This document shows, piece by piece, positions 1-58,552 of a stretch of 58,552 nucleotides of DNA (within the stretch, counting starts at the first letter, position 1; the number at the start of each line of letters is the position of its first letter). This DNA is from a virus. The stretch lies in the IMG/VR virus record IMGVR_UViG_3300021962_000122, positions 1 through 58,552 of that record; one strand, 5' to 3'. Under the pieces are notes generated by a model. That model did no database searches, was not told where the DNA came from, and saw nothing but the letters and a program-made list of their open reading frames with translations. A program made the position numbers and the translations under genes.

Positions 1-458
1 TGACCACCAACTTCTCCCTGCATGAACTGACCAAATCTGAGACCGCCCTGCGCATGGGCTTGGACAACACCCCCGGGCCAGTTGAGACCGAGTACCTCAA
101 AATCTTGGCTGAACGTGTTCTCCAGCCCATCCGCGATCACTTCCAAAAAGGTGTCAAGGTGAACTCTGGGTATCGCTCTCCTGACTCAAATGCAGCAGTC
201 GGAGGGTCTCGTACCTCAGACCATTGCAAGGGCCAAGCAGCCGATATAGAGATTCCCGGCGTACCAAATGCTGAGTTGGCGCAGTGGATCATGGATAATC
301 TGGACTACACCCAGTTGATTCTGGAGTTCTACACCCCCGGCATTCCTGACAGTGGTTGGGTGCATGTGAGTTACAACCCAGACAACTTAAAGAAGCAGGA
401 GTTGACCGCCATGAAAGTCGCTGGTAAAACGCAATATGTTCCCGGACTTGTAGCTTGA
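1..458 (+). CDS. Peptidase M15-like endolysin (5' end truncated by window)
   Basis: Likely a zinc D-Ala-D-Ala carboxypeptidase/endopeptidase of the M15_3 type that cuts peptidoglycan cross-links at lysis or entry. The frame is open to the first base; the window starts with 'tg' followed by TTNFSLHELTKSET, so the real ATG is probably split by the edge. The M15 signature SGYRSP, then SDHCKGQAADIE (His and Asp ligands in SxHxxGxAxD) and a late GWVHVS (third His ligand) are all present. The next gene follows 4 bases after the stop. The internal ATG at 54 would remove the conserved N-terminus and is not the start. Confidence 0.9.
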   Translation, partial: TTNFSLHELTKSETALRMGLDNTPGPVETEYLKILAERVLQPIRDHFQKGVKVNSGYRSPDSNAAVGGSRTSDHCKGQAADIEIPGVPNAELAQWIMDNLDYTQLILEFYTPGIPDSGWVHVSYNPDNLKKQELTAMKVAGKTQYVPGLVA

Positions 459-462
459 TACC

Positions 463-2847
463 ATGCCCTTACAAAAAATACTGTTCAAACCCGGTGTAAA
501 CAAAGAAAACACCCGATACACCAACGAAGGCGGTTGGTATGACTGCGACAAGATTCGCTTTCGCCAAGGTACGCCTGAGAAAATTGGTGGGTGGCAGCAG
601 ATTTCTTCGTACACCTATGAAGGCACTTGCCGTTCTTTGTGGTCATGGTCTTCGTTGGGCGGCGTTACGTATGTAGGCGTTGGCACACATCTCAAGTTCT
701 ATATTGAAGAGGGCGGTGCGTATAACGACGTCACACCCCTGCGTGCAGTTCAAACAGGTTTAAACGGGCCGTTCACAGCAACTGCTGGCTCAACTACCAT
801 CACTGTGGCGGACAACTCCCACGGAGCAACCGACGGCGACTATGTAACTTTCTTTGGTGCAACGGCTCTAAGCCAACAAACCTTTACGGTCACCATTGCA
901 AGTCCAGCAGTGGTCACACCTGCTTCATACGTACCTGCAAACGGCACGGTAGTTATTTTGTCAACGACTGGCGCTTTGCCGACTGGTTTGACTGCGGGGG
1001 TGCAGTATTACGTTGTAAACGCAACAGGTTCAACATTCGAGCTTGCCAACGTGCCAAACGGTACGCCCATCAACACTTCCGGTACGCAGTCAGGTACACA
1101 CTCCGTGTACGTCAACAGTGGTCTGACAGCAGATGTCTTGAATCAAAGTTTTGCTATTACCGTGATTGACGGCAATTCATACACAATTCAAGCGCCGGTA
1201 GCTGCTGGTACGTACGATACCGGCAATGGTGGTAACCCAGTTAATGCCTACTATGAAATCCACATTGGTAGCGACACAGCACAGCCTCTTACTGGTTGGG
1301 GTGCAGGGCCTTGGGGATACGGCGCTTGGGGCATTGGCACTCCCGGTACAAGTTCTTTACGTATTTGGTGGCAGAACAATTTTGGACAGGACTTGGTGTT
1401 TGGCTACCGTGGTGGCCCGATGTATTACTGGAATGCTTCTGTTGGCACTACACCCAACCCCGTCACCATTACGATTGCTTCTCCGGGCGTGTTGACGCTC
1501 TCCAGCGGTTCTTTGATAGATGGTCAGGCTGTTGTGCTTTTGACTTCCGGTGCTTTGCCGACAGGCTTGACTTCCGGTACTGTGTATTACGTTGGTGGGG
1601 CATCAGGCTCAACTTTTAGGCTTGCCACCACATTTGCCAACGCAATTGCGGGTACGTATATCAATACATCCGGCACTCAGTCTGGTACGCAGTATCTGTC
1701 TCCCTACGGCATCCCGGTCACGTCTTTGGGCGGCGCGTCTGATGTACCCGCGCTGGTTAACTTTGCAATGGTGTCAGATGCCAGCCGATTTACGATTGCT
1801 TTTGGCTGTTCTGCTTACGCCAATGCAGACACAACAGTAGACCCCATGCTGATTCGCTGGTCTGACCAAGAATCTGTGACCAACTGGACTCCGGCTATTA
1901 CCAACCAAGCGGGGTTTATTCGCCTCTCACACGGCTCAGAAATCCTGACTGCGGTTCAGGCCCGACAAGAAATTGTTGTGTTTACAGACACCTCTCTGTA
2001 CTCTATGCAGTACCTTGGCCCACCGTACATTTGGAGTACTCAACTCCTCGGCGACAACATTTCCTTGGCTGGTTACAACACCGCAATCATTGCATCGGGT
2101 ATTGTTTATTGGATGGGTGTAGATAAATTCTACAAGTACGACGGTCGCGTTCAAACTTTGCGTTGTGATTTGCGCCAGTTCATCTACAGCAACATTAACC
2201 TTGAGCAGCAGGAGCAGTTCTTTGCTGGCACAAACGAGGGCTTCAATGAGGTCTGGTGGTTCTACTGCACGGCAAACTCAACAACAATTGACAGGTATGT
2301 GGTGTACAACTACGCCGAGGACATTTGGTATTACGGTAATTTGGGCCGAACCGCATGGCTAGATTTTGGCCTTACAAACTACCCGCTTGGCGCAACTTAT
2401 GCGCAAAACCTTGTCTATCACGAATACGGTATTGACGACAACACAACTGACACTACTCAGCCAATTGAAGCCTACATCACCTCATCGCAGTTTGACATTG
2501 GCGACGGGCATAACTTTGGGTTTGTGTGGCGTATCGTCCCTGACTTAACTTTCCGTGGCTCGTCTACTACGGGGGCAACACCACAAATCAACATGTACCT
2601 GCTACCCCTGCAAAACTCGGGTTCTGGGTACAACGATCCTGTAGAGTCCGGCAATCAATCTGTTGGTGGTGTCAGCTACGCAAATGTGGACAGGATTGGC
2701 GCGTACACAGTAGATCAATTTACTGGGCAGGTTTACACGCGAGTTCGTGGGCGTCAGATGGCTATGAAAGTGTCGTCCAACCAAATTGGCACGATGTGGC
2801 AGCTAGGCGCGCCCCGTATCGACATTCGTCCTGATGGCAGGAGGTAA
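463..2847 (+). CDS. Large tail/stabilisation-type structural protein
   Basis: A 794-residue protein whose N-terminus (FKPGVNKENTRYTNEGGWYD, then DKIRFRQGTPEKIGGW) I recognise as typical of a structural protein widespread in marine and freshwater podoviruses. It may correspond to a nozzle/packaged-DNA stabilisation protein; that role is inferred. Residues of about 145-225 and 325-405 are two copies of a beta-rich module with the shared phrases GALPTGLT, YYV, GSTF and INTSGTQSGT, inserted into the surrounding fold. There are no catalytic motifs or membrane segments. It lies between the lysin and an inserted HNH-like gene in the late operon. Confidence 0.75.
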   Translation: MPLQKILFKPGVNKENTRYTNEGGWYDCDKIRFRQGTPEKIGGWQQISSYTYEGTCRSLWSWSSLGGVTYVGVGTHLKFYIEEGGAYNDVTPLRAVQTGLNGPFTATAGSTTITVADNSHGATDGDYVTFFGATALSQQTFTVTIASPAVVTPASYVPANGTVVILSTTGALPTGLTAGVQYYVVNATGSTFELANVPNGTPINTSGTQSGTHSVYVNSGLTADVLNQSFAITVIDGNSYTIQAPVAAGTYDTGNGGNPVNAYYEIHIGSDTAQPLTGWGAGPWGYGAWGIGTPGTSSLRIWWQNNFGQDLVFGYRGGPMYYWNASVGTTPNPVTITIASPGVLTLSSGSLIDGQAVVLLTSGALPTGLTSGTVYYVGGASGSTFRLATTFANAIAGTYINTSGTQSGTQYLSPYGIPVTSLGGASDVPALVNFAMVSDASRFTIAFGCSAYANADTTVDPMLIRWSDQESVTNWTPAITNQAGFIRLSHGSEILTAVQARQEIVVFTDTSLYSMQYLGPPYIWSTQLLGDNISLAGYNTAIIASGIVYWMGVDKFYKYDGRVQTLRCDLRQFIYSNINLEQQEQFFAGTNEGFNEVWWFYCTANSTTIDRYVVYNYAEDIWYYGNLGRTAWLDFGLTNYPLGATYAQNLVYHEYGIDDNTTDTTQPIEAYITSSQFDIGDGHNFGFVWRIVPDLTFRGSSTTGATPQINMYLLPLQNSGSGYNDPVESGNQSVGGVSYANVDRIGAYTVDQFTGQVYTRVRGRQMAMKVSSNQIGTMWQLGAPRIDIRPDGRR

Positions 2848-2900
2848 ATGTTCCGTCCATTCATATGTTGATACAATACAGGCTCTTACAAGGAGCTTTT

Positions 2901-3524
2901 ATGAAACTCGTAGATCGGACAGGGCAGGTTTTTGGCAAACTAATTGTTCTTGAGCAGGCTGGACGCGATAAGTTAAAAAAGGTATTGTGGCGGTGTAAGT
3001 GTAAATGTGGCAATGAGACAGTAGTTGTATCTGGAAGTTTGGTGACGGGCAATACAACATCATGCGGATGTATTACTCCAAATCTTAAACATGGTGGTTC
3101 TGGTAAGGGTTCTTACAACACATGGAGAGCAATGATTAGACGATGCACAATCCCAACAGATAAAGACTACCCGCGTTATGGCGGCGTAGGTATTTCAGTC
3201 TGCCCAGAATGGATGGAATACAAAAACTTTGTTGCTGATATGGGTGAACCAGAAGGCGATGAAACACTTGACCGGATTGATGCGTATGGAATTTATGAGC
3301 CAAGTAACTGCCGTTGGGCCGGAGTTAAAACCCAAGCTAGAAATGTCCGTATAAGACCTGACAGCACAACTAAAGTTACAGGGGTATCTAAAACAAGTTC
3401 TGGTAAATTTATAGCAAAAGTGAATGTGGGAGCGCAGGCATACTATTCAAAAGTGTTTTTGACTATAGAAGAAGCCGCTGCCGCCCGTAAAGAGCTTGAA
3501 CGTCTTCACTGGGGGATTGCGTAA
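2901..3524 (+). CDS. Free-standing phage HNH/AP2-type zinc-finger protein (putative homing endonuclease)
   Basis: A 207-residue protein. An N-terminal zinc-ribbon-like part (GKLIVLEQAG, CKCKCGNE, CGC) is followed by NTWRAMIRRC, YGGVGISVCPEW and LDRIDAYGIYEPSNCRW, the usual arrangement of phage HNH/AP2-associated endonuclease-like proteins. The C-terminus (TGVSKTSSGKFIAKV) resembles an AP2-like DNA-binding repeat. The ATG at 2901 is chosen because AAGGAG lies at 2890-2895; the longer frame from 2865 lacks this. It sits between tail genes behind a 53-bp leader and touches the next gene by one base, so it looks like an inserted selfish gene. Nuclease activity is inferred. Confidence 0.75.
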   Translation: MKLVDRTGQVFGKLIVLEQAGRDKLKKVLWRCKCKCGNETVVVSGSLVTGNTTSCGCITPNLKHGGSGKGSYNTWRAMIRRCTIPTDKDYPRYGGVGISVCPEWMEYKNFVADMGEPEGDETLDRIDAYGIYEPSNCRWAGVKTQARNVRIRPDSTTKVTGVSKTSSGKFIAKVNVGAQAYYSKVFLTIEEAAAARKELERLHWGIA

Positions 3525-4177
3525 TGGCTACGTTTGACCCCAAAACCCTTGACTTCTTAAATCCAGTAGCGCCCAACTTGCCGTTGGCTACAAACGAATA
3601 CGAACGCCAGTACCAAGATCAGTTTGCAAACATTTTGCGCCTGTATTTCAACCAACTTGACAATACTTTCGGGGCAATTCTTGGGCCAACTGGTGGCAGG
3701 TATTTAAAGTTTCCGTATGGCGCGTTTTCAAGCGACCAAGATCAGGTGACCACGGCAAACACCGCCACACTGATGACGTTTAACACCACAGACTTTGCCA
3801 ATGATGTGTCTATCAGTTCGTCTCAGATTACGGTTGTTCATTCGGGTATATACAACTTGCAGTTCAGCGCGCAGTTCCAAAACACGGATACCGCTTTCCA
3901 AGATGTTTACATCTGGCTGAGACAAAACGGGGTAGACATCCCGGGGTCAACAGGCTTTGTGTCTATCCCAAACAGACATGCGGGAACAAATGGGCATTCA
4001 ATTGTTGGCTGGAACTATTTTTTAAGTATGGCGGCAAATGACCATGTTGAGATTTATTGGTCTGTTCCTACGGTGGACGTTACCATCCAGCATATTGCCG
4101 CGTCAGGAACCCCAACCAAGCCGTCTACCCAGTCTGTGGTAGCCACACTTTCGTTTGTCTCTTCGCTTCCAACATGA
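3524..4177 (+). CDS. Virion protein with C1q/TNF-like jelly-roll domain
   Basis: A 217-residue protein. The first 75 residues form an adaptor-like segment (LATNEYERQYQDQFANILRL). The rest reads like a C1q/TNF-type beta sandwich: GIYNLQFSAQFQN, VYIWLRQNGVDIPGS, GWNYFLSMAANDHVEIYW. Such domains form trimeric tips or decorations on phage tails and capsids. Start and stop codons of neighbours overlap on both sides (1 base upstream, ATGA downstream), so it is translated together with them. The exact place in the particle is unknown. Confidence 0.65.
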   Translation: MATFDPKTLDFLNPVAPNLPLATNEYERQYQDQFANILRLYFNQLDNTFGAILGPTGGRYLKFPYGAFSSDQDQVTTANTATLMTFNTTDFANDVSISSSQITVVHSGIYNLQFSAQFQNTDTAFQDVYIWLRQNGVDIPGSTGFVSIPNRHAGTNGHSIVGWNYFLSMAANDHVEIYWSVPTVDVTIQHIAASGTPTKPSTQSVVATLSFVSSLPT

Positions 4178-4497
4178 CTCACACAACCAGTACCCCCACT
4201 GACTACGTCCAGTTTGACGAAGTCGACGACATTTGGATTCGGTCGTACACCATTGAGAAAGCGGGCTGCGGTTTATCCCAACACGTCCACGAACACCCCC
4301 ACGCCACCCTTGTTTCTCGGGGTACTATTCAAGCTTGGCAGGACGGGGAAAATATCGGACAATTCACTGCCCCTGCGGTGCTCACGATTCCGGCTGGCAA
4401 AAAACACATGTTCAAAGCGCTGACAGATGATGTGGTGCTTTGTTGTCTACATAATTTGCGTGGGACTGGCCTCGAGTCACCCAAATTCAAGGAGTAA
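4174..4497 (+). CDS. Small cupin-fold protein
   Basis: A 107-residue protein with a single cupin barrel: HVHEHPHATLVSRGTIQAW gives the His-rich metal-binding first motif, and LTIPAGKKHMF the second. The ATG at 4174 overlaps the preceding stop (ATGA), which favours it over the longer frame beginning at 4057. Small cupins are frequent in phage tail operons, but their substrate is not known. Confidence 0.7.
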   Translation: MTHTTSTPTDYVQFDEVDDIWIRSYTIEKAGCGLSQHVHEHPHATLVSRGTIQAWQDGENIGQFTAPAVLTIPAGKKHMFKALTDDVVLCCLHNLRGTGLESPKFKE

Positions 4498-4500
4498 TTT

Positions 4501-5853
4501 ATGCCCGCATTGCTTATGACCGCCGCCGAGATTGCAGCAGCCGAAGCTGCCGCAGCGCAAATCCTTGCCGCCCAACAAGCCGCAGCCGCCACCGCAGCCG
4601 CAACAGCCGAAGCTGCACAAATTGCACAAGCTGCACAAGCTGCACAAGCTGCACAAGCTGCACAAGCTGCTCAAGCTGCTCAAGCTGCTCAAGCTGCTCA
4701 AGCTGCTCAAGCAGGTACGCAAGCTGCTGCACAAGCAGGTACACAGGCTGCAACACAAGCTGCAACACAAGCATCAACAAACGGTATTCAAGCACTGGCG
4801 CAAGAGGTGGGTGTCAGTGCGCAGCCCACAGGGATTGAGCAAGTTTTTCAACAAGCACAAGCAAACAACATCCCAATGTCGCAAGAGCAGTTTCTAAACA
4901 ACTCTTTTGCTGGCCAAGGGCAATACGTTGATTTAAGTGGGGCGCCTGCTGGACAAGTTTCTCCCAACCCCATTACTTCCGTAGAACTCCAACCAACATC
5001 AGTTACGCATAATCTTGATCCCGTACAACAAATCCAATCACAATCAGTTGACTTTGGCGAGGGCGTTGGAGAGACTCTTGGGCGAGGGTCTTATGCTTCA
5101 CCATCCGCACCTCCTGCCGCACCTCCTAATACTACTTATAGTGCTTTGGCGGATAAATACGGTTTAGATACTAGTGTTGGAATTAATCCCAAAGGTGCAG
5201 AAACGCTTAAACTCCAACCGTCAGGAGACCCTTTCTACAACATCAATTCTGGGCACATCGACCAAACATTGGGTAGACCGGGTTTTGGTATTACCGATGT
5301 AGCGGTTGAACCTAGTGCAATGAGTTCTAACTTGCCCGCACAACCAGCGACTGGACTGCAAGGGCTGATAGACAAAAGTCTGGCATATGCACAAGCAAAC
5401 CCCTTGCAAACCGGTTTTGGTGCAATGTCTCTTTACAACATGCTCAATCAACCTAAGCCGTACGAAAAGCCAAAGTACAAATCTACATTTGACCCCAGCA
5501 CTTACAGGCCATACGAACCCACACCACCTAACCCTCCGTACCGCGCTCGGTATGCGCAAGGCGGCATCGCCGATCTTGGCGGTTACTCAGACTACGCCCG
5601 TGGTGGGCGCATGCTCAAAGGGCCGGGAGACGGCATGTCTGACGACATACCTGCGACAATTGCCGACAAGCAACCCGCACGTTTGGCCAACGAAGAGTTT
5701 GTGATTCCTGCCGATGTGGTCTCTCACCTTGGTAATGGCTCGTCTGAAGCTGGCGCTAAAGCGTTGTACAAGATGATGGACAGAGTTCGTCAAGCACGCA
5801 CAGGCACCAAGAAACAAGGCAAACAGATTAACCCTGAGAAGTACCTCGCTTAA
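4501..5853 (+). CDS. Ala/Gln-rich probable internal virion protein
   Basis: A 450-residue protein. Residues 1-95 are almost pure Ala/Gln (QAA triplets) and probably helical. The middle is low-complexity and Pro/Gln-rich. The C-terminus has RYAQGGIADLGGYSDYARGG, then GPGDGMSDDIPATI and ANEEFVIPADVVSHLGNGS, a conserved ending that I associate with virion proteins of related uncultured phages. It starts three bases after the cupin stop and opens a run of internal-virion-type genes. No enzymatic motif is visible. Confidence 0.65.
   Translation: MPALLMTAAEIAAAEAAAAQILAAQQAAAATAAATAEAAQIAQAAQAAQAAQAAQAAQAAQAAQAAQAAQAGTQAAAQAGTQAATQAATQASTNGIQALAQEVGVSAQPTGIEQVFQQAQANNIPMSQEQFLNNSFAGQGQYVDLSGAPAGQVSPNPITSVELQPTSVTHNLDPVQQIQSQSVDFGEGVGETLGRGSYASPSAPPAAPPNTTYSALADKYGLDTSVGINPKGAETLKLQPSGDPFYNINSGHIDQTLGRPGFGITDVAVEPSAMSSNLPAQPATGLQGLIDKSLAYAQANPLQTGFGAMSLYNMLNQPKPYEKPKYKSTFDPSTYRPYEPTPPNPPYRARYAQGGIADLGGYSDYARGGRMLKGPGDGMSDDIPATIADKQPARLANEEFVIPADVVSHLGNGSSEAGAKALYKMMDRVRQARTGTKKQGKQINPEKYLA
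4627..4707 (+). repeat. 9-bp tandem repeat encoding QAA
   Basis: Nine head-to-tail copies: four CAAGCTGCA followed by five CAAGCTGCT. They lie inside the 450-aa virion gene and keep the frame, so copy number can change in steps of three residues. The sharp switch of variant halfway suggests recent slippage duplication of two parent units. Confidence 0.95.
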
Positions 5854-5855
5854 CC

Positions 5856-6263
5856 ATGCCACTGTATCAAATACGCCCAAATGAACTGCCACAAGTGTGG
5901 CCCGTGGCTGCGCCATTGCTGCAAAAAGCAATTGACATTGATCCAAGCGAAATCACTATAGAACAAGTAGAGTACGCAGTGCGTACAGGAAAAATTTTTT
6001 TACTTATATGGGAAGAACCTGAAGTGGGTATTACAGGAGCTGTTACTGTTGAGTTCATGGATTACCCACGCGAGCGCGTAGCGCACGTCAATTTAATGGG
6101 CGGTAAAGGGATTGTCAGAGAGCACGTTTTTGAAGAAGCCAAACAATGGATGCGCAGTTTTGGCGCAACAAAAGCGCAATGCTGGGCAAAAGGTTCTTTG
6201 GTGCAAATGTATGAAAAGATGGGTATGAAAAACACTCACCAAGTGATGAGGATTAAATTATGA
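5856..6263 (+). CDS. GNAT-like virion-associated protein
   Basis: A 135-residue protein with GNAT acetyltransferase-like features: IFLLIWEEPEVGITGAVTVEF (beta strands), VNLMGGKGIVREHVFEEAKQ (pyrophosphate-loop-like turn then helix) and a C-terminal YEKMGMKNTHQVM. T7 gp13, an internal virion/assembly protein, belongs to a similar GNAT-like family, and the position just before two Gln-rich virion genes fits such a role. Whether it retains acetyl-CoA chemistry is unknown. Its stop overlaps the next ATG (ATGA). Confidence 0.65.
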   Translation: MPLYQIRPNELPQVWPVAAPLLQKAIDIDPSEITIEQVEYAVRTGKIFLLIWEEPEVGITGAVTVEFMDYPRERVAHVNLMGGKGIVREHVFEEAKQWMRSFGATKAQCWAKGSLVQMYEKMGMKNTHQVMRIKL

Positions 6264-7192
6264 GCATCGTCAAAGAGTTATTCAATTGGTTGACTGGTCA
6301 ACAATTCATTACGTATTTTGGTGGAGGCGGTGGCGGGGGCCAACCAAACACCACATACTCACAGACGTCAAACATTCCTGAGTATGCGCAGCCCTATGTT
6401 GAACGGATGTTGGGTGCTGCACAAGGGGAAATCTTCAGCCCTGACGGTACAAGCATCAGACCGTACAAACCTTTCAGCACCGACCCCAACGCGTACTTTG
6501 CTGAGTTTTCTCCTTTGCAACAGCAAGCACAGCAAAACATCGGGTCTATGCAAGCCGGGCCACAGGGATTTCAAAGCGGTGTCGGTGCGTACATGTCTCC
6601 GTATGCTCAGTTAGCACTTCAACCACAGTTGCAGTCTGCTGCAAGACAGTCGGCTATCCAAGGGCAACAGCAACAAGCGCAAGCGACGCAAGCCGGGGCT
6701 TTTGGTGGTGGGCGTGATGCAATCATGCGAGCCGAGCGTGAACGCGCTCTTGGTGATACACAAGCCAACATCATGGCTCAGGGTATGCAGGCTGCGTACG
6801 ACCGCGCTCAAGAACAATACAACACTGGGTTTGGCCAACAAATGAGCCTTAGCCAATTGCAGAACCAGTACGGTGCACAACAGCAAGCGTTGGAGCAGTC
6901 AAAAATCAATCAGCAAATTCAAGACTACGCGACTGCACAGCAGTACCCCATGTTGCAGTTAGCAAACATGAATGCTCTGACACGCGGTTTGCCAATGCAA
7001 GCAGCCACCACAAGCGTTTATCAAGCTGCACCAAGCATTGGTTCGCAGTTGGCTGGTTTAGGTACGGCAGCCTATGGGTTGTCTCAGCTTGGTAGCACAG
7101 GCTCGGTTGCAGGCAAAGCCAAAGGCGGCTCAGTCAAAGAAAAGAAACGACCAGCCGGTTTGGCTGAGTTGGCACTGATGAAAATGCAGTAA
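6260..7192 (+). CDS. Gln/Gly-rich internal virion protein
   Basis: A 310-residue protein with an N-terminal amphipathic stretch, a poly-Gly run (FGGGGGGGQ), an EFSPLQQQAQQNIGSMQAG segment and a long Gln-rich helical core (QAQATQAGAFGGGRDAIMRAE). The C-terminus has KAKGGSVKEKKRPAGLAEL. I recognise this composition from virion proteins next to the giant polyvalent gene in related phage contigs. It is probably ejected or inside the head; no catalytic site is seen. Confidence 0.65.
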   Translation: MSIVKELFNWLTGQQFITYFGGGGGGGQPNTTYSQTSNIPEYAQPYVERMLGAAQGEIFSPDGTSIRPYKPFSTDPNAYFAEFSPLQQQAQQNIGSMQAGPQGFQSGVGAYMSPYAQLALQPQLQSAARQSAIQGQQQQAQATQAGAFGGGRDAIMRAERERALGDTQANIMAQGMQAAYDRAQEQYNTGFGQQMSLSQLQNQYGAQQQALEQSKINQQIQDYATAQQYPMLQLANMNALTRGLPMQAATTSVYQAAPSIGSQLAGLGTAAYGLSQLGSTGSVAGKAKGGSVKEKKRPAGLAELALMKMQ

Positions 7193-7201
7193 GGAACACT
7201 C

Positions 7202-8917
7202 ATGCTTAACGTAAAAACTCTCACCGACACGTTGTCTCGCATGCAGTTGCCTGAGTTATACAACTACGCAACAGTAAATAAAAACGATCCTTACATTGTT
7301 TCATTGGCGCTGTCTATTGCAAACCAAAAGAAACAAGCGGACATTGCCAAGCGAGGGCAGGCCGGTATGACACCTCAACCAAAAGTGGTTGACCAAGCAC
7401 TGGCACAAATGATGGCCCCTCCTCCACAACAGATGGCTGCTGCACCGCAGCAACAAATGCTTCCCGAAGATACGGGCATTGGTCAACTCCCCGCCCAGAA
7501 CATGCAGAACATGGCTGAAGGCGGCATTGTGGCGTTTGAAAATGGTGGTAGTGTGCCGGGGTATGCGGCAGGTGTTTTTACGGGCAACCCAGAAGAATAC
7601 ATTTACACCGGAGGTATTGGGCAACCTTTTTACATTGATGTGCCTTCTTACAATCCACGCAAACCTGTTGATCCTGCTGTAGCCGCTTTAAAAGGACGCA
7701 AATTTGCTACCAAAGAAGAAGCGATTGCGGCAATCAACGCACTTTCAAATCCAGCAGCTGCTCGCCCATCTGGGCCGTTTGACTATCCCGTTGGTGCCAA
7801 AGTTGATCTTCCTAAACCAGTCAACATTCCGCCCCCTCCACCTCTACCTGCGGCTGCACCTAAACCTGTTGCTGCGGCCAAACCCGCTGCTCCCGCTGCG
7901 CCTGTTCCTGCGCCAGCTCCAGTTGACCCTATGGCAGGCATCAAAGCCTTGGATACAACACCAATAACTGCCGCAGAAGCAAAGAAACAAGCCGCAGAGC
8001 TGTCAGACTCAACAGAATTGCGCAAACAACTGGAGGCAAACGAAAAGTTCACCACAGACGCATACGACAAATTGCTGGGAAACTACGAAAAGAAAATTGC
8101 GGAAATGCCAGAAGCCTATAAAGGCTACGAAGCACGTTTGCAAAAAGAAGAAGCTGAAGCTGCAACAGACAAAGACAAAGCGTTGGGCATGGCTATTTTT
8201 CAAGCAGGCCTTGGCATGATGTCTGGTACTTCTCAATACGCGTTTGAAAATATTGGTAAAGGTGCTTTGGCTGGTTTGGAGAACTATCAATCTGCGTTGA
8301 AAGACTTGAAGAAAGCCCAACGTGAAAGAGACAAAGCGTTTGCGGATATTGAAGCCGCACGTCTGGCTGAGAAACGCGGAGACATCAAAACACATACTGA
8401 ACTGCAAGCCAGAGGTATTGAAGCTTTAAGCACGGCTAAGAACCGCACCGTTGAAGCTACCAGCAAAATCTTTGATGTAGACACACGTACAGCCACCGGC
8501 ATCTTTGAGAAAAGACTCAGCGAAAGTTTAATGAATCAGCGCACCATGTACACATCTGCTGTGGACATTGGTAAACAGAGAATGTCTGATGAAGCAGCAC
8601 GGCAACGAGACTTAGTAAACAATGCTGCCGCACTCGAACGTACAAAAATCCAAGCCAGCGCACCTACAGGTATTGAACGCATACTCTCTAACCCAAAACT
8701 TCTTGCTGCGTACAAAGACTATGCCACGGCTGGCACAGAGACAAAAGGCATCAACGCTTTTGCATTAGAGGCAATCAAAGACCCGTCGTTGTTGCCGCGC
8801 CTCGAAGCCGGTTCAGCGCAAGACCGTCAATTGGCTGCATCCATCAAACAACATATGCAGTCCATGATGATTTCTCCAGTCAATTTGCCGGGGGGCGCTG
8901 CAAACTTACGCCCATAA
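7202..8917 (+). CDS. Internal virion-type protein with Pro/Ala linker and coiled coil
   Basis: A 571-residue protein. An N-terminal helical part (LSRMQLPELYNYA) precedes PEDTGIGQLPAQNM and AEGGIVAFENGGSVPGYA, a conserved phrase of this virion family. A Pro/Ala-rich linker lies at about residues 205-245, and residues 255-480 form a charged coiled coil containing a Gly/Met-rich stretch (AIFQAGLGMMSGTSQYAF) that could touch membrane. It directly precedes the giant gene and may be ejected with its product; that is inferred from position and composition. Confidence 0.65.
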   Translation: MLNVKTLTDTLSRMQLPELYNYATVNKNDPYIVSLALSIANQKKQADIAKRGQAGMTPQPKVVDQALAQMMAPPPQQMAAAPQQQMLPEDTGIGQLPAQNMQNMAEGGIVAFENGGSVPGYAAGVFTGNPEEYIYTGGIGQPFYIDVPSYNPRKPVDPAVAALKGRKFATKEEAIAAINALSNPAAARPSGPFDYPVGAKVDLPKPVNIPPPPPLPAAAPKPVAAAKPAAPAAPVPAPAPVDPMAGIKALDTTPITAAEAKKQAAELSDSTELRKQLEANEKFTTDAYDKLLGNYEKKIAEMPEAYKGYEARLQKEEAEAATDKDKALGMAIFQAGLGMMSGTSQYAFENIGKGALAGLENYQSALKDLKKAQRERDKAFADIEAARLAEKRGDIKTHTELQARGIEALSTAKNRTVEATSKIFDVDTRTATGIFEKRLSESLMNQRTMYTSAVDIGKQRMSDEAARQRDLVNNAAALERTKIQASAPTGIERILSNPKLLAAYKDYATAGTETKGINAFALEAIKDPSLLPRLEAGSAQDRQLAASIKQHMQSMMISPVNLPGGAANLRP

Positions 8918-8930
8918 AGGGTAAACTTCC

Positions 8931-8963
8931 ACAACCGCAAGTAGTTCGGCCTGCTGCGGTTGT
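8931..8963 (+). promoter_or_regulatory. Hairpin in leader of the giant gene
   Basis: ACAACCGCA at 8931-8939 and TGCGGTTGT at 8955-8963 form a perfect 9-bp stem with a 15-nt loop in the 76-nt gap before the 9.66-kb gene. No T-run follows, so it is not a classical terminator. An RNA-processing or stabilising site is possible. Confidence 0.6.
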
Positions 8964-8993
8964 AAGACCAAGCCGCACAATTCGGAAAAAACT

Positions 8994-11900
8994 ATGCCTC
9001 AAGCTGTCCCGTTACCAGATGGTAGTTACGTAGCAATCAGAGAGGGGGAGACCCCGCAGCAGGCATATGCCCGAGCGCAGCAGATGTACCCTGAGGCGTT
9101 TAGAGTAGCAGCCCCGGCAGCGCCAAAAGAAACTACGTTTGGCGGGCAGACCAAAGAATTTTTTAAAGGTCTTGTCCCCGGCGCTATCGGGCTTGTTGAA
9201 CAAGCGGGTACTGGTATCTCAGCACTGTTACCAGAAGAACAAGAAAAAGCCACTCAAAAATACATCAAAGAAACTGCTGCCGCAGCCAAAGCCCCGTTTG
9301 CCGCTGCGCCGGGGTATGAAGACACGGTGGGGCGCAAGTTTGGTGAAGCCGCAGGTTCTATTGCACCGTTCCTTGCCACTGGGCCGTTTGGTCTGGCAGG
9401 GCGTGTAGCCGGATACGGCCTTGGTGTTGGCGCTGGTGCTGGCACACAGGTAGAAAAGTCTGCCGCTGAAGGGGCTACAGAAGGACAGCAAACAGCCGCC
9501 ACCGCACTGGGTGCCGTGGTTGGCGCATCGGAGATGTTTGCCCCTGCACGTATTCTGAAGCGTCTTGGGGAGCCTGTGCTCGAGGGTGCCACGTCGTATG
9601 TGAAACGGGCATTGATGGCTGGCGGTGAGGAAGCCGCCCAAGAAGCCGCAGCACAAGCCGCACAGAATATTATTACCAAAGGTATATACAAACCTGAGCA
9701 AGAAATTATTGAGCAGGTTGGCGAGTCTGCCGCCTACGGCGGTGCGGTCGGTGCGTTGGCACAAGGGTTGTTGGACTTGGCCATTGGTCGTCGTGCGCCC
9801 ACAACCCCGCTTACAGACGAGGTAAAACAAGCCCGTGAAGAGGCGGCAGTGCAGGCAGAACAGGAAAAGATTCGCCTGAACAGTGTCGATTACGCCCAAG
9901 AAGTGTTCCAGAAAACGCAGGAATTGGAAGCTCAGCGTACTGCGCTCAAACAACAGTTGATTCCGATAAAAAAAGGCGTGTCCCCAGAAACAGACTACGC
10001 ACACAACCGCGACATCAACCGCCAGATCGAGGCCATCAACAAAGAACTCAAGCCGTTGGCTGATGAGTACGTGCGTGTCAAGCCTATTCTGAAACGTGCT
10101 GAGGAGGAAGCAAAGATTGCCAAGCTGACTCCGTACGAGTATGCGTTGGGCTTAAAACCAGAAGAAGTAGGGCAGAAACCTGCCGAGCCTGAGCTGTATG
10201 AACAGCAAATTGCCAAGCCGCCTGAGGCACCGAAGGCAGAGGATGTTGCAGCAAAGTATGCCGCACAGAGTATTCAGTTGGCCAATGACCAACAGCTATC
10301 AAGCGAGAAAAAACCAAACGACGCTGTTGCAGACTACGTTTCCTATCTGATGCGCGACCCCATGTTGGCCGATCAGATTGTGAATAAGCGGATGCAGCTG
10401 CCCGGCCTTCCAACTGGTGTGCGTAATTCAGCCGTACTGGACGCGTTGAAACTGCAACTGGCCCCCGGCTTCAAACAAGAGATGGAAACGCGCAAAGCCG
10501 CCTTTGGTGTGCCTAAAGCCGAAGAAGTCAAGACTCCAGAAGTACAGGCGTTCACTTCGTACATGGACGACCTCAAGAGCAAGCGCAACGACGTGGGCGA
10601 CGACATGTTCTTCAAGTACATGGTCGACCCAAAACTGGAGAAGATTGCGGAAGGTAAGCCCCCAGTCATAGCCGTAAACCCTGAGCTGAAACCCTTTGCC
10701 AACATCAAACGGGCAGAGCGTTCAAGGGAAAAAATAAACGGGTTGCTTGACAACATAGACCAAGCAAACGCAGACCGTGATGTGGCTTTGCGTTCTGGAA
10801 ACCGTGACGCTGCCGACGCAGCGTTTGAAAGAGGCCAAAAAGCGTTAGAACAAATTAATGCTTTTGTAGAACCTACACCCACTGGAGAAGTGACAAAGGG
10901 AAGGTTCCCAGCAGCGGCAACAGCCCCAGAATCCAGCATCTATGCCAAAGAAATACTGCGGGTTCGCAACGAACAGAACACGGCGTTAAACACCATTGAG
11001 GACAAGATTGACCGTCTGCGTCGTGGTGAGACATTGGGCAAAGAAGAAATGGCTGCCACATCGCCAGCCATACTGGCTCAGCAAGCCGAAGAAGCCCGTG
11101 GCAAATACATCTCTGCTGTACTGGAGGAAGCCGCTATCCACCGTCGTGTGGCTGGCAAACCTGAGTTGACCTACGACGAAGCCATCAAAGCCGCGTCTCG
11201 TATTCATGATGTGGTGGGGGAGTGGCTTGACCGTGCAAAGGCTGTACCCAAAAAGCCCGAGCTTGAAGAAGTGATCGTGCAGCCCGCGCAGATGCGGGCA
11301 AACAAACTTGTCCGTGGAGCTGTTACCAAACGTGTTTTGAAGACGCGTGATCTGGCCACAACGCCTTTAAACGAAATTGCACGCTTGAGCGACAAAGAAG
11401 TCAAACACTTCAAAGCTCAGATTGCCAAGGTTGTCGACAGCTTATCCGAATTGCCATCCACAGCCACTCGCGAAGTGCCCGTACTGAAGCAGCAGTTTGC
11501 TGCCACCGAAGCGCAGAAGGTTGCTGAAGCCAAAGGCGAGACAGCCAAGACCCTTGGCGGAGAGCTACGCCGCCTGCGTGAATACGTGGGCAACATGATT
11601 GACAAAGCGTTGACACGCAACCCACCGGAAGAAATACAAAATTCACTGGAACGCGTCAAAGAGATCATTGACGACGGCAAAGCCAGTAAAGAGTTACTTG
11701 ACGCAGCCCAGAATCAAGCTGCACGCATTCTGCGTGGCGAAGACCTCGGCAAGCAGGTGTACACAAAACGCGAAGCTGTCCCCGGCAAACGTGTTGTAGA
11801 AAATGTCCCCGGCAGAGAAGCTGAGACACGTTTTGGGGAACGCGGGCGCACATACAAGTCAGTGGGCTACGAAGCCGAACTGGCACCCGAGGGTAGCGCA

Positions 11901-14900
11901 CTGCGTGAGCTTCAAGATGCCATAAAGCTGTACGAACGTACAGCACAAGAAGGTGAAGTTGCGGGAGAAGGCGCAAAAGGCCAAGGGCAGTTGTTCCCAG
12001 AGACACGCAAAGAACTTGGCTACATCCGTGCCACACCAGCCAACTTTGCCAAGTCCCCACAGATCAAACCTGTATGGGAGGCGTTGGAACAAGCACGCAA
12101 GCTCAAGGCAAAAACAGAAGCCAACCAGAAAGCTCGTTCTGTCAGAGACAAACAAGGCTTTGCGCAAGTTGAAGCAATAGAAGAACAACTTGAAGCCATT
12201 AAAAACCAAATGCAGTTTTTCTTGCTTAAGCCGGGAGACTTCAATATTGGTAAATACTCAAATGCAGACATTGCAAAAATGTTTGCGTCATATCCAGAAG
12301 CAGGCGTTACAAAAGAAGACAAGCTGCTGATGGATCGGTACTTGCAAGTGTCTAGACAAAGTATTGGTAAAACAAAGGATCAACAAGAAAAAGCCATGTC
12401 CGTGTTTACTGCGGAAGAAAAGGCACGCGTAAATGAGTTAATCAGCGACTTCAACACAAACAAAATCCCTGAGTACGAAAAGAATGTTAAGCAGGCGCTG
12501 CAAGCGCTCTCATTGGGACAGCGTCTTGAAAGCACGAATAACCGTTTAGTTGAGTTGATGCAAGACAACAATGCGGCTGTGCGTAAACAATCAGAAGCAG
12601 CCCGCAAAACTGTTGAACCACTACTGGAGAAGTTAAAGCTTATCAAAGCCAGTTTGCGTAATTCTGTTTTGTTAACTGACGGCCAACGTGCAATGCTTGA
12701 TTCTGAAATTGCGTTGCAGTCACAACGTGGCGCATACAAAGACGCCATGGCCAAGGCAATGGGCAAAGCCCGTCAACGCCTGAGCGATACGTTGGGTGAG
12801 TTGCTTGACCCTGAAATTGAACGCGCACGTCGTGCGTTGAAAGCAGCCAAGACACGTTTGGCCACAGTCGAGTCGCAGATTGAAACGGCAAAGAAAGAAA
12901 TGACTGAGGGTACTGGCCAAGCGCCAAACCTGATTAACAACTTGCAAAAAGTTCAAGGGCTTGTTGAGAACATTGAGAAGGCTGAGACCGAACTGGCTGA
13001 CTTGCAAGAAGCACGCTTTGGTGAAATTGAGAACGACGTTGTTGTTACCGAAGCCATGCTGGACAAAGACCTCAAGGCAGAACGTGAGTACTTAGAACTG
13101 CTTGAGCGACAACTGGCTGATATGCGCAAAGAACCGTTGACTGCTGTAGAGCTTGGTGGTCGTGGTGAACTGGGCAAGTTGAAGTATCCGTTCTCTGCAC
13201 AACGTTTGGAAACACAAGTAAAGGCACAACAAGCGGCTGTTGATGAAGCGCAAAAGCGTGCTGAAGAATTCCAAAAAGACGTGCAGGTTTGGTGGCCCAA
13301 AGTTACTGCCGCATTCAAGAAAGATGGAATCAGCATCAAAGACTTGCCCGGCGCAGTGTTTAAGAAAGGCCGCAAAGTTGCTGAGATTGTTACGCCAGAA
13401 CAAAAACGCCTTGATGATTTACGTGACAAAGGTGTGCAGGCTGCAAAAGAAGTTGACGAAGCCGCAGTGCGTCAGCGGGTCAAAGACAAACAGATTCAAT
13501 TGTTCGATGACGAAATCTTTGATGCGCGTGGTGAAGTGCAGGCGTTTATGGGGCCTGAGGACATGGAAAAGTTGGCCGACATCATGGCTGACCCCAAGAC
13601 TACCAACGTCAAACGTGTACAGGCTACGCTCAAGCTGGGCGCTATGCAAAAAGTTGCTTCGTTGGAAGCACAAAAACAAGCGTTCATTGAGGGCAAGCCT
13701 GCACCAAAACCAAAAACTGCTACTGTGCCGAGCACCGTTGCGTTGGCGGCGGCTAAACCGTTTCGTACTGGCTCAGGCGTAGCAAAAGCGTTTACTCCAG
13801 CAGAAATGGATGAGCTGGCTCGCGCTGATATACGTGATGCCAATGAGTTGGCCAAAAAGATTCTGGGTACAAAAGCGCCGCAGTTGCCAGAACCAAGCAA
13901 ACGCAAGCAAGGCAAGATGCCTGACCCCAACCTTGGTTTGTTTGATGACTTTGAGTTTTCTCGCGGCACACCAGTTAAAGGTCTGACCAAGGCTGAGCTT
14001 GAAGCCGAACTCACTGCTGGTATGGGCGAGCCAGTTACTGGGCGCAAGATAGAAGCGATGGTGTCCAATAAATTGGCGGTGTATGAAAGTGTTCAAGATT
14101 TCCTTGACAAGCAACCAAAATTAAAAGGTGTAGGTAAGTCCAAATACGAGGGTTTAATCCCAGCAGATGCCAAAGGCTTTGTGCAAGATGGTAAAGCGGT
14201 ACTGTTTGCCAACAACATTGGTAAAGGCCACGGACTGGGCGTACTGCTCCACGAAGTCGGCGTGCATTTGGGATTCCGCAACTTCTTTAACGAAGGCCAG
14301 TACAACGCGTTGGTTAAGACAGTCAAGAACTGGGCAAACAAAACTGAAGACTCATTGGAAGCGCGTGTTGGTAAAGCCGCCGTGCGCAGGGTTGAGGCTG
14401 CTAACACTCCACCACACCAGATTGACGATGAGTTGTTGGCATACGCTGTTGAAGAAGCCATGCAGATGGGTGTAGAGCCTGTTGGCGTTAAAGGCGGCAA
14501 CGCAGTCAAAAACTGGTTGAAGATGGTGGTCGATGGGTTCAAGAAAGCGCTTGAGAAGTTTGGCATCACTTCTAAGAACTTGACTGCTGGCGACTTGGTT
14601 AACTTTGCCTACGGCGCAGCACACCTTGAACTCAAGGGAACTTGGCACGGCACAGGTGTTAAATTTGATATGTTTGACCATACGTACATGAGCACCGGGT
14701 CAAACGCACAAACGTATGGTTGGGGAACATACCGTGCACAAAAGTACGGCACTGCGCAGTCATATCAAATTGATGCAGCTACAAAACAGTACGACGATTG
14801 GGTTGAACGCCCAGATATACAAGCATGGCTTGAATCACAAAAACCTAAATTTACAGGTAAGTTGCCATCTGGTATTCCTGAGCAATTTTTAGTCATGCCT

Positions 14901-17900
14901 TTGGTTGAAGCCAATAACGCGTACGGAGGTCAAAACCCAAATAAAATTTTTAAAGAAGCTGTTCAAGGCGAAATTGAAAACATTGAAGAGGAAAGAAAAC
15001 AGTTTTCTAATTTAAGTAGTGCGCCGCGTGCTGTACTTGCATCACAAGTATCGCCTGCTAGGGCCGCAATAGCAGCGGCACAGTCTTCTGCACGCGTAAC
15101 TGCCAGACCCATAACTGCAACACCAGTTAGAAACTATGGGTACGGGCCTGTAACTAAACCTTTAAGTTGGCGTGTGGAATGGATGCGGGGGTTGTCTGAC
15201 GCAGAAGTAGATAAAAAAATTGAAGAGCTTAAAAAGTTTGCAGAAACTGCTGACGAACATTTAGAAGCGGTCAATCAATTTCCTGTCTATAAAGGCAAAG
15301 AATACATTGAGTTGTACAAAGCGTACCCCACTGCCGCAAAGGTCATACACGCATTTGACAAAATGATGGACGCCAACCAAGGCACACCACCGTCTTGGAA
15401 AGAAGCTATTGCCAGTGTGAAAGCTGAAGCAAGCAAAAGCGTAAAAGAGTTGGGGGAGTTTTTTGAACGTTTTACATACGGAAAAGACCCGTACACAAAA
15501 CAGGTGTACGACGAAGCAAAAGAAACTTTACGTGACATTGATGCGTTTGACATAAACGACTTTAAGTACAACCCTCCGTCTGGGCCACCTGTACCTGAAC
15601 CAGCAGGTTACATGATGCGCACGTTGCACACACGTCCTGAGAACGAGTACATTCTTTATGACAGCCTTGCAGACAAACAACCAGAAGTTGTTAAAGATGC
15701 GTTTAAACGTATCTACGATAATTTAGATAAAAAACAACAAGCTGTTTTTAACCGTTCAATAGGCTTTGTACGACCAGATCGGCAAAACGGGCGCGATTTG
15801 TATAACGCTTTAAGTGCCGTGCTTGAACAAGGCGGTATGCCTAGTAAGTTGTGCGACATGTTTGCATCTGAAATGCTGCATGCCGAAGGTGTTGCTGGTA
15901 TTAAGTTTTTTGACGGCGTGTCAAGATACTCAGCAGCACAAGGTACTCCGGGCACATACAACTACGTTGACTTTGGTGACAAAGATGAAGGTGCGCAGAT
16001 CATTGCCACCGACATTAATCCGATCAATCAAACACAGCCAATGCAAAAAAGCGAGATACTGTTCTCGCGTTCAGAAGAGTTTACAAACCCTGAGCTTGCC
16101 AAACAAAGCAAGTTTATTGCCAAAATTGTGGCCAAGCAAAGAAGCTGGTCTGAAAAGATTAAAGCCAATACAACCGGGCTGGCTTTTGAAACACAGCTTG
16201 TAGATAGATTTGCAGGCTTCGAGCGTTTGGCCAAATACATGGATCCGGTCAAAGGCACGCAGATGATGTACTACCTGCGCATGTATGACCAACGCATGAA
16301 TTTTGTGTCTCAAGCAGTATCCAATGGCGCACCGGCAATCGTGGAGAAAACACGGCCTGACGGCAAGGTTGAGCGTTTGATTGAGAGCAAAGAGAGCGCC
16401 AACATCCACAATGTTGTTCAGATTTTGAAAGAAGCCCAGCCAATGGTTGGCAACGCAGAAGCTGTAAACCGCATATTCACTTTGTACATGGCCGCTATTC
16501 GTGCGGACAACAAAGGATTGTCTTCATTGAACTTTGGTGAAGACGTTACACAAGAACTGCTCAACGAAACCATGGCCGCCATAAAGGCCACACCCGGCTT
16601 GGAAAAAGTTTTGAAGCAAGCTAAAGATGAGTACAACGCCTACAACCGTAATTTGGTTGAGTTTGTTGTCAGCACTGGCGCTCTTTCCAAAGAAGTCGGC
16701 AAGCGTCTGCTGAGCGAAAACGATTACATACCGTTCTACCGTGAACGCAATGGCGTGGCTGAGCTTGTTATTGGCAACGAATCTCCTATCCGCATTGGTA
16801 GTATTGCTGAGCAGCCGTATCTGCATGAACTTGTTGGTGGCGACAGGCCCATCCTCGACTTCATGACCAGCTCGGTGCAGAACACCAATCTGTTGATGGA
16901 CATGGGTATGCGCAACTTGGCAACCAAGAACGCTGTGTTTGAGCTGGTTGATTTGAAAGCTGCCAAGTTTGTGAAAATGTCTGCTGGCCCAGACGTTGTT
17001 AAATTCAAAGACAACGGAGAAGATCGCTACGCAGTGCTGGCTACCGAAAAAGTAAAAATTGGCAACAAAGAGTTTGATACTGGCGTTCCTGCCGACATAT
17101 TGGTCAAAGGCATGGAGGGCATCCCAACACAGATGCCAGCAATGTTACGCGTCATGGCGTTCCCAGCACAGATACTGCGCAAAGCTATTACCCTCAGCCC
17201 TTTGTACACAGCCAAACAGTTGTTCCGTGACTCCGTGGCCGCGCCTATTCTTTCTGGCGCAGACTTCATGCCTGTCATTGGTGCGCTGAAAGAAATCAAC
17301 TCCACCACCAAGCAGACGCTTGAGCGCCGTGGTGTTACCGGAGGCCAGCAGTTTGTTGGTGGTGCCGAAGATTTGACCAAGATTCTGCGTGATGTGTCTG
17401 AGGGCAAACCGGGCTGGATGACTGCGCTTGGTAAGCTTGAAGCCATGAGTATGGAAGCAGATGCCGCAACACGTCGCGCCCAGTACAACAGCTACATTCA
17501 GCAGGGCCTGTCTGAGATGGAAGCAACACTGCTGTCGTTGGAGTCCATGAACTTCAACAAGCGCGGCGCGTCACCATCAATCCATGTGGCCAACTCCCTG
17601 ATACCTTTTTTCAACGCACAGATTCAAGGTCTGAACGTGTTGTACAAAGCGTCTATGGGCAAGATGCCATTCAACGATCAGCTGCGTATCCGTGAAAAAA
17701 TGATGCAGCGTGGTGCCATGATGGCAGTTGCAAGCCTTGCTTACGCCGCCTTGATGCAGGACGACGAAGCTTACAAAAACGCCACACCCGATCAAAAATA
17801 CGGCAATTGGTTTATTCGTGTGCCGGGTTTAGACGAACCCATCAAACTCCCTGTGCCGTTTGAAATCGGTTACATCTTCAAGGCGTTGCCTGAGGCAATA

Positions 17901-18656
17901 CTCAACAGCATGGTGAACGAGCACGGCGGTGAGGAAGCGGTCAAAGCTTTCAAACAAATCCTGCTTCAAACAGTTCCCGGCGGTTCGTCTTACGGCATCC
18001 CGCAGATCATGAAACCCGCCATCGAAGCAGGACTTGGCAAGTCGTTCTACACAGGTAGGGACATCTTGTCTGCGCGAGAGAAAGAGTTGTTGCCTGAAGA
18101 ACAGTTCCGCGCCAACACATCCGAGCTGGCTAAAGGTATTGGTAAAACACTGGGTATCTCTCCGATTGTGTTTGAGCAACTTGTCAGTGGTTACACCGGC
18201 ACAATGGGTTTGGCATTTATGCACGCACTTAGTGTTGGCGTGCCTACGGATGAGAGTCCTGATAAAGCAGTTAAACGTTTGTCAGAGTACCCAATCGTTG
18301 GTGGGGCGTTCCAACCAAACGACGCTGGTGGCATCATCAACAGCGTGTACGAGCGCATGAATGAAAATCTCAAGGTCAAGAACACCTTCAATAAGTTGGC
18401 ACAAGAAGGCAGAATGTCTGAAGCTATGGCGTTGCTTCAACGTCGTGGTAATGAGTTCATGCAAGCAGACTTGGCGAACAGTTTCAAAGCCAACATGAAC
18501 AAACTTGCTCAGGCTGAACGGGCAATTGCAGCATCCAACATGTCCCCCGAAGCCAAGCGCGAACAGCTGGACAAAATCAGGAAGATAAAGATCGCCGTTG
18601 CTCAAACGGTGAGAGAGGTTTCCGATAAAACCATACGCCTAACAAGCCCCTTCTAA
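8994..18656 (+). CDS. Giant polyvalent virion protein (metallopeptidase-like, ADP-ribosyltransferase-like and LPD-like domains)
   Basis: A single 3220-residue frame. It begins with VPLPDGSYVAIREGETPQQA and a Gly/Ala-rich hydrophobic segment (about 48-260). Long charged coiled coils occupy about 270-1560. At about 1750 lies LLHEVGVHLGFRNFF, a metallopeptidase-like helix in which the histidines are spaced HExxxH rather than HExxH. At about 1883-2335 lies an ADP-ribosyltransferase-like domain: WHGTGVKFDMFD, YGWGTY, then GIKFFDGVSR and GTYNYVDF. From about 2350 to the end is a large helical region (LFRDSVAAP, PFFNAQIQGLNVLYKA) resembling the LPD domains of phage polyvalent proteins. Such proteins are thought to enter the cell with the DNA. 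I see no vRNAP signature despite the N4-like size. Confidence 0.85.
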   Translation: MPQAVPLPDGSYVAIREGETPQQAYARAQQMYPEAFRVAAPAAPKETTFGGQTKEFFKGLVPGAIGLVEQAGTGISALLPEEQEKATQKYIKETAAAAKAPFAAAPGYEDTVGRKFGEAAGSIAPFLATGPFGLAGRVAGYGLGVGAGAGTQVEKSAAEGATEGQQTAATALGAVVGASEMFAPARILKRLGEPVLEGATSYVKRALMAGGEEAAQEAAAQAAQNIITKGIYKPEQEIIEQVGESAAYGGAVGALAQGLLDLAIGRRAPTTPLTDEVKQAREEAAVQAEQEKIRLNSVDYAQEVFQKTQELEAQRTALKQQLIPIKKGVSPETDYAHNRDINRQIEAINKELKPLADEYVRVKPILKRAEEEAKIAKLTPYEYALGLKPEEVGQKPAEPELYEQQIAKPPEAPKAEDVAAKYAAQSIQLANDQQLSSEKKPNDAVADYVSYLMRDPMLADQIVNKRMQLPGLPTGVRNSAVLDALKLQLAPGFKQEMETRKAAFGVPKAEEVKTPEVQAFTSYMDDLKSKRNDVGDDMFFKYMVDPKLEKIAEGKPPVIAVNPELKPFANIKRAERSREKINGLLDNIDQANADRDVALRSGNRDAADAAFERGQKALEQINAFVEPTPTGEVTKGRFPAAATAPESSIYAKEILRVRNEQNTALNTIEDKIDRLRRGETLGKEEMAATSPAILAQQAEEARGKYISAVLEEAAIHRRVAGKPELTYDEAIKAASRIHDVVGEWLDRAKAVPKKPELEEVIVQPAQMRANKLVRGAVTKRVLKTRDLATTPLNEIARLSDKEVKHFKAQIAKVVDSLSELPSTATREVPVLKQQFAATEAQKVAEAKGETAKTLGGELRRLREYVGNMIDKALTRNPPEEIQNSLERVKEIIDDGKASKELLDAAQNQAARILRGEDLGKQVYTKREAVPGKRVVENVPGREAETRFGERGRTYKSVGYEAELAPEGSALRELQDAIKLYERTAQEGEVAGEGAKGQGQLFPETRKELGYIRATPANFAKSPQIKPVWEALEQARKLKAKTEANQKARSVRDKQGFAQVEAIEEQLEAIKNQMQFFLLKPGDFNIGKYSNADIAKMFASYPEAGVTKEDKLLMDRYLQVSRQSIGKTKDQQEKAMSVFTAEEKARVNELISDFNTNKIPEYEKNVKQALQALSLGQRLESTNNRLVELMQDNNAAVRKQSEAARKTVEPLLEKLKLIKASLRNSVLLTDGQRAMLDSEIALQSQRGAYKDAMAKAMGKARQRLSDTLGELLDPEIERARRALKAAKTRLATVESQIETAKKEMTEGTGQAPNLINNLQKVQGLVENIEKAETELADLQEARFGEIENDVVVTEAMLDKDLKAEREYLELLERQLADMRKEPLTAVELGGRGELGKLKYPFSAQRLETQVKAQQAAVDEAQKRAEEFQKDVQVWWPKVTAAFKKDGISIKDLPGAVFKKGRKVAEIVTPEQKRLDDLRDKGVQAAKEVDEAAVRQRVKDKQIQLFDDEIFDARGEVQAFMGPEDMEKLADIMADPKTTNVKRVQATLKLGAMQKVASLEAQKQAFIEGKPAPKPKTATVPSTVALAAAKPFRTGSGVAKAFTPAEMDELARADIRDANELAKKILGTKAPQLPEPSKRKQGKMPDPNLGLFDDFEFSRGTPVKGLTKAELEAELTAGMGEPVTGRKIEAMVSNKLAVYESVQDFLDKQPKLKGVGKSKYEGLIPADAKGFVQDGKAVLFANNIGKGHGLGVLLHEVGVHLGFRNFFNEGQYNALVKTVKNWANKTEDSLEARVGKAAVRRVEAANTPPHQIDDELLAYAVEEAMQMGVEPVGVKGGNAVKNWLKMVVDGFKKALEKFGITSKNLTAGDLVNFAYGAAHLELKGTWHGTGVKFDMFDHTYMSTGSNAQTYGWGTYRAQKYGTAQSYQIDAATKQYDDWVERPDIQAWLESQKPKFTGKLPSGIPEQFLVMPLVEANNAYGGQNPNKIFKEAVQGEIENIEEERKQFSNLSSAPRAVLASQVSPARAAIAAAQSSARVTARPITATPVRNYGYGPVTKPLSWRVEWMRGLSDAEVDKKIEELKKFAETADEHLEAVNQFPVYKGKEYIELYKAYPTAAKVIHAFDKMMDANQGTPPSWKEAIASVKAEASKSVKELGEFFERFTYGKDPYTKQVYDEAKETLRDIDAFDINDFKYNPPSGPPVPEPAGYMMRTLHTRPENEYILYDSLADKQPEVVKDAFKRIYDNLDKKQQAVFNRSIGFVRPDRQNGRDLYNALSAVLEQGGMPSKLCDMFASEMLHAEGVAGIKFFDGVSRYSAAQGTPGTYNYVDFGDKDEGAQIIATDINPINQTQPMQKSEILFSRSEEFTNPELAKQSKFIAKIVAKQRSWSEKIKANTTGLAFETQLVDRFAGFERLAKYMDPVKGTQMMYYLRMYDQRMNFVSQAVSNGAPAIVEKTRPDGKVERLIESKESANIHNVVQILKEAQPMVGNAEAVNRIFTLYMAAIRADNKGLSSLNFGEDVTQELLNETMAAIKATPGLEKVLKQAKDEYNAYNRNLVEFVVSTGALSKEVGKRLLSENDYIPFYRERNGVAELVIGNESPIRIGSIAEQPYLHELVGGDRPILDFMTSSVQNTNLLMDMGMRNLATKNAVFELVDLKAAKFVKMSAGPDVVKFKDNGEDRYAVLATEKVKIGNKEFDTGVPADILVKGMEGIPTQMPAMLRVMAFPAQILRKAITLSPLYTAKQLFRDSVAAPILSGADFMPVIGALKEINSTTKQTLERRGVTGGQQFVGGAEDLTKILRDVSEGKPGWMTALGKLEAMSMEADAATRRAQYNSYIQQGLSEMEATLLSLESMNFNKRGASPSIHVANSLIPFFNAQIQGLNVLYKASMGKMPFNDQLRIREKMMQRGAMMAVASLAYAALMQDDEAYKNATPDQKYGNWFIRVPGLDEPIKLPVPFEIGYIFKALPEAILNSMVNEHGGEEAVKAFKQILLQTVPGGSSYGIPQIMKPAIEAGLGKSFYTGRDILSAREKELLPEEQFRANTSELAKGIGKTLGISPIVFEQLVSGYTGTMGLAFMHALSVGVPTDESPDKAVKRLSEYPIVGGAFQPNDAGGIINSVYERMNENLKVKNTFNKLAQEGRMSEAMALLQRRGNEFMQADLANSFKANMNKLAQAERAIAASNMSPEAKREQLDKIRKIKIAVAQTVREVSDKTIRLTSPF

Positions 18657-18795
18657 CACCAATGAAAGCTTGCGTGCGGTACTTGTAGGGAATTGAGGCG
18701 CGTAGCCCCAATTCCTTTACCTTCTCAACGTCCAGCCCCGGCACAAAAAACCCTTCACCCGGCTTAAGTGTCGCCCACGGATATATTGTTTCCAT
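18577..18795 (-). CDS. Small conserved phage protein, convergent with the giant gene
   Basis: A 72-residue protein beginning METIYPWATLKPGEGFFVPG and ending near RRGLLGVWFYR, a pattern I recognise as a conserved phage ORF of unknown function. The ATG at 18795 has GAGGAAGAG upstream; the TTG at 18813 is a poorer start. It overlaps the end of the primase gene by 32 bp and runs 80 bp into the 3' end of the giant gene on the other strand, so both ends are shared. Confidence 0.7.
   Translation of the reverse strand: METIYPWATLKPGEGFFVPGLDVEKVKELGLRASIPYKYRTQAFIGVRRGLLGVWFYRKPLSPFEQRRSLSS
18689..18718. terminator. Hairpin between convergent operons (possible bidirectional terminator)
   Basis: GGAATTG-A-GGC pairs with GCC-C-CAATTCC around a GCGTA loop: ten pairs with one mismatch, followed on the plus strand by only TTT. 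It begins 33 bp after the stop of the giant gene and lies inside the coding sequence of the 72-aa minus-strand gene. It is the only terminator-like structure seen at the convergence point. Confidence 0.5.
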
Positions 18796-21673
18796 TGAAG
18801 TGCTCTTCCTCAAAAGTTATGTGCATGGCGTTGACACGCATGGATGGGCCGTTGGTCTTGCCCAGCATATCTTTCTTGGAGTATTTGACACGAAACATCT
18901 TCTCCATCTGCTTCTTGAAATCGTCGTAGCTGAAGCTCATGCTGACGCAGTGTTTGCGTAGAAGCTGTTCCTCAATGAAGTACTCCCTGAACCCATCTGC
19001 AAGCGTGCCGTGTTCAACACGCCCAAGTACCTTAGACCTTGTAATCGACTTGTCAACAGTCTCACCGTCCCCCCATGCGGCCATCAGACGGCCTTCGGCT
19101 TTTTTGATGATTATGAAGTTGCCGTAGTTGTCGCCTGTGTAGGCATTCAATACATCTTCAGCGGTGCGTACACTGCCACGGATGATGCCACGGGCTTTCT
19201 CCACAAGCACTCGCAGAGCGTCAATAACTTTCTGCACTTCTACATCAAGGATGTTGGCATAGTCCCTGCGCAGTAACACGGCAGCCGCAACAACCACTGT
19301 GCAGCCAGCATGCCAGTAACGTTCGTCATCATCGAAGTTCAACACTTTCTTCAAATGCTTGTGTGTCTTGGCCACGACTTGTTCTGCTACGTGCTGGTTC
19401 TTTGTCAACCATCTGACCCATGCTTCGCCAGCTACGCCGTAGTTGTGCTTCATCATCAACAGGACTTCGCGTTCCTTGGGAGTCCACTCCAGCTTAATGT
19501 TTGGGTTCCACTCCAGCATACGCAGAAGCTCACCGTTTGAGCTGAACTTCCTTGCCCCCGCCATGTAGTCGGTCAGGCTTTCGTTGGAAGTCATGGTGCA
19601 TGTTGTCTTCCACGTGGTGTTGTTGATACGTTCCTTGTTTGCGCCAGCCTCCATACGTTCCTTGCCCTGCGCTTCAGCAAAGTCAAAGATAAACGTCGGT
19701 GCCCACTCCATGTCAGCACGCTGGGTGTTCGTGATCTCGTCAATCAAAAGCGGCATGCTGTTGAGCAGACCAGCACGTTGTTGCATGGCTACGGGAGATG
19801 TACCCTTACCTGTTCTGTACCGCAGAGGGTTGCCCCATACACCAGCCTTGGCGCTCAGCACCAGCGATTTACCAGTACCAGACCAGCGTGAACCGATGTG
19901 CCACACAAACCCTTCGTACTCTGTGAAACGCATGAGAGGCGCACCAAACGAGTCCAAACACACAGCCAACGCCGTCTCCATGCCGGGCTTGTCCACGAAT
20001 ACGGTCTGCCACAACTTGCGCCAGTTATCCAGCGTGCCAGCGTTTGTGGTGTTGCGGTTGATGTTCTCAAGGCCGGGCATAGGGATGCGAGTCTCGCCGC
20101 CTTCTTTACTGAACACGCGGTTGTTGTACACAAAGCTGTTGTCTTCTTGCCAGCCACACTGGTATGGGATGACGATTGGTTTCTTGGACTGCGATGCCTC
20201 ACCTACACAGGCGCGTACGTACTCGTAAAGCTGTTTATCAAAGCCAGCAAATGTGGACACGATGTTTTGACTGGCCAACCATTTGAGCGTCTCGTCTTTG
20301 CTCACGATTGATTTCTGCGGAAAGTTCAGCGTCAACACGCCTTCAGGACGCACAGCGGCCATGTGAACCAAGTGGTCGTTCTCCATCTTGAGCAGATCAA
20401 CCACAAACAAATCGTACGGAACAAGCTGCACAGTCTTCTTGGACTTCTTGCCGTCTTCGTCTTCCTCAACTTTCACAAAATACACGCCGCCGTTCTCGCC
20501 ATAGCTGTAGCCGCGTGGTGGCAGTGGGCGTTTAACAGACGCGACTTGTTCTGGCTCGTCACTGTCTCCCGCATCCTCCAGCGCAAAGAACTCCTCCTCA
20601 ACAAAGTCTTCACTGACGGTTGCCAGCGGTATGACTTTCTCTGTGTTGTCAGCTTTGATCTCACGCCCAAGAATCAGGGGGTTTGTAATCTTCCCCCAGT
20701 GTGGACACTCAGTGCAGATGCCGGGGTTCAGAGAGTCCATTGCCGCACATGAGTATGGCCCTTTTATCTCAGCCAGTTTCTGATTCATCCTGTCCGGCGT
20801 GTACGGGTGCAACTCAGACAGCCACACAGCTTTCTCAGCGCCATCGTCACAGACCTTTGCCCATGACAGCAACGCTCTCCAAATGGGTTCTTTGCCGTCC
20901 TCTTGGGCGGTGGCAACGTAGTCAGCAATCTGAGCGCAGTGAGGTTGGAACTCGGCAAAGACTGTGCGGCTGTTCTGCATCATCTTTACCTGAGCGGCGG
21001 TCTTGGCGTTCTTCGGCCTCGCCCCCGGCAACATGATCGGGTCAGGTTGCGGTACTGCTTTCTCTTTGAGGTTGGCGTTGATTACTTCAGCAAACGCATC
21101 GAAGTCAAACAGGTCGCCTTCCATCAACAGCTTTACAGGAAGCGGCACTGCGTACTTCTTCTTGTGGTTCATGGTGCCGGGCACCCGCATCAGCCTTGCC
21201 GCATCTGCGGTGACATTCATGTCGATGACCATGCCTTCTTGTTTGCACAGTAGTTTTATGTTTTGCGCAACAGGTCGCCACTCATCAATCGTCATGTCGC
21301 GTGTTATCGGCCAGTAGCAGTGAAGCCCACCACCAGAACCAACAATCCACGGCTTGCCAAGCTTATCCAGCCCGACCTTGGCCATGAATGCGTCCAACGC
21401 CAGCACAGCGGCTTTCTTTGATGCGTAGCCATCCAAGTCTACAAAGAACGACCTTATGTGCGTGGCTTTCTCAGCTTCACGCTTGTTGCCCTCAAAACAA
21501 GACACTGCATAGAAAATGTCGCAATGATCTGCGTTCCAGCTGTCTATGTAGGGCTGAAAGTCGGCAATCGTGTCCTTGAACACATGCTGCTTTTTTCTTG
21601 TGAGTTCTACCGCACAGTACGAGCCTAAACCCGAAGACGGCAGAACCACCGCTAGAAACTCAAGCGGAGTCAT
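18764..21673 (-). CDS. PrimPol-type primase fused to helicase/ATPase
   Basis: A 969-residue replication protein. The N-terminus is an archaeo-eukaryotic primase-like domain: FVDLDG (77-82, metal-binding DxD), GSGGGLHCYWP (112-122, catalytic His motif) and RVPGTMNHK near 168. A middle region has a CxxCPHW zinc-like motif. The C-terminal ATPase (DUF927/superfamily 3-like) has GSRWSGTGKS near 594 and MPLLIDEIT near 640. It likely primes and unwinds at the fork and is the last large gene of the leftward operon. Its end overlaps the 72-aa gene. Confidence 0.88.
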   Translation of the reverse strand: MTPLEFLAVVLPSSGLGSYCAVELTRKKQHVFKDTIADFQPYIDSWNADHCDIFYAVSCFEGNKREAEKATHIRSFFVDLDGYASKKAAVLALDAFMAKVGLDKLGKPWIVGSGGGLHCYWPITRDMTIDEWRPVAQNIKLLCKQEGMVIDMNVTADAARLMRVPGTMNHKKKYAVPLPVKLLMEGDLFDFDAFAEVINANLKEKAVPQPDPIMLPGARPKNAKTAAQVKMMQNSRTVFAEFQPHCAQIADYVATAQEDGKEPIWRALLSWAKVCDDGAEKAVWLSELHPYTPDRMNQKLAEIKGPYSCAAMDSLNPGICTECPHWGKITNPLILGREIKADNTEKVIPLATVSEDFVEEEFFALEDAGDSDEPEQVASVKRPLPPRGYSYGENGGVYFVKVEEDEDGKKSKKTVQLVPYDLFVVDLLKMENDHLVHMAAVRPEGVLTLNFPQKSIVSKDETLKWLASQNIVSTFAGFDKQLYEYVRACVGEASQSKKPIVIPYQCGWQEDNSFVYNNRVFSKEGGETRIPMPGLENINRNTTNAGTLDNWRKLWQTVFVDKPGMETALAVCLDSFGAPLMRFTEYEGFVWHIGSRWSGTGKSLVLSAKAGVWGNPLRYRTGKGTSPVAMQQRAGLLNSMPLLIDEITNTQRADMEWAPTFIFDFAEAQGKERMEAGANKERINNTTWKTTCTMTSNESLTDYMAGARKFSSNGELLRMLEWNPNIKLEWTPKEREVLLMMKHNYGVAGEAWVRWLTKNQHVAEQVVAKTHKHLKKVLNFDDDERYWHAGCTVVVAAAVLLRRDYANILDVEVQKVIDALRVLVEKARGIIRGSVRTAEDVLNAYTGDNYGNFIIIKKAEGRLMAAWGDGETVDKSITRSKVLGRVEHGTLADGFREYFIEEQLLRKHCVSMSFSYDDFKKQMEKMFRVKYSKKDMLGKTNGPSMRVNAMHITFEEEHFNGNNISVGDT

Positions 21674-21687
21674 GTCTATCCTTTGGT

Positions 21688-21897
21688 TTATTTAAAGTCG
21701 TCGGTTGCGTGCTCTACGCCTTGCTGAAAGCCTTCTTCAAACCCACTTTGGTATATGGTTTCTCTGTTGTCTATCAGTGCCGCCATGCGCTCAACAAGCG
21801 TCTCAATCCAGTCTGGAGGAACTCTGTCGAAGCCCATGATGTACACGTACCGCAAAAGCTCGTTGTCTGTCAGTTGCTTAGGTTGAACGCCTTGCAT
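21688..21897 (-). CDS. Small hypothetical phage protein
   Basis: 69 residues (LTDNELLRYVYIMGFD, PPDWIETLVERMAALID), acidic and helical. The ATG at 21897 has TTGGAGAAAAAC just upstream. The start overlaps the end of the HTH gene and the stop is 14 bp before the primase start. A small replication accessory protein is possible; no known domain is recognised. Confidence 0.65.
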   Translation of the reverse strand: MQGVQPKQLTDNELLRYVYIMGFDRVPPDWIETLVERMAALIDNRETIYQSGFEEGFQQGVEHATDDFK

Positions 21898-22148
21898 GTT
21901 TTTCTCCAAGCCTCGTCGGCTGTGCTTGATGTTTGTAGGATTTTAAGAAGTGCGCTTGCCGATGGTCGGTAAGCGACAAACACTTCACCACCGCCGAACC
22001 AGTTGTAAACAGATTGGCGTGAAACACCAAGTGCCTGAGAGATTCGTACGACAGAGAAGTTGTGGTGAACAGCCCAGCGCCCCAGTTGGTTGCCCAACGT
22101 CTTCGGCGCTTTCATGACCATGTTGATTGTTTGTTGTGAGTAAGCCAT
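21870..22148 (-). CDS. Small helix-turn-helix DNA-binding protein
   Basis: 92 residues with a clear HTH: VVRISQALGVSRQSVYNWFGGGEVF, similar to Cro/transposase-type helices, followed by ASALLKILQ. The ATG at 22148 (MAYSQQTINMVM) is preferred; longer frames run into the tRNA-like element. It could be a regulator of the replication block or an accessory to the primase directly downstream. Confidence 0.7.
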   Translation of the reverse strand: MAYSQQTINMVMKAPKTLGNQLGRWAVHHNFSVVRISQALGVSRQSVYNWFGGGEVFVAYRPSASALLKILQTSSTADEAWRKTCKAFNLSN

Positions 22149-22170
22149 AATTTTTAGGTGGGGGTACTCG

Positions 22171-22274
22171 CTGCACTGGTGGGATTCGAACCCACGGAGT
22201 TCCAAGCATTGCTCTTGACAGCCCTTGAAACTCTGTAGTCAAGTCACCAATAGACCAGACTCTGGCACAGCATC
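22171..22274 (-). tRNA. tRNA-like element, atypical class-II-like, identity unassigned
   Basis: The minus strand carries a perfect T-arm (GTGGG-TTCGAAT-CCCAC, 22195-22179). In one fold the other parts are an acceptor GATGCTG against CAGTGCA (five pairs, two mismatches at the end), TG at positions 8-9, a CCA/TGG D-stem with GG in the loop, an anticodon stem GACTT/GAGTT with two wobble pairs, loop GACTACA, and a roughly 33-nt variable arm. The loop lacks U33 and would place CTA as anticodon. An alternative CTTGA/TCAAG stem gives a 10-nt loop. This is either a degenerate tRNA or an unusual tRNA-like RNA; the T-arm is the firm part. Confidence 0.5.
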
Positions 22275-22294
22275 CGCTTTCCCCCCAAAACTCC

Positions 22295-23245
22295 TTACTC
22301 TTCGTCCCAATCGTCCACCATTGCCGCCAAGTTTGATTTCTTGGCAGGCACGGCACTTGGCTTCTTCTCTTCCTTGCGCACAGTCGGCTCCTCGCCCTCA
22401 TCCTCTGCAACAGTCGCGGTCTTGGCTTTCTTTGCCTTGGGTGCGGGTGCTGGCGGCTCGTCTTCCTCAGCTTCAACCTTGGCAGGGCGTGTGCCAGCAA
22501 TAGCCAGAGGAGCCGCCACAGTGGGGGCTTTTGGCATTGTCATCGCAACAGCACGCTTGGCTTCTGCTGACTCAGCTTTTTTGGACACAACCTCATACTC
22601 GTCTTCAGTCAACCAGCGCATCTCCTTGAAGAACAGCTTGGGGCTTTCAGACTTGGTATCAAACTTCAAACGTGTCACGACCAAGCTGGGGTCAATCGGT
22701 TCTTGCTGAGCCATCAACCACTTGATATACGCCTGTAATGGGCGGTTCTCACCTTCGCCATCACCAAAGATTGACTTAGCTGGCAGTGTCAACTGAAGGA
22801 TGTCGCCTTCCATGTCGTTGGCCAACACTACCGCAACACGTTGCTGATAGCGGCATGCGCGGCTGTTACCTTGACCAGACCCTGCGATGTTCTGTGGGCA
22901 CTCTTTGCAGTTGCTGTGTTGTCTGTTGCCAGCATCAACAGAGGGGGTCTTGCCGTCAGCAGACCAGCAGTCAGGCGCAGTTACTTCACCATCGTATGAT
23001 TTGGCATAAAACACGCGTCCAATCTCAGGCGCGGCGGCAACGAACACAACGTCCAGATAGCGTTCTTCGATTGAAGCGATTTCTTTACCGCCACTGTACA
23101 AGCGGAACACACCGCCCTTGATTGAGATACGCTTGGTGGTATCTACGTTGTTGCCAGCCAAAGCTTTGGCGACTGAGGACAGGCCTTCACGGCCTTTTGC
23201 AAACGCTGGTACGTTTGCTTTATTAAAAAGCGTCACATTGGTCAT
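22295..23245 (-). CDS. Probable single-stranded DNA-binding protein
   Basis: A 316-residue protein. The N-terminal two thirds show the conserved phage pattern GGVFRLYSGGKEI, DCWSADGKTPS, HSNCKECPQNIAGSGQG, RACRYQQR and LQLTLPAKSIFG with four cysteines that could bind zinc. Then follow an Ala/Pro/Lys linker and a strongly acidic tail ending MVDDWDEE, the hallmark of SSB proteins that dock on partner enzymes. The position between the SNF2 helicase and the primase fits. The assignment rests on architecture, not on a recognised OB-fold. Confidence 0.6.
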   Translation of the reverse strand: MTNVTLFNKANVPAFAKGREGLSSVAKALAGNNVDTTKRISIKGGVFRLYSGGKEIASIEERYLDVVFVAAAPEIGRVFYAKSYDGEVTAPDCWSADGKTPSVDAGNRQHSNCKECPQNIAGSGQGNSRACRYQQRVAVVLANDMEGDILQLTLPAKSIFGDGEGENRPLQAYIKWLMAQQEPIDPSLVVTRLKFDTKSESPKLFFKEMRWLTEDEYEVVSKKAESAEAKRAVAMTMPKAPTVAAPLAIAGTRPAKVEAEEDEPPAPAPKAKKAKTATVAEDEGEEPTVRKEEKKPSAVPAKKSNLAAMVDDWDEE

Positions 23246-23261
23246 GTGATATTTCTCCTGA

Positions 23262-23711
23262 TTACTTGGTTGGTTTGCGAACAGAGATTGCGTACTCAGT
23301 CAATGAGTTCAATCCGGGTGGTACGAGGCCGGGGTTATCTTCAAGAAATGTTGCCATGTTGGTCTGCGCAATACGCTTCTCCAACAGATCAACGGCTTCG
23401 TGTTGAAGCACGAATGTCTTGAATGAATCCCAGTCTTGTGTGTTGTAGCGTGTCTTTGTGGACAACACTACAGTGCCTTGGTCAGTGCGCACAGAGGACA
23501 CGCCCAGTGCAAGCATCTGATCTTTGAGGGCAATCTTCACGATGTCTTGCTGTCGTTTGATTTCCTCAACTTCGTTTTCGTACGCTTGAGTCAGCTCTTG
23601 AATTCGAGCCGCCATCTTACGGTACACCTTTGCCAACTTGTCCATTGGGACAGTGGACATTTCACTCGGCTCCTCTGTGGCGGGAGCATCATCGTCGACT
23701 ATTGCAGTCAT
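23262..23711 (-). CDS. Conserved replication-module protein of unknown function
   Basis: 149 residues: an acidic N-terminus, a helical segment (LAKVYRKMAARIQELTQAYE), then a beta part (GTVVLSTKTRYNTQDWDSF) and the ending NPGLVPPGLNSLTEYAISVR, which I recognise as a conserved phage pattern usually next to the SSB-like gene. It is upstream of that gene by 16 bp with a good SD (CAGGAGAAGCAA). A partner of the ssDNA-binding protein is a reasonable guess only. Confidence 0.65.
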   Translation of the reverse strand: MTAIVDDDAPATEEPSEMSTVPMDKLAKVYRKMAARIQELTQAYENEVEEIKRQQDIVKIALKDQMLALGVSSVRTDQGTVVLSTKTRYNTQDWDSFKTFVLQHEAVDLLEKRIAQTNMATFLEDNPGLVPPGLNSLTEYAISVRKPTK

Positions 23712-23716
23712 TTGCT

Positions 23717-23770
23717 TCTCCTGTTATTTTGTCTAACGTTTAACATCATACACGGAACAAAATCAAACAC
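23717..23770 (-). promoter_or_regulatory. Possible internal promoter before the SSB-like pair
   Basis: The 69-bp gap after the helicase stop contains, on the minus strand, TTGTGT, 16 nt, then TATGAT, reasonably placed before the 149-aa gene. The -10 is 5/6, the -35 only partial. Confidence 0.3.
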
Positions 23771-23780
23771 AACTCCTTTC

Positions 23781-25343
23781 TTAAATATTTTTCACTTCGC
23801 TGTCGAACATTTCTACCAGCAACTTGTGGTCGGTTACTTTACCGCCCATGGCCTTGAATAATTTTTTCTCAATCGGGCTTGATTCAATGTGTACCACAGT
23901 AACTTTGTCAGAGTTTTGACCTTTGCGATCTGCGCGTGCAATACATTGGGTGTACATCTCCACGCTCATCAGTGGCCCAAAGAACACCACAGTGTCTGCG
24001 GCAGTTAGGGTAATCCCGTGTGCAGTAGCTTGTGGTTGCATGACCAGCACGCGTATCTTGTCTGTGGTCTGAAAGTCGCCAATAATTTGTCCACGCTTGC
24101 TGGCGCTCACGTCACCATGAATTTGTCCCACGGCGTAGCCCTGCTTGGTCAAGTGCGTCACTATTGTTTCTATGCTTGAGCGGAACAAAGCAAAGATGAT
24201 GACCTTGCGTTCTGTCTCCTCCAACACTTCGTCGAGCACATGCAGACGCGGAGATGCGTCGAACTCAACAACCTCCCTGTCGTCTGTGTAGGCGGCACCG
24301 CACGATATTTGCAGCAACTTGTTTACCGCAACGCCAGCATTGACTGCGCTGATTGTTTCTCCCGCCGCACGCACCATCATCTGTTCTTTCAACAGTCTGT
24401 AGTATTTGTTCTGTTGCGGTGTCATGGGCACTTCACGCGTTACTGTGATGACTGGAGGTAAGTCAAGGCACTGCCCTTTTGTGAAACGAATTGCTGGTTG
24501 CAACGCTTCGTACACAAGCGCCCTTGCGTTTTCTTTGGGCGACCATTTGAACATGCTGATCTTGTTCATCACCTTATCGCGCCATGCTGTTTGGAACTTG
24601 GGCACACCGCTTGGGTTAACAAGCTTTGCAAGGCCGTACGCATCCACAGGGGACTGTGATGCGGGAGTACCGGTCATCATCCACAGGTATGTCTCGGGCT
24701 TGATGATTGACGCAAGCGCTTTCCAACGCCGTGTTGATGGGTTCTTGTATGCGTTGGCTTCATCGACAATCACAAGGTCAAAGCGCCCATCATTGCGTAT
24801 CTCATCAGCAATCAGGTTCAGACCATCGTAGTTGGCGATGACGATCTCGTAGTCACGCTGAATCATTTCTATGCGGCGCGCAGCTTGTTGATGGTGGGCG
24901 ACGATGGCGCTTCTGTGCATGGTGCTGTTCATGATGTCGCCCATCCACGCACTGTGCATGATTGACAGAGGACACAACACCAATACTCTGCGAACTTCAC
25001 CGCGCTCAATCAGGTAGTCAGCCGCCCACAACGCAGAGAGCGTCTTGCCAGTGCCGGGGTCGTTAAAGCAGAATGCTCTGCGGTGTAGTGTCAAGAACGC
25101 CGCTGTTTCAATTTGGTGATCCATAGGCTTGTACTTGCCCGGCCAACCGTAGCGTCCTTTGATTGGAGACGGCACATCTTTGACACCAAGATTTTTCAGC
25201 ACACGGCTTTCGTCAAGCCCCCAGTACACAGCCACTTGATACACACCATTCTCTTCACCGATGACTTTGTGTTTTGGAATGATGCCGTACTTGCTTGGGT
25301 CGCGTGTTCGTAACACCAAAGCTTTGTTGTCAATTATCTCCAT
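23781..25343 (-). CDS. SNF2-family DNA helicase/translocase
   Basis: 520 residues. Walker A is DPGTGKTLSALWAADYL (near 90), Walker B VIVDEANAYKNP (near 190), motif III MMTGTPAS, and the C-terminal helicase half ends with QCIARADRKGQNSDKVTVVHIE (motif VI). It is the short phage-type SNF2 with no accessory domain. The ATG at 25343 follows GGAAAGAGAAC and overlaps the preceding gene by 14 bp; a longer frame from 25382 is less likely. Phage SNF2 helicases often accompany a VRR-NUC nuclease, which is encoded at 29.7-30.0 kb. Confidence 0.88.
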   Translation of the reverse strand: MEIIDNKALVLRTRDPSKYGIIPKHKVIGEENGVYQVAVYWGLDESRVLKNLGVKDVPSPIKGRYGWPGKYKPMDHQIETAAFLTLHRRAFCFNDPGTGKTLSALWAADYLIERGEVRRVLVLCPLSIMHSAWMGDIMNSTMHRSAIVAHHQQAARRIEMIQRDYEIVIANYDGLNLIADEIRNDGRFDLVIVDEANAYKNPSTRRWKALASIIKPETYLWMMTGTPASQSPVDAYGLAKLVNPSGVPKFQTAWRDKVMNKISMFKWSPKENARALVYEALQPAIRFTKGQCLDLPPVITVTREVPMTPQQNKYYRLLKEQMMVRAAGETISAVNAGVAVNKLLQISCGAAYTDDREVVEFDASPRLHVLDEVLEETERKVIIFALFRSSIETIVTHLTKQGYAVGQIHGDVSASKRGQIIGDFQTTDKIRVLVMQPQATAHGITLTAADTVVFFGPLMSVEMYTQCIARADRKGQNSDKVTVVHIESSPIEKKLFKAMGGKVTDHKLLVEMFDSEVKNI

Positions 25344-25671
25344 GTTCTCTTTCCAGTACGTAGTAGTGCAGTGTCGCGTCAATCTCCATACGGTTTATTT
25401 TTTCTTGGCGGACTAATTTTCTATTTGCCAACTCTTGTGCAACTCTTGTAATGTCATCGAACCTAAGCTCGTACAGCTCGTTCAACGTTACGTTGCGAGC
25501 ACCAAATCTAGCCATCCACAGGTTGCGCAGCGTTTCAGTTGGTACGTCTTCAAGGCCTGTATTCGTATGCTTGTGTAACTCCAGCGTTGTTGGCGCTCCA
25601 AAGTCAGGCATTCGTGGGTCTGTCGCCCCTATGCTGTATCGCCCTGTTGCTTTGTATGTCAGCATACTCAT
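25330..25671 (-). CDS. Paralogue 3 of a tandem small-protein family
   Basis: 113 residues. The segment LRNLWMARFGARNVTLNELYELRFDDITRVAQEL aligns with the same region of the two genes upstream. The ATG at 25671 has GAAGGAGG upstream and overlaps the previous stop by 4 bp. No known domain is recognised; a small helical DNA- or protein-binding module is plausible. Confidence 0.7.
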   Translation of the reverse strand: MSMLTYKATGRYSIGATDPRMPDFGAPTTLELHKHTNTGLEDVPTETLRNLWMARFGARNVTLNELYELRFDDITRVAQELANRKLVRQEKINRMEIDATLHYYVLEREHGDN

Positions 25672-25982
25672 ACGCCCTCCTTCAACCGTGCCCAAGGCGT
25701 GTTGCTGTTTCTGAATTCAAGCTCTTCCATCAGTTTGTTTCTGTGAAGTCTTGACGATGCGTCCATCCAAAACTCTTCATCTAGTTCAGATACATCTATC
25801 CACGTATCACCAAACTTTGCTCTCCACATATCTGCGAGTCTTGATAGCGGCATGGCATATGCTGCACGTTGGTTTGGGTTGTCTGCGCCAACATGAGTGA
25901 CTGGAATGTCTCTTGACATTGATGACGCAATGCGCATGTGCTCAGCGTAATGATCGCCTAGCAGTCCTTTTATTTTTCCCAT
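25668..25982 (-). CDS. Paralogue 2 of a tandem small-protein family
   Basis: 104 residues. LSRLADMWRAKFGDTWIDVSELDEEFWMDASSRL is the shared core. The SD is CGGGAGAAGCAA. It is coupled to the next gene by an ATGA-type overlap. The function is unknown. Confidence 0.7.
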   Translation of the reverse strand: MGKIKGLLGDHYAEHMRIASSMSRDIPVTHVGADNPNQRAAYAMPLSRLADMWRAKFGDTWIDVSELDEEFWMDASSRLHRNKLMEELEFRNSNTPWARLKEGV

Positions 25983-25994
25983 TTGCTTCTCCCG

Positions 25995-26393
25995 TTATTG
26001 TTCTGGCATGCGGCACACGTACCGCGCTCTGTCTGTTAAAAAATGGACTTCAACTTCTCCGAGTTGTTTAAGTCTTTTGAAAGCCGCAATAAAGAACTCG
26101 TCGTTCTCTAGCTCAGCTATATCTATCCACTTGTTTCCATAACGTGCTACCCACAAATCAATCAGTCTGTTGACTGGGATGCTGAACGCTTCGGAGTCAA
26201 GCATTGCCGTTGTGACTTCACTTTCAATAATAAGTTTGGCGTGTATTGCGCTCCCTTCAATTTGTACGCGACTACCGCTTGATACTGTGGTCAGATTTAC
26301 GCTCGAAACTCCTGTTGTCTGATGCAGATTTGACGCGTAGATTGCCTCGAATTGTTGCGCCGCCTTTTGAAAGAGGCTTTTTGTGGTCGACAT
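25995..26393 (-). CDS. Paralogue 1 of a tandem small-protein family
   Basis: 132 residues. VNRLIDLWVARYGNKWIDIAELENDEFFIAAFKRL is the shared core near the C-terminus. The ATG at 26393 has AAAGGAG nine bases upstream but lies inside the HNH gene, giving a 122-bp same-strand overlap. If the overlap is not real, a start near 26204 would leave only the conserved core; the shorter form matches the other paralogues better in length. Confidence 0.65.
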   Translation of the reverse strand: MSTTKSLFQKAAQQFEAIYASNLHQTTGVSSVNLTTVSSGSRVQIEGSAIHAKLIIESEVTTAMLDSEAFSIPVNRLIDLWVARYGNKWIDIAELENDEFFIAAFKRLKQLGEVEVHFLTDRARYVCRMPEQ

Positions 26394-26535
26394 CTTTTCC
26401 ATCTCCTTTGTGTACAAGCCCTTCTTTCATAAGCATTGCGCGTGCTTTGTTTCGAGCGGTTCTTTTTTTAATGATTTCTGGTTTCTGTTCGTACTTTGCG
26501 TACGACGGACGGTCTGCTGGGTTTTTGTAAGGCAT
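26272..26535 (-). CDS. Small HNH endonuclease
   Basis: 87 residues. An N-terminus typical of small phage HNH proteins (MPYKNPADRPSYAKY) is followed by KARAMLMKEG and DVDHKKPLSKGG...GNLRVKSASDN, a minimal HNH motif with DH, the central part and an N-containing helix; zinc-binding cysteines are absent. It lies between the PD-(D/E)XK nuclease and the paralogue array. It may nick DNA for recombination or packaging, or be a homing gene. Confidence 0.75.
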   Translation of the reverse strand: MPYKNPADRPSYAKYEQKPEIIKKRTARNKARAMLMKEGLVHKGDGKDVDHKKPLSKGGATIRGNLRVKSASDNRSFERKSDHSIKR

Positions 26536-26544
26536 GAGTGTTCC

Positions 26545-27210
26545 CTAATGTTTTGAGTTGAACTCGCATGTTTTTACCGGACACCAACCGCACAGAGGCG
26601 TTTGGTTTGGGTTCCACACATCGTTTGCGAATGATGCTTCCAGTCGAGCGTAGCGTTCACGGTAGTTCCACCAATGTTTCTTTACTTCGTCTGATGTCAT
26701 CGTCATCTTTACAAAGTCGTTCTTCACAAGAAACAACAACGCTGAGTTAACTCTGCGTATGTGGGGGAAGTGCGCAAACACCATGATTGACATGAGCACA
26801 AGTTGATCGCGGTCTGGATATTTGTTGTTGCCGGTTTTGTAGTCTGCCACCCACGCGGTCAGGTTTTCGTCATCAACAATTAGCAAGTCTGCGATGCCCC
26901 GCACCCATACGTTATCTGCTTTCCAACTTGTTGGCAAGAGGTCAGCGGTCAACGCCATCTCATACTCAGCAAGCTTACGGCCAGACTTATTCAGCAACGC
27001 ATCCACCACAGGTTGGAACTGCGCGTATTCAGGCGGGATTGGTTTGCCCTCCTTGACATACATCTCCAACGCTTCGTGGACTTGATTGCCGTACCGCGTT
27101 GCCTCAGTCTCTGTGAACGGGTAGTTCTTCAGTACCTTGACCTCGTAGTAGCGGCGCTGACAACCCTCAAAGTCTTTGAGGGAAGAGTGTGACCATGCTG
27201 GTTTTTTCAT
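26545..27210 (-). CDS. PD-(D/E)XK nuclease, Cas4/RecB-like
   Basis: 221 residues. It starts with WSHSSLKDFEGCQRRYYEVK, the usual N-terminal Cys-containing helix. RGIADLLIVDD then AWVADYKTGN give the D-(D/E)xK active site. It ends with CGWCPVKTCEF, so Cys 18-CxxC-C form the four-cysteine pattern that holds a 4Fe-4S cluster in Cas4/AddB-type exonucleases. The ATG at 27210 overlaps the previous stop. Probably a 5'-3' exonuclease in DNA processing; the cluster is inferred from cysteine spacing. Confidence 0.85.
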   Translation of the reverse strand: MKKPAWSHSSLKDFEGCQRRYYEVKVLKNYPFTETEATRYGNQVHEALEMYVKEGKPIPPEYAQFQPVVDALLNKSGRKLAEYEMALTADLLPTSWKADNVWVRGIADLLIVDDENLTAWVADYKTGNNKYPDRDQLVLMSIMVFAHFPHIRRVNSALLFLVKNDFVKMTMTSDEVKKHWWNYRERYARLEASFANDVWNPNQTPLCGWCPVKTCEFNSKH

Positions 27211-27503
27211 AGTTGTGCGGAGTCGACGGCAGTGGATAAACGGTTGGCAAACGCTGTCACAAACTTCTCGTCGTAACACAAGTCGTTGTTCATGTCATGC
27301 AGTACTGCATGCGTCAACTCGTGCCAGAACGTGTCAGCCATTTCTTCTTTGCCGAGCTTGTTGCCCTGCATGTCGTGTGTCGCCATCCAAATGATGCCGT
27401 GCTGATAATCAATCGCGGCAAGGGTGTTCTTTGTCCTTGCTTGTTTGATTTTGATGACTGCATAGGTCTTGGTGCCTACTGTTATTTTCTTGGGTATTTG
27501 CAT
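27207..27503 (-). CDS. Small zincin-type metallopeptidase-like protein
   Basis: 98 residues. The centre reads TFWHELTHAVLHDM, a canonical HExxH zinc site on a helix, with a downstream E/D-rich helix (NNDLCYDEKFVTAFAN) that could give the third ligand. It is far smaller than full proteases, similar to phage SprT/ImmA-like minimal peptidases. It lies between polymerase and nuclease genes with overlapping ends. The substrate is unknown. Confidence 0.75.
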   Translation of the reverse strand: MQIPKKITVGTKTYAVIKIKQARTKNTLAAIDYQHGIIWMATHDMQGNKLGKEEMADTFWHELTHAVLHDMNNDLCYDEKFVTAFANRLSTAVDSAQL

Positions 27504-27513
27504 GATTCTCTCC

Positions 27514-29481
27514 TCATGATTTTGCTAACCCGTACCTACGGTGAGCGCCACCGTCAGCGGCCAGAGGTATCCCCGGCATGTAACTCGGTTCCATAGTCAT
27601 CTGCGCCAAGACCCAAGTCTTAGCGTCAGCAACTTCTTCATCCGGCACAACAGCTATTAACTCGTCGTGCACCGTGCCAGCGATGGGGTACTTCTTCGAT
27701 ACCCTCAACATGCCATCCGTCATCACGATTCTGGCAAGCGCTTGCGTCACATTATTCGTTACTTTACCAGCATACAGCTTCGTTGCATGCTCTCCGTACA
27801 CCCACTGCGTTCTGCCTTTGTGATCTAACTCAGGGCGCAAGTTGGGGTACAGAAGTTTCATTCCGTTCGGCAATTCTATCTCGCCTTTTCGGAATGTCAA
27901 ACACTTGTGCTGGTACTCTTTACCCAGATACAGCGACTTGTGTATGAGTTCGCTGAACAGCCCCCACATGGACACAATTGGCCAAGCAGTACGGCGATAG
28001 GTGTCGATGATTGCCTTGGCGGCAAGGGCATGTGTCAGGAGTTCTTTGTCAGAACAAGTGTGTGGGATGTCGAACAGCTTGCTATCGTTGCCGTCCCAGC
28101 TGGCAAACTCCTGCGCGTACTCAGAGTTAACCCCTAACGCTTTGGCAAAGTCCTTGGAGTACCTGACAGGCGGCGCACCAAGGAAGCCTGTCAGAAGTTG
28201 CGACGCGAACGATGCCCAACCAAGCCCATACCCACAACCAAGTAACGCGCTCTTTGCAGACTGCCGCAAGTCTGGGTGGCTGTCCTTAGTAAGTCCGGGT
28301 ATGTTAAACATCTGCGCTCCGAACGCCGCGTAAGGGTCACCGCCTGCCCTGAAGATGTCGAGCATGTCTGTGTAGTCAGCCAGCCACGCAAGTACTCGCG
28401 GTTCAATCTGCGATAAGTCGCCAACAACGAGCTGGTAGCCTTCGGGAGCCATAATCGCTTTGCGTAAGAAACTTCCGCGCTTGAGGTTTTGCATGTTGAT
28501 TGCTGAACCTTTTGCCGCCGTCCAACGACCCGAGAGAGCGCCGTAATACGAGAGCGGAACCGGTAGTTTGCCGCGCTGGCTAATGTCAAGGAAGCGTTGT
28601 GCACGCGTGCGCTCGGTTGTGGATTTAACTTTAAGGCGTGCTTCACAAAGGAGGGCAACATCTTCACGTTCACCGTTGAGCATCGCTTGGAAGAGGGCGT
28701 CATTCTTTGCAAAAGCGTACGTCGTTTTGCCGGTAGTTTTACTGACCTTAGTCGGGGGAGTAACCCCGAGGCTTTCAAGTATGTTTGCAAACTTCGGGTT
28801 CGACGCGAGTTCAGTCTCCTGTATGCCGAGTCTTTGTAATAGTCCTTCACGCAACTCTCCTTCTTCTGTTAATGCTTTGATGAGCATCTTGCTGTCAAGC
28901 TCAAGCTGTGGTCGTGTGTACATTTTGAGCGTCATGTCGATCAGACGCAGTTCGGATTTGGGATAACCGGCTCCAAGTCGTTTGAAGATTTCCTCGCACA
29001 GGTACACATCATGGGCACAGTAGTCGGCGAGTTCTCGTTCAATGGTAACGTCCAGTTCGAGTAATCCGTCGGTGCTGTGTACAGCTGTGCCTTTAGCAGG
29101 GAGTCCAAAATCTTGAGCAAGTTTCGCGAGGGAATTACCAACCTCCACGCCGCGTAAAGCTCTTGCCATTGATAACGTGTCGAAGATGAAGGCAGGATGG
29201 GCGTTGTATACCCACTCCATAATGGATACATCGAACTGTGCGTTGTGCGCAAGCACTGCGGTTCGTCCCCAATTGATTCCAGAAAAGTATTCACGTAGTC
29301 CATCTCCTCCAACCCATTTAATTGGGTCATCGCTTCCGAACTCATGTACGCATGCTCCAAATGCTTTGAACCTTTTGTCACGTATGTACTCCTCAGTTGT
29401 AAGTTTTGATAGCGTGTAGTCCTTCTTATCCCACCGAGTTTCAAAGTCGATGGCGACTATCTTGTCAAATGTTTTTGTCAA
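27514..29481 (-). CDS. DNA polymerase, family A, with 3'-5' exonuclease
   Basis: 655 residues. The exonuclease has DFETR (near 13, Exo I), LAHNAQFD (Exo II) and DYCAHDVYLC (Exo III). The polymerase has GDLSQIEPRVLAWLA (motif A, near 352), SAKSALLGCGYGLGW (motif B) and TVHDELIAVV (motif C). All catalytic acidic residues are present. It is similar in size to T7-like phage polymerases and starts by ATGA overlap with the small gene upstream. Confidence 0.95.
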   Translation of the reverse strand: MTKTFDKIVAIDFETRWDKKDYTLSKLTTEEYIRDKRFKAFGACVHEFGSDDPIKWVGGDGLREYFSGINWGRTAVLAHNAQFDVSIMEWVYNAHPAFIFDTLSMARALRGVEVGNSLAKLAQDFGLPAKGTAVHSTDGLLELDVTIERELADYCAHDVYLCEEIFKRLGAGYPKSELRLIDMTLKMYTRPQLELDSKMLIKALTEEGELREGLLQRLGIQETELASNPKFANILESLGVTPPTKVSKTTGKTTYAFAKNDALFQAMLNGEREDVALLCEARLKVKSTTERTRAQRFLDISQRGKLPVPLSYYGALSGRWTAAKGSAINMQNLKRGSFLRKAIMAPEGYQLVVGDLSQIEPRVLAWLADYTDMLDIFRAGGDPYAAFGAQMFNIPGLTKDSHPDLRQSAKSALLGCGYGLGWASFASQLLTGFLGAPPVRYSKDFAKALGVNSEYAQEFASWDGNDSKLFDIPHTCSDKELLTHALAAKAIIDTYRRTAWPIVSMWGLFSELIHKSLYLGKEYQHKCLTFRKGEIELPNGMKLLYPNLRPELDHKGRTQWVYGEHATKLYAGKVTNNVTQALARIVMTDGMLRVSKKYPIAGTVHDELIAVVPDEEVADAKTWVLAQMTMEPSYMPGIPLAADGGAHRRYGLAKS

Positions 29482-29747
29482 TTGAATGCCTCTTTAGGGG
29501 GTGCGTCGATAGTGTTTAAGAATCCGAAAAAAGTGTTGACCTCCAACAGCATTTCTGCGGCATCCATCTCGTCACAGTTCATTGTGGTGAGCGTTGTCAA
29601 TTCACCGTTTGTTTTGACCATCAACACCGCTTGATTTGGGTCAGCGCCGTAGCATGTGATGAGCGCCAGCACTGCCATCTTGAAGTGCATCTTCTCATCG
29701 TCGTCCATCATTGCCAGTCTTTTCTCTATGTCTTGTTCGAGTTCCAT
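29478..29747 (-). CDS. Small acidic hypothetical protein
   Basis: 89 residues beginning MELEQDIEKRLAMMDDDEK; helical, with a conserved-looking AVLALITCYGADPNQAVLM core. The ATG at 29747 follows AGAGAGGTAATAAC. It overlaps the VRR-NUC gene upstream and the polymerase downstream, so it may be a polymerase accessory. No domain is recognised. Confidence 0.65.
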   Translation of the reverse strand: MELEQDIEKRLAMMDDDEKMHFKMAVLALITCYGADPNQAVLMVKTNGELTTLTTMNCDEMDAAEMLLEVNTFFGFLNTIDAPPKEAFN

Positions 29748-30028
29748 GTTATTACCTCTCTGAGTTCGTTTATGTTGTCTTCGTTTACCACCATTGCCAC
29801 TCCCCCTGCGCTTCTTATGCGGCGCATATGTTCTTCTTGCAGTGCGGTTGGTTTGTTCTTCCCCGCCTTTGCCTCTACCCCAATGAACATGCCATTGGCG
29901 CATATAAGAAAGTCTGGCACCCCTGAGTTGCCGTAACCTGTGCCGATTGGCATGGCGTAGTACACGCCCAGCTCATCCAACAGTTTCCTGATTTGTTTTT
30001 TAACTTTTACTTCGGGTGTCGATGCCAT
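29726..30028 (-). CDS. VRR-NUC domain nuclease
   Basis: 100 residues, a stand-alone VRR-NUC: KKQIRKLLDELGVYY, GNSGVPDFLICANGMFIGVEAKAGKN (D...ExK site) and PTALQEEHMRRIRSAGGVAMVV. The size is typical of phage enzymes, which act like Holliday-junction or structure-specific nucleases. The SD is AAAGGAAACTGT. The gene stands just downstream of the structured intergenic region at 30.05-30.20 kb. Confidence 0.88.
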   Translation of the reverse strand: MASTPEVKVKKQIRKLLDELGVYYAMPIGTGYGNSGVPDFLICANGMFIGVEAKAGKNKPTALQEEHMRRIRSAGGVAMVVNEDNINELREVITWNSNKT

Positions 30029-30048
30029 ACAGTTTCCTTTGAATTGGT

Positions 30049-30201
30049 GAGGGGGTCAAGTAGATTCCGCGCCCCCTCGATTCGCGGTTGGAAAGCTGAA
30101 CAACAGCGTTTTTTCCAATAGCTAAGCGGCGCTGCTGTTCGTGGTGCAATGGTCACATCTACTAGGTTTGCACAGACCACATCAATATACTCCCGCTTAG
30201 C
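30049..30201 (-). ncRNA. Structured intergenic RNA candidate
   Basis: This 176-bp gap has no ORF but several inverted repeats. Helix a is GAGGGGG/CCCCCTC (30049-30055 with 30072-30078). Helix b is GAACAACAGCG with CGCTGCTGTTC (30098-30108 with 30130-30140), fully paired on the minus strand with one G-U. Helix c is GCTAAGCGG with CCGCTTAGC (30121-30129 with 30193-30201). Helix d is GTGGTGCAA with TTGC and ACCAC (30141-30149 with 30168-30180, a 4-nt bulge). The loop of helix b contains one strand of helix c, so a pseudoknot is possible. It could be a leader of the VRR-NUC gene or a free RNA. Confidence 0.55.
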
Positions 30202-30204
30202 CGA

Positions 30205-30387
30205 TTACCATGTTGCCGCCTCTGCTTGGTCAAGCGTGTGCCGCCTTGCAGTGGTTTCGTGTTGTTTGTGAATACGTTCCAGTATCTTTGGGTCTACCCG
30301 CTCGAACGGGTTCCATTTGTTTTGTTCGACACGTTCCCTGACGCTAGCCGTTTTCTTCTGTTTTCTGTCAGCATTTGTTTTAACCAT
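30205..30387 (-). CDS. Possible small basic protein
   Basis: 60 residues (MVKTNADRKQKKTASVRERV, then NPFERVDPKILERIHKQHETTARR), basic and helical. It overlaps the 64-aa gene upstream by 94 bp in another frame and has a weak SD, so it is uncertain. An alternative start at 30426 gives 73 residues. Confidence 0.4.
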   Translation of the reverse strand: MVKTNADRKQKKTASVRERVEQNKWNPFERVDPKILERIHKQHETTARRHTLDQAEAATW

Positions 30388-30488
30388 TTGGTTGCCCCCA
30401 GTAACTTCCATTCTTCGTACTGCCACGCAGTCAAACGTGTACCAATGCGTTTCTGTGTAGTTGTCAATTCAGTCTTAGGTCTTGGCAT
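30294..30488 (-). CDS. Small putative DNA-binding protein
   Basis: 64 residues: MPRPKTELTTTQKRIGTRLT then WQYEEWKLLGATKWLKQML. The pattern resembles short ribbon-helix-helix-like phage proteins that begin with PRPK and have a beta strand then a helix. The ATG at 30488 has GGAGAAAACCACAA upstream. It overlaps both neighbours. Confidence 0.6.
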   Translation of the reverse strand: MPRPKTELTTTQKRIGTRLTAWQYEEWKLLGATKWLKQMLTENRRKRLASGNVSNKTNGTRSSG

Positions 30489-30631
30489 TTGTGGTTTTCT
30501 CCGGCAGCCTTGGTTAAAAAGATAAGGTAGCAGTTGCTGCACCGCCATACAAGTCCTTCTTGCACGACAGTCCTGCGCTCACCATGTGAGCCGCGCACTT
30601 TACCAAAAAATGTTCTGATTTTTTCAAGCAT
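30464..30631 (-). CDS. Small zinc-ribbon protein
   Basis: 55 residues starting MLEKIRTFFGKVRGSHGE, followed by LVWRCSNC and ENHKC, a CxxC...HxxC zinc-ribbon pattern. The ATG at 30631 is preceded by GAAGGAGAAGAACA, a strong SD. The stop lies 25 bp inside the next gene. It is typical of phage early operons; it could bind nucleic acid or a host protein. Confidence 0.65.
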   Translation of the reverse strand: MLEKIRTFFGKVRGSHGERRTVVQEGLVWRCSNCYLIFLTKAAGENHKCQDLRLN

Positions 30632-31040
30632 TGTTCTTCTCCTTCAACTTTGCCTCTGCCCACCACACTGCTGATTGAAAAGCCTGTTCAGTTACCCAAG
30701 ATTCTTTACAGCCCTGTGCAATTTCCTCATCCGTCAGCCCTACCCATGTGCGCTGTGGTGCTGGCGCAATAGCAAGATGGCATCGCAATTCATTAGCCAA
30801 ACGATATGCTTTACTTAAATACTCTTCCTGCTCTGGCTGTGGTGCGCCCAAAAACTTTTGAACATTTACCTCATGTCGCTGTTTTTGCATTTCATCGACA
30901 TATTCCTTTGATATGTCGTTGGTAGCGACATTTGCCAAGGCTTTTTCAACAATAGAAATAGCTTCTGCTGTTCCGCATGGCTCACCGCCATGACAATATT
31001 TCAACACCGCAAGCACCAGCTTCAATTCTTCTTGTGTCAT
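30624..31040 (-). CDS. Hypothetical phage protein
   Basis: 138 residues. An N-terminal helix pair is followed by RTWVGLTDEEIAQGC, a short phrase common in phage early proteins, and by a C-terminal helix EQAFQSAVWWAEAKLKEKN. No catalytic motif is seen. It overlaps the upstream stop by ATGA. Confidence 0.65.
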   Translation of the reverse strand: MTQEELKLVLAVLKYCHGGEPCGTAEAISIVEKALANVATNDISKEYVDEMQKQRHEVNVQKFLGAPQPEQEEYLSKAYRLANELRCHLAIAPAPQRTWVGLTDEEIAQGCKESWVTEQAFQSAVWWAEAKLKEKNNA

Positions 31041-31258
31041 GTGTAATCTCCTTCCTCTGTATGCTCCATCAGCCGTGCGGTCAGCCGAGCAATGCGTTGT
31101 TCGTTGTATCGAATAGCCGCATTCGCATACTCCGCCGCAGTCTCAGCTTCCAACTTGCGCAAGTGTGCTTCACGCAGTTCAGTGGCAATGACTTCGTTAA
31201 TAGTCCTAAGCCTCAACACGTCCTTGATGTATTTGATGGTTGTGGTTCTGAAGCTCAT
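31037..31258 (-). CDS. Small coiled-coil protein
   Basis: 73 residues, nearly all charged helix (LREAHLRKLEAETAAEYANA). Overlapping starts and stops with both neighbours indicate translational coupling. The function is unknown. Confidence 0.65.
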   Translation of the reverse strand: MSFRTTTIKYIKDVLRLRTINEVIATELREAHLRKLEAETAAEYANAAIRYNEQRIARLTARLMEHTEEGDYT

Positions 31259-31569
31259 TTCTTCATCTCCCTGATATAGATTGCAAACGAACTGATGGTG
31301 TCTTGACCAAAACCTGTCAGCTTCTCGACGTGCTGTGCCACTTCTTCGATGACATCATTTCTTGTTGGTTGGGCGTAAAGAGCAATCGGCTTATATGTAC
31401 TCGCAGGCTTCTTCCACCGAAAGTATTTATGACCCACTGCGTTTTCACACAGATAACCAGTTGGCTCTTGGCTTTCGATCTGCGCCCTCACAGCCGCCAT
31501 GCGTTGCTTTGCCATGTGCTCAATCTCGTTGAACGCTTCGTCTTCGTCAGGTGTTGTTGGTTCAATCAT
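31255..31569 (-). CDS. Hypothetical phage protein
   Basis: 104 residues (MIEPTTPDEDEAFNEIEHMA, then YKPIALYAQPTRNDVIEEV), a pattern common in phage early proteins with an IALYAQP strand. The ATG at 31569 follows GGGAGGAC. The function is unknown. Confidence 0.65.
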   Translation of the reverse strand: MIEPTTPDEDEAFNEIEHMAKQRMAAVRAQIESQEPTGYLCENAVGHKYFRWKKPASTYKPIALYAQPTRNDVIEEVAQHVEKLTGFGQDTISSFAIYIREMKK

Positions 31570-31798
31570 CTTTGTCCTCCCGCCATGTGCCATCAAGCCA
31601 CGCGTCTAAACGCCTGTGCAATGCAGCTCTGTTGCGTTCGCCAACAGTCAAGCCGTTGTCAGTCTTCTGCGGATTGGTAAACAGCTTTCCGAAACCATCG
31701 TCTGCATTGAACTGAAGCATTTTGTCGTTGACCTTGATGGCAAGGTAAAGCAACGGCATGCCAAATCCATCCATCAATGATTCTTCTTTCTCATTCAT
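31562..31798 (-). CDS. Hypothetical phage protein
   Basis: 78 residues, MNEKEESLMDGFGMPLLYLA then ERNRAALHRRLDAWLDG. SD GGAGGACGGG. The start lies within the stop region of the small membrane-protein gene upstream. The function is unknown. Confidence 0.6.
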   Translation of the reverse strand: MNEKEESLMDGFGMPLLYLAIKVNDKMLQFNADDGFGKLFTNPQKTDNGLTVGERNRAALHRRLDAWLDGTWREDKDD

Positions 31799-31910
31799 CC
31801 CGTCCTCCGTTCTGTAGGTAAAAGATTGCCGCAACGAACACAGCGCCAATTACCACAACCATGAATGCGCCAAAGCCCATCAGTATTAGCGTCACAAGTA
31901 CATCCCACAT
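31791..31910 (-). CDS. 39-aa single-pass membrane protein
   Basis: MWDVLVTLILMGFGAFMVVV followed by IGAVFVAAIFYLQNGGRDE: one uninterrupted hydrophobic helix with a short charged C-terminus. ATG at 31910 with SD GGAGGCTGAC. The stop overlaps the next gene. It could be an early membrane-acting peptide or a holin-like protein. Confidence 0.6.
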   Translation of the reverse strand: MWDVLVTLILMGFGAFMVVVIGAVFVAAIFYLQNGGRDE

Positions 31911-31911
31911 G

Positions 31912-32424
31912 TCAGCCTCCAAACATTTTCTTCAGCTCATCATACAAAGCTCGCGCCTGTTTTAAGCCGATGTTGTTGATAATTGTTTCTGCATCCCACT
32001 GAGTTGTTGCTGTAGTTTGAGGTGCCAGCGCGGCAATGCCAGCACTCTTTGGCTTGGTAACTATTTTGTTGATGCGTTTGCCCTCAGCTTTAAACTTCTT
32101 GGTTGCCTTCAGCGGTGTGTATGTGGGTACGATTAAAGTGAGCCGTCCGTTGTGGTCACGCACCATTTGTTTTTGCTTTACAAATTGTGTGAGCAGTGAC
32201 CCCACAGAGGCACGCTTGAACCCACGCTTCTCCAGCGCATCACATATCTCACCGCCGTTTTTGCTTGGGTTGTTCTTGACATAGTTGAATGTCTCTTGTG
32301 TCACATTGTTGGTTGGTTTGAATGCTTGGGGTAATGCTTTCACTTTTTTCTCCTGTTGAATTTGTTGGTCGTCTTTTTCCCATGATGAAAGCGCAGTCGA
32401 TAGCGCGGTTTTCAAATCAGGCAT
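31912..32424 (-). CDS. Winged-helix-like DNA-binding protein
   Basis: 170 residues. The region QETFNYVKNNPSKNGGEICDALEKRGFKRASVGSLLTQFVKQKQMVRDHNGRLTLI reads as a winged helix (three helices then a beta wing). A basic linker follows, and a C-terminal helix (AETIINNIGLKQARALYDEL). Likely a regulator or replication accessory; direct evidence is only the fold pattern. Confidence 0.65.
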   Translation of the reverse strand: MPDLKTALSTALSSWEKDDQQIQQEKKVKALPQAFKPTNNVTQETFNYVKNNPSKNGGEICDALEKRGFKRASVGSLLTQFVKQKQMVRDHNGRLTLIVPTYTPLKATKKFKAEGKRINKIVTKPKSAGIAALAPQTTATTQWDAETIINNIGLKQARALYDELKKMFGG

Positions 32425-32439
32425 GAGTGTTCCCTCCTT

Positions 32440-33327
32440 TTAGAAACTGAACTTACTTAAGATTGCGTCAACATTCTTCTTGACATCTTGACGCACAGCC
32501 TCGTTCTTGCGTAGCTCAGTTGGTGTGACACCAACCAACATTTGCTCGAGGTCACGACGCGCTGTCTCCAACGCGGGGTCGTTCACAATGTTGAGTGCCT
32601 TGGTCAGGTCACACAACTCAAGCGCACCTTCTACCAAGGTGTCGTGGAAGCGACGAGGCTTGGCTTCACCTTGTACATAGTCAGTGGTCAGTCTGTCGGA
32701 CATACGTTTGAGGTGGGTGCCAAGGCGTTCGCGTACATCTGCCATCGCATGGTCAATGCGTTCTTGTGTCAGCTTGTCGAGCTTGGCTTTCAACGCTGCC
32801 TGTGCTTTGTTGCCCACATCTACGCGGAAGTCACCCGATGTAGGCACAGGCATGTAGTTAACACGAAACGAAAACTTGGTCATGATTTCGTTGGCACTCG
32901 GGTAGTCATCTCTCTTGAACATGTCGCCCAAAGCCATAGCCTGAGCAGTAATCAACGAGGGATAGATTGCCACGAATGACTTGACCAACGCAGTGAACTC
33001 ATGCTCGAAGTCGTCCAGCTTTTCTGTAAAAGTTATGAACGATGTGTTGGGCAACAAGCGCAAGCCTGAGTCAGACCAAGGCGATGTCTTGTCATACACA
33101 TACTGACGCGCACGACCAACAGCTTGTTGGATAACCTCCAACTCTGTGCGACCTGCAAGCAGGTGCTTGTTGACGCGAGCCGCATCTTTCGCGGCGGCGT
33201 TCTTGTTTGCTACAACCTCATCGGTTGTTGTCTTGTCTAGCTTGCGTGCTGTCCAGACCGATGCGTTGAATTCAACAAGCATCGCGCATGTGTCGATGTT
33301 GTAACGGGGTGTAGTTGCTGTGTTCAT
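32440..33327 (-). CDS. DUF3150-like protein of the MoxR/VWA cassette
   Basis: 295 residues, helical and charged, N-terminus CAMLVEFNASVWTARKLDK, then LLPNTSFITFTEKL. I recognise it as the DUF3150-type protein that accompanies a MoxR-like ATPase in phages. Its position next to the AAA+ gene with 24 bp spacing supports a shared complex. It is probably the substrate or adaptor of the ATPase; its biochemistry is unknown. Confidence 0.7.
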   Translation of the reverse strand: MNTATTPRYNIDTCAMLVEFNASVWTARKLDKTTTDEVVANKNAAAKDAARVNKHLLAGRTELEVIQQAVGRARQYVYDKTSPWSDSGLRLLPNTSFITFTEKLDDFEHEFTALVKSFVAIYPSLITAQAMALGDMFKRDDYPSANEIMTKFSFRVNYMPVPTSGDFRVDVGNKAQAALKAKLDKLTQERIDHAMADVRERLGTHLKRMSDRLTTDYVQGEAKPRRFHDTLVEGALELCDLTKALNIVNDPALETARRDLEQMLVGVTPTELRKNEAVRQDVKKNVDAILSKFSF

Positions 33328-33351
33328 GTTGTGCTCTCCTTGGTTGATTGA

Positions 33352-34476
33352 TTACTTGTTACCGAAATAAATTTTGTGCTCGGACAACATCTTGCCGAAG
33401 TTGGCAATGGTTGCGAACACGCCTACACGCTGAGATGTAGCGACGGTGTTGCAGAAGATTGATTGCATCTCTGCACGCATACGCCACACATACTCAGTGA
33501 CTGCTTCAGCTTCTTCGCGTGTCTGTGCACGAGATACAAACTGGAAGACTTGAATCAACTGCGCGGTTGGGTTGTCAGACATCGGTGCCTTGGCAGGGTC
33601 AGCGATAACACGCGCATAGTCACAGATGTCACGACCGAAGCGAACGAACGATGCCATTGCCTCGGCAGTAACGACACCGACAGTACCGATGAGTGCATGC
33701 TCAAGTGTGTCGTCGTCAAGTGTGTGCATGCCCTCGTCCAAGATGTCACCAGCGGCAACGAGGGAACGAGGCGTTGCATACGCGAGTTGTGTGGACTTGG
33801 GATTGAAGATGTGCGCGTTGTCTTTGGACAGCGTCTTACCCTCAAACTTGCCACCCTTCTCGTAGTCGAGGAACGAGTCCATGACCATCGGGTTGTTGTC
33901 AACGAATGCAATGACCATCGGATTGACACCCGCATCGGTAGCCCAACGCACCCACTCGACAGCAGTCGGCTTGCGCATCTTGACGAACACAAGACGGTTG
34001 CGTAGGTGAGCTTGGATGGAGTCGCCAAGACCCTCGACCGAGAGATTGGTAGCGGCAAAGACAACGCTACCCTCGACGAAGTGATAGTTGCCAACGCGTT
34101 GCTCGTAGACGATAGGCGCAAGAACATTCTTGATGAACTGCGGTGCCTTGGCTATCTCATCTAAGAACACCATGATAGGTTTGCCACCGTTAACGCCACG
34201 CTGATTGGTTTTGGATACACCGAAGCGTTCATTGGGAAGCTCACGCGACACGCCGTTCTCACGGTCAAGGTCAGGCATCCACACCGAGCCATCGGACAAC
34301 TGAGTGCAGTCGATGGGGTCAACGGCAATGTGATTGGCAAACTTAGGCAGACGCTTGAGTTGATGGAACAACGCAGTCTTGCCGATACCGTTCTCGCCCT
34401 CGACGATGACGGTACGCTTGTGACCCACAGCAGAGATGAGGTCAATGACTTGAGAAGAAGAGAGATATTTATCCAT
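33352..34476 (-). CDS. MoxR/CobS-like AAA+ ATPase
   Basis: 374 residues. Walker A GENGIGKT (27-34) and Walker B IMVFLDEIA (101-109) are intact. FAATNLSVEGLGDSI is sensor-1-like and RNRLVFVKMRKPTAVEW carries an arginine-finger region. This family remodels protein complexes together with a VWA-domain partner, here encoded directly upstream. The three genes form one cassette behind a promoter near 35.73 kb. Confidence 0.85.
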   Translation of the reverse strand: MDKYLSSSQVIDLISAVGHKRTVIVEGENGIGKTALFHQLKRLPKFANHIAVDPIDCTQLSDGSVWMPDLDRENGVSRELPNERFGVSKTNQRGVNGGKPIMVFLDEIAKAPQFIKNVLAPIVYEQRVGNYHFVEGSVVFAATNLSVEGLGDSIQAHLRNRLVFVKMRKPTAVEWVRWATDAGVNPMVIAFVDNNPMVMDSFLDYEKGGKFEGKTLSKDNAHIFNPKSTQLAYATPRSLVAAGDILDEGMHTLDDDTLEHALIGTVGVVTAEAMASFVRFGRDICDYARVIADPAKAPMSDNPTAQLIQVFQFVSRAQTREEAEAVTEYVWRMRAEMQSIFCNTVATSQRVGVFATIANFGKMLSEHKIYFGNK

Positions 34477-34497
34477 GATTACTTTCCTTTGTGTTGA

Positions 34498-35694
34498 TTA
34501 AAGATTGATATGCAAGACCTTGCCGTAAGTGGGAACGAACGAGTCGTTGTCCACCACACCCCACAGAGACGGCATCGGGGTGCTAGGCGTATCGCAACCG
34601 AGGTATCCATCGGTTAGCCACACGATTGCTTTGGCATCTATCTTGTGCTCACGAATGTAGTCGACAACAACTTGTGGAGTTGTGCCACCACCGCCTTGAG
34701 GTTGCAAGAGAGACGCAATCAATTCATACTCAGTTGGTTTGAACAACTGTTCACCGCACACTTCGTTGTCCCACCACAAGATGCGAACAGCCTCGGGCTT
34801 GACCAGTTGACAGATGCGAGCAACCTCGCCAAAGAGCAGACGATAGTGCGGATACATCGAGCCTGATGTATCGCATGCAAGTATCAACTCGCCAACTGAC
34901 TCGGTGAAGTGCGAAGGCATGATGAAGCCAGACGCAAGCAGTCGTTTGTTGGGAGGACAGAAGCGTGAGTTGTCATCGCCTTGGGATATGGCAGTTATCC
35001 AGTCCTGCATAGCTGGTCGCCAGTCAGTGATGCGTTCCTTGGCATGACCGAAGATGTCACGCCCGCCATTGCCCTTGCCCGCCAACTTACGCGCAAGCAT
35101 CTCGCCTTGACGATTGGCATCGTCAATTTGTTTGCTTAGCTTTTCTTTCTCGTCATCGGCAAACTCACCGTCCTCATGTGCGTCGATAGGTTCGTCATAC
35201 CCATGGTCATCGTCACTGCCATTGCCGTCCTTGTCAGGTTCCTTGCGCCCTTGTTTGATGAGGTCGTTGAGTACTTGAGGGAAAGACCAACCGAAGTATT
35301 TGCGGTCAATCAGTAGCGTTGGTGTGGGGCGTTCAACGAATGTGAAGTTGGGGTCAAGCTCTTCGATGAGTGCGTTGACCACATAGTCCTGCGCGATGTT
35401 GCTGAGCTTAGGCATGCGCTTAATCTCTGCACGATACAACACACAGTGCTTGAGTGCCACATGGAAGTTCTCATGCAGTACGAGATAGCGCAGTTGCTTG
35501 CGGTTGAGTGGTGTGATGAAGTCAGCGCCGTACTTCTTGTCACGCCCATTGGTGGATGCGGTAGGCACCTTGTCCGATACCTCGGACTTGCCCATACATA
35601 TCACACCGCTGAGCAATGCGAATCGGTGGTCACGCATGCAGTCGATGTTGCACGCCTGAACCCGTTGGGTGAGGGTCATCTTCTCGAAAGTCAT
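34498..35694 (-). CDS. Metallopeptidase-like/VWA-domain protein (DUF2201-type)
   Basis: 398 residues. The N-terminal half has LVLHENFHVALKH (74-78 is HExxH), a zinc site in a helical domain. A charged acidic linker with many D/E residues lies near 160-185. The C-terminal VWA-like domain has LACDTSGSMYPHY near 273, a MIDAS DxSGS. It is the usual partner of the MoxR ATPase downstream. The HExxH may make it a protease whose action is gated by the ATPase; that is inference. Confidence 0.8.
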   Translation of the reverse strand: MTFEKMTLTQRVQACNIDCMRDHRFALLSGVICMGKSEVSDKVPTASTNGRDKKYGADFITPLNRKQLRYLVLHENFHVALKHCVLYRAEIKRMPKLSNIAQDYVVNALIEELDPNFTFVERPTPTLLIDRKYFGWSFPQVLNDLIKQGRKEPDKDGNGSDDDHGYDEPIDAHEDGEFADDEKEKLSKQIDDANRQGEMLARKLAGKGNGGRDIFGHAKERITDWRPAMQDWITAISQGDDNSRFCPPNKRLLASGFIMPSHFTESVGELILACDTSGSMYPHYRLLFGEVARICQLVKPEAVRILWWDNEVCGEQLFKPTEYELIASLLQPQGGGGTTPQVVVDYIREHKIDAKAIVWLTDGYLGCDTPSTPMPSLWGVVDNDSFVPTYGKVLHINL

Positions 35695-35720
35695 TTGCTT
35701 CTCCTGTTTAGTGTTTGTAC

Positions 35721-35753
35721 AATTCTAGCATGCCTGTCAAAGGTTTGACAGGC
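35721..35753 (-). promoter_or_regulatory. Extended -10 promoter with overlapping palindrome
   Basis: On the minus strand TGC-TAGAAT (35730-35722) is an extended -10. The upstream palindrome GCCTGTCAAA-N2-TTTGACAGGC (35732-35753, perfect 10-bp arms) covers the -35 area and may be an operator or stem. It lies in the 77-bp gap between the 321-aa gene and the VWA gene, so it would drive the VWA/MoxR/DUF3150 cassette. Confidence 0.5.
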
Positions 35754-35771
35754 TTAGGTTGCTAGGGGTTT

Positions 35772-36737
35772 TTACCAGTGCACATTACTGCGCGGGTAAT
35801 CTTTCTCCACAACAAATTGTGGAATAGTCTGCTTGACCGACTTCTTGTCCAAGTCCAGCGCCTTGAGGATGCGGGTCGACACCGCCTTGCGTAGGTCTTC
35901 TGCGGTGATGGGTTTGTCCAGCTTGTCGATGCTGTCGTTGTTGGGGTTGTTGCTGTGCCATGAATACGCAAGCGTGAAGTTTTCCTGCGCGTATGCACGC
36001 TTGGATGCCAACACATTCACCGCGTCTTGACACATCTCAAAGAAAGCATCAACCATGGATTGCGGCGGTGAGTCGTGGTGCGCTATTGCCTCGACTGCTT
36101 CACGATAGTGGTATATCTGCATACCGTTACCCCATGGACGACCCTTGCCTCTGCTCAGCTCTGCGCTTGCAGCAAACTCAGGCAGTCGCATCTGTGCAAG
36201 CATGATGAAGTTATCGAACCGCTTGAGTATCTCTGCGCGTGCCGTCTTGTCATCGTTGCCCGACACCATTTTGTGGTGCGGTGTGTGGACTGACTGCGCG
36301 GGGTCAAGGAACCCATCAACGAATATGAAGTCAGCGCTGAAGCTTTCGCCATCGTTGTGCAAGGATGACCTGTTGTAGATAGGTGCTATTACTCTTGTGC
36401 CATCAGCAAGCTCTATCGCATGACTTCTTGATATGCCAAGGACATGGTACATAAAGTCTTTGCTGGTAACTGAGTTGTCACCCATGTACAAGCGGCGTTC
36501 ATGTTTCTTGCCGTCGACTATCGTGGGTTCGTAGTACCTTGCCATCACTGTGTGATACAGAACGACATCGTAGTACTCAGGGTGCTTGACCAAGCGGTAG
36601 TGGTGGTAGGTCTTGTACAAGGGGCGTTCGTTCTCTGCCCACTTCTTACTGCGTACTGCGCCACGCTTGTTGAACACTGCTGTTGCTTCAGTGTAGTTGC
36701 GTACCCAAGCTAAGTGTCTTGTTGTGTTTCCAAACAT
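35772..36737 (-). CDS. Conserved phage protein of unknown function
   Basis: 321 residues from the ATG at 36737 (AGGAGTAAGCAAC upstream). Landmarks are FMYHVLGISRSHAIELADGT, ADFIFVDGF and YAQENFTLAYSWHSNNPN. No known domain is recognised. It is upstream of the MoxR/VWA promoter and may have its own role in early takeover. Confidence 0.65.
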   Translation of the reverse strand: MFGNTTRHLAWVRNYTEATAVFNKRGAVRSKKWAENERPLYKTYHHYRLVKHPEYYDVVLYHTVMARYYEPTIVDGKKHERRLYMGDNSVTSKDFMYHVLGISRSHAIELADGTRVIAPIYNRSSLHNDGESFSADFIFVDGFLDPAQSVHTPHHKMVSGNDDKTARAEILKRFDNFIMLAQMRLPEFAASAELSRGKGRPWGNGMQIYHYREAVEAIAHHDSPPQSMVDAFFEMCQDAVNVLASKRAYAQENFTLAYSWHSNNPNNDSIDKLDKPITAEDLRKAVSTRILKALDLDKKSVKQTIPQFVVEKDYPRSNVHW

Positions 36738-36742
36738 GTTGC

Positions 36743-37138
36743 TTACTCCTGTGTTGTGGTTTGTTTGATTGCGGGGAACTCGGTGTGGAGTGAGTGCGAT
36801 GTGTAGAGGTAGTCCCAAAGGTCATCGCACTCGCCCCCTTGATTGCATTCCTCTTGCCCGTCCTCACCTACCATAATGATGCGATACCCCGCATCGGGGT
36901 AAAGCTCTACAGCCCAATCAAGTATTGCGTGATGCGATTTCACATCTTCGAAGTCTGCGTACCACTTCACATCCTGTACTTCAAATGTGATGATTGGTTC
37001 TGCGTACTGCACTTCGCATTCCTCAATTGCTTGTGCCCAGTTCTTCTCGTTGCGGTGTTTGACTAGCTCGACGAATGCGTCTCGCTGGTCTGTTGTTCCA
37101 AAGCGTATGACATACGCTACATCTGACCTATACCCCAT
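36743..37138 (-). CDS. Conserved small phage protein (MGYRSDV type)
   Basis: 131 residues. MGYRSDVAYVIRFG is an N-terminus I recognise in many phage proteins of unknown function. The remainder is alternating beta/alpha, ending in an acidic Cys-containing part (QEECNQGGECDDLWDYLY). It overlaps the upstream gene. Confidence 0.65.
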   Translation of the reverse strand: MGYRSDVAYVIRFGTTDQRDAFVELVKHRNEKNWAQAIEECEVQYAEPIITFEVQDVKWYADFEDVKSHHAILDWAVELYPDAGYRIIMVGEDGQEECNQGGECDDLWDYLYTSHSLHTEFPAIKQTTTQE

Positions 37139-37772
37139 TTTCTATCTCCCCTTTGTTGTTGAATCTCCAACCGTTGATGTATATGAGTTCTTTAAAGTAT
37201 TCTTCACTTGTATAGCCCTCATACTCTTGCCTCAAAGCGTCATAGATTTCATCGGCGTACTCTCGTGCGTGACGAATCGCAAACTCTTCAAGCTCACACA
37301 CCAAGCGTTCGGTGTCGATTGCTTGGTCTAACTCATGCACCAGTGCACCTTGCAAGATGCCGTGCTCAAGTACATCGCCGTTGTCCTCACCCAAAGACGC
37401 AAAGCACTTGATGCCGTCGTAACTCATCGTCCCTGAGTGGTTGTAGTAGAACGACCTGCGTGACACGCCCATCGTTTTGTCTACCCACTGGTTACGAATA
37501 AGCTCGAGCAGTACTGTGTACCTTGCAAACTCAGGATGGTCTGGTGTAGCGAAGTGCTCAATGAACCAAGGCAGATGTACATACCCCGTCCACGAAGCAC
37601 CATCGCCTTGAGAAGAGAACCCGCTGAATTGAATCTCATCAATCATGAAACCCTTAGCGCTTCCATCTTCTTTGAAGCGTGCATACACACACTCGTACCA
37701 ATCATCAGGCGGCTCGCCATATAGTTGTATGGCGTTAGCTTTTGCTTGTGGTGATAAGTCTTCAAACTCCAT
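37128..37772 (-). CDS. Conserved phage protein of unknown function
   Basis: 214 residues. EIQFSGFSSQGDGASWTGYV is a recognisable phage phrase, followed by FASLGEDNGDVLEHGILQ. The ATG at 37772 has GGAGAAACTTG. Its role is unknown. Confidence 0.65.
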   Translation of the reverse strand: MEFEDLSPQAKANAIQLYGEPPDDWYECVYARFKEDGSAKGFMIDEIQFSGFSSQGDGASWTGYVHLPWFIEHFATPDHPEFARYTVLLELIRNQWVDKTMGVSRRSFYYNHSGTMSYDGIKCFASLGEDNGDVLEHGILQGALVHELDQAIDTERLVCELEEFAIRHAREYADEIYDALRQEYEGYTSEEYFKELIYINGWRFNNKGEIENGV

Positions 37773-38316
37773 CAAGTTTCTCCAAAAGTTTCTTCAATGT
37801 CTCCACCATCTTCTTCTCAAGCACCTCCTCCACAATTTCTTGTACCCTGTCTACATCAGGGTAGTCGTTGTCACTCAGGTACATCTCTATCTTGTCGTCA
37901 ATGTCATACGCATCAAACTTGTCATCGAAGTCGTAGTCAGTGATGGCATCATGTATCTGGTCGCTGATGTCTGTGTCACGAACCTCTCTGCGTACTTGCT
38001 CTGTGATGATGTCGTCAACTATTTCTCTAACGCCATCTATCGTCAGATGTTCCTCTGTGTCGTTGTGTTCATCTATTGATTCCTCTGTGATGTCTTTGAT
38101 TGCCTCTCTGAATGAATCGTCGATGTACTTCACGGCACTATGAGCTTCAAGCACGGCGCTGACTTTCTCGTTGACTTGCGTGTTGATGTGCTCATTGATT
38201 GCGTGGAGTAGTGTGTGGATAAGCGTCTGCTTGGGTTGTGGTTGAGGCGTTGCCTCGGGTGTGGTTTGTGTTGCTTGTTCCACGGCGTTTACTTCTGTGT
38301 TTGTGATTTGATTCAT
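37762..38316 (-). CDS. Very acidic coiled-coil protein
   Basis: 184 residues, rich in Asp/Glu and Ile (DISDQIHDAITDYDFDDKFD). Heptad-like helices near both ends. ATG 38316 with AAAGGAAAGCAATC. A DNA-mimic or scaffold-type early protein is possible. Its leader contains two hairpins (38342-38392). Confidence 0.6.
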   Translation of the reverse strand: MNQITNTEVNAVEQATQTTPEATPQPQPKQTLIHTLLHAINEHINTQVNEKVSAVLEAHSAVKYIDDSFREAIKDITEESIDEHNDTEEHLTIDGVREIVDDIITEQVRREVRDTDISDQIHDAITDYDFDDKFDAYDIDDKIEMYLSDNDYPDVDRVQEIVEEVLEKKMVETLKKLLEKLDGV

Positions 38317-38341
38317 GATTGCTTTCCTTTGGTTTACAAAT

Positions 38342-38360
38342 GTTGGTGAAGCGCACCAAC
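38342..38360 (-). promoter_or_regulatory. Hairpin in the leader of the acidic gene
   Basis: GTTGGTG-N5-CACCAAC, a perfect 7-bp stem 26 nt before the ATG at 38316; the palindromic element lies next to it. Confidence 0.5.
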
Positions 38361-38365
38361 GACGC

Positions 38366-38392
38366 AACTGGCAGACACCATGTCTGCGAGTT
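38366..38392. repeat. 27-bp palindromic element, copy 1
   Basis: AACTGGCAGACA-CCA-TGTCTGCGAGTT; one mismatch in the 12-bp arms. It lies 50-76 nt upstream of the acidic gene. On the plus strand it runs into TTTT. Confidence 0.85.
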
Positions 38393-38434
38393 TTTCTGTA
38401 ATTTCTACGATGAGTGTTCCCGATGTGCCTTGGC

Positions 38435-38554
38435 TTACAAGTAGCACATGACATGCACACGCCACACGAACAGGTCGAGGGCGAGCACGATGACTGCGGT
38501 GATATACGCAAGCACAAAGGCTATGCGTATGGGGGTGAATGTTTGTAGTGTCAT
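38435..38554 (-). CDS. 39-aa single-pass membrane protein
   Basis: MTLQTFTPIRIAFVLAYITA then VIVLALDLFVWRVH; one hydrophobic helix. SD GAGGAAC. Start overlaps the upstream stop (ATGA). It resembles the other small membrane peptide at 31.8 kb in size and position in the early block, but not in sequence. Confidence 0.6.
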   Translation of the reverse strand: MTLQTFTPIRIAFVLAYITAVIVLALDLFVWRVHVMCYL

Positions 38555-38745
38555 GAGTATGTGTTCCTCTTTGCTTGTTCTAGGTATAGCTGTGTCAGGC
38601 GTTGTTGAACTTCTGCCCACCCGTTCACTTTCTCCCAGTACAGCACTTGCAGTGCCATGCCGACAGACCAACGCACATCATCTTCATCCTCCATGTGTTT
38701 GACTGCTTCCTCAATTAACTCATCAATATCAATTTCAATCTTCAT
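38551..38745 (-). CDS. Small acidic hypothetical protein
   Basis: 64 residues (MKIEIDIDELIEEAVKHMED, DVRWSVGMALQVLYWEKV), helical. Overlaps both neighbours; function unknown. Confidence 0.65.
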   Translation of the reverse strand: MKIEIDIDELIEEAVKHMEDEDDVRWSVGMALQVLYWEKVNGWAEVQQRLTQLYLEQAKRNTYS

Positions 38746-38959
38746 TTACTTCTCCCTCAGTTGTTCTCATAAAGTCACGCAGTTCTGCAAAGTTGTAGAC
38801 GAAGCGTCCATGCTCATCACGGAACCGCCACTCGTCACACAGCGCACACCCTGCCTCGTATGTGCGGCATCGTTTGGCAAAGCACACACGCAGGAAAGCA
38901 AAGCCTGCCTCCGTTACATACTTTGTCTTCGCCCTTCGGCGTATCTGTCTGACTTTCAT
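38735..38959 (-). CDS. Small basic Cys-containing protein
   Basis: 74 residues, basic N-terminus (MKVRQIRRRAKTKYV) then CFAKRCRTYEAGCALCDEW, which could hold zinc (C-x4-C...C-x2-C). SD GAGGAGGTTTAA. Possible small nucleic-acid-binding protein. Confidence 0.6.
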   Translation of the reverse strand: MKVRQIRRRAKTKYVTEAGFAFLRVCFAKRCRTYEAGCALCDEWRFRDEHGRFVYNFAELRDFMRTTEGEVNED

Positions 38960-39133
38960 TTAAACCTCCTCATTCTTTTTAAACCAATACTCCCGCGCCC
39001 ACATCGTTTGGAGTAACGCAATGCCTGCGTAGACAGGTTCAATCAGGTTGTCCCTCTGCATCCTGTCCACCGCAAACTTGGTACGCCGCGCCATGTACTC
39101 ATGGAACGGCAACGCAAACAAGTCATCATTCAT
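38960..39133 (-). CDS. Small hypothetical protein
   Basis: 57 residues, MNDDLFALPFHEYMARRTKF then AGIALLQTMWAREYWF. ATG 39133 with GGGAGAGAAGA. The frame is open back to 39175, but that start lies inside a palindromic element. Confidence 0.6.
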   Translation of the reverse strand: MNDDLFALPFHEYMARRTKFAVDRMQRDNLIEPVYAGIALLQTMWAREYWFKKNEEV

Positions 39134-39159
39134 TCTTCTCTCCCAAAGTTGTTTATACA

Positions 39160-39186
39160 AACTCGCAGACACCATGTCTGCCAGTT
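39160..39186. repeat. 27-bp palindromic element, copy 2
   Basis: AACTCGCAGACA-CCA-TGTCTGCCAGTT. It covers the stop codon of the upstream zinc-ribbon gene and lies 27-53 nt before the start of the 57-aa gene. Confidence 0.85.
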
Positions 39187-39823
39187 ACTTACGCCGAACC
39201 AGTAGCTCGGGCACTTTCATGCGTTCTTTCTCCTCCTTCCTGATGCTCAACCACCTGTCACGCAAGGACTCGAGTCCGAACTCGGACACCAAGTCCCACC
39301 AGTTTCGTTTCTCATTTTTATATTTGTGTGGGTCTGCCTCGAAGTCGAGCATGATGCGCCCCCTCTCCCGCTTGAGTATGTCCTCGTACTTCTCGAGCAA
39401 CCCCTCATGTGCTTGGTTCCCTACCTCTTGTGCGTAGCGTCTCTGTGCCCGCACCTTGTGTATCTCGTAGCCCATCGGTGCGAGGGCGTCTTTCAGTTGT
39501 TTGCGCCACTGCTCTACCCACGCTTCGTATCGGGCGCGGCTTTGTACCAACAACGCCATGCGGTGGCGTTCCTCCAGTATGAGCTTTGCCTTGACCTCAC
39601 TGATGTCACCACTCACCACCATGTTGTGCAGTTGTCGTGGCGTTTGCTTGCGTGGGGGCTTGCGTTTGGGTTGGCAGTCTTTGCAGTTCTTTGAGATGAT
39701 GGTCATGAGCACCTCACCTTTCATGCCCCTTGCGTGCATTTGTGCACGGGATAAACGCTTTTTGAATTGGGCGAGAGGCTTGGTTGTCCCGCACTTTGCA
39801 CATTTTTTGTAATCGTTTAGCAT
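39185..39823 (-). CDS. Zinc-ribbon protein, possibly DNA-binding
   Basis: 212 residues from ATG 39823. The N-terminus has KKCAKCGTTKPLAQF and later NCKDCQPKR (two CxxC pairs, zinc ribbon). The rest is a long basic helical stretch (EERHRMALLVQSRARYEAW). It is the first gene to the left of the iteron-rich region, so it may act there; that is inference from position only. Confidence 0.65.
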   Translation of the reverse strand: MLNDYKKCAKCGTTKPLAQFKKRLSRAQMHARGMKGEVLMTIISKNCKDCQPKRKPPRKQTPRQLHNMVVSGDISEVKAKLILEERHRMALLVQSRARYEAWVEQWRKQLKDALAPMGYEIHKVRAQRRYAQEVGNQAHEGLLEKYEDILKRERGRIMLDFEADPHKYKNEKRNWWDLVSEFGLESLRDRWLSIRKEEKERMKVPELLVRRK

Positions 39824-39851
39824 GAGAAAGCCCTTATGTTTCAGTCGACAA

Positions 39852-40216
39852 TACCCACTTGTTGCTCGAGCATACCCACCATTTTTCGTGATGGGACAAA
39901 CTAGTGGGTGCGGTGTTTTACCAGTAAACATCGAGTATTTTAACCCTCCATCCCTCGATACCTATCTGATTTCTGAAGAACAGAAACTTTTTTTCTTTTC
40001 TTTTTTAATTTGTGTCCACTTGTACCCATATATATATATATTTATCTTTTTATCTCTTATATATATGTAGGTATTGTGGGCTGGACACTGGCTGAACGCC
40101 CATGAACGCTGGAAAAAAAGCGCACCCACTTGTGTGGCAAGGTGTGAAAAATGGTGGGTATGATACCCACTACTGTATAAAAACACAGTAGAAGGATTAG
40201 TTACTGTATGTGGGTA
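39852..40216. other. Candidate replication origin: iteron-like repeats with AT-rich tract
   Basis: No gene is seen between 39824 and 40236. The block holds eight GTGGGTA/TACCCAC-like cores in both orientations (39852, 39873, 39904, 40023, 40123, 40154, 40164, 40210); the copies at 39904, 40023 and 40123 differ by one base. Two abut as the perfect palindrome GTGGGTA-TGA-TACCCAC (40154-40170), and TACTGT...ACAGTA lies at 40171-40190. An AT-rich stretch with long TA runs spans 40028-40068. Iterons around an AT-rich stretch are the layout of many replication origins. An alternative is a regulatory hub for the leftward operon. Confidence 0.5.
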
Positions 40217-40236
40217 CAGTTTATTGTGGTTTTTTG

Positions 40237-40263
40237 AACTGGCAGACACGATGTCTGCCAGTT
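40237..40263. repeat. 27-bp palindromic element, copy 3 (perfect)
   Basis: AACTGGCAGACA-CGA-TGTCTGCCAGTT with perfect 12-bp arms, 10 bp after the stop of the 61-aa gene (40273). No T-run follows on the minus strand, so a terminator role alone does not explain it. Confidence 0.85.
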
Positions 40264-40272
40264 TGCCTGTTG

Positions 40273-40458
40273 TCAGAGGAGTTTGAGTTGTCTGCATGAC
40301 GCTTTGACTTCGTTCCATTCCTCTTTCCATCGTGCCTGTCGCAGGGCTTCGGCACGCCTTGGGTCTTTGCGCCTGAGTTCCTCGTCTGCTTTGATTTGGG
40401 CTTTGAGGGCGCTGAGCTTGGCTTGCACGCCCGAGGGGATTTGTTTTCTGATTTGCAT
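40273..40458 (-). CDS. Small helical protein
   Basis: 61 residues, MQIRKQIPSGVQAKLSALKA then a charged helix rich in R/E. SD AAAGGAAAGCC. Function unknown. Confidence 0.65.
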   Translation of the reverse strand: MQIRKQIPSGVQAKLSALKAQIKADEELRRKDPRRAEALRQARWKEEWNEVKASCRQLKLL

Positions 40459-40468
40459 GGCTTTCCTT

Positions 40469-40576
40469 TCAGACGAATAAGTACCAGATGGGTGAGAACA
40501 AACGCTTGCAAGCGATGGCTTGGCGGTACTCAGCTTGCATGATTTGGCGGATTTCTTTGAGTTGAGATTTGGTCAT
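40469..40576 (-). CDS. 35-aa peptide gene
   Basis: MTKSQLKEIRQIMQAEYRQA then CKRLFSPIWYLFV; amphipathic helix with a hydrophobic C-terminus. SD AAGGAATAAATC. Ten bases before the next gene. The coding call rests on spacing and SD. Confidence 0.5.
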   Translation of the reverse strand: MTKSQLKEIRQIMQAEYRQAIACKRLFSPIWYLFV

Positions 40577-40579
40577 GAT

Positions 40580-40756
40580 TTATTCCTTGGTTTGATTGGC
40601 TTTGCGGGCGAAGTACTCGGTGATGAATGAGGGTGCTTGGCACTCTTGGGCAAGGGCGCACATCGCCCAGTATTCATCGGGGTTGATGGTTTCTTTGGTC
40701 GTGTGTTCCATGCGGATGAGCACCGCAAAGATGAGGTCGAGTTGGTTTGGGTTCAT
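40580..40756 (-). CDS. 58-aa hypothetical protein
   Basis: MNPNQLDLIFAVLIRMEHTT, then INPDEYWAMCALAQECQAP; helical. SD AGGAAAGCATC at good distance. Three bases separate it from the 35-aa gene. Confidence 0.55.
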   Translation of the reverse strand: MNPNQLDLIFAVLIRMEHTTKETINPDEYWAMCALAQECQAPSFITEYFARKANQTKE

Positions 40757-40782
40757 GATGCTTTCCTAAAGTTGTTTGACAG

Positions 40783-40820
40783 AAAAAAGAATAGCGGTGG
40801 GACTCGACATCCACACCGCT
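40783..40820 (-). terminator. Intrinsic-terminator-like hairpin
   Basis: On the minus strand AGCGGTG pairs with CACCGCT (40820-40793) and is followed by ATTCTTTTTTC. It is placed after the first gene of the leftward operon. Confidence 0.6.
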
Positions 40821-40827
40821 TTGAAAA

Positions 40828-40854
40828 AACTGGCAGACAAGATGTCTGCGAGTT
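40828..40854 (-). terminator. 27-bp palindromic element, copy 4, with T-run
   Basis: On the minus strand AACTCGCAGACA-TCT-TGTCTGCCAGTT followed by TTTT. It overlaps the stop codon of the 131-aa gene (TAA at 40853-40855), so here it has the structure of an intrinsic terminator. Confidence 0.75.
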
Positions 40855-41248
40855 ACTGAACAGAAGCCAAGAAACGGCGCTTTTGTGCCGTAGTCAGCTT
40901 CTCGTATGACTCAACGAGTTTGGTAACAGCGTCCTTCTTCTTGCTTGTCTGTGGCTTCTTGCTGTCCTTTTGCACATCCACAAAGATATTGTTGAGAATG
41001 CGACTGACTCGTCTTTCCTCAGCTGTGCCATGCCCGAATGCCCAGCCACGCTGACCCTTGTAAGGCTTGCGTGTGGTGGTGGACAACTCAGACACATAGA
41101 ACACGACATAAGGGCGTGCTTCTGCTCGTGTGCCTACACCATTGGCAAGCAAGGTGTCGAGCAAAGTGGCAGACTCGATGTCTGCGAGTTTCAGGGTAGG
41201 AACGATTGCCCGATATGTGTTCGGGTTGATTGCTGTTGCGAGTTTCAT
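40853..41248 (-). CDS. First gene of the leftward early operon, unknown function
   Basis: 131 residues from ATG 41248 (MKLATAINPNTYRAIVPTLK) with SD GGAGAGCTATCT. A beta-rich middle (ARPYVVFYVSELSTT, GQRGWAFGHG) and a Lys-rich C-terminus (DSKKPQTSKKKDAVTKLVE). First gene behind the strongest promoter; probably expressed early and highly. Its own sequence contains a degenerate copy of the palindromic element. Confidence 0.7.
   Translation of the reverse strand: MKLATAINPNTYRAIVPTLKLADIESATLLDTLLANGVGTRAEARPYVVFYVSELSTTTRKPYKGQRGWAFGHGTAEERRVSRILNNIFVDVQKDSKKPQTSKKKDAVTKLVESYEKLTTAQKRRFLASVQ
41164..41190. repeat. 27-bp palindromic element, copy 5 (degenerate, intragenic)
   Basis: AAGTGGCAGACT-CGA-TGTCTGCGAGTT lies within the 131-aa gene and codes LADIESATLL. 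The arms have mismatches. Confidence 0.65.
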
Positions 41249-41260
41249 AGATAGCTCTCC

Positions 41261-41287
41261 AAAAGAAAAACCCCGCAACTGGCGGGG
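41261..41287 (-). terminator. Attenuator-like intrinsic terminator in the early leader
   Basis: On the minus strand CCCCGC-CAGTT-GCGGGG (41287-41271) is followed by TTTTTCTTTT (41270-41261). It lies between the promoter near 41.33 kb and the first start codon at 41248. Confidence 0.75.
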
Positions 41288-41323
41288 CGACAGACCGACT
41301 GAGTTCCCCCAATCGATAAATCT

Positions 41324-41332
41324 ATTATAGCA
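41324..41332 (-). promoter_or_regulatory. Extended -10 promoter of the leftward operon
   Basis: TGC-TATAAT on the minus strand is a consensus extended -10. There is no good -35 (GTATTG at 17 nt), as expected for such promoters. It matches the TGC-TAGAAT promoter before the VWA gene. Confidence 0.7.
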
Positions 41333-41638
41333 CAAACGAGTTTCACAATACCCTTGACATGAAAAATCGTAATACCTTAGACCCCACCATACCCCCACCA
41401 CCCCATATGTCAGCGAGGCAGGCGTTGTCCCGTGAACACTACTCCCCTCCGATTCCCAGCACCCCAGTAATACTTAACCCCTACACCCCCTAAATTTTTC
41501 TAAAAATTCCAAACAACCTGTGTCAAACGTTGGACAACCGTATCCGTAAAAAAACCCCCCGGCATCGCTGACGAGGGGTTGAACAGTTGGGTCACAACTG
41601 AGGAGAGAAGCAAGTGCTTGCGCAACTGCTGGAAATAA
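41333..41638. other. Divergent intergenic region
   Basis: About 300 bp without a gene between the two divergent operons. The part 41385-41490 is C-rich on the plus strand. An AT palindrome AATTTTT-CT-AAAAATT lies at 41493-41508, and a minus-strand terminator at 41548-41580. I found no clear plus-strand sigma70 promoter; one must lie here for the terminase operon. Confidence 0.6.
41548..41580 (-). terminator. Minus-strand intrinsic terminator facing the structural genes
   Basis: On the minus strand AACCCC, a 16-nt loop, GGGGTT, then a T-run (seven T in all). No minus-strand gene lies upstream of it, so it would stop antisense transcripts from the terminase region. Confidence 0.55.
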
Positions 41639-42301
41639 GTGTACACTGCAAACCAACGCGCAACAACCCTGTGTAAAAACACAGCTATCAAAATGTTGGA
41701 GCATTTGGTGCAGTTCTCCCCAGACGACGCCGGTCTGGACGATTTCGTAGGTATTAAAGCTGTTTCGTCAGCGGATTTACTGTCGGCGCAAATAGCCACG
41801 GCAGAGTTGTTGGATGAGCTGGGTGTCACGCCAGACAACCAGATCAGTTACGAAGCCCAGACACAGGCGGCTCGCGACGCGTTCAAAGTGGTGATTGCCG
41901 ACAAAGACTCGGACGAGCAAAAGACAAAGCTGCTCCAGTTAAAGACCCCCGCCGCTGTGCGCCACATCACGGGCATGCTGACAGCGTATGACTGGGAATT
42001 TGTACAGATGGCCAAAGAACTCCGTGGGTACACGGTGGCCAAGTTGTTTGAGGAAACTCAGTCCCCCAACGCCAACATCCGCTTGAAGGCTCTTGGTCTA
42101 CTTGGCAAAGTTACGGAAGTCGGGCTGTTCACCGACAAGGTTGAGATCAAGAAAACCGACCTGACCGACGAAGAGATCGACAAGAAGCTCAAAGACAAGC
42201 TTGCTGCCTTCATGGGCGTGCAAGACGTGGAGCCGATTGAAGACATAGAAATAAACGAACCGCCAGATGAAACTCAGCAACCTGACGCTCAGCCCGACTG
42301 A
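41639..42301 (+). CDS. Terminase small-subunit-like protein
   Basis: 220 residues. Helical; the C-terminal part (ALGLLGKVTEVGLFTDKVEI, LTDEEIDKKLKDKLAAF) is the pattern of phage small terminase-like proteins upstream of TerL. The GTG at 41639 follows GGAAATAA; the ATG at 41693 lacks an SD, so the start is uncertain by 18 codons. It overlaps TerL by 35 bp. Confidence 0.7.
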   Translation: MYTANQRATTLCKNTAIKMLEHLVQFSPDDAGLDDFVGIKAVSSADLLSAQIATAELLDELGVTPDNQISYEAQTQAARDAFKVVIADKDSDEQKTKLLQLKTPAAVRHITGMLTAYDWEFVQMAKELRGYTVAKLFEETQSPNANIRLKALGLLGKVTEVGLFTDKVEIKKTDLTDEEIDKKLKDKLAAFMGVQDVEPIEDIEINEPPDETQQPDAQPD

Positions 42302-43805
42302 AATTCAGGCCATTCAAAAAGCCCTCCCCACCATGTCCCTAGCAGAGAAGGTGGAGCTGATGGACATGCTTGAGGAACGTGAAAAACGTTACAAACTGGT
42401 GGCTGGGCGCACGGACATGATTAAGTTTGCCCAGCACGTCTACCCCGGATTCAAGGTCGGGCCTCACCACAGGAAGCTGGCCAAGATATTTCAAGACGTG
42501 ATTGATGGCAAAAAGAAACGCGTCATCATCAACATCGCCCCACGTATGGGTAAATCTGAATTCTCGTCGTACCTGTTCCCAGCGTACTTCCTTGGCAACT
42601 TCCCCGACAAGAAGATCATCATGGGCACGCACACCGCCAGCTTGTCTGAGGACTTCGGTCGCCGAGTCAGAAACTTAATCAACGATGAGAGCTACCATGA
42701 ACTATTCCCCCAAACCCTTGTGGCAGACGACCAGAAGGCTGCTGGAAAGTGGAGCACTGCTGCCGGTGGTCAGTATTACGCTGCTGGTGTTGGCGGTGCT
42801 CTCGCTGGTCGCGGAGCTGACCTTTTTGTTATTGACGATCCGCATTCGGAGCAAGATGTAAAGGCTAACTCACGCCTTGCGTTCGACACCGCTTGGTCTT
42901 GGTTTCAGACTGGCCCGTTGCAGCGTCTGATGCCGGGCGGGGGGATCATCGTGGTCATGACACGCTGGGGGCCGTTGGACTTGACCGGCAGGCTCATCCA
43001 GTACCAAGTCAATAACCCGGACTCACCGCAGTGGGAGATCGTGGAGCTACCGGCGATCCTTAATGAAAATACTGAAAATGAAAAAAGCCTTTGGCCAGAG
43101 CAGTGGCCGCTGGAGGCCTTACGCAGCGCCAAGTCCTCGATGGATCCACGGTATTGGAACGCGCAGTACATGCAGCAGCCCACCAGTGACACGGCTGCCA
43201 TCATCAGCAGAAAGCACTGGCGCATCTGGGAGAGCGACACACCGCCTGAGTGCGAGTACATCATCCAGAGCTGGGACACGGCGCACGAGACAAAGAGCAC
43301 ATCTGACTACAGCGCGTGCACAACGTGGGGCGTGTTCTACAACGAGGAAGAAAACAGCAAGGCGCAGGTCATACTGCTGGACGCCTTCAAGGACAGGATG
43401 GCGTTCCCTGAGTTAAAGCAGGTGGCCTTCAAACAGTGGCGGGAGTGGGAGCCGGATGCGTTCATCGTGGAGAAGAAAGCTGCTGGTGGCCCGCTGATCC
43501 AAGAGCTGCGCAACATGGGCATCCCTGTGCAAGAATTTACACCCAGCCGTGGAAACGATAAGATGGTGCGTGTCAACGCCGTGGCCGACATGTTTGCATC
43601 TGGCTTGGTATGGGCACCGGACACACGTTGGGCACGCGAAGTCATTGAGGAAGTCGCAGCTTTCCCTGTGGGGGAGAACGATGACTACGTGGACACGACC
43701 ACCCAAGCACTGCTGCGCGTCAGACAAGGCGGCTTCATCCGTATCGACACAGATGAGCCAGATGAACCCCGATTTTTCAAACGCCGAGTAGCGGCGTACT
43801 ACTGA
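42267..43805 (+). CDS. terL: Terminase large subunit
   Basis: 512 residues. N-terminal ATPase: Walker A APRMGKSE (91-98), Walker B LFVIDDPHSEQD, coupling motif VMTRW. C-terminal RNase-H-like nuclease: QSWDTAHETK, FIVEKKAAGGPL and DDYVDTTTQALL, giving the acidic triad. It packages DNA through the portal encoded next. Confidence 0.95.
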   Translation: MKLSNLTLSPTEIQAIQKALPTMSLAEKVELMDMLEEREKRYKLVAGRTDMIKFAQHVYPGFKVGPHHRKLAKIFQDVIDGKKKRVIINIAPRMGKSEFSSYLFPAYFLGNFPDKKIIMGTHTASLSEDFGRRVRNLINDESYHELFPQTLVADDQKAAGKWSTAAGGQYYAAGVGGALAGRGADLFVIDDPHSEQDVKANSRLAFDTAWSWFQTGPLQRLMPGGGIIVVMTRWGPLDLTGRLIQYQVNNPDSPQWEIVELPAILNENTENEKSLWPEQWPLEALRSAKSSMDPRYWNAQYMQQPTSDTAAIISRKHWRIWESDTPPECEYIIQSWDTAHETKSTSDYSACTTWGVFYNEEENSKAQVILLDAFKDRMAFPELKQVAFKQWREWEPDAFIVEKKAAGGPLIQELRNMGIPVQEFTPSRGNDKMVRVNAVADMFASGLVWAPDTRWAREVIEEVAAFPVGENDDYVDTTTQALLRVRQGGFIRIDTDEPDEPRFFKRRVAAYY

Positions 43806-43811
43806 GGATAA

Positions 43812-46256
43812 ATGATGGCCACCAACATAGACAAAGCGCTGTTTCAACAACCCCAAGGTATCGGAGAGCTGGCGCAAGACGAAGAAGCAATTGAGATTGA
43901 GATCATTGACCCCGAAGCGGTCAACATTGATATTGGGGACGTAGAGATAAGCATCAGGCCCGGTGAGGACGACGAGTTCAACGAGAACTTGGCCGACACG
44001 CTGGACGAAGATGACATCATGGCGATGGCGTCTGAGTTGGCCGCAGACATTGAGCAAGACAAGAACTCCCGCAAGGACTGGGAGAAGGCCTACACAGAAG
44101 GCTTAAAACTGTTGGGCCTTCAGTACGAAGAGCGCACAGAACCTTGGAACGGCGCGTCTGGCGTGTTCCACCCTATGATTACAGAAGCCGTGGTGCGCTT
44201 CCAGTCAGAGACCATCACCGAGACATTCCCCGCGCAAGGCCCCGTGCGTACAAAAATTCTGGGCAAAGAGACTCAGGAAAAACAAGAAGCCGCAGTGCGT
44301 GTGCAAGAGGACATGAACTACGAGTTGACAGAGGTGATGCGTGAGTTCAGACCCGAGCACGAGCGCATGCTGTGGAGTCTGCCAGCCACGGGTTCCGCGT
44401 TCAAGAAGGTGTACTATGACCCCAACATTGGCCGCCAAGTATCCATATTCATACCGGCAGAAGACATCATCCTGCCCTACGGCACGACCGATTTGGATAC
44501 CTGTTACCGCTTGACGCACGTCATGCGCAAGACAAAGAACGAGATTGTCAAGCTCCAACAAGCAGGCTTTTACCGCGACATCGAGCTGCCTGACCCAACC
44601 AAAGACCAAGATAACATCAAAAAGGCCAAGGACAAAGAGACAGGGTTCTCTGACCTGAACGACGACAGATATACGCTGTACGAATGCCACGTTGACTTGG
44701 TGCTCAAAGGCGACGAACTCAAAGATGAGGACGATGACGAACCAACAGGCATCACAAGGCCGTACGTCGTTACTTTAATAAAAGGCTCGAACGATGTTCT
44801 GGCCATCCGTAGAAACTGGGAACAGGACGATCCACTTGAAATCAAACGACAGCACTTTGTTCACTATCAATACATCCCGGGTTTTGGAGCGTACGGCTTT
44901 GGCCTATTCCATCTCATTGGAGGGTATGCCAAATCGGCCACGAGTCTCATGCGCCAGCTTATTGACGCAGGTACTCTCTCAAACCTGCCCGGGGGACTCA
45001 AATCCCGTGGCATGCGCATCAAAGGCGACGACACACCTATTGCTCCCGGAGAATGGCGCGACGTAGATATTGGTTCGGGGGCGCTCAGAGACAGCATCCT
45101 GCCACTGCCATACAAAGAACCCAGCATGGTGTTGGCTGGGTTGATGGACAAGATTGTGGAGGAAGGCCGCAGGTTTGCTGCCACTGCCGACATGAAGGTG
45201 TCGGACATGTCCGCCCAAGCCCCTGTGGGCACCACACTGGCGTTGCTCGAGCGCCAGCTAAAAGTCATGAGCGCCGTGCAAGCGCGTCTGCACTACACAT
45301 TCAAACAAGAGCTGCGTCTGCTGGCCGCGATCATCCGCGACTACACAGACCCAGACTACGACTACGACCCCATCGACGCACCGCGTAAAGCCAAGGCTGC
45401 TGACTACGACCATGTAGACATCATCCCTGTGAGCGACCCCAACGCAGCAACCATGAGCCAGCGGGTTGTGCAGTACCAAGCGGTCATTCAGATGGCGCAG
45501 ATGGCTCCAGACATCTACGACTTGCCGCAGTTGCACAGACAGATGTTGGCTGTGTTGGGTATCAAGGATGCCGATAAGCTTGTGCCCCTGCCGGACGACC
45601 AGAAACCGAAAGACCCTGTGTCTGAGAACATGGCCGCGTTGCGCATGGAGCCACTCAAAGCATTCTTCTATCAAGATCATCAGTCGCACATTCAGGTGCA
45701 CATGATGGCGATGCAGGATCCAATCGTCATGGAGTTGGTTGGACAGAACCCCAAGGCTCCACAGATTCAAGCTGCCATGATGGCGCACGTTGCTGAGCAC
45801 GTTGGCTTTGCCTACCGTCAGAAGATTGAGCAGCAACTGGGCATGCCCTTGCCGCCGGAAGATGAGAAGCTGCCACCAGAAATTGAGACACAGCTCTCAG
45901 GCATGATGGCTCAGGCCGCACAGCAAGTGCTCCAGCAGAGTCAAGCAATGGCTGCGCAAAAACAAGCTCAGCAACAACAGCAAGACCCGCTCATCCAGAT
46001 GCAGCAGCAAGAGTTGCAGATCAAGATGCAGGAGCTGGCGTTGAAAAAACAAGAAGTCGAGGGCAAGCTTGACCTTGAGAACAAACGCCTTGAGGTTGAT
46101 GCGATGGCCAAAGCTGGCCAGCTCAAACACCAAAAGACAACAGCGAACATCACCGCACTTGCAAAAGCTGGGGACATAAAGACCAAGCGCGAGCAAATGC
46201 AAATGCAGATGCAAATGCAGCAACGCAACAACCAAAAGGAGAAGCCAACTAAATGA
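43812..46256 (+). CDS. Portal protein
   Basis: 814 residues, larger than the P22 portal (about 725 residues). DWEKAYTEGLKLLGLQYEE, EPWNGASGVFHPMITEAV, LPATGSAFKKVYYDP and YIPGFGAYGFGLFHLIGG are typical of this portal family. A Gln-rich C-terminal tail (QQSQAMAAQKQAQQQQQDP and beyond) is probably a barrel or coiled coil. SD GAGGATAA. Confidence 0.88.
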   Translation: MMATNIDKALFQQPQGIGELAQDEEAIEIEIIDPEAVNIDIGDVEISIRPGEDDEFNENLADTLDEDDIMAMASELAADIEQDKNSRKDWEKAYTEGLKLLGLQYEERTEPWNGASGVFHPMITEAVVRFQSETITETFPAQGPVRTKILGKETQEKQEAAVRVQEDMNYELTEVMREFRPEHERMLWSLPATGSAFKKVYYDPNIGRQVSIFIPAEDIILPYGTTDLDTCYRLTHVMRKTKNEIVKLQQAGFYRDIELPDPTKDQDNIKKAKDKETGFSDLNDDRYTLYECHVDLVLKGDELKDEDDDEPTGITRPYVVTLIKGSNDVLAIRRNWEQDDPLEIKRQHFVHYQYIPGFGAYGFGLFHLIGGYAKSATSLMRQLIDAGTLSNLPGGLKSRGMRIKGDDTPIAPGEWRDVDIGSGALRDSILPLPYKEPSMVLAGLMDKIVEEGRRFAATADMKVSDMSAQAPVGTTLALLERQLKVMSAVQARLHYTFKQELRLLAAIIRDYTDPDYDYDPIDAPRKAKAADYDHVDIIPVSDPNAATMSQRVVQYQAVIQMAQMAPDIYDLPQLHRQMLAVLGIKDADKLVPLPDDQKPKDPVSENMAALRMEPLKAFFYQDHQSHIQVHMMAMQDPIVMELVGQNPKAPQIQAAMMAHVAEHVGFAYRQKIEQQLGMPLPPEDEKLPPEIETQLSGMMAQAAQQVLQQSQAMAAQKQAQQQQQDPLIQMQQQELQIKMQELALKKQEVEGKLDLENKRLEVDAMAKAGQLKHQKTTANITALAKAGDIKTKREQMQMQMQMQQRNNQKEKPTK

Positions 46257-46447
46257 TTCAAGAATTCGCACGCGTATTGCGCGACAAATTACGCACCGAC
46301 ATGAACAACTACGCAGATGACTGCGCCGGTGGTGGGTGTCGCAACTTTGAAGAGTATCAAAAACTTTGCGGTGTTATTCAGGGTCTAGCCATCGCAGAGC
46401 GCCATCTTCTTGACCTTGCTGAGAAAGTAGAAAAATCCGATGAGTGA
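46253..46447 (+). CDS. Small conserved protein between portal and GroES-like gene
   Basis: 64 residues (MIQEFARVLRDKLRTDMNNY, EYQKLCGVIQGLAIAERHLL), helical, conserved position in related phages as far as I recall. Overlaps both neighbours. Probably a virion or assembly factor. Confidence 0.7.
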   Translation: MIQEFARVLRDKLRTDMNNYADDCAGGGCRNFEEYQKLCGVIQGLAIAERHLLDLAEKVEKSDE

Positions 46448-46874
46448 AATCACGCTTGAACCGGGGCAGTTTGCCCTGCCGGAAATCCAACCCGTTGATG
46501 CACCCGCATCAGATGCAACCAACGAAGAGAAAGCCACAATGCTTCCTGAACCAACAGGATGGAAACTTTTGTGTGCGGTACCCGATATTTCTGAAAAAAT
46601 TGATGGTACAGAGCTTGATCTCGTGAAAGCCACATCCACCCTGCGCCAAGAAGAACATGCCACAACGGTTCTGTTTGTGCTCAAGGTTGGCCCCGACGCG
46701 TACAAAGACCAGACCAAGTTCCCCGCAGGCGCGTGGTGTAAGGAGGGTGACTTTGTTCTCGTGCGTACGTATTCCGGTACGCGATTCAAAATCTTCGGAA
46801 AAGAGTTCCGGCTCATCAATGATGACCAAGTGGACGCTGTTGTGCAAGACCCTCGTGGGCTTACCCGCGCTTAA
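46440..46874 (+). CDS. GroES-like co-chaperonin-type protein
   Basis: 144 residues. After a roughly 38-residue acidic extension comes a GroES-like barrel: GWKLLCAVPDISEKIDG, VLFVLKVGPDAYKD, AGAWCKEGDFVLVRTYSGTR, KEFRLINDDQVDAVV. It may let host GroEL fold the capsid protein, as gp31 does for T4. The mobile loop is short and lacks a clear IVL motif, so it could instead be a structural protein with a GroES fold. Confidence 0.7.
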   Translation: MSEITLEPGQFALPEIQPVDAPASDATNEEKATMLPEPTGWKLLCAVPDISEKIDGTELDLVKATSTLRQEEHATTVLFVLKVGPDAYKDQTKFPAGAWCKEGDFVLVRTYSGTRFKIFGKEFRLINDDQVDAVVQDPRGLTRA

Positions 46875-46885
46875 AAGGAGCAGAT

Positions 46886-47839
46886 ATGGCAGAGCAATAC
46901 AAGTTCCCCGACGAACTTGATGACGACAAAAATCAAAAGGTTGAAGTTCAAACCGAAGATGAAGTCGAAATTGAAATCGTTGACGACACACCGGAGAAAG
47001 ACCGTGGCCGTCGCCCACTTGATCGGGAAGTAGAAGACCCGACAGACGACGAAATTGAGTCATACACCCAAGGTGCACAAAAACGCATCAAGGAGTTGAC
47101 CCATGCCCGCCACGACGAACGCCGTGCCAAAGAAGCCCTTTTGAGGGAAAAGCAAGAGCTTGAGCGTCTTGCACAGCACTATGTTGAGGAAAACAAAAAA
47201 CTCAAACAGTACGTTCACACAGGCACCGAACAGTACGGGGCTATGGCCAAGACTGCGGCTGAAGCGGAATTGGACAAAGCTCGGCAAGAGTACAAAGCGG
47301 CGCAGGAGGCGTTTGACACTGATGCCATCATTGCGGCACAGGAAAAGTTGTTTGAAGCAAAGATGAAGTTGCAACAAGCACAAAACTTTCGCCCACCCCC
47401 TTTACAAACAGAAGAAGTTGATGTACAACCGCGACAACAAGCACCCGAACCGGTGCGAGCTGACGAAAAGACCTTGCGCTGGCAAGCAAAAAACCAGTGG
47501 TTTGGCTCAGACGGGTTCGAGGAAGTTACCAGCTTTGCACTAGGGCTGCATCAAAAACTAGTCAACAATGGAGTTGACCCTCGCTCCGATGAATATTTCG
47601 AGCAAATTGATGCTCGCGTGAAGTCGAAGTTCCCTGAAGTTTTCGGAGGAAACGAAGACAAGCCAAGGTCGGTTGAGACTCCGAGGCGTCCATCATCCGT
47701 GGTGGCACCCGCATCACGTTCGACCGGGACAAGGAAGATACAGTTAACGCCGTCTCAAGCTGCGTTAATTAAAAAGTACAACCTCGACCCGAAAAAATAC
47801 GTTGCTGAAGTTTTAAAACTGGAGAATCAAAATGGCTGA
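46886..47839 (+). CDS. Scaffolding protein
   Basis: 317 residues, very acidic N-terminus then a long charged coiled coil (HARHDERRAKEALLREKQEL), and a basic-containing C-terminus (TGTRKIQLTPSQAALIKKYN). Position before the major capsid gene fits an assembly scaffold. SD AAAAGGAGCAGAT. Confidence 0.8.
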   Translation: MAEQYKFPDELDDDKNQKVEVQTEDEVEIEIVDDTPEKDRGRRPLDREVEDPTDDEIESYTQGAQKRIKELTHARHDERRAKEALLREKQELERLAQHYVEENKKLKQYVHTGTEQYGAMAKTAAEAELDKARQEYKAAQEAFDTDAIIAAQEKLFEAKMKLQQAQNFRPPPLQTEEVDVQPRQQAPEPVRADEKTLRWQAKNQWFGSDGFEEVTSFALGLHQKLVNNGVDPRSDEYFEQIDARVKSKFPEVFGGNEDKPRSVETPRRPSSVVAPASRSTGTRKIQLTPSQAALIKKYNLDPKKYVAEVLKLENQNG

Positions 47840-48284
47840 AAACCGTACCCCTCGTGACAATGTGTCACGCGAAAAGCAGGCTCGTGCTGTATACGTACCG
47901 CCGACTGCGCTGCCCGATCCGACACCTGAACCCGGATATGTCTACCGTTGGGTAGCCACACATGTCTTGGGTCAGCACGAACCAACCAACGTGTCACGCA
48001 AGTTTCGCGATGGCTGGGAGCCGGTGAAAGCAGCAGACCATCCTGAGTTGATGATTACTGGTAGTGAAAAAACGGGCAATGTTGAAATTGGTGGCCTCAT
48101 GCTTTGCAAGATGCCAATCGAGAAAGCACGCGCCCGGGACGAGTACTACGAGCAACAAGCTCAGAACCAGATGGATTCAGTGGACAACCACTTCATGCGA
48201 AACAACGATTCGCGCATGCCGCTGTTTGCAGACCGTAAGTCAACAACCAGTCGCGGTGCGGGTTTTGGTTCAGGTTCTAAATAA
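47832..48284 (+). CDS. Conserved head-module protein
   Basis: 150 residues. DPTPEPGYVYRWVATHVLGQ, RKFRDGWEPVKAADHPEL, then a C-terminal Ser/Gly tail. Recognised as a conserved protein in the head block of similar phages; function not assigned. Confidence 0.65.
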   Translation: MAENRTPRDNVSREKQARAVYVPPTALPDPTPEPGYVYRWVATHVLGQHEPTNVSRKFRDGWEPVKAADHPELMITGSEKTGNVEIGGLMLCKMPIEKARARDEYYEQQAQNQMDSVDNHFMRNNDSRMPLFADRKSTTSRGAGFGSGSK

Positions 48285-48299
48285 ACAAGGAGTCCTTAA

Positions 48300-48926
48300 A
48301 TGGCATCAGTAGCATCCCCTTACGGCCTAAAACCCGTAAATGAGTTGGGCGGCACACCATACGCAGGTGCGACCCGTACTTATCTCATCGACCCCGCAGG
48401 CACTGCCTCAAACATTTACAACGGCTCGCCCGTGTACGTAAATGCGTCTGGCTATTTGGCTGTGGCAACCGCAACCGGCGCTGACGCGACCACAAACGGC
48501 TTCCCTACTGGCACCGCTAATACCGGTATCGTGGGTGTGTTTGTTGGTTGTTCCTACATCAACGCACAAGGCCAAGTAATCTACGCACAGTACTACCCAA
48601 CAGGTACAACTGGCGTGATTAACGCTTACGTTGTGGACGACCCCAATGTTGTGTTCCAAGTCCAGTCCGCTGGCTCTGTGACACAAGCTGCATTGGGCGC
48701 AAACGTATTTTTCTCAACTGGCGCTGTGGCAACAGGCAGCACATCAACAGGTAACTCTACGGCTTCTGTCGTTGCGGGTTCCTCTGCTGTGACTACCACC
48801 GCAGCATTCCGTGTTGTTGGGTTCGTTAATATGCAAGGCTTCTCAGTTGTAGGCGACGCTTACACCGACATCCTTGTCAAGATTAACCCCGGCTATCACT
48901 CATTTACCAACGCTGTTGGCCTGTAA
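48300..48926 (+). CDS. Putative head decoration protein
   Basis: 208 residues, beta-rich and Ala/Thr/Gly-rich (MASVASPYGLKPVNELGG, TANTGIVGVFVGCSYINAQ). Between scaffold and capsid genes, a position typical of head decoration or minor capsid proteins. Confidence 0.65.
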   Translation: MASVASPYGLKPVNELGGTPYAGATRTYLIDPAGTASNIYNGSPVYVNASGYLAVATATGADATTNGFPTGTANTGIVGVFVGCSYINAQGQVIYAQYYPTGTTGVINAYVVDDPNVVFQVQSAGSVTQAALGANVFFSTGAVATGSTSTGNSTASVVAGSSAVTTTAAFRVVGFVNMQGFSVVGDAYTDILVKINPGYHSFTNAVGL

Positions 48927-48939
48927 GGAGTAACTCAAA

Positions 48940-49869
48940 ATGGCAATTTCACGCGCACAACTACTGAAAGAGTTGCTCCCCGGACTGAACGCATTGTTTG
49001 GTATGGAGTACGCACGCTACGGTGAAGAGCACAAAGAAATCTACGAAACAGAGAAATCTGAGCGTAGCTTTGAAGAAGAGACCAAGCTTGCTGGTTTCGG
49101 TGCCGCTCCCGTCAAGAACGAAGGTTCCGCAATTGCTTATGACAATGCGCAGGAAGCCTTCACTGCACGGTACAACCACGAAACCATCGCCTTGGGTTTC
49201 TCAATCACTGAAGAAGCGATTGAAGATAACTTATACGACAGCTTGTCTGCTCGTTACACCAAAGCTTTGGCTCGTGCCATGTCATACACCAAGCAAGTCA
49301 AAGCAGCCTCTGTTATCAACAACGGCTTCAATGGCTCCTACTTGGGCGGTGATGGCGTTACCTTGTTTGGTAACAACAGCTCCAGCACTCGTGTTGGCCA
49401 CCCCTTGGTAAATGGTTCTGTTAACTACAACAGCCCAACCACTGGTGTGGACTTGAACGAAACTTCTTTGGAAAATGCCGTGATTCAAATCGCAGCATGG
49501 ACTGATGAACGTGGTCTGTTGATCGCTGCCAAGCCTCGCAAGATGATTGTGCCTCCGTCACTCATGTTCGTTGCCAAGCGTTTGCTTGACACTGAGCTGC
49601 GTGTCTCTACTGCTGACAACGACATCAACGCGTTGAAGCAGATGGGTGCAATCCCTGAAGGCTATACCGTCAACCACTTCTTGACCGACACAAACGGCTG
49701 GTACTTGATTACCGACGTTCCAAACGGCATGAAGCACTTCGAGCGTATGCCTTTGTCCAACTCAATGGACGGTGATTTCGACACCGGCAACGTCCGTTAC
49801 AAGGCCCGTGAGCGTTACAGCTTTGGTTGGTCTGATCCCCTCGGTATGTGGGGTTCTGCTGGCGCGTAA
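48940..49869 (+). CDS. Major capsid protein
   Basis: 309 residues, HK97-like arrangement: an N-terminal helix (LLKELLPGLNALFGMEYARY), an E-loop-like region, SITEEAIEDNLYDSLSARYT, RGLLIAAKPRKMIVPPSLMF and C-terminal YKARERYSFGWSDPLGMWG. SD AAGGAGTAACTCAAA. Followed by a strong terminator. Confidence 0.92.
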   Translation: MAISRAQLLKELLPGLNALFGMEYARYGEEHKEIYETEKSERSFEEETKLAGFGAAPVKNEGSAIAYDNAQEAFTARYNHETIALGFSITEEAIEDNLYDSLSARYTKALARAMSYTKQVKAASVINNGFNGSYLGGDGVTLFGNNSSSTRVGHPLVNGSVNYNSPTTGVDLNETSLENAVIQIAAWTDERGLLIAAKPRKMIVPPSLMFVAKRLLDTELRVSTADNDINALKQMGAIPEGYTVNHFLTDTNGWYLITDVPNGMKHFERMPLSNSMDGDFDTGNVRYKARERYSFGWSDPLGMWGSAGA

Positions 49870-49879
49870 GCGACTTGAG

Positions 49880-49909
49880 AAAAGGGGACTAGCGTCCCCT
49901 TTTCTTTTG
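49880..49909 (+). terminator. Intrinsic terminator after the major capsid gene
   Basis: AAAAGGGGAC-TAGC-GTCCCCTTTT followed by CTTTT; 10-bp stem and T-rich tail. Confidence 0.9.
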
Positions 49910-49940
49910 CGGTATATTCAAACCATTCCGGGGTTTTCCG

Positions 49941-49997
49941 GTGCATCTGACAGTCCCGGCTGACGACATGCAGACAGATGCACTACCACTCGCATGT
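49941..49997 (+). promoter_or_regulatory. Pseudoknot-capable leader before the post-capsid gene
   Basis: GTGCATCTG (49941-49949) pairs with CAGATGCAC (49975-49983). The loop segment ACATGC (49966-49971) pairs with GCATGT (49992-49997), which touches the SD GAGGA. This is an H-type pseudoknot geometry next to the start of the next gene. I cannot match it to a riboswitch class. Confidence 0.55.
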
Positions 49998-50008
49998 GAG
50001 GACACATC

Positions 50009-50410
50009 ATGGCAAATACCACATTCAATGGGCCGGTTCGTTCTGAAAACGGCTTCCAATCCATTTCTGTTAACTCCACTACTGGGGCAGTTACCGTTAA
50101 CTCCACCTTTGGGCAAGGCGTTGTTTTAGGAACGCAGTCTTTGTCTGGCGCAGGCGCAGTTGACATCACCAACGCTTTTACATCTCTTACAACCACAGGC
50201 GCGGCACAGGCGCTGACGTTGGCAAACGGAGATGTGGGAGAAGTAAAAATTATCACGCATACAGTAGATGGCGGTTCTGCTGTACTGACTCCCACAACCA
50301 AAATTGGTTTTACCACCATCACTTTCACTGGCGTTGGCGAATCAGCCATGTTGGTGTATACCTCCGCTGGCTGGGCAATTGTTGCTTTGAACGGCGCAGT
50401 CGCAGCTTAA
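50009..50410 (+). CDS. Beta-rich virion protein
   Basis: 133 residues (MANTTFNGPVRSENGFQSIS, then repeats of T/V/G strands). Behind the pseudoknot-capable leader and capsid terminator. Perhaps a head fibre or decoration protein. Confidence 0.65.
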   Translation: MANTTFNGPVRSENGFQSISVNSTTGAVTVNSTFGQGVVLGTQSLSGAGAVDITNAFTSLTTTGAAQALTLANGDVGEVKIITHTVDGGSAVLTPTTKIGFTTITFTGVGESAMLVYTSAGWAIVALNGAVAA

Positions 50411-50422
50411 TAGGAGCATTCC

Positions 50423-50710
50423 ATGACGATGCAAGCTGATGTCCAGTCAACGCGACTGACGGCAGACGGACAAGCGGTCAATTACCGCACCCGTGTGAAA
50501 ACCGTGTATGGCCTTGCGGGAGCAAGCGCAGGGTCAGTCAAGCTGTATAACGGAACAGACGCAACTGGCACACTGTTGCTCGAAGTGGATACTCCGGCAG
50601 GCACAGCAAACACGTTTCTTTTACCAATACCCGGTGAAGGCATCTTGTTTACCATAGGCGTTTATGCTGATGTGACCAACATCACGGGCGTAACGATTGT
50701 CTATGGCTAA
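50423..50710 (+). CDS. Small beta-rich virion protein
   Basis: 95 residues; VKLYNGTDATGTLLLEVDTP and PGEGILFTIGVYADV suggest a beta sandwich. SD AATAGGAGCATTCC. Its end overlaps the next gene. Confidence 0.65.
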   Translation: MTMQADVQSTRLTADGQAVNYRTRVKTVYGLAGASAGSVKLYNGTDATGTLLLEVDTPAGTANTFLLPIPGEGILFTIGVYADVTNITGVTIVYG

Positions 50711-51026
50711 GTCACCAGCATGGCAACGCAAGGAAGGGAAGTCCGAGAGCGGCGGCTTGAACGCCAAAGGACGAGCTTCCTACAACGCAGCAAATCCGGG
50801 GAAACCCGGGTTGAAGCCGCCTCAGCCACAGGGCGGCAGTCGCCGCGACTCTTTCTGCGCCCGAATGAAAGGCATGAAAGCGAAGCTTACGAGCGCCAAG
50901 ACCGCAAACGATCCAGATTCGAGGATTAACAAGAGCCTTCGTGCGTGGAACTGTGCTGATGGTGGCTACGTCACCAAGGCCGATGGCTGTGCCACCAAGG
51001 GCAAGACGAAAGGCAGGTTTGTGTAA
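50703..51026 (+). CDS. Basic conserved phage protein (DUF6321-like)
   Basis: 107 residues, MAKSPAWQRKEGKSESGGLN, then GSRRDSFCARMKGMK and SRINKSLRAWNC. I recognise this family as a small basic phage protein; DNA binding in the head is plausible. Confidence 0.7.
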   Translation: MAKSPAWQRKEGKSESGGLNAKGRASYNAANPGKPGLKPPQPQGGSRRDSFCARMKGMKAKLTSAKTANDPDSRINKSLRAWNCADGGYVTKADGCATKGKTKGRFV

Positions 51027-51275
51027 ATGGCAGAGGCAGACATTCTTACAGCCAGAGAGTTGGCTACGCACGCGGCAAATATTGACCATTTGCAAAACGA
51101 CGTGGACAAAATCATGGCGGACATGGATGAGATCAAACGCTCAATTGCACAAATCAACACCACTTTGTCTGAGGCGAAGGGTGGCTGGAAAGTGTTCATG
51201 CTGCTTGGCGGTGTGAGTGGGGGTACTGTGGGGGCAGGGCTTGTACAAACAGCACATTACTTTTTGGGTAAGTGA
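51027..51275 (+). CDS. Holin-like or membrane-anchored coiled-coil protein
   Basis: 82 residues. A coiled coil (DHLQNDVDKIMADMDEIKRS) and a C-terminal hydrophobic segment (KVFMLLGGVSGGTVGAGLVQ). This layout is like XhlA-type hemolysin/holin partners. It is the best holin candidate in the structural block. Confidence 0.55.
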   Translation: MAEADILTARELATHAANIDHLQNDVDKIMADMDEIKRSIAQINTTLSEAKGGWKVFMLLGGVSGGTVGAGLVQTAHYFLGK

Positions 51276-51643
51276 TGCCAAGCACCAGCAAGAAGCAACA
51301 CAATTTCATGGCGGCGGTGGCCAATAACCCGTCGTTTGCCAAGAAGGTAGGAGTCCCACAGTCTGTGGGCAAGGATTTTTCAAACGCCGACAAAGGCAAA
51401 ACTTTTAAAAGAGGTGGTGATATGGCTAAAGCAAACCCTTTCATGGAAATGATTGCCAAGAAAAAAGAGATGGCAAAAGGCAAAAAAGAAATGCCAATGA
51501 AAAAGATGGCTTCTGGTGGCATGACCAGCGCCAAAATGGGTTCTGTCAAAACCGCAGCTCCAAGCCGTGATGGTGTGGCTGTCAAAGGCAAAACCAAAGG
51601 CAAGATGGTCACCATGAAATCTGGCGGCAAAGCCTACTGCTGA
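51275..51643 (+). CDS. Small Lys-rich protein (DUF3008-like)
   Basis: 122 residues; MPSTSKKQHNFMAAVANNPS and FAKKVGVPQSVGKDF are the conserved part, then FKRGGDMAK, a Met/Lys-rich stretch and KSGGKAYC. ATG at 51275 overlaps the preceding stop. Virion-associated by position. Confidence 0.7.
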   Translation: MPSTSKKQHNFMAAVANNPSFAKKVGVPQSVGKDFSNADKGKTFKRGGDMAKANPFMEMIAKKKEMAKGKKEMPMKKMASGGMTSAKMGSVKTAAPSRDGVAVKGKTKGKMVTMKSGGKAYC

Positions 51644-51644
51644 C

Positions 51645-51920
51645 ATGATGTCCAGCCGTGGTATGGGGGACATCAACCCCTCAAAAATGCCCGGCGGGAA
51701 GAAAAAAGCCCGTCGGGATGACACTGCTTTCACCCAATACAAAGAGGGTGGAAAAGTCAACGCGGCGGGTAACTACACCAAACCTGAACTCAGGAAACGC
51801 ATAGTTAGCCAAGTCAAGGCAGCAGCAACCCACGGTACTGGTGCTGGCCAGTGGTCAGCCCGTAAAGCGCAGTTGGTCGCCAAGAAGTACAAGGCCGCTG
51901 GCGGGGGTTACAGAGATTGA
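51645..51920 (+). CDS. Small basic virion-associated protein
   Basis: 91 residues. YKEGGKVNAAGNYTKPELRK and GTGAGQWSARKAQLVAKKYK are a conserved phage pattern. Basic and probably helical; packed-DNA or assembly role possible. Confidence 0.7.
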   Translation: MMSSRGMGDINPSKMPGGKKKARRDDTAFTQYKEGGKVNAAGNYTKPELRKRIVSQVKAAATHGTGAGQWSARKAQLVAKKYKAAGGGYRD

Positions 51921-52150
51921 AAGCGCCGCAGCAATCCCTTAAAAATTGGGGAGACCAAAAATGGAGAACCAAAAGTGGTAAAAAATCTTCTGACACAGGT
52001 GAGCGATATCTTCCTGAAGCTGCAATCAAAGCTCTCAGCCCTGCTGAATACGCTGCGACAACGCGTGCAAAACGTGCTGGGAAAAAAGCCGGAAAGCAAT
52101 TCGTGAAGCAGCCACCCAAGGTGGCAAAGAAAACGGCAGGATTTAGATAA
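51917..52150 (+). CDS. Small basic protein (DUF5872-like)
   Basis: 77 residues. SLKNWGDQKWRTKSGKKSSD and AEYAATTRAKRAGKKAGKQF are the family signature. TTG start overlaps the previous stop (TTGA). Confidence 0.7.
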   Translation: MKAPQQSLKNWGDQKWRTKSGKKSSDTGERYLPEAAIKALSPAEYAATTRAKRAGKKAGKQFVKQPPKVAKKTAGFR

Positions 52151-53085
52151 TGGCAACAACTTCTGGACAAGCAGGCTTTAATTTAGACCTCACCGAACTG
52201 GTGGAGGAGGCATTTGAGCGTGCTGGTTCAGAGTTGCGCACCGGATATGACCTGAAAACGGCACGTCGGTCGTTGAATTTGCTGTTTGCCGACTGGGCAA
52301 ACCGTGGTGTCAACATGTGGACGTTTGAGCAGGGCACCATTACCTTCACACAGGGGCTAAACACCTACGCAATTCCCACCGATACGGTAGATTTGCTGGA
52401 TCATGTGATCCGAACCAACGCAAATGTGGCCTCAACACAGTCAGATTTGACAATCACACGCATCAGCGTGTCCACATACGCCACCATCCCCAATAAATTG
52501 ACCCAAGCCCGGCCTATTCAGGTTTGGTACCAGCGTTTGGACGGGCAAATCATGCCCACCACAGCGGTTTTGGCGGCAAATGCCAGTGCCACAGACAACA
52601 CAATCACTTTGTCCAACGTTGTTGGCTTGCCTGCAATTGGGTACGTCAACATCGACAGCGAAACCATCTTCTACAACTACATTGACGGCAACATTCTGAG
52701 TGATTGTTACCGTGGTCAGAACGGCACAACCGCTGCTTCACATACTGCCAGCGCAACCACCAAGATTTACGTCAACAACGTTCCCCGAGTGACTGTTTGG
52801 CCAACGCCTGACGGCTCCCAGACCTACCAGTTTGTGTACTGGCGCATGCGGCGCGTGCAAGATGCTGGCAGCGGTGTCAATGTCATGGATGTACCCTTCC
52901 GTTTTGTGCCTTGCATGGTGGCTGGGCTGGCCTACTACGTGGCGCTTAAAGTGCCCGGGGGCATGGATAGATTGGTGGTGTTGAAACAGCAGTATGACGA
53001 GGCTTGGATGACGGCGGCTGATGAGGATCAGGAACGCGCTGCTTTGCGCCTTGTGCCTAGACAAATGTTCATTGGGGGAAGCTGA
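52150..53085 (+). CDS. Head-tail adaptor/tail protein with inserted module
   Basis: 311 residues. LTELVEEAFERAGSELRTGY and LNLLFADWANRGVNMWTFEQ are typical of a head-to-tail adaptor. At about residues 140-215 there is an inserted beta module (DNTITLSNVVGLPAIGYVNI, CYRGQNGTTAASHTASATTK), otherwise found in fibres. Confidence 0.75.
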   Translation: MATTSGQAGFNLDLTELVEEAFERAGSELRTGYDLKTARRSLNLLFADWANRGVNMWTFEQGTITFTQGLNTYAIPTDTVDLLDHVIRTNANVASTQSDLTITRISVSTYATIPNKLTQARPIQVWYQRLDGQIMPTTAVLAANASATDNTITLSNVVGLPAIGYVNIDSETIFYNYIDGNILSDCYRGQNGTTAASHTASATTKIYVNNVPRVTVWPTPDGSQTYQFVYWRMRRVQDAGSGVNVMDVPFRFVPCMVAGLAYYVALKVPGGMDRLVVLKQQYDEAWMTAADEDQERAALRLVPRQMFIGGS

Positions 53086-53513
53086 TGGGGAACCGGTTTT
53101 CCTCTGGCAAAAACTCGATTGCTGAGTGCGACCGTTGTGGTTTCAGGTTCAAGCTTACGGTACTGAAGAAGTTGGTTGTCAAGACCAAGACATACGACTT
53201 GAAAGTGTGCCCGCAGTGCTGGGAGCCAGATCAGCCGCAACTCCAGTTGGGCATGTACCCAGTGGACGACCCGCAAGGGGTGCGCGATCCAAGGCCAGAC
53301 TTAAGCTACCAGTTGTCTGGTCGCACGGGTTTGCAGATTGTGCTGACAAACAGCCCTGCGTTGGACGCAGAAGGGATTGTGGGTGGAGGCAGTCGAGTGT
53401 TTCAGTGGGGTTGGAACCCAGTTGGTGGGGCGGCGTTTTTTGATGCTGCTCTGACACCAAATAACTTGGTTTTAGCGGTAGAAATTGGTACAGTTACAGT
53501 TGCAACGACATAA
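53085..53513 (+). CDS. Zinc-ribbon virion protein
   Basis: 142 residues. ECDRCGFRFKLT and KVCPQCWEPDQP give a CxxC/CxxC zinc site; the middle has QGVRDPRPDLSYQLSGRTG. A small conserved phage head-tail protein by position. Confidence 0.7.
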   Translation: MGNRFSSGKNSIAECDRCGFRFKLTVLKKLVVKTKTYDLKVCPQCWEPDQPQLQLGMYPVDDPQGVRDPRPDLSYQLSGRTGLQIVLTNSPALDAEGIVGGGSRVFQWGWNPVGGAAFFDAALTPNNLVLAVEIGTVTVATT

Positions 53514-53520
53514 GGAGTCG

Positions 53521-53715
53521 ATGATGGACAAGAAAGATTTAGCACAGGACAAAAAAATGATTGCTGGTGCCGTGCACAAGCACGAAAAGAAATTGCACCC
53601 GGGCAAACCCATGACAAAGTTAAAAGCTGGCGGCAAAACCAACAGCGACATGTTGAAATACGGTCGCAACATGGCCAAAATCATGAACCAGCGTTCTTCT
53701 GGTCGCGGAGGCTAA
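53521..53715 (+). CDS. Small Lys-rich protein
   Basis: 64 residues, MMDKKDLAQDKKMIAGAVHK, then MTKLKAGGKTNSD. ATG pair at 53521/53524 after AAGGAGTCG; the second ATG has the better spacing. Conserved in similar phages. Confidence 0.7.
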   Translation: MMDKKDLAQDKKMIAGAVHKHEKKLHPGKPMTKLKAGGKTNSDMLKYGRNMAKIMNQRSSGRGG

Positions 53716-53716
53716 G

Positions 53717-53917
53717 ATGGCTGAATACAAACAACCAAAAAACGTTCCAAGTGTGGTTGTTGGTGAAGAGCCAGCAAAAGAAACCATGCGAAAAGCAAAC
53801 GTGTCTGTAGCCAATGTGCGCAGCCAAGACTACCCACCTACCAAAACAAGCGGTATCAAAATCCGTGGCACTGGCGCGGCTACCAAAGGCGTGATGGCTA
53901 GAGGCCCGATGGCATGA
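53717..53917 (+). CDS. Small hypothetical protein
   Basis: 66 residues, MAEYKQPKNVPSVVVGEEPA, then KTSGIKIRGTGAATKGVMAR. Low complexity, basic; Gly/Thr-rich end. Confidence 0.65.
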   Translation: MAEYKQPKNVPSVVVGEEPAKETMRKANVSVANVRSQDYPPTKTSGIKIRGTGAATKGVMARGPMA

Positions 53918-54615
53918 ATTATTCTGAGCTTGTAACTGCGATTCAGGATTACACAGAAAATAGCTTTAGCTATTCGACCAATCCTGCGCCTATCAATACA
54001 TTTATTGAGCAGGCGGAGCAACGCATTTACAACACAGTTCAGTTTCCATCCATCAGAAAAAATGTCACTGGTGTCACGGCAACCAACAACAAATACTTGT
54101 CTTGTCCAAGCGATTTCCTGTCAACATTTTCGTTGGCGGTTATTGATGCGGACGGCAATTACGAGTACCTGTTGAACAAAGATGTGAACTTCATCCGTCA
54201 GGCGTATCCAAAACCAACCGATACCGCGATTCCGAAGTACTACGCACTGTTTGGCCCAACCACCACAAATGGGCCAACCCCCGTCACCACAAATGAGTTG
54301 AGTTTTATTCTTGGCCCAACCCCTGATGCAGCTTACGATGTTGAATTGCATTATTACTATTACCCTGAGTCAATCGTCACGGCAACCACAACATGGTTGG
54401 GTGACAACTTTGATTCTGTGTTGTTGTATGGCTCAATTGTGGAGGCTTACACATACATGAAGGGTGAGCCTGACGTAATGCTTGGATATGACGCCAAGTA
54501 CAAAGAAGCACTTGCGTTGGCCAAACGTCTGGGTGATGGGCTTGAACGCAGCGACGCATATCGCAGTGGGCAAGCAAGGGTTGCTCCGTTACCTCAAAAC
54601 AATGGGGTGCGTTGA
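53914..54615 (+). CDS. Head-tail adaptor-type protein
   Basis: 233 residues. MNYSELVTAIQDYTENSF, FIEQAEQRIYNTVQFPSIRK and YAYT-like C-terminal helices (YGSIVEAYTYMKGEPDVMLG) match the tail-tubular/adaptor family that links portal and tail in podoviruses. Confidence 0.75.
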   Translation: MNYSELVTAIQDYTENSFSYSTNPAPINTFIEQAEQRIYNTVQFPSIRKNVTGVTATNNKYLSCPSDFLSTFSLAVIDADGNYEYLLNKDVNFIRQAYPKPTDTAIPKYYALFGPTTTNGPTPVTTNELSFILGPTPDAAYDVELHYYYYPESIVTATTTWLGDNFDSVLLYGSIVEAYTYMKGEPDVMLGYDAKYKEALALAKRLGDGLERSDAYRSGQARVAPLPQNNGVR

Positions 54616-55043
54616 TGGCTTTCACAGGCAACTACACATGCAACGTTTTTCGTACGGGTTTGATGGACGGCACGTTCAACTTTACGTCGGGTACGTTTTA
54701 CATTGCTCTGTACACCAATGAAGCCACGCTTGATGCGACTACCACGGCTTATACGACTGCGGGTGAGGTTGTGGATGCAGGGTATACAGCTGGTGGGCAG
54801 GTTCTTACGATAACCCAGACACCGACCACAGGCAACGCGCCTAACACAACAGCATACGTTTCGTTTTCAAACGCGGAGTGGACAGGAGCAATCACTGCCA
54901 GAGGAGCTTTGATTTATCAAAGTGGTGGGGGCAACCCAGCGGTTTGTGTGTTGGACTTCGGTTCAAATAAAACATCAACCACAATTTTCACGGTGCAGTT
55001 CCCTGCTGCTACCAACACATCTGCAATCATTCGTATCGCATAA
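54615..55043 (+). CDS. Tail/fibre beta protein
   Basis: 142 residues, MAFTGNYTCNVFRTGLMDGT, then FYIALYTNEATLDATTTAYT; recognised as a phage tail-fibre-like domain that recurs in many phages. ATG preceded by a TTG at 54612. Confidence 0.7.
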   Translation: MAFTGNYTCNVFRTGLMDGTFNFTSGTFYIALYTNEATLDATTTAYTTAGEVVDAGYTAGGQVLTITQTPTTGNAPNTTAYVSFSNAEWTGAITARGALIYQSGGGNPAVCVLDFGSNKTSTTIFTVQFPAATNTSAIIRIA

Positions 55044-55053
55044 GGAGTAACAA

Positions 55054-55635
55054 ATGTCAGCAATCGAAAAATCCCAAGCCGCCGATACCATCGGTAGCGC
55101 AATCACAAAAACCTTGCAATCAGGTGAGGCGGCTACTGCCAAGGGTGTTTACACCATGCAGTGCTTTGACAAGGATGGCAATTTGAAATGGGAAGCCCAA
55201 TACCCCAATCTGGTTGTCAATGGCGGTTTGCAAGACATGAACAACAAGTATTTTCTGGGTAGCGCCTATACAGCCGCTTGGTACATTGGCTTGTACGGCT
55301 CGGGCGCGAGTAACAGTCCTGCGGCTGGCAACACTATGGCTTCGCACAGTAGCTGGACAGAAGAGACTGGATACAGTCAGGCAACACGCCCAGCTTGTAC
55401 ATTTGCTACACCAACCACAGCCAATCCATCTGTGGCTACCAACTCAGCTTCCCCCGCTGTTTACAGCATCAACGCCACAGCAACAATTGGCGGAGCTTTT
55501 TTGGTAAGCGACAACACTAAGGGTGGCTCAACTGGTGTTCTGTACTCAGCATCTGATTTCACTTCGCCGGGTGATCGTTCTGTTGTTTCAGGCGACACAC
55601 TCAATGTCACTTACACACTCAGTTTGGCAGGTTAA
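55054..55635 (+). CDS. Tail/fibre protein
   Basis: 193 residues; QYPNLVVNGGLQDMNNKYFL, AAWYIGLYGSG, ATIGGAFLVSDNTKGGSTGV and a C-terminal VVSGDTLNVTYTLSLA. This is a beta domain found in tail proteins of many phages. Confidence 0.7.
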   Translation: MSAIEKSQAADTIGSAITKTLQSGEAATAKGVYTMQCFDKDGNLKWEAQYPNLVVNGGLQDMNNKYFLGSAYTAAWYIGLYGSGASNSPAAGNTMASHSSWTEETGYSQATRPACTFATPTTANPSVATNSASPAVYSINATATIGGAFLVSDNTKGGSTGVLYSASDFTSPGDRSVVSGDTLNVTYTLSLAG

Positions 55636-55637
55636 TC

Positions 55638-55814
55638 ATGGCAACATTTAAAAAAGGCGATGTCGTTAAATTAAACGGCGTCGTACCCCAAGGCCCAGTG
55701 CTTGCGATGCGTATGGATGAAGATGGCAACGTGTCTTATCTGATTGAGTGGACAGATGTTGATGGGAAAACCCAGCAGCGTTGGTTTGCTGAGTCTGATT
55801 TGATCGCAGGCTAA
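55638..55814 (+). CDS. YodC/DUF2158-like small protein
   Basis: 58 residues. MATFKKGDVVKLNGVVPQGP then EDGNVSYLIEWTDV and RWFAESDL fit the small beta-barrel YodC-like family. Short, between tail genes. Confidence 0.65.
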   Translation: MATFKKGDVVKLNGVVPQGPVLAMRMDEDGNVSYLIEWTDVDGKTQQRWFAESDLIAG

Positions 55815-55833
55815 TATGAGCAGGGCATGACGA

Positions 55834-57219
55834 GTGTTTGGATTTCTAGCATTCTCACAAGCCCCGTTTTCGTCGCTTAGTGGTAATACATTTGCTGCCT
55901 CAGTATCTGAATCAGCCACAGCGACGGATAGCATATCTTCGCTTTTAACTTTTAATTCGTCTGTATCCGAGACCGCTACCGCCACTGATTCAATCTCGTC
56001 TTTACTGACATTTTTGGCGGCAGTTTCTGAGACATCGACGGCTACAGACTCTATTTCGGCTGCGGCGACATTTCTCGCAAATATTTCTGAGTCTGCCACA
56101 GCTACAGATACGCTCTCAGCCTTACAGACTTTTGCAACAGATATATCCGAAGCAGTAACGGCAACGGACGCCATATCTGCGATCCAAGTATTTGTATCGG
56201 CAGTATCCGAGACAGCCACCGCATCTGATGCAGTTTCATCACTTCTGACGTATTTGTCAGCGGTGTCGGAGTCAGCAACAACAACGGACTCTATATCTTC
56301 CTCAGTTGTTTTCCAAAGTGTGGTGTCTGAGGCGGCAACTGCAACCGACGCAATATCATCGACACAAGATTTTGTTACGGCTGTGTCAGAAACAATCACG
56401 GCAACAGACTCTTTGTCTGCTGCGGCGAGCTTCATCTCCAACGTGGCTGAGACATCAACGGCAACGGATTCTGTTTCCGGTAAACAAGATTTTGGTGTCA
56501 CCGTGTCTGAGAGCGCAACTGCCACGGACAGCATAGCTTCTTCATACATTATTGGTTCCGCAGTATCTGAGACATCGGCGGCAACGGATTCAATCTCAGC
56601 GAATGCGGTGTTCCCAGTAACGATTAACGAAACATCGACAGTGACGGATTCAGGTTCTGCGGCTCAAACTTTTGCTACAAACGTAGCAGAGACAGCGACA
56701 GTGACGGATTCTGATTCGTCTACGCCTATTTACGCCCCGCAGATTGCAGAATCAGTAACAGCAACAGATGATGTGTCTAGCTCATTTGCATTCACTGGCA
56801 ATGTGGATGAAACGGCTACGGCAACAGATGACATTGTTGGCGGTTTATTGTTCTTGAACAGTGTCACCGAATCTTCCGTGGCTACGGACGCAATGGAAGC
56901 GTTTGCCACTTTTGCGGTGCTTGTTGAAGAATTTGGGTCAGTTATCGACGGGGCGGTGGTAACGCAGGTCTTCCTGTGCGCCATCCAAGAAACCATCACG
57001 GCATCGGACTCGTTCTTTGCCCGATTCTTGTGGGAACTCATCAACGACAGTCAGACCGCAAACTGGGCAAACATAGACTCCTCAGAAAGCACAACTTGGG
57101 CGACAATCAACGCAGCCCAAAGTGCGGGCTGGGCAAATCTAAACACCGCAGAGTCCGCTGACTGGGCAGAAATAAATGACAGCAACCCCAATACTTGGAC
57201 AAAGATTGGGACAACCTGA
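55834..57219 (+). CDS. Repeat-rich tail fibre protein
   Basis: 461 residues. At least 13 repeats of about 30 residues with the pattern VSE(T/S)ATATDSIS...F cover residues 20-390. The C-terminus has a second repeat type, short W-containing units (WANIDSSE, WATINAAQ, WANLNTAE, WAEINDSN). The repeats look like a beta-helical or fibrous shaft. GTG start at 55834 is inferred, SD weak. Confidence 0.7.
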   Translation: MFGFLAFSQAPFSSLSGNTFAASVSESATATDSISSLLTFNSSVSETATATDSISSLLTFLAAVSETSTATDSISAAATFLANISESATATDTLSALQTFATDISEAVTATDAISAIQVFVSAVSETATASDAVSSLLTYLSAVSESATTTDSISSSVVFQSVVSEAATATDAISSTQDFVTAVSETITATDSLSAAASFISNVAETSTATDSVSGKQDFGVTVSESATATDSIASSYIIGSAVSETSAATDSISANAVFPVTINETSTVTDSGSAAQTFATNVAETATVTDSDSSTPIYAPQIAESVTATDDVSSSFAFTGNVDETATATDDIVGGLLFLNSVTESSVATDAMEAFATFAVLVEEFGSVIDGAVVTQVFLCAIQETITASDSFFARFLWELINDSQTANWANIDSSESTTWATINAAQSAGWANLNTAESADWAEINDSNPNTWTKIGTT

Positions 57220-57228
57220 GAGTAAGAC

Positions 57229-57687
57229 ATGGCATTGGTTTTAGCTGATCGCGTTCGGGAGACTACTACCACCGCTGGTACAGGCACAATCACGCTTGCC
57301 GGAGCCGTGACGGGCTTTCAGTCTTTCTCTGTTGTTGGAAATGGCAATACAACGTATTACACAATTGCTGGGCAGGGTACGTCTGAGTGGGAAGTGGGTG
57401 TTGGTACATATACGTTGTCTGGCACAACTTTGGCTCGAACAACTGTGCTGGCCTCCAGCAACTCCGGCAGCTTGGTGAATTTCAGCGCGGGTACAAAAGA
57501 TGTATTTGTCACGTATCCGGCGGGCAGGTCGGTTACTGGCGCGACAGGATTGACAGAGAACGATACCACCATCACAGCAAACTACACCATCACCACTGGA
57601 AGAAATGCTTTGAGCGCAGGGCCACTCACGGTTAACACGGGGGTCACGATCACGGTTCCGACGGGTTCAGTATGGACGGTTGTGTGA
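57229..57687 (+). CDS. Tail fibre-type protein with shared C-terminal module
   Basis: 152 residues. GTITLAGAVTGFQSFSVVGN, GTSEWEVGVGTYTLSGTTLA and FSAGTKDVFVTYPAGRS are a common phage tail module; the last 40 residues match those of the next gene. Confidence 0.75.
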   Translation: MALVLADRVRETTTTAGTGTITLAGAVTGFQSFSVVGNGNTTYYTIAGQGTSEWEVGVGTYTLSGTTLARTTVLASSNSGSLVNFSAGTKDVFVTYPAGRSVTGATGLTENDTTITANYTITTGRNALSAGPLTVNTGVTITVPTGSVWTVV

Positions 57688-57719
57688 TAAACCAATAGAA
57701 TGCAAGAAGGAGTTTAAAC

Positions 57720-58520
57720 GTGCCATCCTCATATACATCACTGCTAGGGCTTGTACAGCCCGTAACTGGGGAACTCACAAATACGTGGGGTTCAACGGTA
57801 AACACTCAGTTGACTCAACTGATAGAGGACGCTATTGCTCAATACTCCACAGTCAGCGTAACTGCGGGCGACTGGACACTGACTACAACAGGCGCTGGCG
57901 CACAAAACCAAGCGCGAACAGCCATACTGATCGCCACAGGCGCACCGGGTACAAGTAGATACATCTACGCCCCGCAGCAGAGCAAAACCTACGTGGTGGT
58001 CAACAACTGCACAGACGGCAGCGATATTTATATTCGGGGCGGTACATCAAGCTCATATTCTGCGGGTGTACTGATCGGGCCAAACAGTTCGGCCTTGGTG
58101 GTTTGGAACAACAAGACTGCGGAGTACACGGCAGACATTTCCGGCACAACCATGACGGTGTCTGCAATTGCCGCAGGTGGTATTCAGGTTGGTCAGTTCC
58201 TGACCGGCACGGGCGTGACCGCAGGCACATACGTCACAGAATTCTTGACCGGCACGGGTGGGGCAGGTACTTACACCGTCAGCGCATCCCAGACTGTTGC
58301 TTCAACAACCATGACTTCAGCCGACTTTGTGAAAGTCGCAGGGGGTGGCGGTGGAGCGACGGGCGGTGGCAACGATGAGATATTCTTCCAAAACGGACAG
58401 ACTGTCACTGCAAGTTACACAATCACGACAAACAGAAACGCAGGTACGTTTGGGCCGGTTTCTATCAATTCTGGTGTCACAGTGACGGTTCCGACAGGCT
58501 CTGTCTGGACTGTGGTTTAA
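57720..58520 (+). CDS. Tail fibre/tip-type protein
   Basis: 266 residues. GTG start after [36 protein letters not shown] begins a common phage tail protein; a [20 protein letters not shown] module is inserted near 165-205; the C-terminus matches the previous gene. Confidence 0.75.
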
Positions 58521-58529
58521 GGAGAAAAC

Positions 58530-58552
58530 ATGTCTCAAGTATCAATTGCGGG
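58530..58552 (+). CDS. Start of next tail-block gene (truncated by window end)
   Basis: ATG at 58530 after AAGGAGAAAAC begins MSQVSIA and runs off the window. Possibly the gene before the M15 lysin if the genome is circular. Confidence 0.5.

What the first reader, a model, noticed from the sequence alone, without database searches (positions are those of the whole stretch)
32440..35694. MoxR AAA+/VWA-metallopeptidase/DUF3150-like cassette with its own promoter
Three adjacent genes encode an AAA+ motor, a VWA protein that also has an HExxH motif, and a DUF3150-like partner, behind an extended -10 promoter that overlaps a perfect palindrome. Such systems remodel protein complexes in cells; their task in a phage is not established. 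It could attack a host target or mature phage proteins.
Basis: partly seen in the sequence, partly recalled or inferred. Interest (0 to 1): 0.7.

Follow-up and report, generated by a model that had tools for sequence, protein, structure and literature searches.

The report
Phage AAA+/VWA-peptidase/DUF3150 accessory cassette
This freshwater phage carries an optional, separately controlled set of genes for a molecular 'pull-and-cut' machine (an ATP-driven motor, a partner with a protein-cutting site, and a conserved helper of unknown shape) that close relatives swap for other enzyme modules and that plasmids also carry, which points to a role in dealing with the host cell rather than in building virus particles.

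Summary
Three leftward genes encode a VWA protein with a DUF2201_N metallopeptidase domain (35694-34498), a AAA+ ATPase whose nearest solved relative is midasin (34476-33352), and a DUF3150 protein (33327-32440). The promoter and palindrome are real and evolutionarily maintained.

Comparison with relatives changes the picture in four ways. (1) The triad is linked in 34 of 34 informative viral relatives, despite a change of gene order, and is colinear on Burkholderiales and Acetobacteraceae plasmids. (2) Among 24 relatives found through their DNA polymerase, 14 carry all of U348-VWA-AAA-DUF3150 and 10 carry none. (3) Eight cassette-less relatives hold a different module in the same slot, yet some have portal and head proteins 90-98% identical to this phage's, so virion assembly does not need the cassette. 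(4) The palindrome core TGTCNANNNNTNGACA recurs before several genes, including a likely winged-helix gene, so the cassette belongs to a phage regulon.

Best reading: an exchangeable early/middle accessory module that extracts and cleaves a non-virion target; the target is unknown. The AAA+/VWA-peptidase pair is already known (N4 gp24/gp25; jumbo phages). The DUF3150 partner, the all-or-none exchange and the regulon are the additions.

The parts
34498..35694 (-). VWA co-factor with N-terminal putative zinc metallopeptidase domain (DUF2201_N + DUF2201), 398 aa; HExxH 74-78, H83, D103, N107; MIDAS D275/S277/S279/T338/D362
   Evidence: Pfam; PHROG_1314; conservation; AF2 model (mean pLDDT 75) with VWA fold closest to the MDN1 MIDAS domain
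33352..34476 (-). AAA+ ATPase of the midasin/MoxR/dynein-related kind, 374 aa; Walker A 27-34, Walker B D106 E107, sensor-1 N144, R161
   Evidence: PHROG_1297; profile search, midasin E=2.5e-28; conservation
32440..33327 (-). DUF3150 protein, 295 aa; conserved third partner, proposed adaptor
   Evidence: Pfam DUF3150 4.9e-6 above cut-off; relatives on plasmids and in phage Pag-Yong1; AF2 mean pLDDT 64, no PDB fold match
35772..36737 (-). U348: unknown protein (about 321 aa from the ATG conserved in relatives; ORF extends to 36818), linked all-or-none with the triad in this phage family
   Evidence: no Pfam or PDB match
35732..35753 (.). Palindrome GCCTGTCAAA-N2-TTTGACAGGC, proposed operator; core TGTCNANNNNTNGACA at 35735-35750
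   Evidence: conserved with two-sided changes; recurs at other genes
35722..35730 (-). Extended -10 element TGC-TAGAAT of the cassette promoter
31912..32424 (-). 170-aa winged-helix-like protein (weak PHROG_1324 'transcriptional activator'); follows DUF3150 by 15 bp; in cassette-less relatives it has its own copy of the operator about 44 bp upstream; candidate regulator
41521..41536 (.). Second exact operator core (TGTCAAACGTTGGACA) about 120 bp upstream of the 182-aa gene 40853-41401, in the divergent region before the terminase operon
23730..23745 (.). Third operator core with one mismatch, just upstream of the 149-aa gene 23262-23711; the homologous site is exact in 38 relatives. In the window alone this one-mismatch match is not above chance

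Best explanation
The locus is an optional early/middle-region accessory module of this phage family. The AAA+ protein probably forms a ring. The VWA/MIDAS domain grips a peptide or domain of a target complex, as midasin does. ATP hydrolysis pulls the target out or remodels it, and the attached HExxH metallopeptidase domain cuts it. DUF3150 and, in this family, U348 probably choose the target. The target is most likely a host or cellular protein complex met after DNA entry (host take-over or counter-defence), not a virion protein. Transcription starts at the cassette's own promoter under a phage-wide operator, together with the downstream winged-helix-like gene. Shown here: homology, active-site conservation, linkage, all-or-none occurrence, exchange with other modules, operator conservation. 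Inferred: ring and complex formation, proteolysis, target, timing, identity of the regulator.
For: Domains and invariant active sites from phages to plasmids. Midasin is the nearest solved AAA+ and MDN1-MIDAS the top VWA fold match. Linkage in 34/34 despite two gene orders. All-or-none 14 against 10 in a set found by DNA polymerase, with no copy elsewhere in the cassette-less records. Slot occupied instead by amidoligase/GATase or Cys-rich/M20-M28-like modules. Virion proteins do not follow the cassette: portal 90-91% and head protein 98% in cassette-less relatives, portal 67-73% in some carriers. Same triad on plasmids, several near PRTRC (ThiF) or type IV secretion genes. Location in the leftward replication-gene block, opposite to the structural genes. 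Own operator-promoter conserved.
Against: No target, interaction or activity has been shown. In N4-like phages the AAA+/VWA pair is a core gene pair (PMC4193335), which fits a general phage function better than an optional counter-defence. No known defence or anti-defence model matches convincingly. DUF3150 has no recognised fold. The records are metagenomic contigs of unknown completeness. One relative (L022) carries the cassette and an amidoligase pair together.
Confidence: 0.5

Rival explanations
1. Virion assembly chaperone-protease: the AAA+/VWA-peptidase pair remodels and cuts phage structural proteins, as proposed for group 2.2 jumbo phages and by analogy with Acidianus two-tailed virus p618/p892.
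For: Published proposal for the same domain pair (PMC7824862); p618 is a virion component and binds the VWA protein p892 (PMC4124505).
Against: Close relatives without the cassette have portal proteins 82-91% and head proteins 86-98% identical to this phage's. Plasmids carry the same triad. The genes lie in the replication-side operon, and the N4 homologues are middle genes (PMC4193335).
Confidence: 0.12
2. Remodeller of the phage's or element's own replication/recombination complexes (for example loading or unloading of replication proteins).
For: Always in replication-side regions: near DNA polymerase here, near helicase, DNA polymerase or dNTP genes in N4-likes; DUF3150 with CobT-like VWA lies near YqaJ exonuclease, RecT or primase genes in several bacterial loci.
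Against: Close relatives with DNA polymerase 78-85% identical dispense with it, so basic replication does not need it; the alternative modules are not replication enzymes.
Confidence: 0.22
3. Cobaltochelatase-like CobS/CobT auxiliary metabolic pair that boosts cobalamin synthesis.
For: DUF3150 also accompanies CbbQ-type AAA+ and CobT-like VWA genes in bacterial loci; viral cobST has been proposed to do this (PMC8651126).
Against: This VWA protein matches DUF2201, not CobT, and has a conserved metallopeptidase site that CobT does not need. No cobN seen among the proteins scanned.
Confidence: 0.04
4. The HExxH is structural and no proteolysis occurs; the module is a pure AAA+/VWA chaperone.
For: No zinc binding or cleavage shown; metallopeptidase status in Pfam is 'putative'.
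Against: H74, E75, H78, D103 and N107 are invariant across phages and plasmids wherever the region is present; neutral drift would be expected at a dead site.
Confidence: 0.12

Closest known systems
N4 (Schitoviridae) gp24/gp25 ATPase and vWFA protein (PHROG 1297/1314)
   Same: Homologous AAA+ and DUF2201-type VWA proteins, usually adjacent, in middle/early regions
   Different: No DUF3150 or U348 found at those loci; core gene pair there (PMC4193335), optional cassette here
MoxR/vWA-metallopeptidase pair of group 2.2 jumbo phages (Iyer et al. 2021, PMC7824862)
   Same: AAA+ plus VWA fused to an N-terminal metallopeptidase domain
   Different: Published as a two-gene pair proposed for virion assembly; here a DUF3150 partner, all-or-none exchange, and virion proteins that do not track it
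Plasmid AAA+/DUF3150/VWA-like clusters of Burkholderiales and Acetobacteraceae, several near PRTRC cassettes
   Same: Same three families, contiguous and same strand, with conserved active sites
   Different: 23-32% identity; order AAA-DUF3150-VWA; no U348; different neighbours
Midasin (Rea1/Mdn1)
   Same: Nearest solved AAA+ by profile and nearest VWA/MIDAS fold; works by MIDAS-gripped, AAA+-powered extraction (PMC6624252)
   Different: Single giant eukaryotic protein with six AAA domains and no peptidase; this is a multi-gene phage system
RavA-ViaA and VMAP ternary MoxR-vWA systems
   Same: General AAA+/VWA chaperone logic, sometimes with a third component (PMC7159879)
   Different: Third component here is DUF3150; VWA carries a peptidase domain; no effector domains detected

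Membership tests
MoxR/midasin-type AAA+ ATPases | Walker A/B, sensor-1 Asn and arginine finger | tested here: met
   K33, D106, N144, R161 invariant and E107 E/D in 36 sequences
MoxR/midasin-type AAA+ ATPases | Closer to MoxR/midasin clade than to other AAA+ | tested here: met
   Profile hits midasin at 2.5e-28, next families about 6e-9
MoxR/midasin-type AAA+ ATPases | Helix-2 insert that defines the clade | not tested
DUF2201 VWA-like family | MIDAS DxSxS...T...D and VWA fold | tested here: met
   Pfam; invariant residues; fold
DUF2201_N putative metallopeptidases | HExxH plus further conserved ligand | tested here: met
   H74 E75 H78 H83 D103 N107
DUF2201_N putative metallopeptidases | Zinc binding and peptidase activity | not testable with these tools
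   needs purified protein
DUF3150 | Pfam model above curated cut-off | tested here: met
   26.5 against 24.9 bits; some close relatives fall below it but are found by alignment profile
N4 gp24/gp25 pair | Homology of both proteins and adjacency | tested here: met
CobS/CobT cobaltochelatase | CobT-type VWA and CobN partner | tested here: not met
   VWA is DUF2201 type; no CobN among the proteins scanned
VMAP ternary conflict systems | VMAP protein and effector domains | tested here: not met
   third component is DUF3150; no effector domains in Pfam scan
Known anti-phage defence or anti-defence systems | PADLOC model match | tested here: not met
   only weak generic AAA matches
Virion assembly MoxR/VWA (ATV p618/p892) | Required with the virion proteins it serves | tested here: not met
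   virion proteins conserved in relatives lacking the cassette

The most novel reading that the evidence does not exclude
The cassette is a new kind of counter-defence or host-takeover machine shared by phages and conjugative plasmids: a midasin-like extractor fused to a metallopeptidase and aimed by DUF3150/U348, sitting in an exchange slot where relatives carry other protein-modifying modules (amidoligase/amidotransferase; M20/M28-like peptidase), controlled by one phage regulator.
Probability: 0.3. Interest if true: 0.82.

Novelty: new variant of a known kind. Interest (0 to 1): 0.58.

Why it matters
N4 gp24/gp25 is a core gene pair of a large phage family, listed as of unknown function or only as 'vWFA domain' in the literature read here, and PHROG 1314, and with it many genome records, calls gp25 an 'HNH endonuclease', for which the Pfam scan gave no support. 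This family offers natural presence/absence variants with nearly the same virion, a conserved third partner (DUF3150, not mentioned in any paper of the searched library), and a defined promoter/operator. Together these make the function directly testable and argue against the published virion-assembly proposal for this branch. If the target is a defence complex, it would be a powered-proteolysis way of disarming host immunity shared by phages and plasmids.

Tried and rejected
DNA-level search in phage records found nothing, so comparison had to be at protein level. PADLOC and NCBIfam gave no useful match. U348 as an AcrVA2-like protein, suggested by the neighbour in Pag-Yong1: no similarity, dropped. 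DUF3150 fold search: low-confidence model and no PDB match. Palindrome as terminator: no T-run follows on either strand and it sits at near-fixed spacing to the -10. Palindrome unique to the cassette: rejected, its core recurs at other genes. Rfam: nothing in the window. Alternative slot modules as CobS/CobT: rejected, they are amidoligase/GATase and M20/M28-like proteins. Papers on DUF3150 or on SXT/IncC cobS genes: none useful.

Full report
What is there. The window is a 58,552-base IMG/VR virus record. Three genes on the - strand follow each other with gaps of 21 and 24 bp. The first (35694-34498) encodes a 398-aa protein with Pfam DUF2201_N (putative metallopeptidase, 3e-13) and DUF2201 (VWA-like, 2.6e-11). 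The second (34476-33352) encodes a 374-aa AAA+ protein (PHROG 1297, 3.6e-38). The third (33327-32440) encodes a 295-aa DUF3150 protein (26.5 bits, cut-off 24.9).

Are the active sites kept? In alignments of phage and plasmid homologues the HExxH residues H74, E75 and H78 are identical in every sequence that covers them. D103, N107 and the MIDAS residues D275, S277, S279, T338 and D362 are invariant in all 49. In the AAA+, K33, D106, N144 and R161 are invariant in all 36, and E107 is E or D. dN/dS against relatives is 0.06-0.21. These are functional proteins under purifying selection.

What they resemble. A profile of the AAA+ protein finds midasin (Rea1/Mdn1) at 2.5e-28, far ahead of any other AAA+. 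The AlphaFold model of the VWA protein (mean pLDDT 75) has the human MDN1 MIDAS domain as its first PDB match, E=5.6e-4. Midasin's MIDAS holds a ubiquitin-like domain of its substrate while the AAA+ ring drives its removal from a particle (PMC6624252). DUF3150 has a low-confidence model with two long helices and no PDB match, so its adaptor role is inference from conservation and position only.

Linkage. Searching viral contigs with the VWA protein gave 36 loci. In all 34 that are long enough, the three genes are within about 3.3-4.5 kb on one strand, in two orders (VWA-AAA-DUF3150 or AAA-VWA-DUF3150, some with small genes inserted). A further gene, U348 (36737-35772), lies directly upstream wherever the contig reaches it. 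Distances among the three proteins correlate closely (r 0.95-0.98), which also reflects common ancestry.

Beyond this family. The triad is contiguous as AAA-DUF3150-VWA on plasmids of Rhodovastum, Cupriavidus, Burkholderia and Robbsia, and slightly spread on Simplicispira. The Cupriavidus, Burkholderia and Robbsia copies lie a few kb from PRTRC/ThiF genes, and the Burkholderia and Robbsia copies next to type IV secretion genes. Phage Pag-Yong1 has all three. N4-like phages, Vequintavirinae and a jumbo phage have the AAA+/VWA pair without DUF3150 at the locus. In Pseudomonadota genomes DUF3150 passed its cut-off in 9 of 399 genomes sampled. The seven loci examined also hold a CobT-like VWA gene, and in five of them a CbbQ-type AAA+ gene was found; several lie near YqaJ, RecT or primase genes. 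DUF3150 is thus a recurrent companion of two kinds of AAA+/VWA pairs on mobile-element-like DNA.

Is it essential to the phage? To avoid bias I searched with the DNA polymerase instead. Of 24 relatives with at least 6.5 kb upstream, 14 have U348, VWA, AAA+ and DUF3150, and 10 have none of the four. The cassette-less records have no AAA+ or VWA homologue elsewhere. In eight of them the same slot, upstream of the 170-aa gene, holds another module: amidoligase + class-II glutamine amidotransferase (four loci) or a Cys-rich protein + M20/M28-like peptidase (four loci). One relative, L022, has the cassette and an amidoligase pair together, so exclusivity is not absolute. All-or-none gain or loss supports one functional unit.

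Virion assembly tested. Iyer et al. proposed a virion-assembly role for the jumbo-phage pair (PMC7824862). Here cassette-less relatives have portal proteins 82-91% and major head proteins 86-98% identical to the window's, while some cassette carriers have portals only 67-73% identical. Particle proteins do not track the cassette. With the plasmid copies and the replication-side location, this makes an assembly role unlikely in this family. One distant cassette-less relative (L129: portal 33%, head 39%) is outside this statement. The contigs are linear and possibly incomplete, but the slot itself is contiguous in these cases.

Promoter and operator. The palindrome at 35732-35753 is perfect and unique in the window, with none expected. 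It abuts an extended -10 (TGC-TAGAAT). In relatives of the same gene order the arrangement is kept, and three pairs of the arms change on both sides (97% of cells paired, covariation above all shuffles). Its core TGTCNANNNNTNGACA recurs upstream of the VWA gene (37 loci), the 149-aa gene 23262-23711 (38 loci), the 170-aa gene in cassette-less relatives (11 loci, typically about 44 bp upstream) and the 182-aa gene 40853-41401 (5 loci). The window has exact cores at 35735 and 41521 and a one-mismatch copy at 23730; one-mismatch matches alone are not above chance in the window, so the evidence is the homologous position. It looks like a regulon of one phage regulator. The 170-aa protein, which reads like a winged helix and weakly matches a PHROG 'transcriptional activator', is the natural candidate. 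In the window it follows DUF3150 by 15 bp and would be co-transcribed with the cassette. In relatives with the other gene order a different conserved extended -10 promoter precedes the AAA+ gene.

Mechanism. Most likely a AAA+ ring with VWA co-factor grips a target through MIDAS, pulls it, and the attached peptidase cuts it, with DUF3150 and U348 giving target choice. The likely target is cellular (take-over or counter-defence), because the module is optional, exchangeable and shared with plasmids. Confidence 0.5; complex formation, proteolysis and the target are unproven. The main remaining rival is remodelling of replication or recombination complexes.

Novelty. The AAA+/VWA-metallopeptidase pair is known. 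New here are the DUF3150 triad across phages and plasmids, the U348 link, the exchange slot, the regulon, and evidence against the assembly role. I class it as a new variant of a known kind.

Noticed in passing
window 38371-38387, 39165-39181, 40242-40258, 40833-40849 (and 41169-41185 with one mismatch): A second palindrome family GCAGACANNNTGTCTGC occurs four times exactly in a 2.5-kb stretch (0.04 expected within one mismatch), in the leftward operon; possible second operator or processing site.
   Followed up: partly
window 8994-18656: A 3220-aa protein on the structural strand with LPD38 (large polyvalent protein domain, 2.8e-30) at its C-terminal end; possibly injected with the DNA.
   Followed up: no
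PHROG_1314 and many RefSeq phage records: N4 gp25-type VWA/metallopeptidases are labelled 'HNH endonuclease'; the Pfam scan of the window protein gives only metallopeptidase and VWA domains, so the label looks like a propagated misannotation.
   Followed up: partly
L100 2016-4992 and L118 3035-5578: Alternative slot modules: amidoligase + class-II glutamine amidotransferase, and Cys-rich protein + M20/M28-like peptidase, replacing the cassette in relatives.
   Followed up: partly
L060 (Vibrio phage VCO139) 4095-5884: The AAA+ gene appears split in two pieces around an annotated HNH homing endonuclease.
   Followed up: no
L053 (Manganitrophus plasmid) 5854-8876: DUF3150 follows an AAA protein, DUF1257 and DUF2997, with no VWA gene found nearby: a possible third type of DUF3150 neighbourhood.
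   Followed up: no
plasmid records CP057073 and NZ_CP110465: 'Plasmid' entries whose VWA region looks phage-like: the first matches Vequintavirinae gene order, the second has the size and VWA match of an N4-like phage.
   Followed up: no
L077 2000-4993 with 7903-11283: A ribonucleotide reductase gene lies near a DUF3150/CobT-like pair; it may bear on the cobalamin idea for that branch.
   Followed up: no

Follow-up and report, generated by a model that had tools for sequence, protein, structure and literature searches.

The leftward early operon of the window, i.e., the whole 58,552-nucleotide stretch of virus record IMGVR_UViG_3300021962_000122 that was analysed, carries five copies of a 27-bp palindrome, and related phages carry palindromes of their own at the same places. 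These are repeated DNA dyads, uniform within each genome, whose arms compensate and whose sequence co-varies with that of the adjacent gene A. On the strength of these sequence patterns, the palindromes are probably DNA operators of a phage-type-specific phage protein, most likely the gene A product, which would act as an autoregulator and as a roadblock in the early operon.

Results

A palindrome repeated five times in the early operon

The five copies named in the original prediction lie where they had been placed (Table 1), against 0.01 matches expected in shuffles, and the pattern AACTSGCAGACA-N3-TGTCTGCSAGTT is exact in 4/5, with two mismatches in the remaining copy. Their description as extragenic or stop-overlapping, with one intragenic, is equally accurate, as is that of copy 3 as perfect and of copy 4 as alone in having a clear leftward-strand T-run. 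The proposed search of the window with two mismatches allowed gave no further copies, the single extra match to the 17-bp core (two mismatches, at 56404) being at about chance level. The core of this phage is GCAGACA, and the position and flanks of site 1 are kept in relatives (e.g., L058 at 6322 and L061 at 5645). An RNA-family search of the window gave no match.

Table 1. Palindrome sites and associated features of the window.
Feature	Position	Strand	Description
Palindrome site 1 (AACTGGCAGACACCATGTCTGCGAGTT)	38366..38392		between small leftward genes 38435-38554 and 37762-38316
Palindrome site 2	39160..39186		overlaps stop codon of gene D (39185-39823)
Palindrome site 3	40237..40263		perfect (12/12); 9 bp past stop of gene C (40273-40458)
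Palindrome site 4	40828..40854		overlaps gene A stop codon
Palindrome site 5	41164..41190		within gene A; centre 71 nt past gene A ATG
Gene A	40853..41248	-	first gene of leftward operon; 131 aa; candidate regulator binding the palindromes
Hairpin GCCCCGCCAGTTGCGGGGT-TTTTCTTTTG	41270..41288	-	intrinsic-terminator-like; leader just upstream of gene A; consensus match only
Promoter match CTGACA-16-TATGGT	41386..41413	-	sigma-70-like; only leftward one upstream of gene A; weak

Palindrome families of related phages

A within-genome palindrome family is present at the same positions of the leftward early operon in 58 of the 62 related loci gathered via the terminase, with family scores of 5-23 as opposed to at most 4 in 30 shuffles. 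The core is uniform inside each phage and different between phages (CGGGTCA, GGGGACA, TGGGACA, GTGGTCA and others in addition to that of the window), and despite these differences Watson-Crick pairing is kept in 1030/1045 core cells (positions 3-7; 209 sites). A left arm pairs as well with the right arm of a different site from its own genome (0.938) as with its partner at its own site (0.939), compared with 0.556 for other genomes (odd-centred sites), which is the signature expected of a trans-acting DNA-binding protein. Arm substitutions compensate, and do so jointly at every site of a genome, and at the orthologous site 3 of L070 and L071 different cores stand next to near-identical gene DNA. 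The possibility that the copies would be absent or random in related phages, or that arm substitutions would not compensate, was put to the test, and shared positions and compensating arms were found instead.

The window's group has sites only in the initial portion of the early operon. The family is weak or incomplete in a few genomes (e.g., L103 and L079), and no convincing one was seen in the stretch examined of DSL-LC04, 023Pt_psg01, HTVC027P and HTVC023P. The Planktothrix phage Pag-Yong1 has 35 CGGTTCA sites (0 expected) spread over its genome, one of them just upstream of the gene at the gene A position and several 3 nt past stop codons. That gene, whose product is UMO76074.1, is the only profile match (E 1.4e-4), its detectable similarity being confined to the C-terminal module.

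The palindrome core follows gene A

After control for terminase distance, core distance correlates with gene A distance (partial Mantel 0.375, p 0.0005), whereas control for gene A distance leaves a value of 0.055 for terminase distance. Phages at terminase distances of 0.005-0.03 but with unrelated gene A have differing cores, those at 0.17-0.19 but with related gene A have the common core CGGGTCA, and the same cores reappear in phages with distant terminases. As a prediction test, new contigs were picked only by their gene A type: CGGGTCA was found in 24/24 of those with a CGGGTCA-type gene A, TGGGACA in 5/6 of those with a TGGGACA-type gene A (the sixth, whose gene A is 44% identical, has CGGGACA/TGGGACA), and the expected core in 4/6 of those with a GGGGACA-type gene A (the other two, 60% identical, have shifted cores). 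These comparisons indicate that the core type follows gene A, not the terminase phylogeny; linkage could contribute in part to the correlation, because gene A and the sites share one 5-kb block.

In nearly every genome, one site near the start of gene A and another ~11 nt past its stop bracket the gene. The centre of the latter lies 4-25 nt past the stop in nearly all relatives listed, and the start-side site of other phage types lies 24-132 nt before the gene A ATG or 53-211 nt inside the gene. The protein is fast-evolving and has no Pfam, PHROG or NCBIfam match, nor any HTH family match of note among 51 gene A proteins; three gene A types gave no tblastn matches in 50,697 phage records. AF2 models show an N-terminal part of ~90 aa (long helix, helix, beta-hairpin, helix) followed by a C-terminal two-helix module; fold look-ups of the models in PDB and BFVD returned nothing below E 0.1. 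No publication on this palindrome/gene A system was found in the literature searched.

Sigma-70-like promoter matches are not above chance (2 found vs 4.1 expected). As the sites of the window's group all lie within the transcribed stretch and none at the presumed promoter, classical promoter repression is unsupported.

Rejected candidates

Further explanations were considered and rejected. Single examples suggested that the palindromes are seams of gene-cassette exchange, but homology-block ends at palindromes were not above shifted controls (4 vs up to 22 and 19 vs up to 18 for the two sides). A prophage or classical immunity repressor was discarded since integrase, resolvase and ParA (PF00589, PF00239 and PF13614) are absent from 11 genomes or records, and no HTH_3 or CI-like protein scored over the cut-off. 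Finally, a bacterial origin of the palindrome was dismissed, as one perfect single copy occurs in 1/84,980 species genomes with no phage genes nearby, and was regarded as unrelated or unexplained.

Discussion

A putative operator/regulator system and its alternatives

Each half-site covers ~7 bp, at positions 2-8 counted from the dyad, and half-site centres are 10-11 bp apart, so that both subunits of a dimer would contact the helix from the same side. Transcription of the early operon at the start of infection would read through from its rightward end, with the gene A product made first. A dimer of this protein would then bind the sites at its own gene's start, just past its own stop and between the following genes, acting as an autoregulator and, in the style of a 'stoperator', as an elongation roadblock, and so turn the early operon down. 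Reading the core of its own phage type only, it could shut off a newly entering phage of that type but none of another type, and the observed swaps of gene A together with site type would thereby be favoured. Binding by the gene A product, dimerisation, the roadblock and the effect on superinfection are all inferred.

It is unlikely that the sites are bound by some other protein of phage or host, such as a conserved HTH protein, with gene A only linked to them. Genes for two small HTH and winged-HTH proteins do occur in all, or in most, of the longer genomes checked, and gene A is without a recognised DNA-binding motif; however, the recognition helices of these proteins (SRQS/TVYNWF; SVGSLLTQF) are unchanged across genomes with different cores, for which reason both (HTH, 21870-22148; winged-HTH, 31912-32424) were rejected as specificity factors. 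Genes B-I were likewise rejected as not universal, being missing from many site-bearing genomes, and a host protein is unlikely to differ between near-identical phages.

Quite improbable, too, are intergenic hairpins in the leftward polycistronic RNA that would serve in its processing, stabilisation or termination, with gene A possibly encoding an RNA-binding protein that recognises them. Most copies do sit just past stop codons, the 7-bp core stem is terminator-like by score at three copies and copy 4 has its T-run, but T-runs are absent from most copies, and intrinsic terminators were rejected because a GC-rich stem with a T-run is not the general pattern. The S positions show no compensation (G/G, C/C and G/G in copies 1, 2 and 4) and would be mismatched pairs in RNA. 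Among core cells at positions 3-7, only 3/1045 are G-U and 6 are A-C, and at positions 2-8 of the leftward, transcribed strand the numbers are 21 and 32; G-U is therefore not commoner than A-C, and an RNA-type wobble bias is lacking. Moreover, the centre of the site is a self-complementary dinucleotide (cg, gc, at) in several even-centred genomes, at the place where the loop of an RNA would be, and the arms covary by genome, not per site. The original prediction had offered operators, RNA-processing sites or a mobile mini-element: compensation, the lack of G-U preference and the link to a regulator-like gene strongly support the first, and the same evidence, with compensation genome-wide and the core following the linked gene, disfavours RNA-processing sites.

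Dispersed palindromes of element-specific sequence serve as partition sites in the phage-plasmid N15, and the sites of Pag-Yong1 are likewise scattered across the genome; a centromere-like, replication or packaging function (a dispersed parS/iteron system) is nevertheless very improbable, given that ParA is absent from 11 genomes, that the sites of the window's group are absent outside the early operon's first part and that their placement follows gene ends. The mobile mini-element (REP/BIME- or MITE-like), which near-identical repeated copies in extragenic places had suggested, has next to no likelihood, since the same positions are filled in dozens of relatives, which largely refutes mobility, copies in the window's group keep to the first operon part, all copies of a genome change jointly, and a site can change in situ next to homologous gene DNA.

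Possible significance

If the sites are operators of the gene A protein, widespread and apparently strictly lytic aquatic phages might, rather speculatively, possess a portable 'identity code': a new DNA-binding family (gene A, possibly with a new fold) and its matching palindromes, swapped between near-identical phages, by which a resident phage would block those co-infecting phages that share its type, and no others. This would amount to heteroimmunity without lysogeny. The gene A family, unnamed by any library searched, would provide a natural library of ~20 protein/operator specificities on nearly one phage backbone, making it testable how a regulator and all its sites shift specificity together and whether lytic phages exclude their own kind by operator identity. 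A palindrome core repeated past stop codons is also a cheap sequence signature for typing these uncultured phages.

Comparison with known systems

Like REP/BIME elements, the palindromes lie just past stop codons within operons, but REP/BIME elements are dispersed at variable positions, whereas here a few fixed orthologous positions carry phage-type-specific, not host-wide, cores. The parS/ParB systems of N15-like plasmid prophages also combine dispersed element-specific palindromes with a cognate reader protein, here putative, and differ in their placement and in having ParA and a recognisable ParB. In lambdoid phages, operator sequence covaries with the dimeric CI/Cro regulators (heteroimmunity), and the present palindromes resemble these operators in being phage-specific, in covarying with a regulator gene and in their 17-bp core and one-turn spacing. 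However, lambdoid operators lie at divergent early promoters, beside the gene of a CI-like HTH repressor, and ours within the transcribed operon past stop codons, with no CI/HTH_3 protein over the cut-off and no lysogeny module.

In Cluster A mycobacteriophages (L5, Bxb1), one phage protein has many sites, mainly short intergenic and off promoters, whose consensus is phage-specific and follows the repressor; they flank the repressor gene, and the repressor is proposed to stop elongation (PMC6550527, PMC9283540). The present system is alike in its multiple, mostly intergenic, phage-type-specific sites, putatively bound by a single protein; here, too, they are away from promoters, flank the gene of the putative regulator and vary in sequence along with it, and a stop to elongation is likewise proposed. 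In contrast, Cluster A stoperators are asymmetric 13-mers, oriented with transcription and bound by a monomer, whereas these sites are dyad-symmetric over 17-27 bp with paired core positions 2-8. The Cluster A repressor has an N-terminal HTH, as opposed to the putative gene A regulator, and Cluster A phages are temperate (integrase or parABS), whereas integrase, resolvase and ParA all went undetected here and no lysogeny is evident. Finally, the window's group has few sites, in the early operon only, and whole types are swapped between near-identical phages.

A palindrome family in the early operon of the window and its relatives

The five 27-bp palindromes of the original prediction lie where it placed them, and chance is excluded (5 matches against 0.01 expected). 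The window, itself a virus record, comprises a structural block read rightwards and, read leftwards, a block of small genes and replication genes. All five copies fall within the first 3 kb of the leftward block; elsewhere in the window there is no further copy beyond one chance-level match.

Palindromes, gene A and other elements in the window
Feature	Position	Strand	Context
Copy 1	38366		intergenic
Copy 2	39160		after or overlapping a stop codon
Copy 3	40237		after or overlapping a stop codon
Copy 4	40828		after or overlapping a stop codon
Copy 5	41164		within gene A
Gene A	40853-41248	minus	first gene of the leftward early operon
Terminator-like hairpin	41553-41581		strong, with T-run, for leftward transcripts; upstream of gene A
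CTGTRTAAAAACACAG	40173-40188		noncoding stretch left of copy 3
CTGTRTAAAAACACAG	41669-41684		divergent early/late start region
Noncoding stretch	39830-40236		about 400 bp, AT-rich; poly-AT tract, terminator-like hairpins; perfect 17-bp inverted repeat CATACCCACCATTTTTC, 258 bp apart
tRNA lookalike	22180-22290	minus	T-arm and 3' half (GTTCGAATCCCACCA); upstream of HTH gene
Long open reading frame	8994-18656		single, 3220 aa

Scanning IMG/VR with the exact pattern returned 35 stretches, and with a looser one 51. The exact-scan stretches, read with their flanks, represent the window's five positions in orthologous contexts, and their central three bases and S positions (G/G, C/C, G/C or C/G) are free to vary, a freedom already odd for an RNA stem. 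Terminase as bait retrieved 80 loci, many of which lack the window motif; in two related loci, L121 (ACAGACA) and L081 (GTGGACA), positions are kept and the arm is altered in concert. When repeated dyads were sought de novo to the left of the terminase in 62 loci, some of them from near-identical contigs, 58 proved to have a palindrome family (score 5-23, against at most 4 in 30 shuffles), with near-uniform sites inside any one genome. The 7-bp arm cores include GCAGACA, ACAGACA, GTGGACA, GCGGACA, GGGGACA, CGGGTCA, TGGGACA, GTGCGACA, TGAGACA, TGTGTCA, CGATTCA, AGTATCA, GTGGTCA, GGGGTAG, GGGGGTA, GGGATAG, GGGAAGA, GGGGAGA, GGAGAGA, CGGGGGA and CAGAGAG. The seven IMG/VR records covered in full or for the most part, the window among them, have 3-6 sites, all in the early operon.

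The palindromes as probable DNA sites

Among 209 distinct sites from 53 genomes, Watson-Crick pairing holds in 1030 of 1045 cells at core positions 3-7 and drops towards background past position 9; the search required near-palindromes, so the pairing percentage is inflated, while mismatch type is unbiased. On the leftward strand G-U is no commoner than A-C (21 versus 32, positions 2-8). An arm complements the opposite arm of other sites in its genome (0.938) as closely as that of its own site (0.939), but arms from other genomes only poorly (0.556, odd-centred sites; 0.638, even-centred sites). Compensation therefore acts across the genome as a whole, as expected if a trans factor reads both half-sites. 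L070 and L071 (terminase distance 0.014) carry a CGGGTCA and a GGGGACA site, respectively, adjoining a nearly identical gene. The palindromes appear to act as DNA, not RNA. Half-site centres are spaced 10-11 bp, one helical turn by sequence geometry, and we infer binding of a dimer to the two half-sites.

Gene A as the probable matching factor

By a mechanical start rule, the first leftward gene is of gene A size in 60 of the 62 loci; its divergence between loci is extreme, and its type goes with the palindrome core. In partial Mantel tests on 53 genomes, core and gene A are correlated with terminase held constant (r 0.375, p 0.0005), against 0.055 for core and terminase when gene A is controlled for. 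Both gene A and core differ despite near-identical terminases (L071/L072, 0.005; L086/L088, 0.012; L131/L114, 0.029), and both are common to phages 0.17-0.19 apart (L070 and L082 with L125, L127, L130 and L135). In a test of prediction, with new contigs picked by gene A bait only, CGGGTCA was present in 24 of 24 for the CGGGTCA type (several are close kin, not 24 independent events); TGGGACA in five of six for the TGGGACA type, the sixth (44% identity) having CGGGACA/TGGGACA; and the core matched in four of six for the GGGGACA type, two at 60% identity having shifted cores.

In nearly all genomes listed, the gene A stop is followed after 4-25 nt, mostly 9-13 nt, by a site centre, and most have a second site 24-132 nt upstream of the ATG or 53-211 nt within the gene. 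In the window, a hairpin resembling a terminator (41270-41288) lies directly ahead of gene A.

Other candidate factors fit less well: genes B-I of the window are not universal among relatives, and in two other phage-encoded DNA-binding proteins the recognition helix is unchanged while the core changes.

AlphaFold models of gene A (pLDDT 77.5 and 88.0) show a long helix, helix, beta-hairpin and helix, then a C-terminal helix pair. Foldseek gave no match to these models, no relatives were found among solved structures, and no Pfam, PHROG or NCBIfam family matched. The C-terminal columns of alignment A1 contain two-helix module forms (..LTAAEKRRFLASI, ..LASTAVAQAFAK, ..INALVDRALSQITFE, ..AVSILRAVAK) seemingly shuffled among differing N-terminal types, pointing to a distinct domain for contact with a partner or within a dimer.

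Planktothrix phage Pag-Yong1 (OL906435; terminase 44% identical) carries CGGTTCA-N3-TGAACCG 35 times when up to two mismatches are allowed, with 0 expected. Twenty-one lie at or between gene ends, noncoding sequence being just 8.7% of the genome, and several are exactly 3 nt past a stop. Of its open frames, only the one at 38932-39495 gives a significant profile match (E 1.4e-4, within the C-terminal module); it occupies the gene A position and has a site directly upstream. At the place equivalent to the window's 3220-aa frame, Pag-Yong1 has an annotated 'large polyvalent protein'.

Other elements

The two CTGTRTAAAAACACAG copies (expected matches to CTGTNTNNNNANACAG, 0.08) resemble the beta/gammaproteobacterial LexA box; the exact pattern also occurs in about 15 related contigs, and could indicate SOS-linked control or be a clue to the host group. 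The noncoding stretch left of copy 3 could be a replication origin. Many relatives have inverted repeats similar to the 41553-41581 hairpin, around positions -700 to -780 relative to the terminase, so the leftward operon may have a terminator-containing leader. ARAGORN found no tRNA, including in the lookalike stretch, which is possibly a degenerate tRNA. A lone perfect copy of the window palindrome lies at 3603-3629 of locus L056, on a 525-kb contig of an uncultured proteobacterial genome; chromosomal genes flank it on both sides, and phage genes are absent from its surroundings.

Proposed mechanism and comparison with Cluster A stoperators

On the best reading, the gene A protein would autoregulate as a dimer and, bound at sites within the early operon, would block it; site placement and the analogy with Cluster A stoperators suggest this roadblock. 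An effect of gene A on superinfection is speculation that fits the observed swapping. Cluster A stoperators flank their own repressor gene and vary with the repressor (PMC6550527, PMC9283540), and the sites here likewise flank gene A and vary with it. In contrast to Cluster A, however, the sites are symmetric and the gene A protein is without a recognised HTH; as, in addition, no integrase, resolvase or ParA was found in 11 genomes, the palindrome/gene A system is not a member of the Cluster A stoperator family.

Follow-up and report, generated by a model that had tools for sequence, protein, structure and literature searches.

The window, that is, the whole IMG/VR record of an uncultured lake virus (58,552 bases) analysed here, contains a gene-free block of about 370 bases (39852-40216) flanked by two genes that point the same way, both on the minus strand. 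The block lies upstream of a long leftward operon holding the phage's own replication set, which comprises a PrimPol-DUF927 protein, a family A DNA polymerase, an SNF2 helicase and an exonuclease. The two halves of the gene map diverge at a position about 1.4 kb from the block, and the start of the small terminase gene is likewise about 1.4 kb away (terS and terL, 41639-43805). The genes most relevant to the block are as follows.

18764-21673, minus strand: PrimPol (AEP primase) fused to a DUF927 helicase, 969 aa, candidate initiator or replicative helicase (Pfam DUF927, PF06048, E 1.4e-23)
27514-29481, minus strand: family A DNA polymerase, in the leftward operon shared with PrimPol-DUF927
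39185-39823, minus strand: zinc-ribbon protein, 212 aa, with CxxC...CxxC and long helices, candidate reader of the iterons, always adjoining the block
40273-40458, minus strand: small charged protein, 61 aa, flanking the block opposite the zinc-ribbon gene, read from the DNA

The AlphaFold model of the zinc-ribbon protein has a pLDDT of 85 and matched no known fold. The small charged protein ends in QLKLL, and its relatives in QLRLL or QLRLI. PrimPol-DUF927, encoded 18 kb from the block, matches PHROG families of DNA primases, primase/polymerases and primase/helicases and carries the motifs FVDLD and SGGGLH; its AlphaFold model has a pLDDT of 36, and at least 577 relatives occur in IMG/VR. The proteins searched included no recognisable homologue of O or P, and no RepA_N homologue was seen. 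The replication operon also contains a conserved pair of an ATPase and a DUF2201 metallopeptidase/VWA protein (33352-35694); Rhizobium phage RHph_TM3_14A has a similarly annotated pair in its own replication operon. At 8994-18656 the window encodes a protein of 3220 aa that contains an LPD38 (large polyvalent protein) domain.

The initial annotation had described this gap as an iteron-like array of GTGGGTA/TACCCAC-like cores, two of them in a perfect palindrome, around an A/T tract beside a zinc-ribbon gene. This description holds. Exact cores occur at 39852, 39873, 40154, 40164 and 40210 (five within 372 bp, where the rest of the window predicts 0.06); with the one-mismatch forms at 39904, 40023, 40067 and 40123 the count rises to nine, against 0.97 expected. 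Counted as the shorter words GTGGGT/ACCCAC, the gap between the zinc-ribbon and small charged-protein genes holds seven, plus further one-mismatch cores. Among the 7-mers of the window, GTGGGTA shows the strongest clustering, leaving aside ATATATA, also from this block, and words from a coding tandem repeat at 4.5-4.8 kb. The strongest tandem repeat of the window is coding (4610-4712, 11.4 copies of the unit AAGCTGCAC). What the initial annotation missed is that most cores are parts of one large imperfect inverted repeat, whose outer, middle and inner arms surround the A/T tract. When each 200-bp left half was compared with the reverse complement of its right half over the whole window, the block ranked first with a score of 72 (mean 25.4, sd 5.5; next best 48). 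Of all 80-mers in the window, the richest in A/T (81%) begins at 39986-39990, inside the block. A/T content and inverted repetition are independent measures, and both point to the block. The elements are listed below, with positions in relatives given from a central motif and letters denoting groups of related blocks.

39851-39858, minus strand: site 1, ATACCCAC (GTGGGTAT on the minus strand), adjoining the zinc-ribbon start codon; at +219 to +223 in groups A and C
39871-39887, minus strand: outer arm, 17 nt, 100% complementary to 40146-40162; 93% Watson-Crick in 21 blocks, slid controls 32-38%
39872-39879, minus strand: site 2, ATACCCAC, lying in the outer arm on the zinc-ribbon side; at +198 to +202 in every block but two, where it is displaced by exactly 10 bp
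39897-39924, minus strand: middle arm with a GTGGGTG site at 39904; 28 nt, 82% complementary to 40109-40136; 89% Watson-Crick
39947-39964, minus strand: inner arm, 18 nt, 83% complementary to 40068-40085, reading ATAGGTATCGA on the minus strand (inverted-repeat search)
39986-40069, no strand: A/T-rich tract holding the most A/T-rich 80-mer of the window, probable duplex unwinding element
40027-40068, no strand: central dyad of two TATATATA runs about 17-19 bp apart, retained by nearly all lineages, also where the arms have changed
40068-40085, plus strand: inner arm with the conserved motif CCCACAATACCTA (minus strand; inverted-repeat search)
40109-40136, plus strand: middle arm with a CACCCAC site at 40123 (inverted-repeat search)
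40146-40162, plus strand: outer arm with a GTGGGTAT site at 40154 (inverted-repeat search)
40154-40170, no strand: perfect palindrome GTGGGTATGATACCCAC, exact, with two sites 11 bp apart; group A only
40170-40191, no strand: short hairpin CTACTGT...ACAGTAG beside the palindrome, read in the sequence
40210-40216, plus strand: GTGGGTA site at the outer edge, not kept in the relatives examined

Sites 1 and 2 form a direct-repeat pair with a 21-bp period, and the two TATATATA runs lie within the A/T tract. No reading frame spanning the block is shared by all relatives, so the block is non-coding, as the initial annotation had it. Around it, intergenic palindromes like GGCAGACANNNTGTCTGCC occur at 38370, 39164, 40241, 40832 and 41168, all within about 1.7 kb. 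In other groups, the same block edge bears a hairpin of different sequence (CAGTATCA...TGATACTG or CTCCACAA...TTGTGGAG), and from these sequences the palindrome family of the edge hairpin seems to change in concert.

Relatives of the block were collected in two ways. Searches of IMG/VR with the zinc-ribbon protein gathered 21, then 40, then 64 loci, and the block is present upstream of the zinc-ribbon gene whether the group is close (protein identity 75-90%), middle (68-72%) or distant (about 33%). To avoid protein bias, all viral contigs were also scanned for the central motif CCACAATACCTATNTATATA alone; this returned 62 viral contigs, with the zinc-ribbon gene downstream in every contig long enough to show it. 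All lineages examined have a single copy per genome, always in the same place. Named relatives of the block or of the zinc-ribbon protein are absent from INPHARED, and the bacterial genome collection holds no relative of the zinc-ribbon protein or of the PrimPol; searches with TerL matched DSL-LC04 and pelagiphages. The zinc-ribbon protein (query A6) had no match in 30 partial records that bear the PrimPol, a negative of little weight since these records are fragments. In the distant group, most replication and structural proteins share 65-86% identity with their counterparts in the window, against 31% for the zinc-ribbon protein. By this comparison, the latter evolves much faster than most of its neighbours, and unusually fast for a gene always linked to the block.

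Among 40 distinct blocks in three groups, with site positions measured relative to the central motif, the main sites hold position within 1-3 bp. The site at -79/-80 is present in all 40, as is that at about +200, displaced in L046 and L140 by exactly 10 bp. Group B has the site at -49/-50 throughout, group A in about half of its blocks; the site at about +170 occurs in most of group A, all of B and part of C, and that at about +221 in groups A and C. Spacings follow steps of 11, 21 and 30 bp, and the shift in L046 and L140 reflects an exact 10-bp deletion, equal to one helical turn, so that the helical face of the sites is preserved. Such a pattern is what one would expect of a series of protein sites on double-stranded DNA. 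Conservation of the cores in relatives, whose absence the initial annotation had listed among the grounds against its reading, was thus found. A 15-bp word, CTCGATGTTTACTGG (minus strand, 39921-39935), is exactly inverted to CCAGTAAACATCGAG in the close relatives L005, L008 and L067. Its retention in either orientation would be expected of a DNA-binding site, and the inversion indicates that rearrangements occur in the block.

In far relatives whose PrimPol is 64-71% identical to that of the window, the order is small gene, hairpin, first site, TATATATA dyad, further sites and zinc-ribbon gene. The outer arms of one of them, G016, share 19 exact nucleotides, the outer part of which is unlike that of the window; the arms of G013, L328, G018 and L316 match each other too (z 9-10). 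In the distant lineages B, D, E, G and H, arms of altered sequence still match each other (z 5-13 in most). Lineage F (L317-L326) keeps the same layout with the word GTGGACA in place of GTGGGTAT, and its PrimPol, located in two records, is 46-47% identical there. Arm pairing in this lineage is not significant in the arm-matching test; it is weak or not significant in L267 and in part of group C, where it is mixed (z 1.4-6.6). These exceptions count against an origin.

The block could instead be an operator or promoter region, in which case the zinc-ribbon protein or an HTH regulator would bind the sites and control the leftward operon, the A/T tract would be promoter DNA, and the block would have no part in replication. 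The 21-bp direct repeats adjoining the zinc-ribbon start and the long operon downstream are in keeping with such a role, but a search covering promoters of the sigma-70 type found none in the block. Moreover, a mirrored array of 300 bp with a central TATATATA dyad and paired arms exceeds the needs of an operator, and the arms drift while still matching each other. A purely regulatory block is thus unlikely. A simple divergent promoter was considered and rejected, since both flanking genes lie on the same strand.

A packaging site (pac or cos) read by the small terminase is suggested by the proximity of terS and terL and by the distribution of contig ends: among 38 whole contigs, seven have an end in the 500 bp downstream of the block centre, where 2.7 would be expected, a mild enrichment, and one 57.8-kb record begins inside the block. 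Strain variation in a mosaic stretch can also yield such ends, however, and two circular assemblies (with end overlaps of 127 and 123 bp) cross the block, which argues against a fixed physical end. A cos site was rejected on the same ground. Pac sites usually lie in or beside terS, which was counted against packaging as well, and this function for the block is quite improbable.

The pairing of the arms raises the question of whether the block acts as RNA, either as a structured non-coding RNA or as a long 5′ leader of the zinc-ribbon gene. Watson-Crick pairs make up 84-93% of the arm columns and 19-38% in controls slid by 1-3 columns, and seven arm pairs occur as more than one Watson-Crick type (5 of 11 in the core of the middle arm). 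Such co-variation, together with strong folding (z about -6 on the window), suggested a structured RNA. Both strands fold equally well, however, with mean z of -5.56 and -5.72 in 14 representatives and the antisense strand lower in 7 of the 14. G-U wobbles number 42 on the gene strand and 61 on the other in one count and 18 and 21 in a second; in the arm-matching set they number 58 and 92 for all representatives and 23 and 39 with one per lineage, leaving no clear excess on either strand at that level. Rfam gave nothing at gathering score, its weak matches lying far below. The equal folding of the two strands and the lack of a robust strand bias in wobbles led to rejection of a structured RNA, which is very unlikely here; with the absence of an Rfam match, they indicate that the inverted repeat most likely acts as DNA. 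Matching of the arms could be kept either by selection for foldback or by template switching between them.

A recombination or inversion hot spot or mobile-element remnant without a replication role, in which template switching copies arm into arm, would account for the 15-bp inversion and the mosaic arm modules among close relatives, but it is scarcely credible for a block kept as a single copy at a fixed place in all lineages examined, with positions held to a few bp and no transposase or integrase recognised beside it.

The block is probably the cis-acting replication origin of these phages, of an iteron plus stem-loop type. Evidence from the sequence consists of phased GTGGGTAT-type sites, mirrored arms and an A/T-rich dyad that are kept across lineages in non-coding DNA linked to one gene. 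Clustering of words beyond chance, an A/T-rich stretch inside the array and helical-phase spacing (11-, 21- and 30-bp steps in 40 blocks) are features of iteron origins, and the cooperativity of iterons depends on helical phase (PMC4980987). An origin, as proposed in the initial annotation, is therefore the best-supported reading given the conservation of anatomy and site positions in dozens of relatives, while the label of iteron block, apt for the repeated words, proved too narrow because the arms are also a maintained inverted repeat. The proposed test by GC skew did not lend support. Several genomes have their cumulative minimum no more than 0.5 kb from the block, but skew at fourfold sites follows gene strand rather than block side and has no clear switch at the block; GC skew is accordingly given little weight.

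Initiation could proceed in several steps. The initiator (the zinc-ribbon protein, the PrimPol-DUF927 helicase, or both) would bind sites in both arms on one face of the helix and draw the two arms together. This would then strain or extrude the A/T core, and two helicase rings may load onto the melted dyad. Subsequently, the PrimPol domain would prime and the family A polymerase extend. The 21-bp direct repeats abutting the zinc-ribbon start could in addition allow the binding protein to control its own gene. From the features above we infer all three elements of this scheme, namely the origin role, the reader protein and the importance of foldback.

Replication origins are unknown for most uncultured phages. 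This block can be recognised across lineages although the neighbouring protein falls to about 30% identity, and it thus provides a searchable landmark for a large group of freshwater phages (at least 577 PrimPol relatives in IMG/VR). The natural switch of word and the paired arms make two points testable: which protein reads the origin, and whether DNA foldback takes part in initiation by PrimPol-helicases.

Several known origins resemble the block in part. DUF927 domains have been counted as mobile-element helicases (PMC5862659), and the DUF927 protein Cch is related to the Rep of SaPIBov1; SaPI Rep helicases bind short repeats (iterons) at their own origin (PMC7581432). Origins of the SaPI/SCCmec type, served by self-loading Rep/Cch helicases of the DUF927 or D5 families, share with the block short repeated words in a conserved intergenic stretch and an element-encoded DUF927-type primase/helicase (here PF06048, E 1.4e-23). 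They differ in layout, a comparison separate from sequence similarity, as the words of the block are mirrored in long paired arms. Furthermore, the helicase here forms part of a fusion with an AEP PrimPol whose gene lies 18 kb off, with a zinc-ribbon gene rather than a rep gene beside the array. SaPI-type origins lie directly downstream of rep, whereas the gene here is at 18764-21673 and the block at 39852-40216.

The AEP primase-helicase protein of pRN1 has been tied to a long stem-loop origin, and its authors propose the same for some phages (PMC4234260), BIP-1 among them. The block resembles this type in the fusion of an AEP primase to a helicase and in a long imperfect stem with a large loop, whose structure is kept as the sequence changes. 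The pRN1 origin has a 21-nt stem, a 58-nt loop and no iterons, directly downstream of orf904; the block has arms of about 120 bp with phased iterons, and its PrimPol gene is 18 kb away rather than adjoining. Lambdoid origins also place several O-protein iterons beside an A/T-rich tract (PMC7466680), but the lambda origin lies inside the O gene, while the block occupies a gene-free gap with its words mirrored on both sides of the tract. The origins of SaPI, pRN1 and lambda all adjoin or sit in the initiator gene, unlike the block, and the 18 kb to the PrimPol gene speaks against an origin in this respect. PLE and RepA_N iteron origins provide a further example, a phage-satellite origin of repeats with inverted sub-repeats (PMC7145576), with words and layout different from those here. 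In RHph_TM3_14A, the nearest cultured phage with a distant PrimPol, the most A/T-rich gap lies early in the replication operon; the words and arms of the block are absent from it, and this stretch (at about 19.93 kb) could be the origin of that phage. The PrimPol homologue of RHph_TM3_14A (L331:42239-45322) is annotated as 'putative integrase'.

Taken together, the block shares features of SaPI and pRN1 origins and is a full member of neither, owing to the 18 kb that separate it from the PrimPol gene. More tentatively, it might represent an undescribed kind of origin, in which a cruciform-capable palindrome with co-evolving arms would be combined with a fast-evolving zinc-ribbon initiator, a switchable word (GTGGGTAT mostly, GTGGACA in one lineage) and a distant PrimPol-DUF927 helicase.
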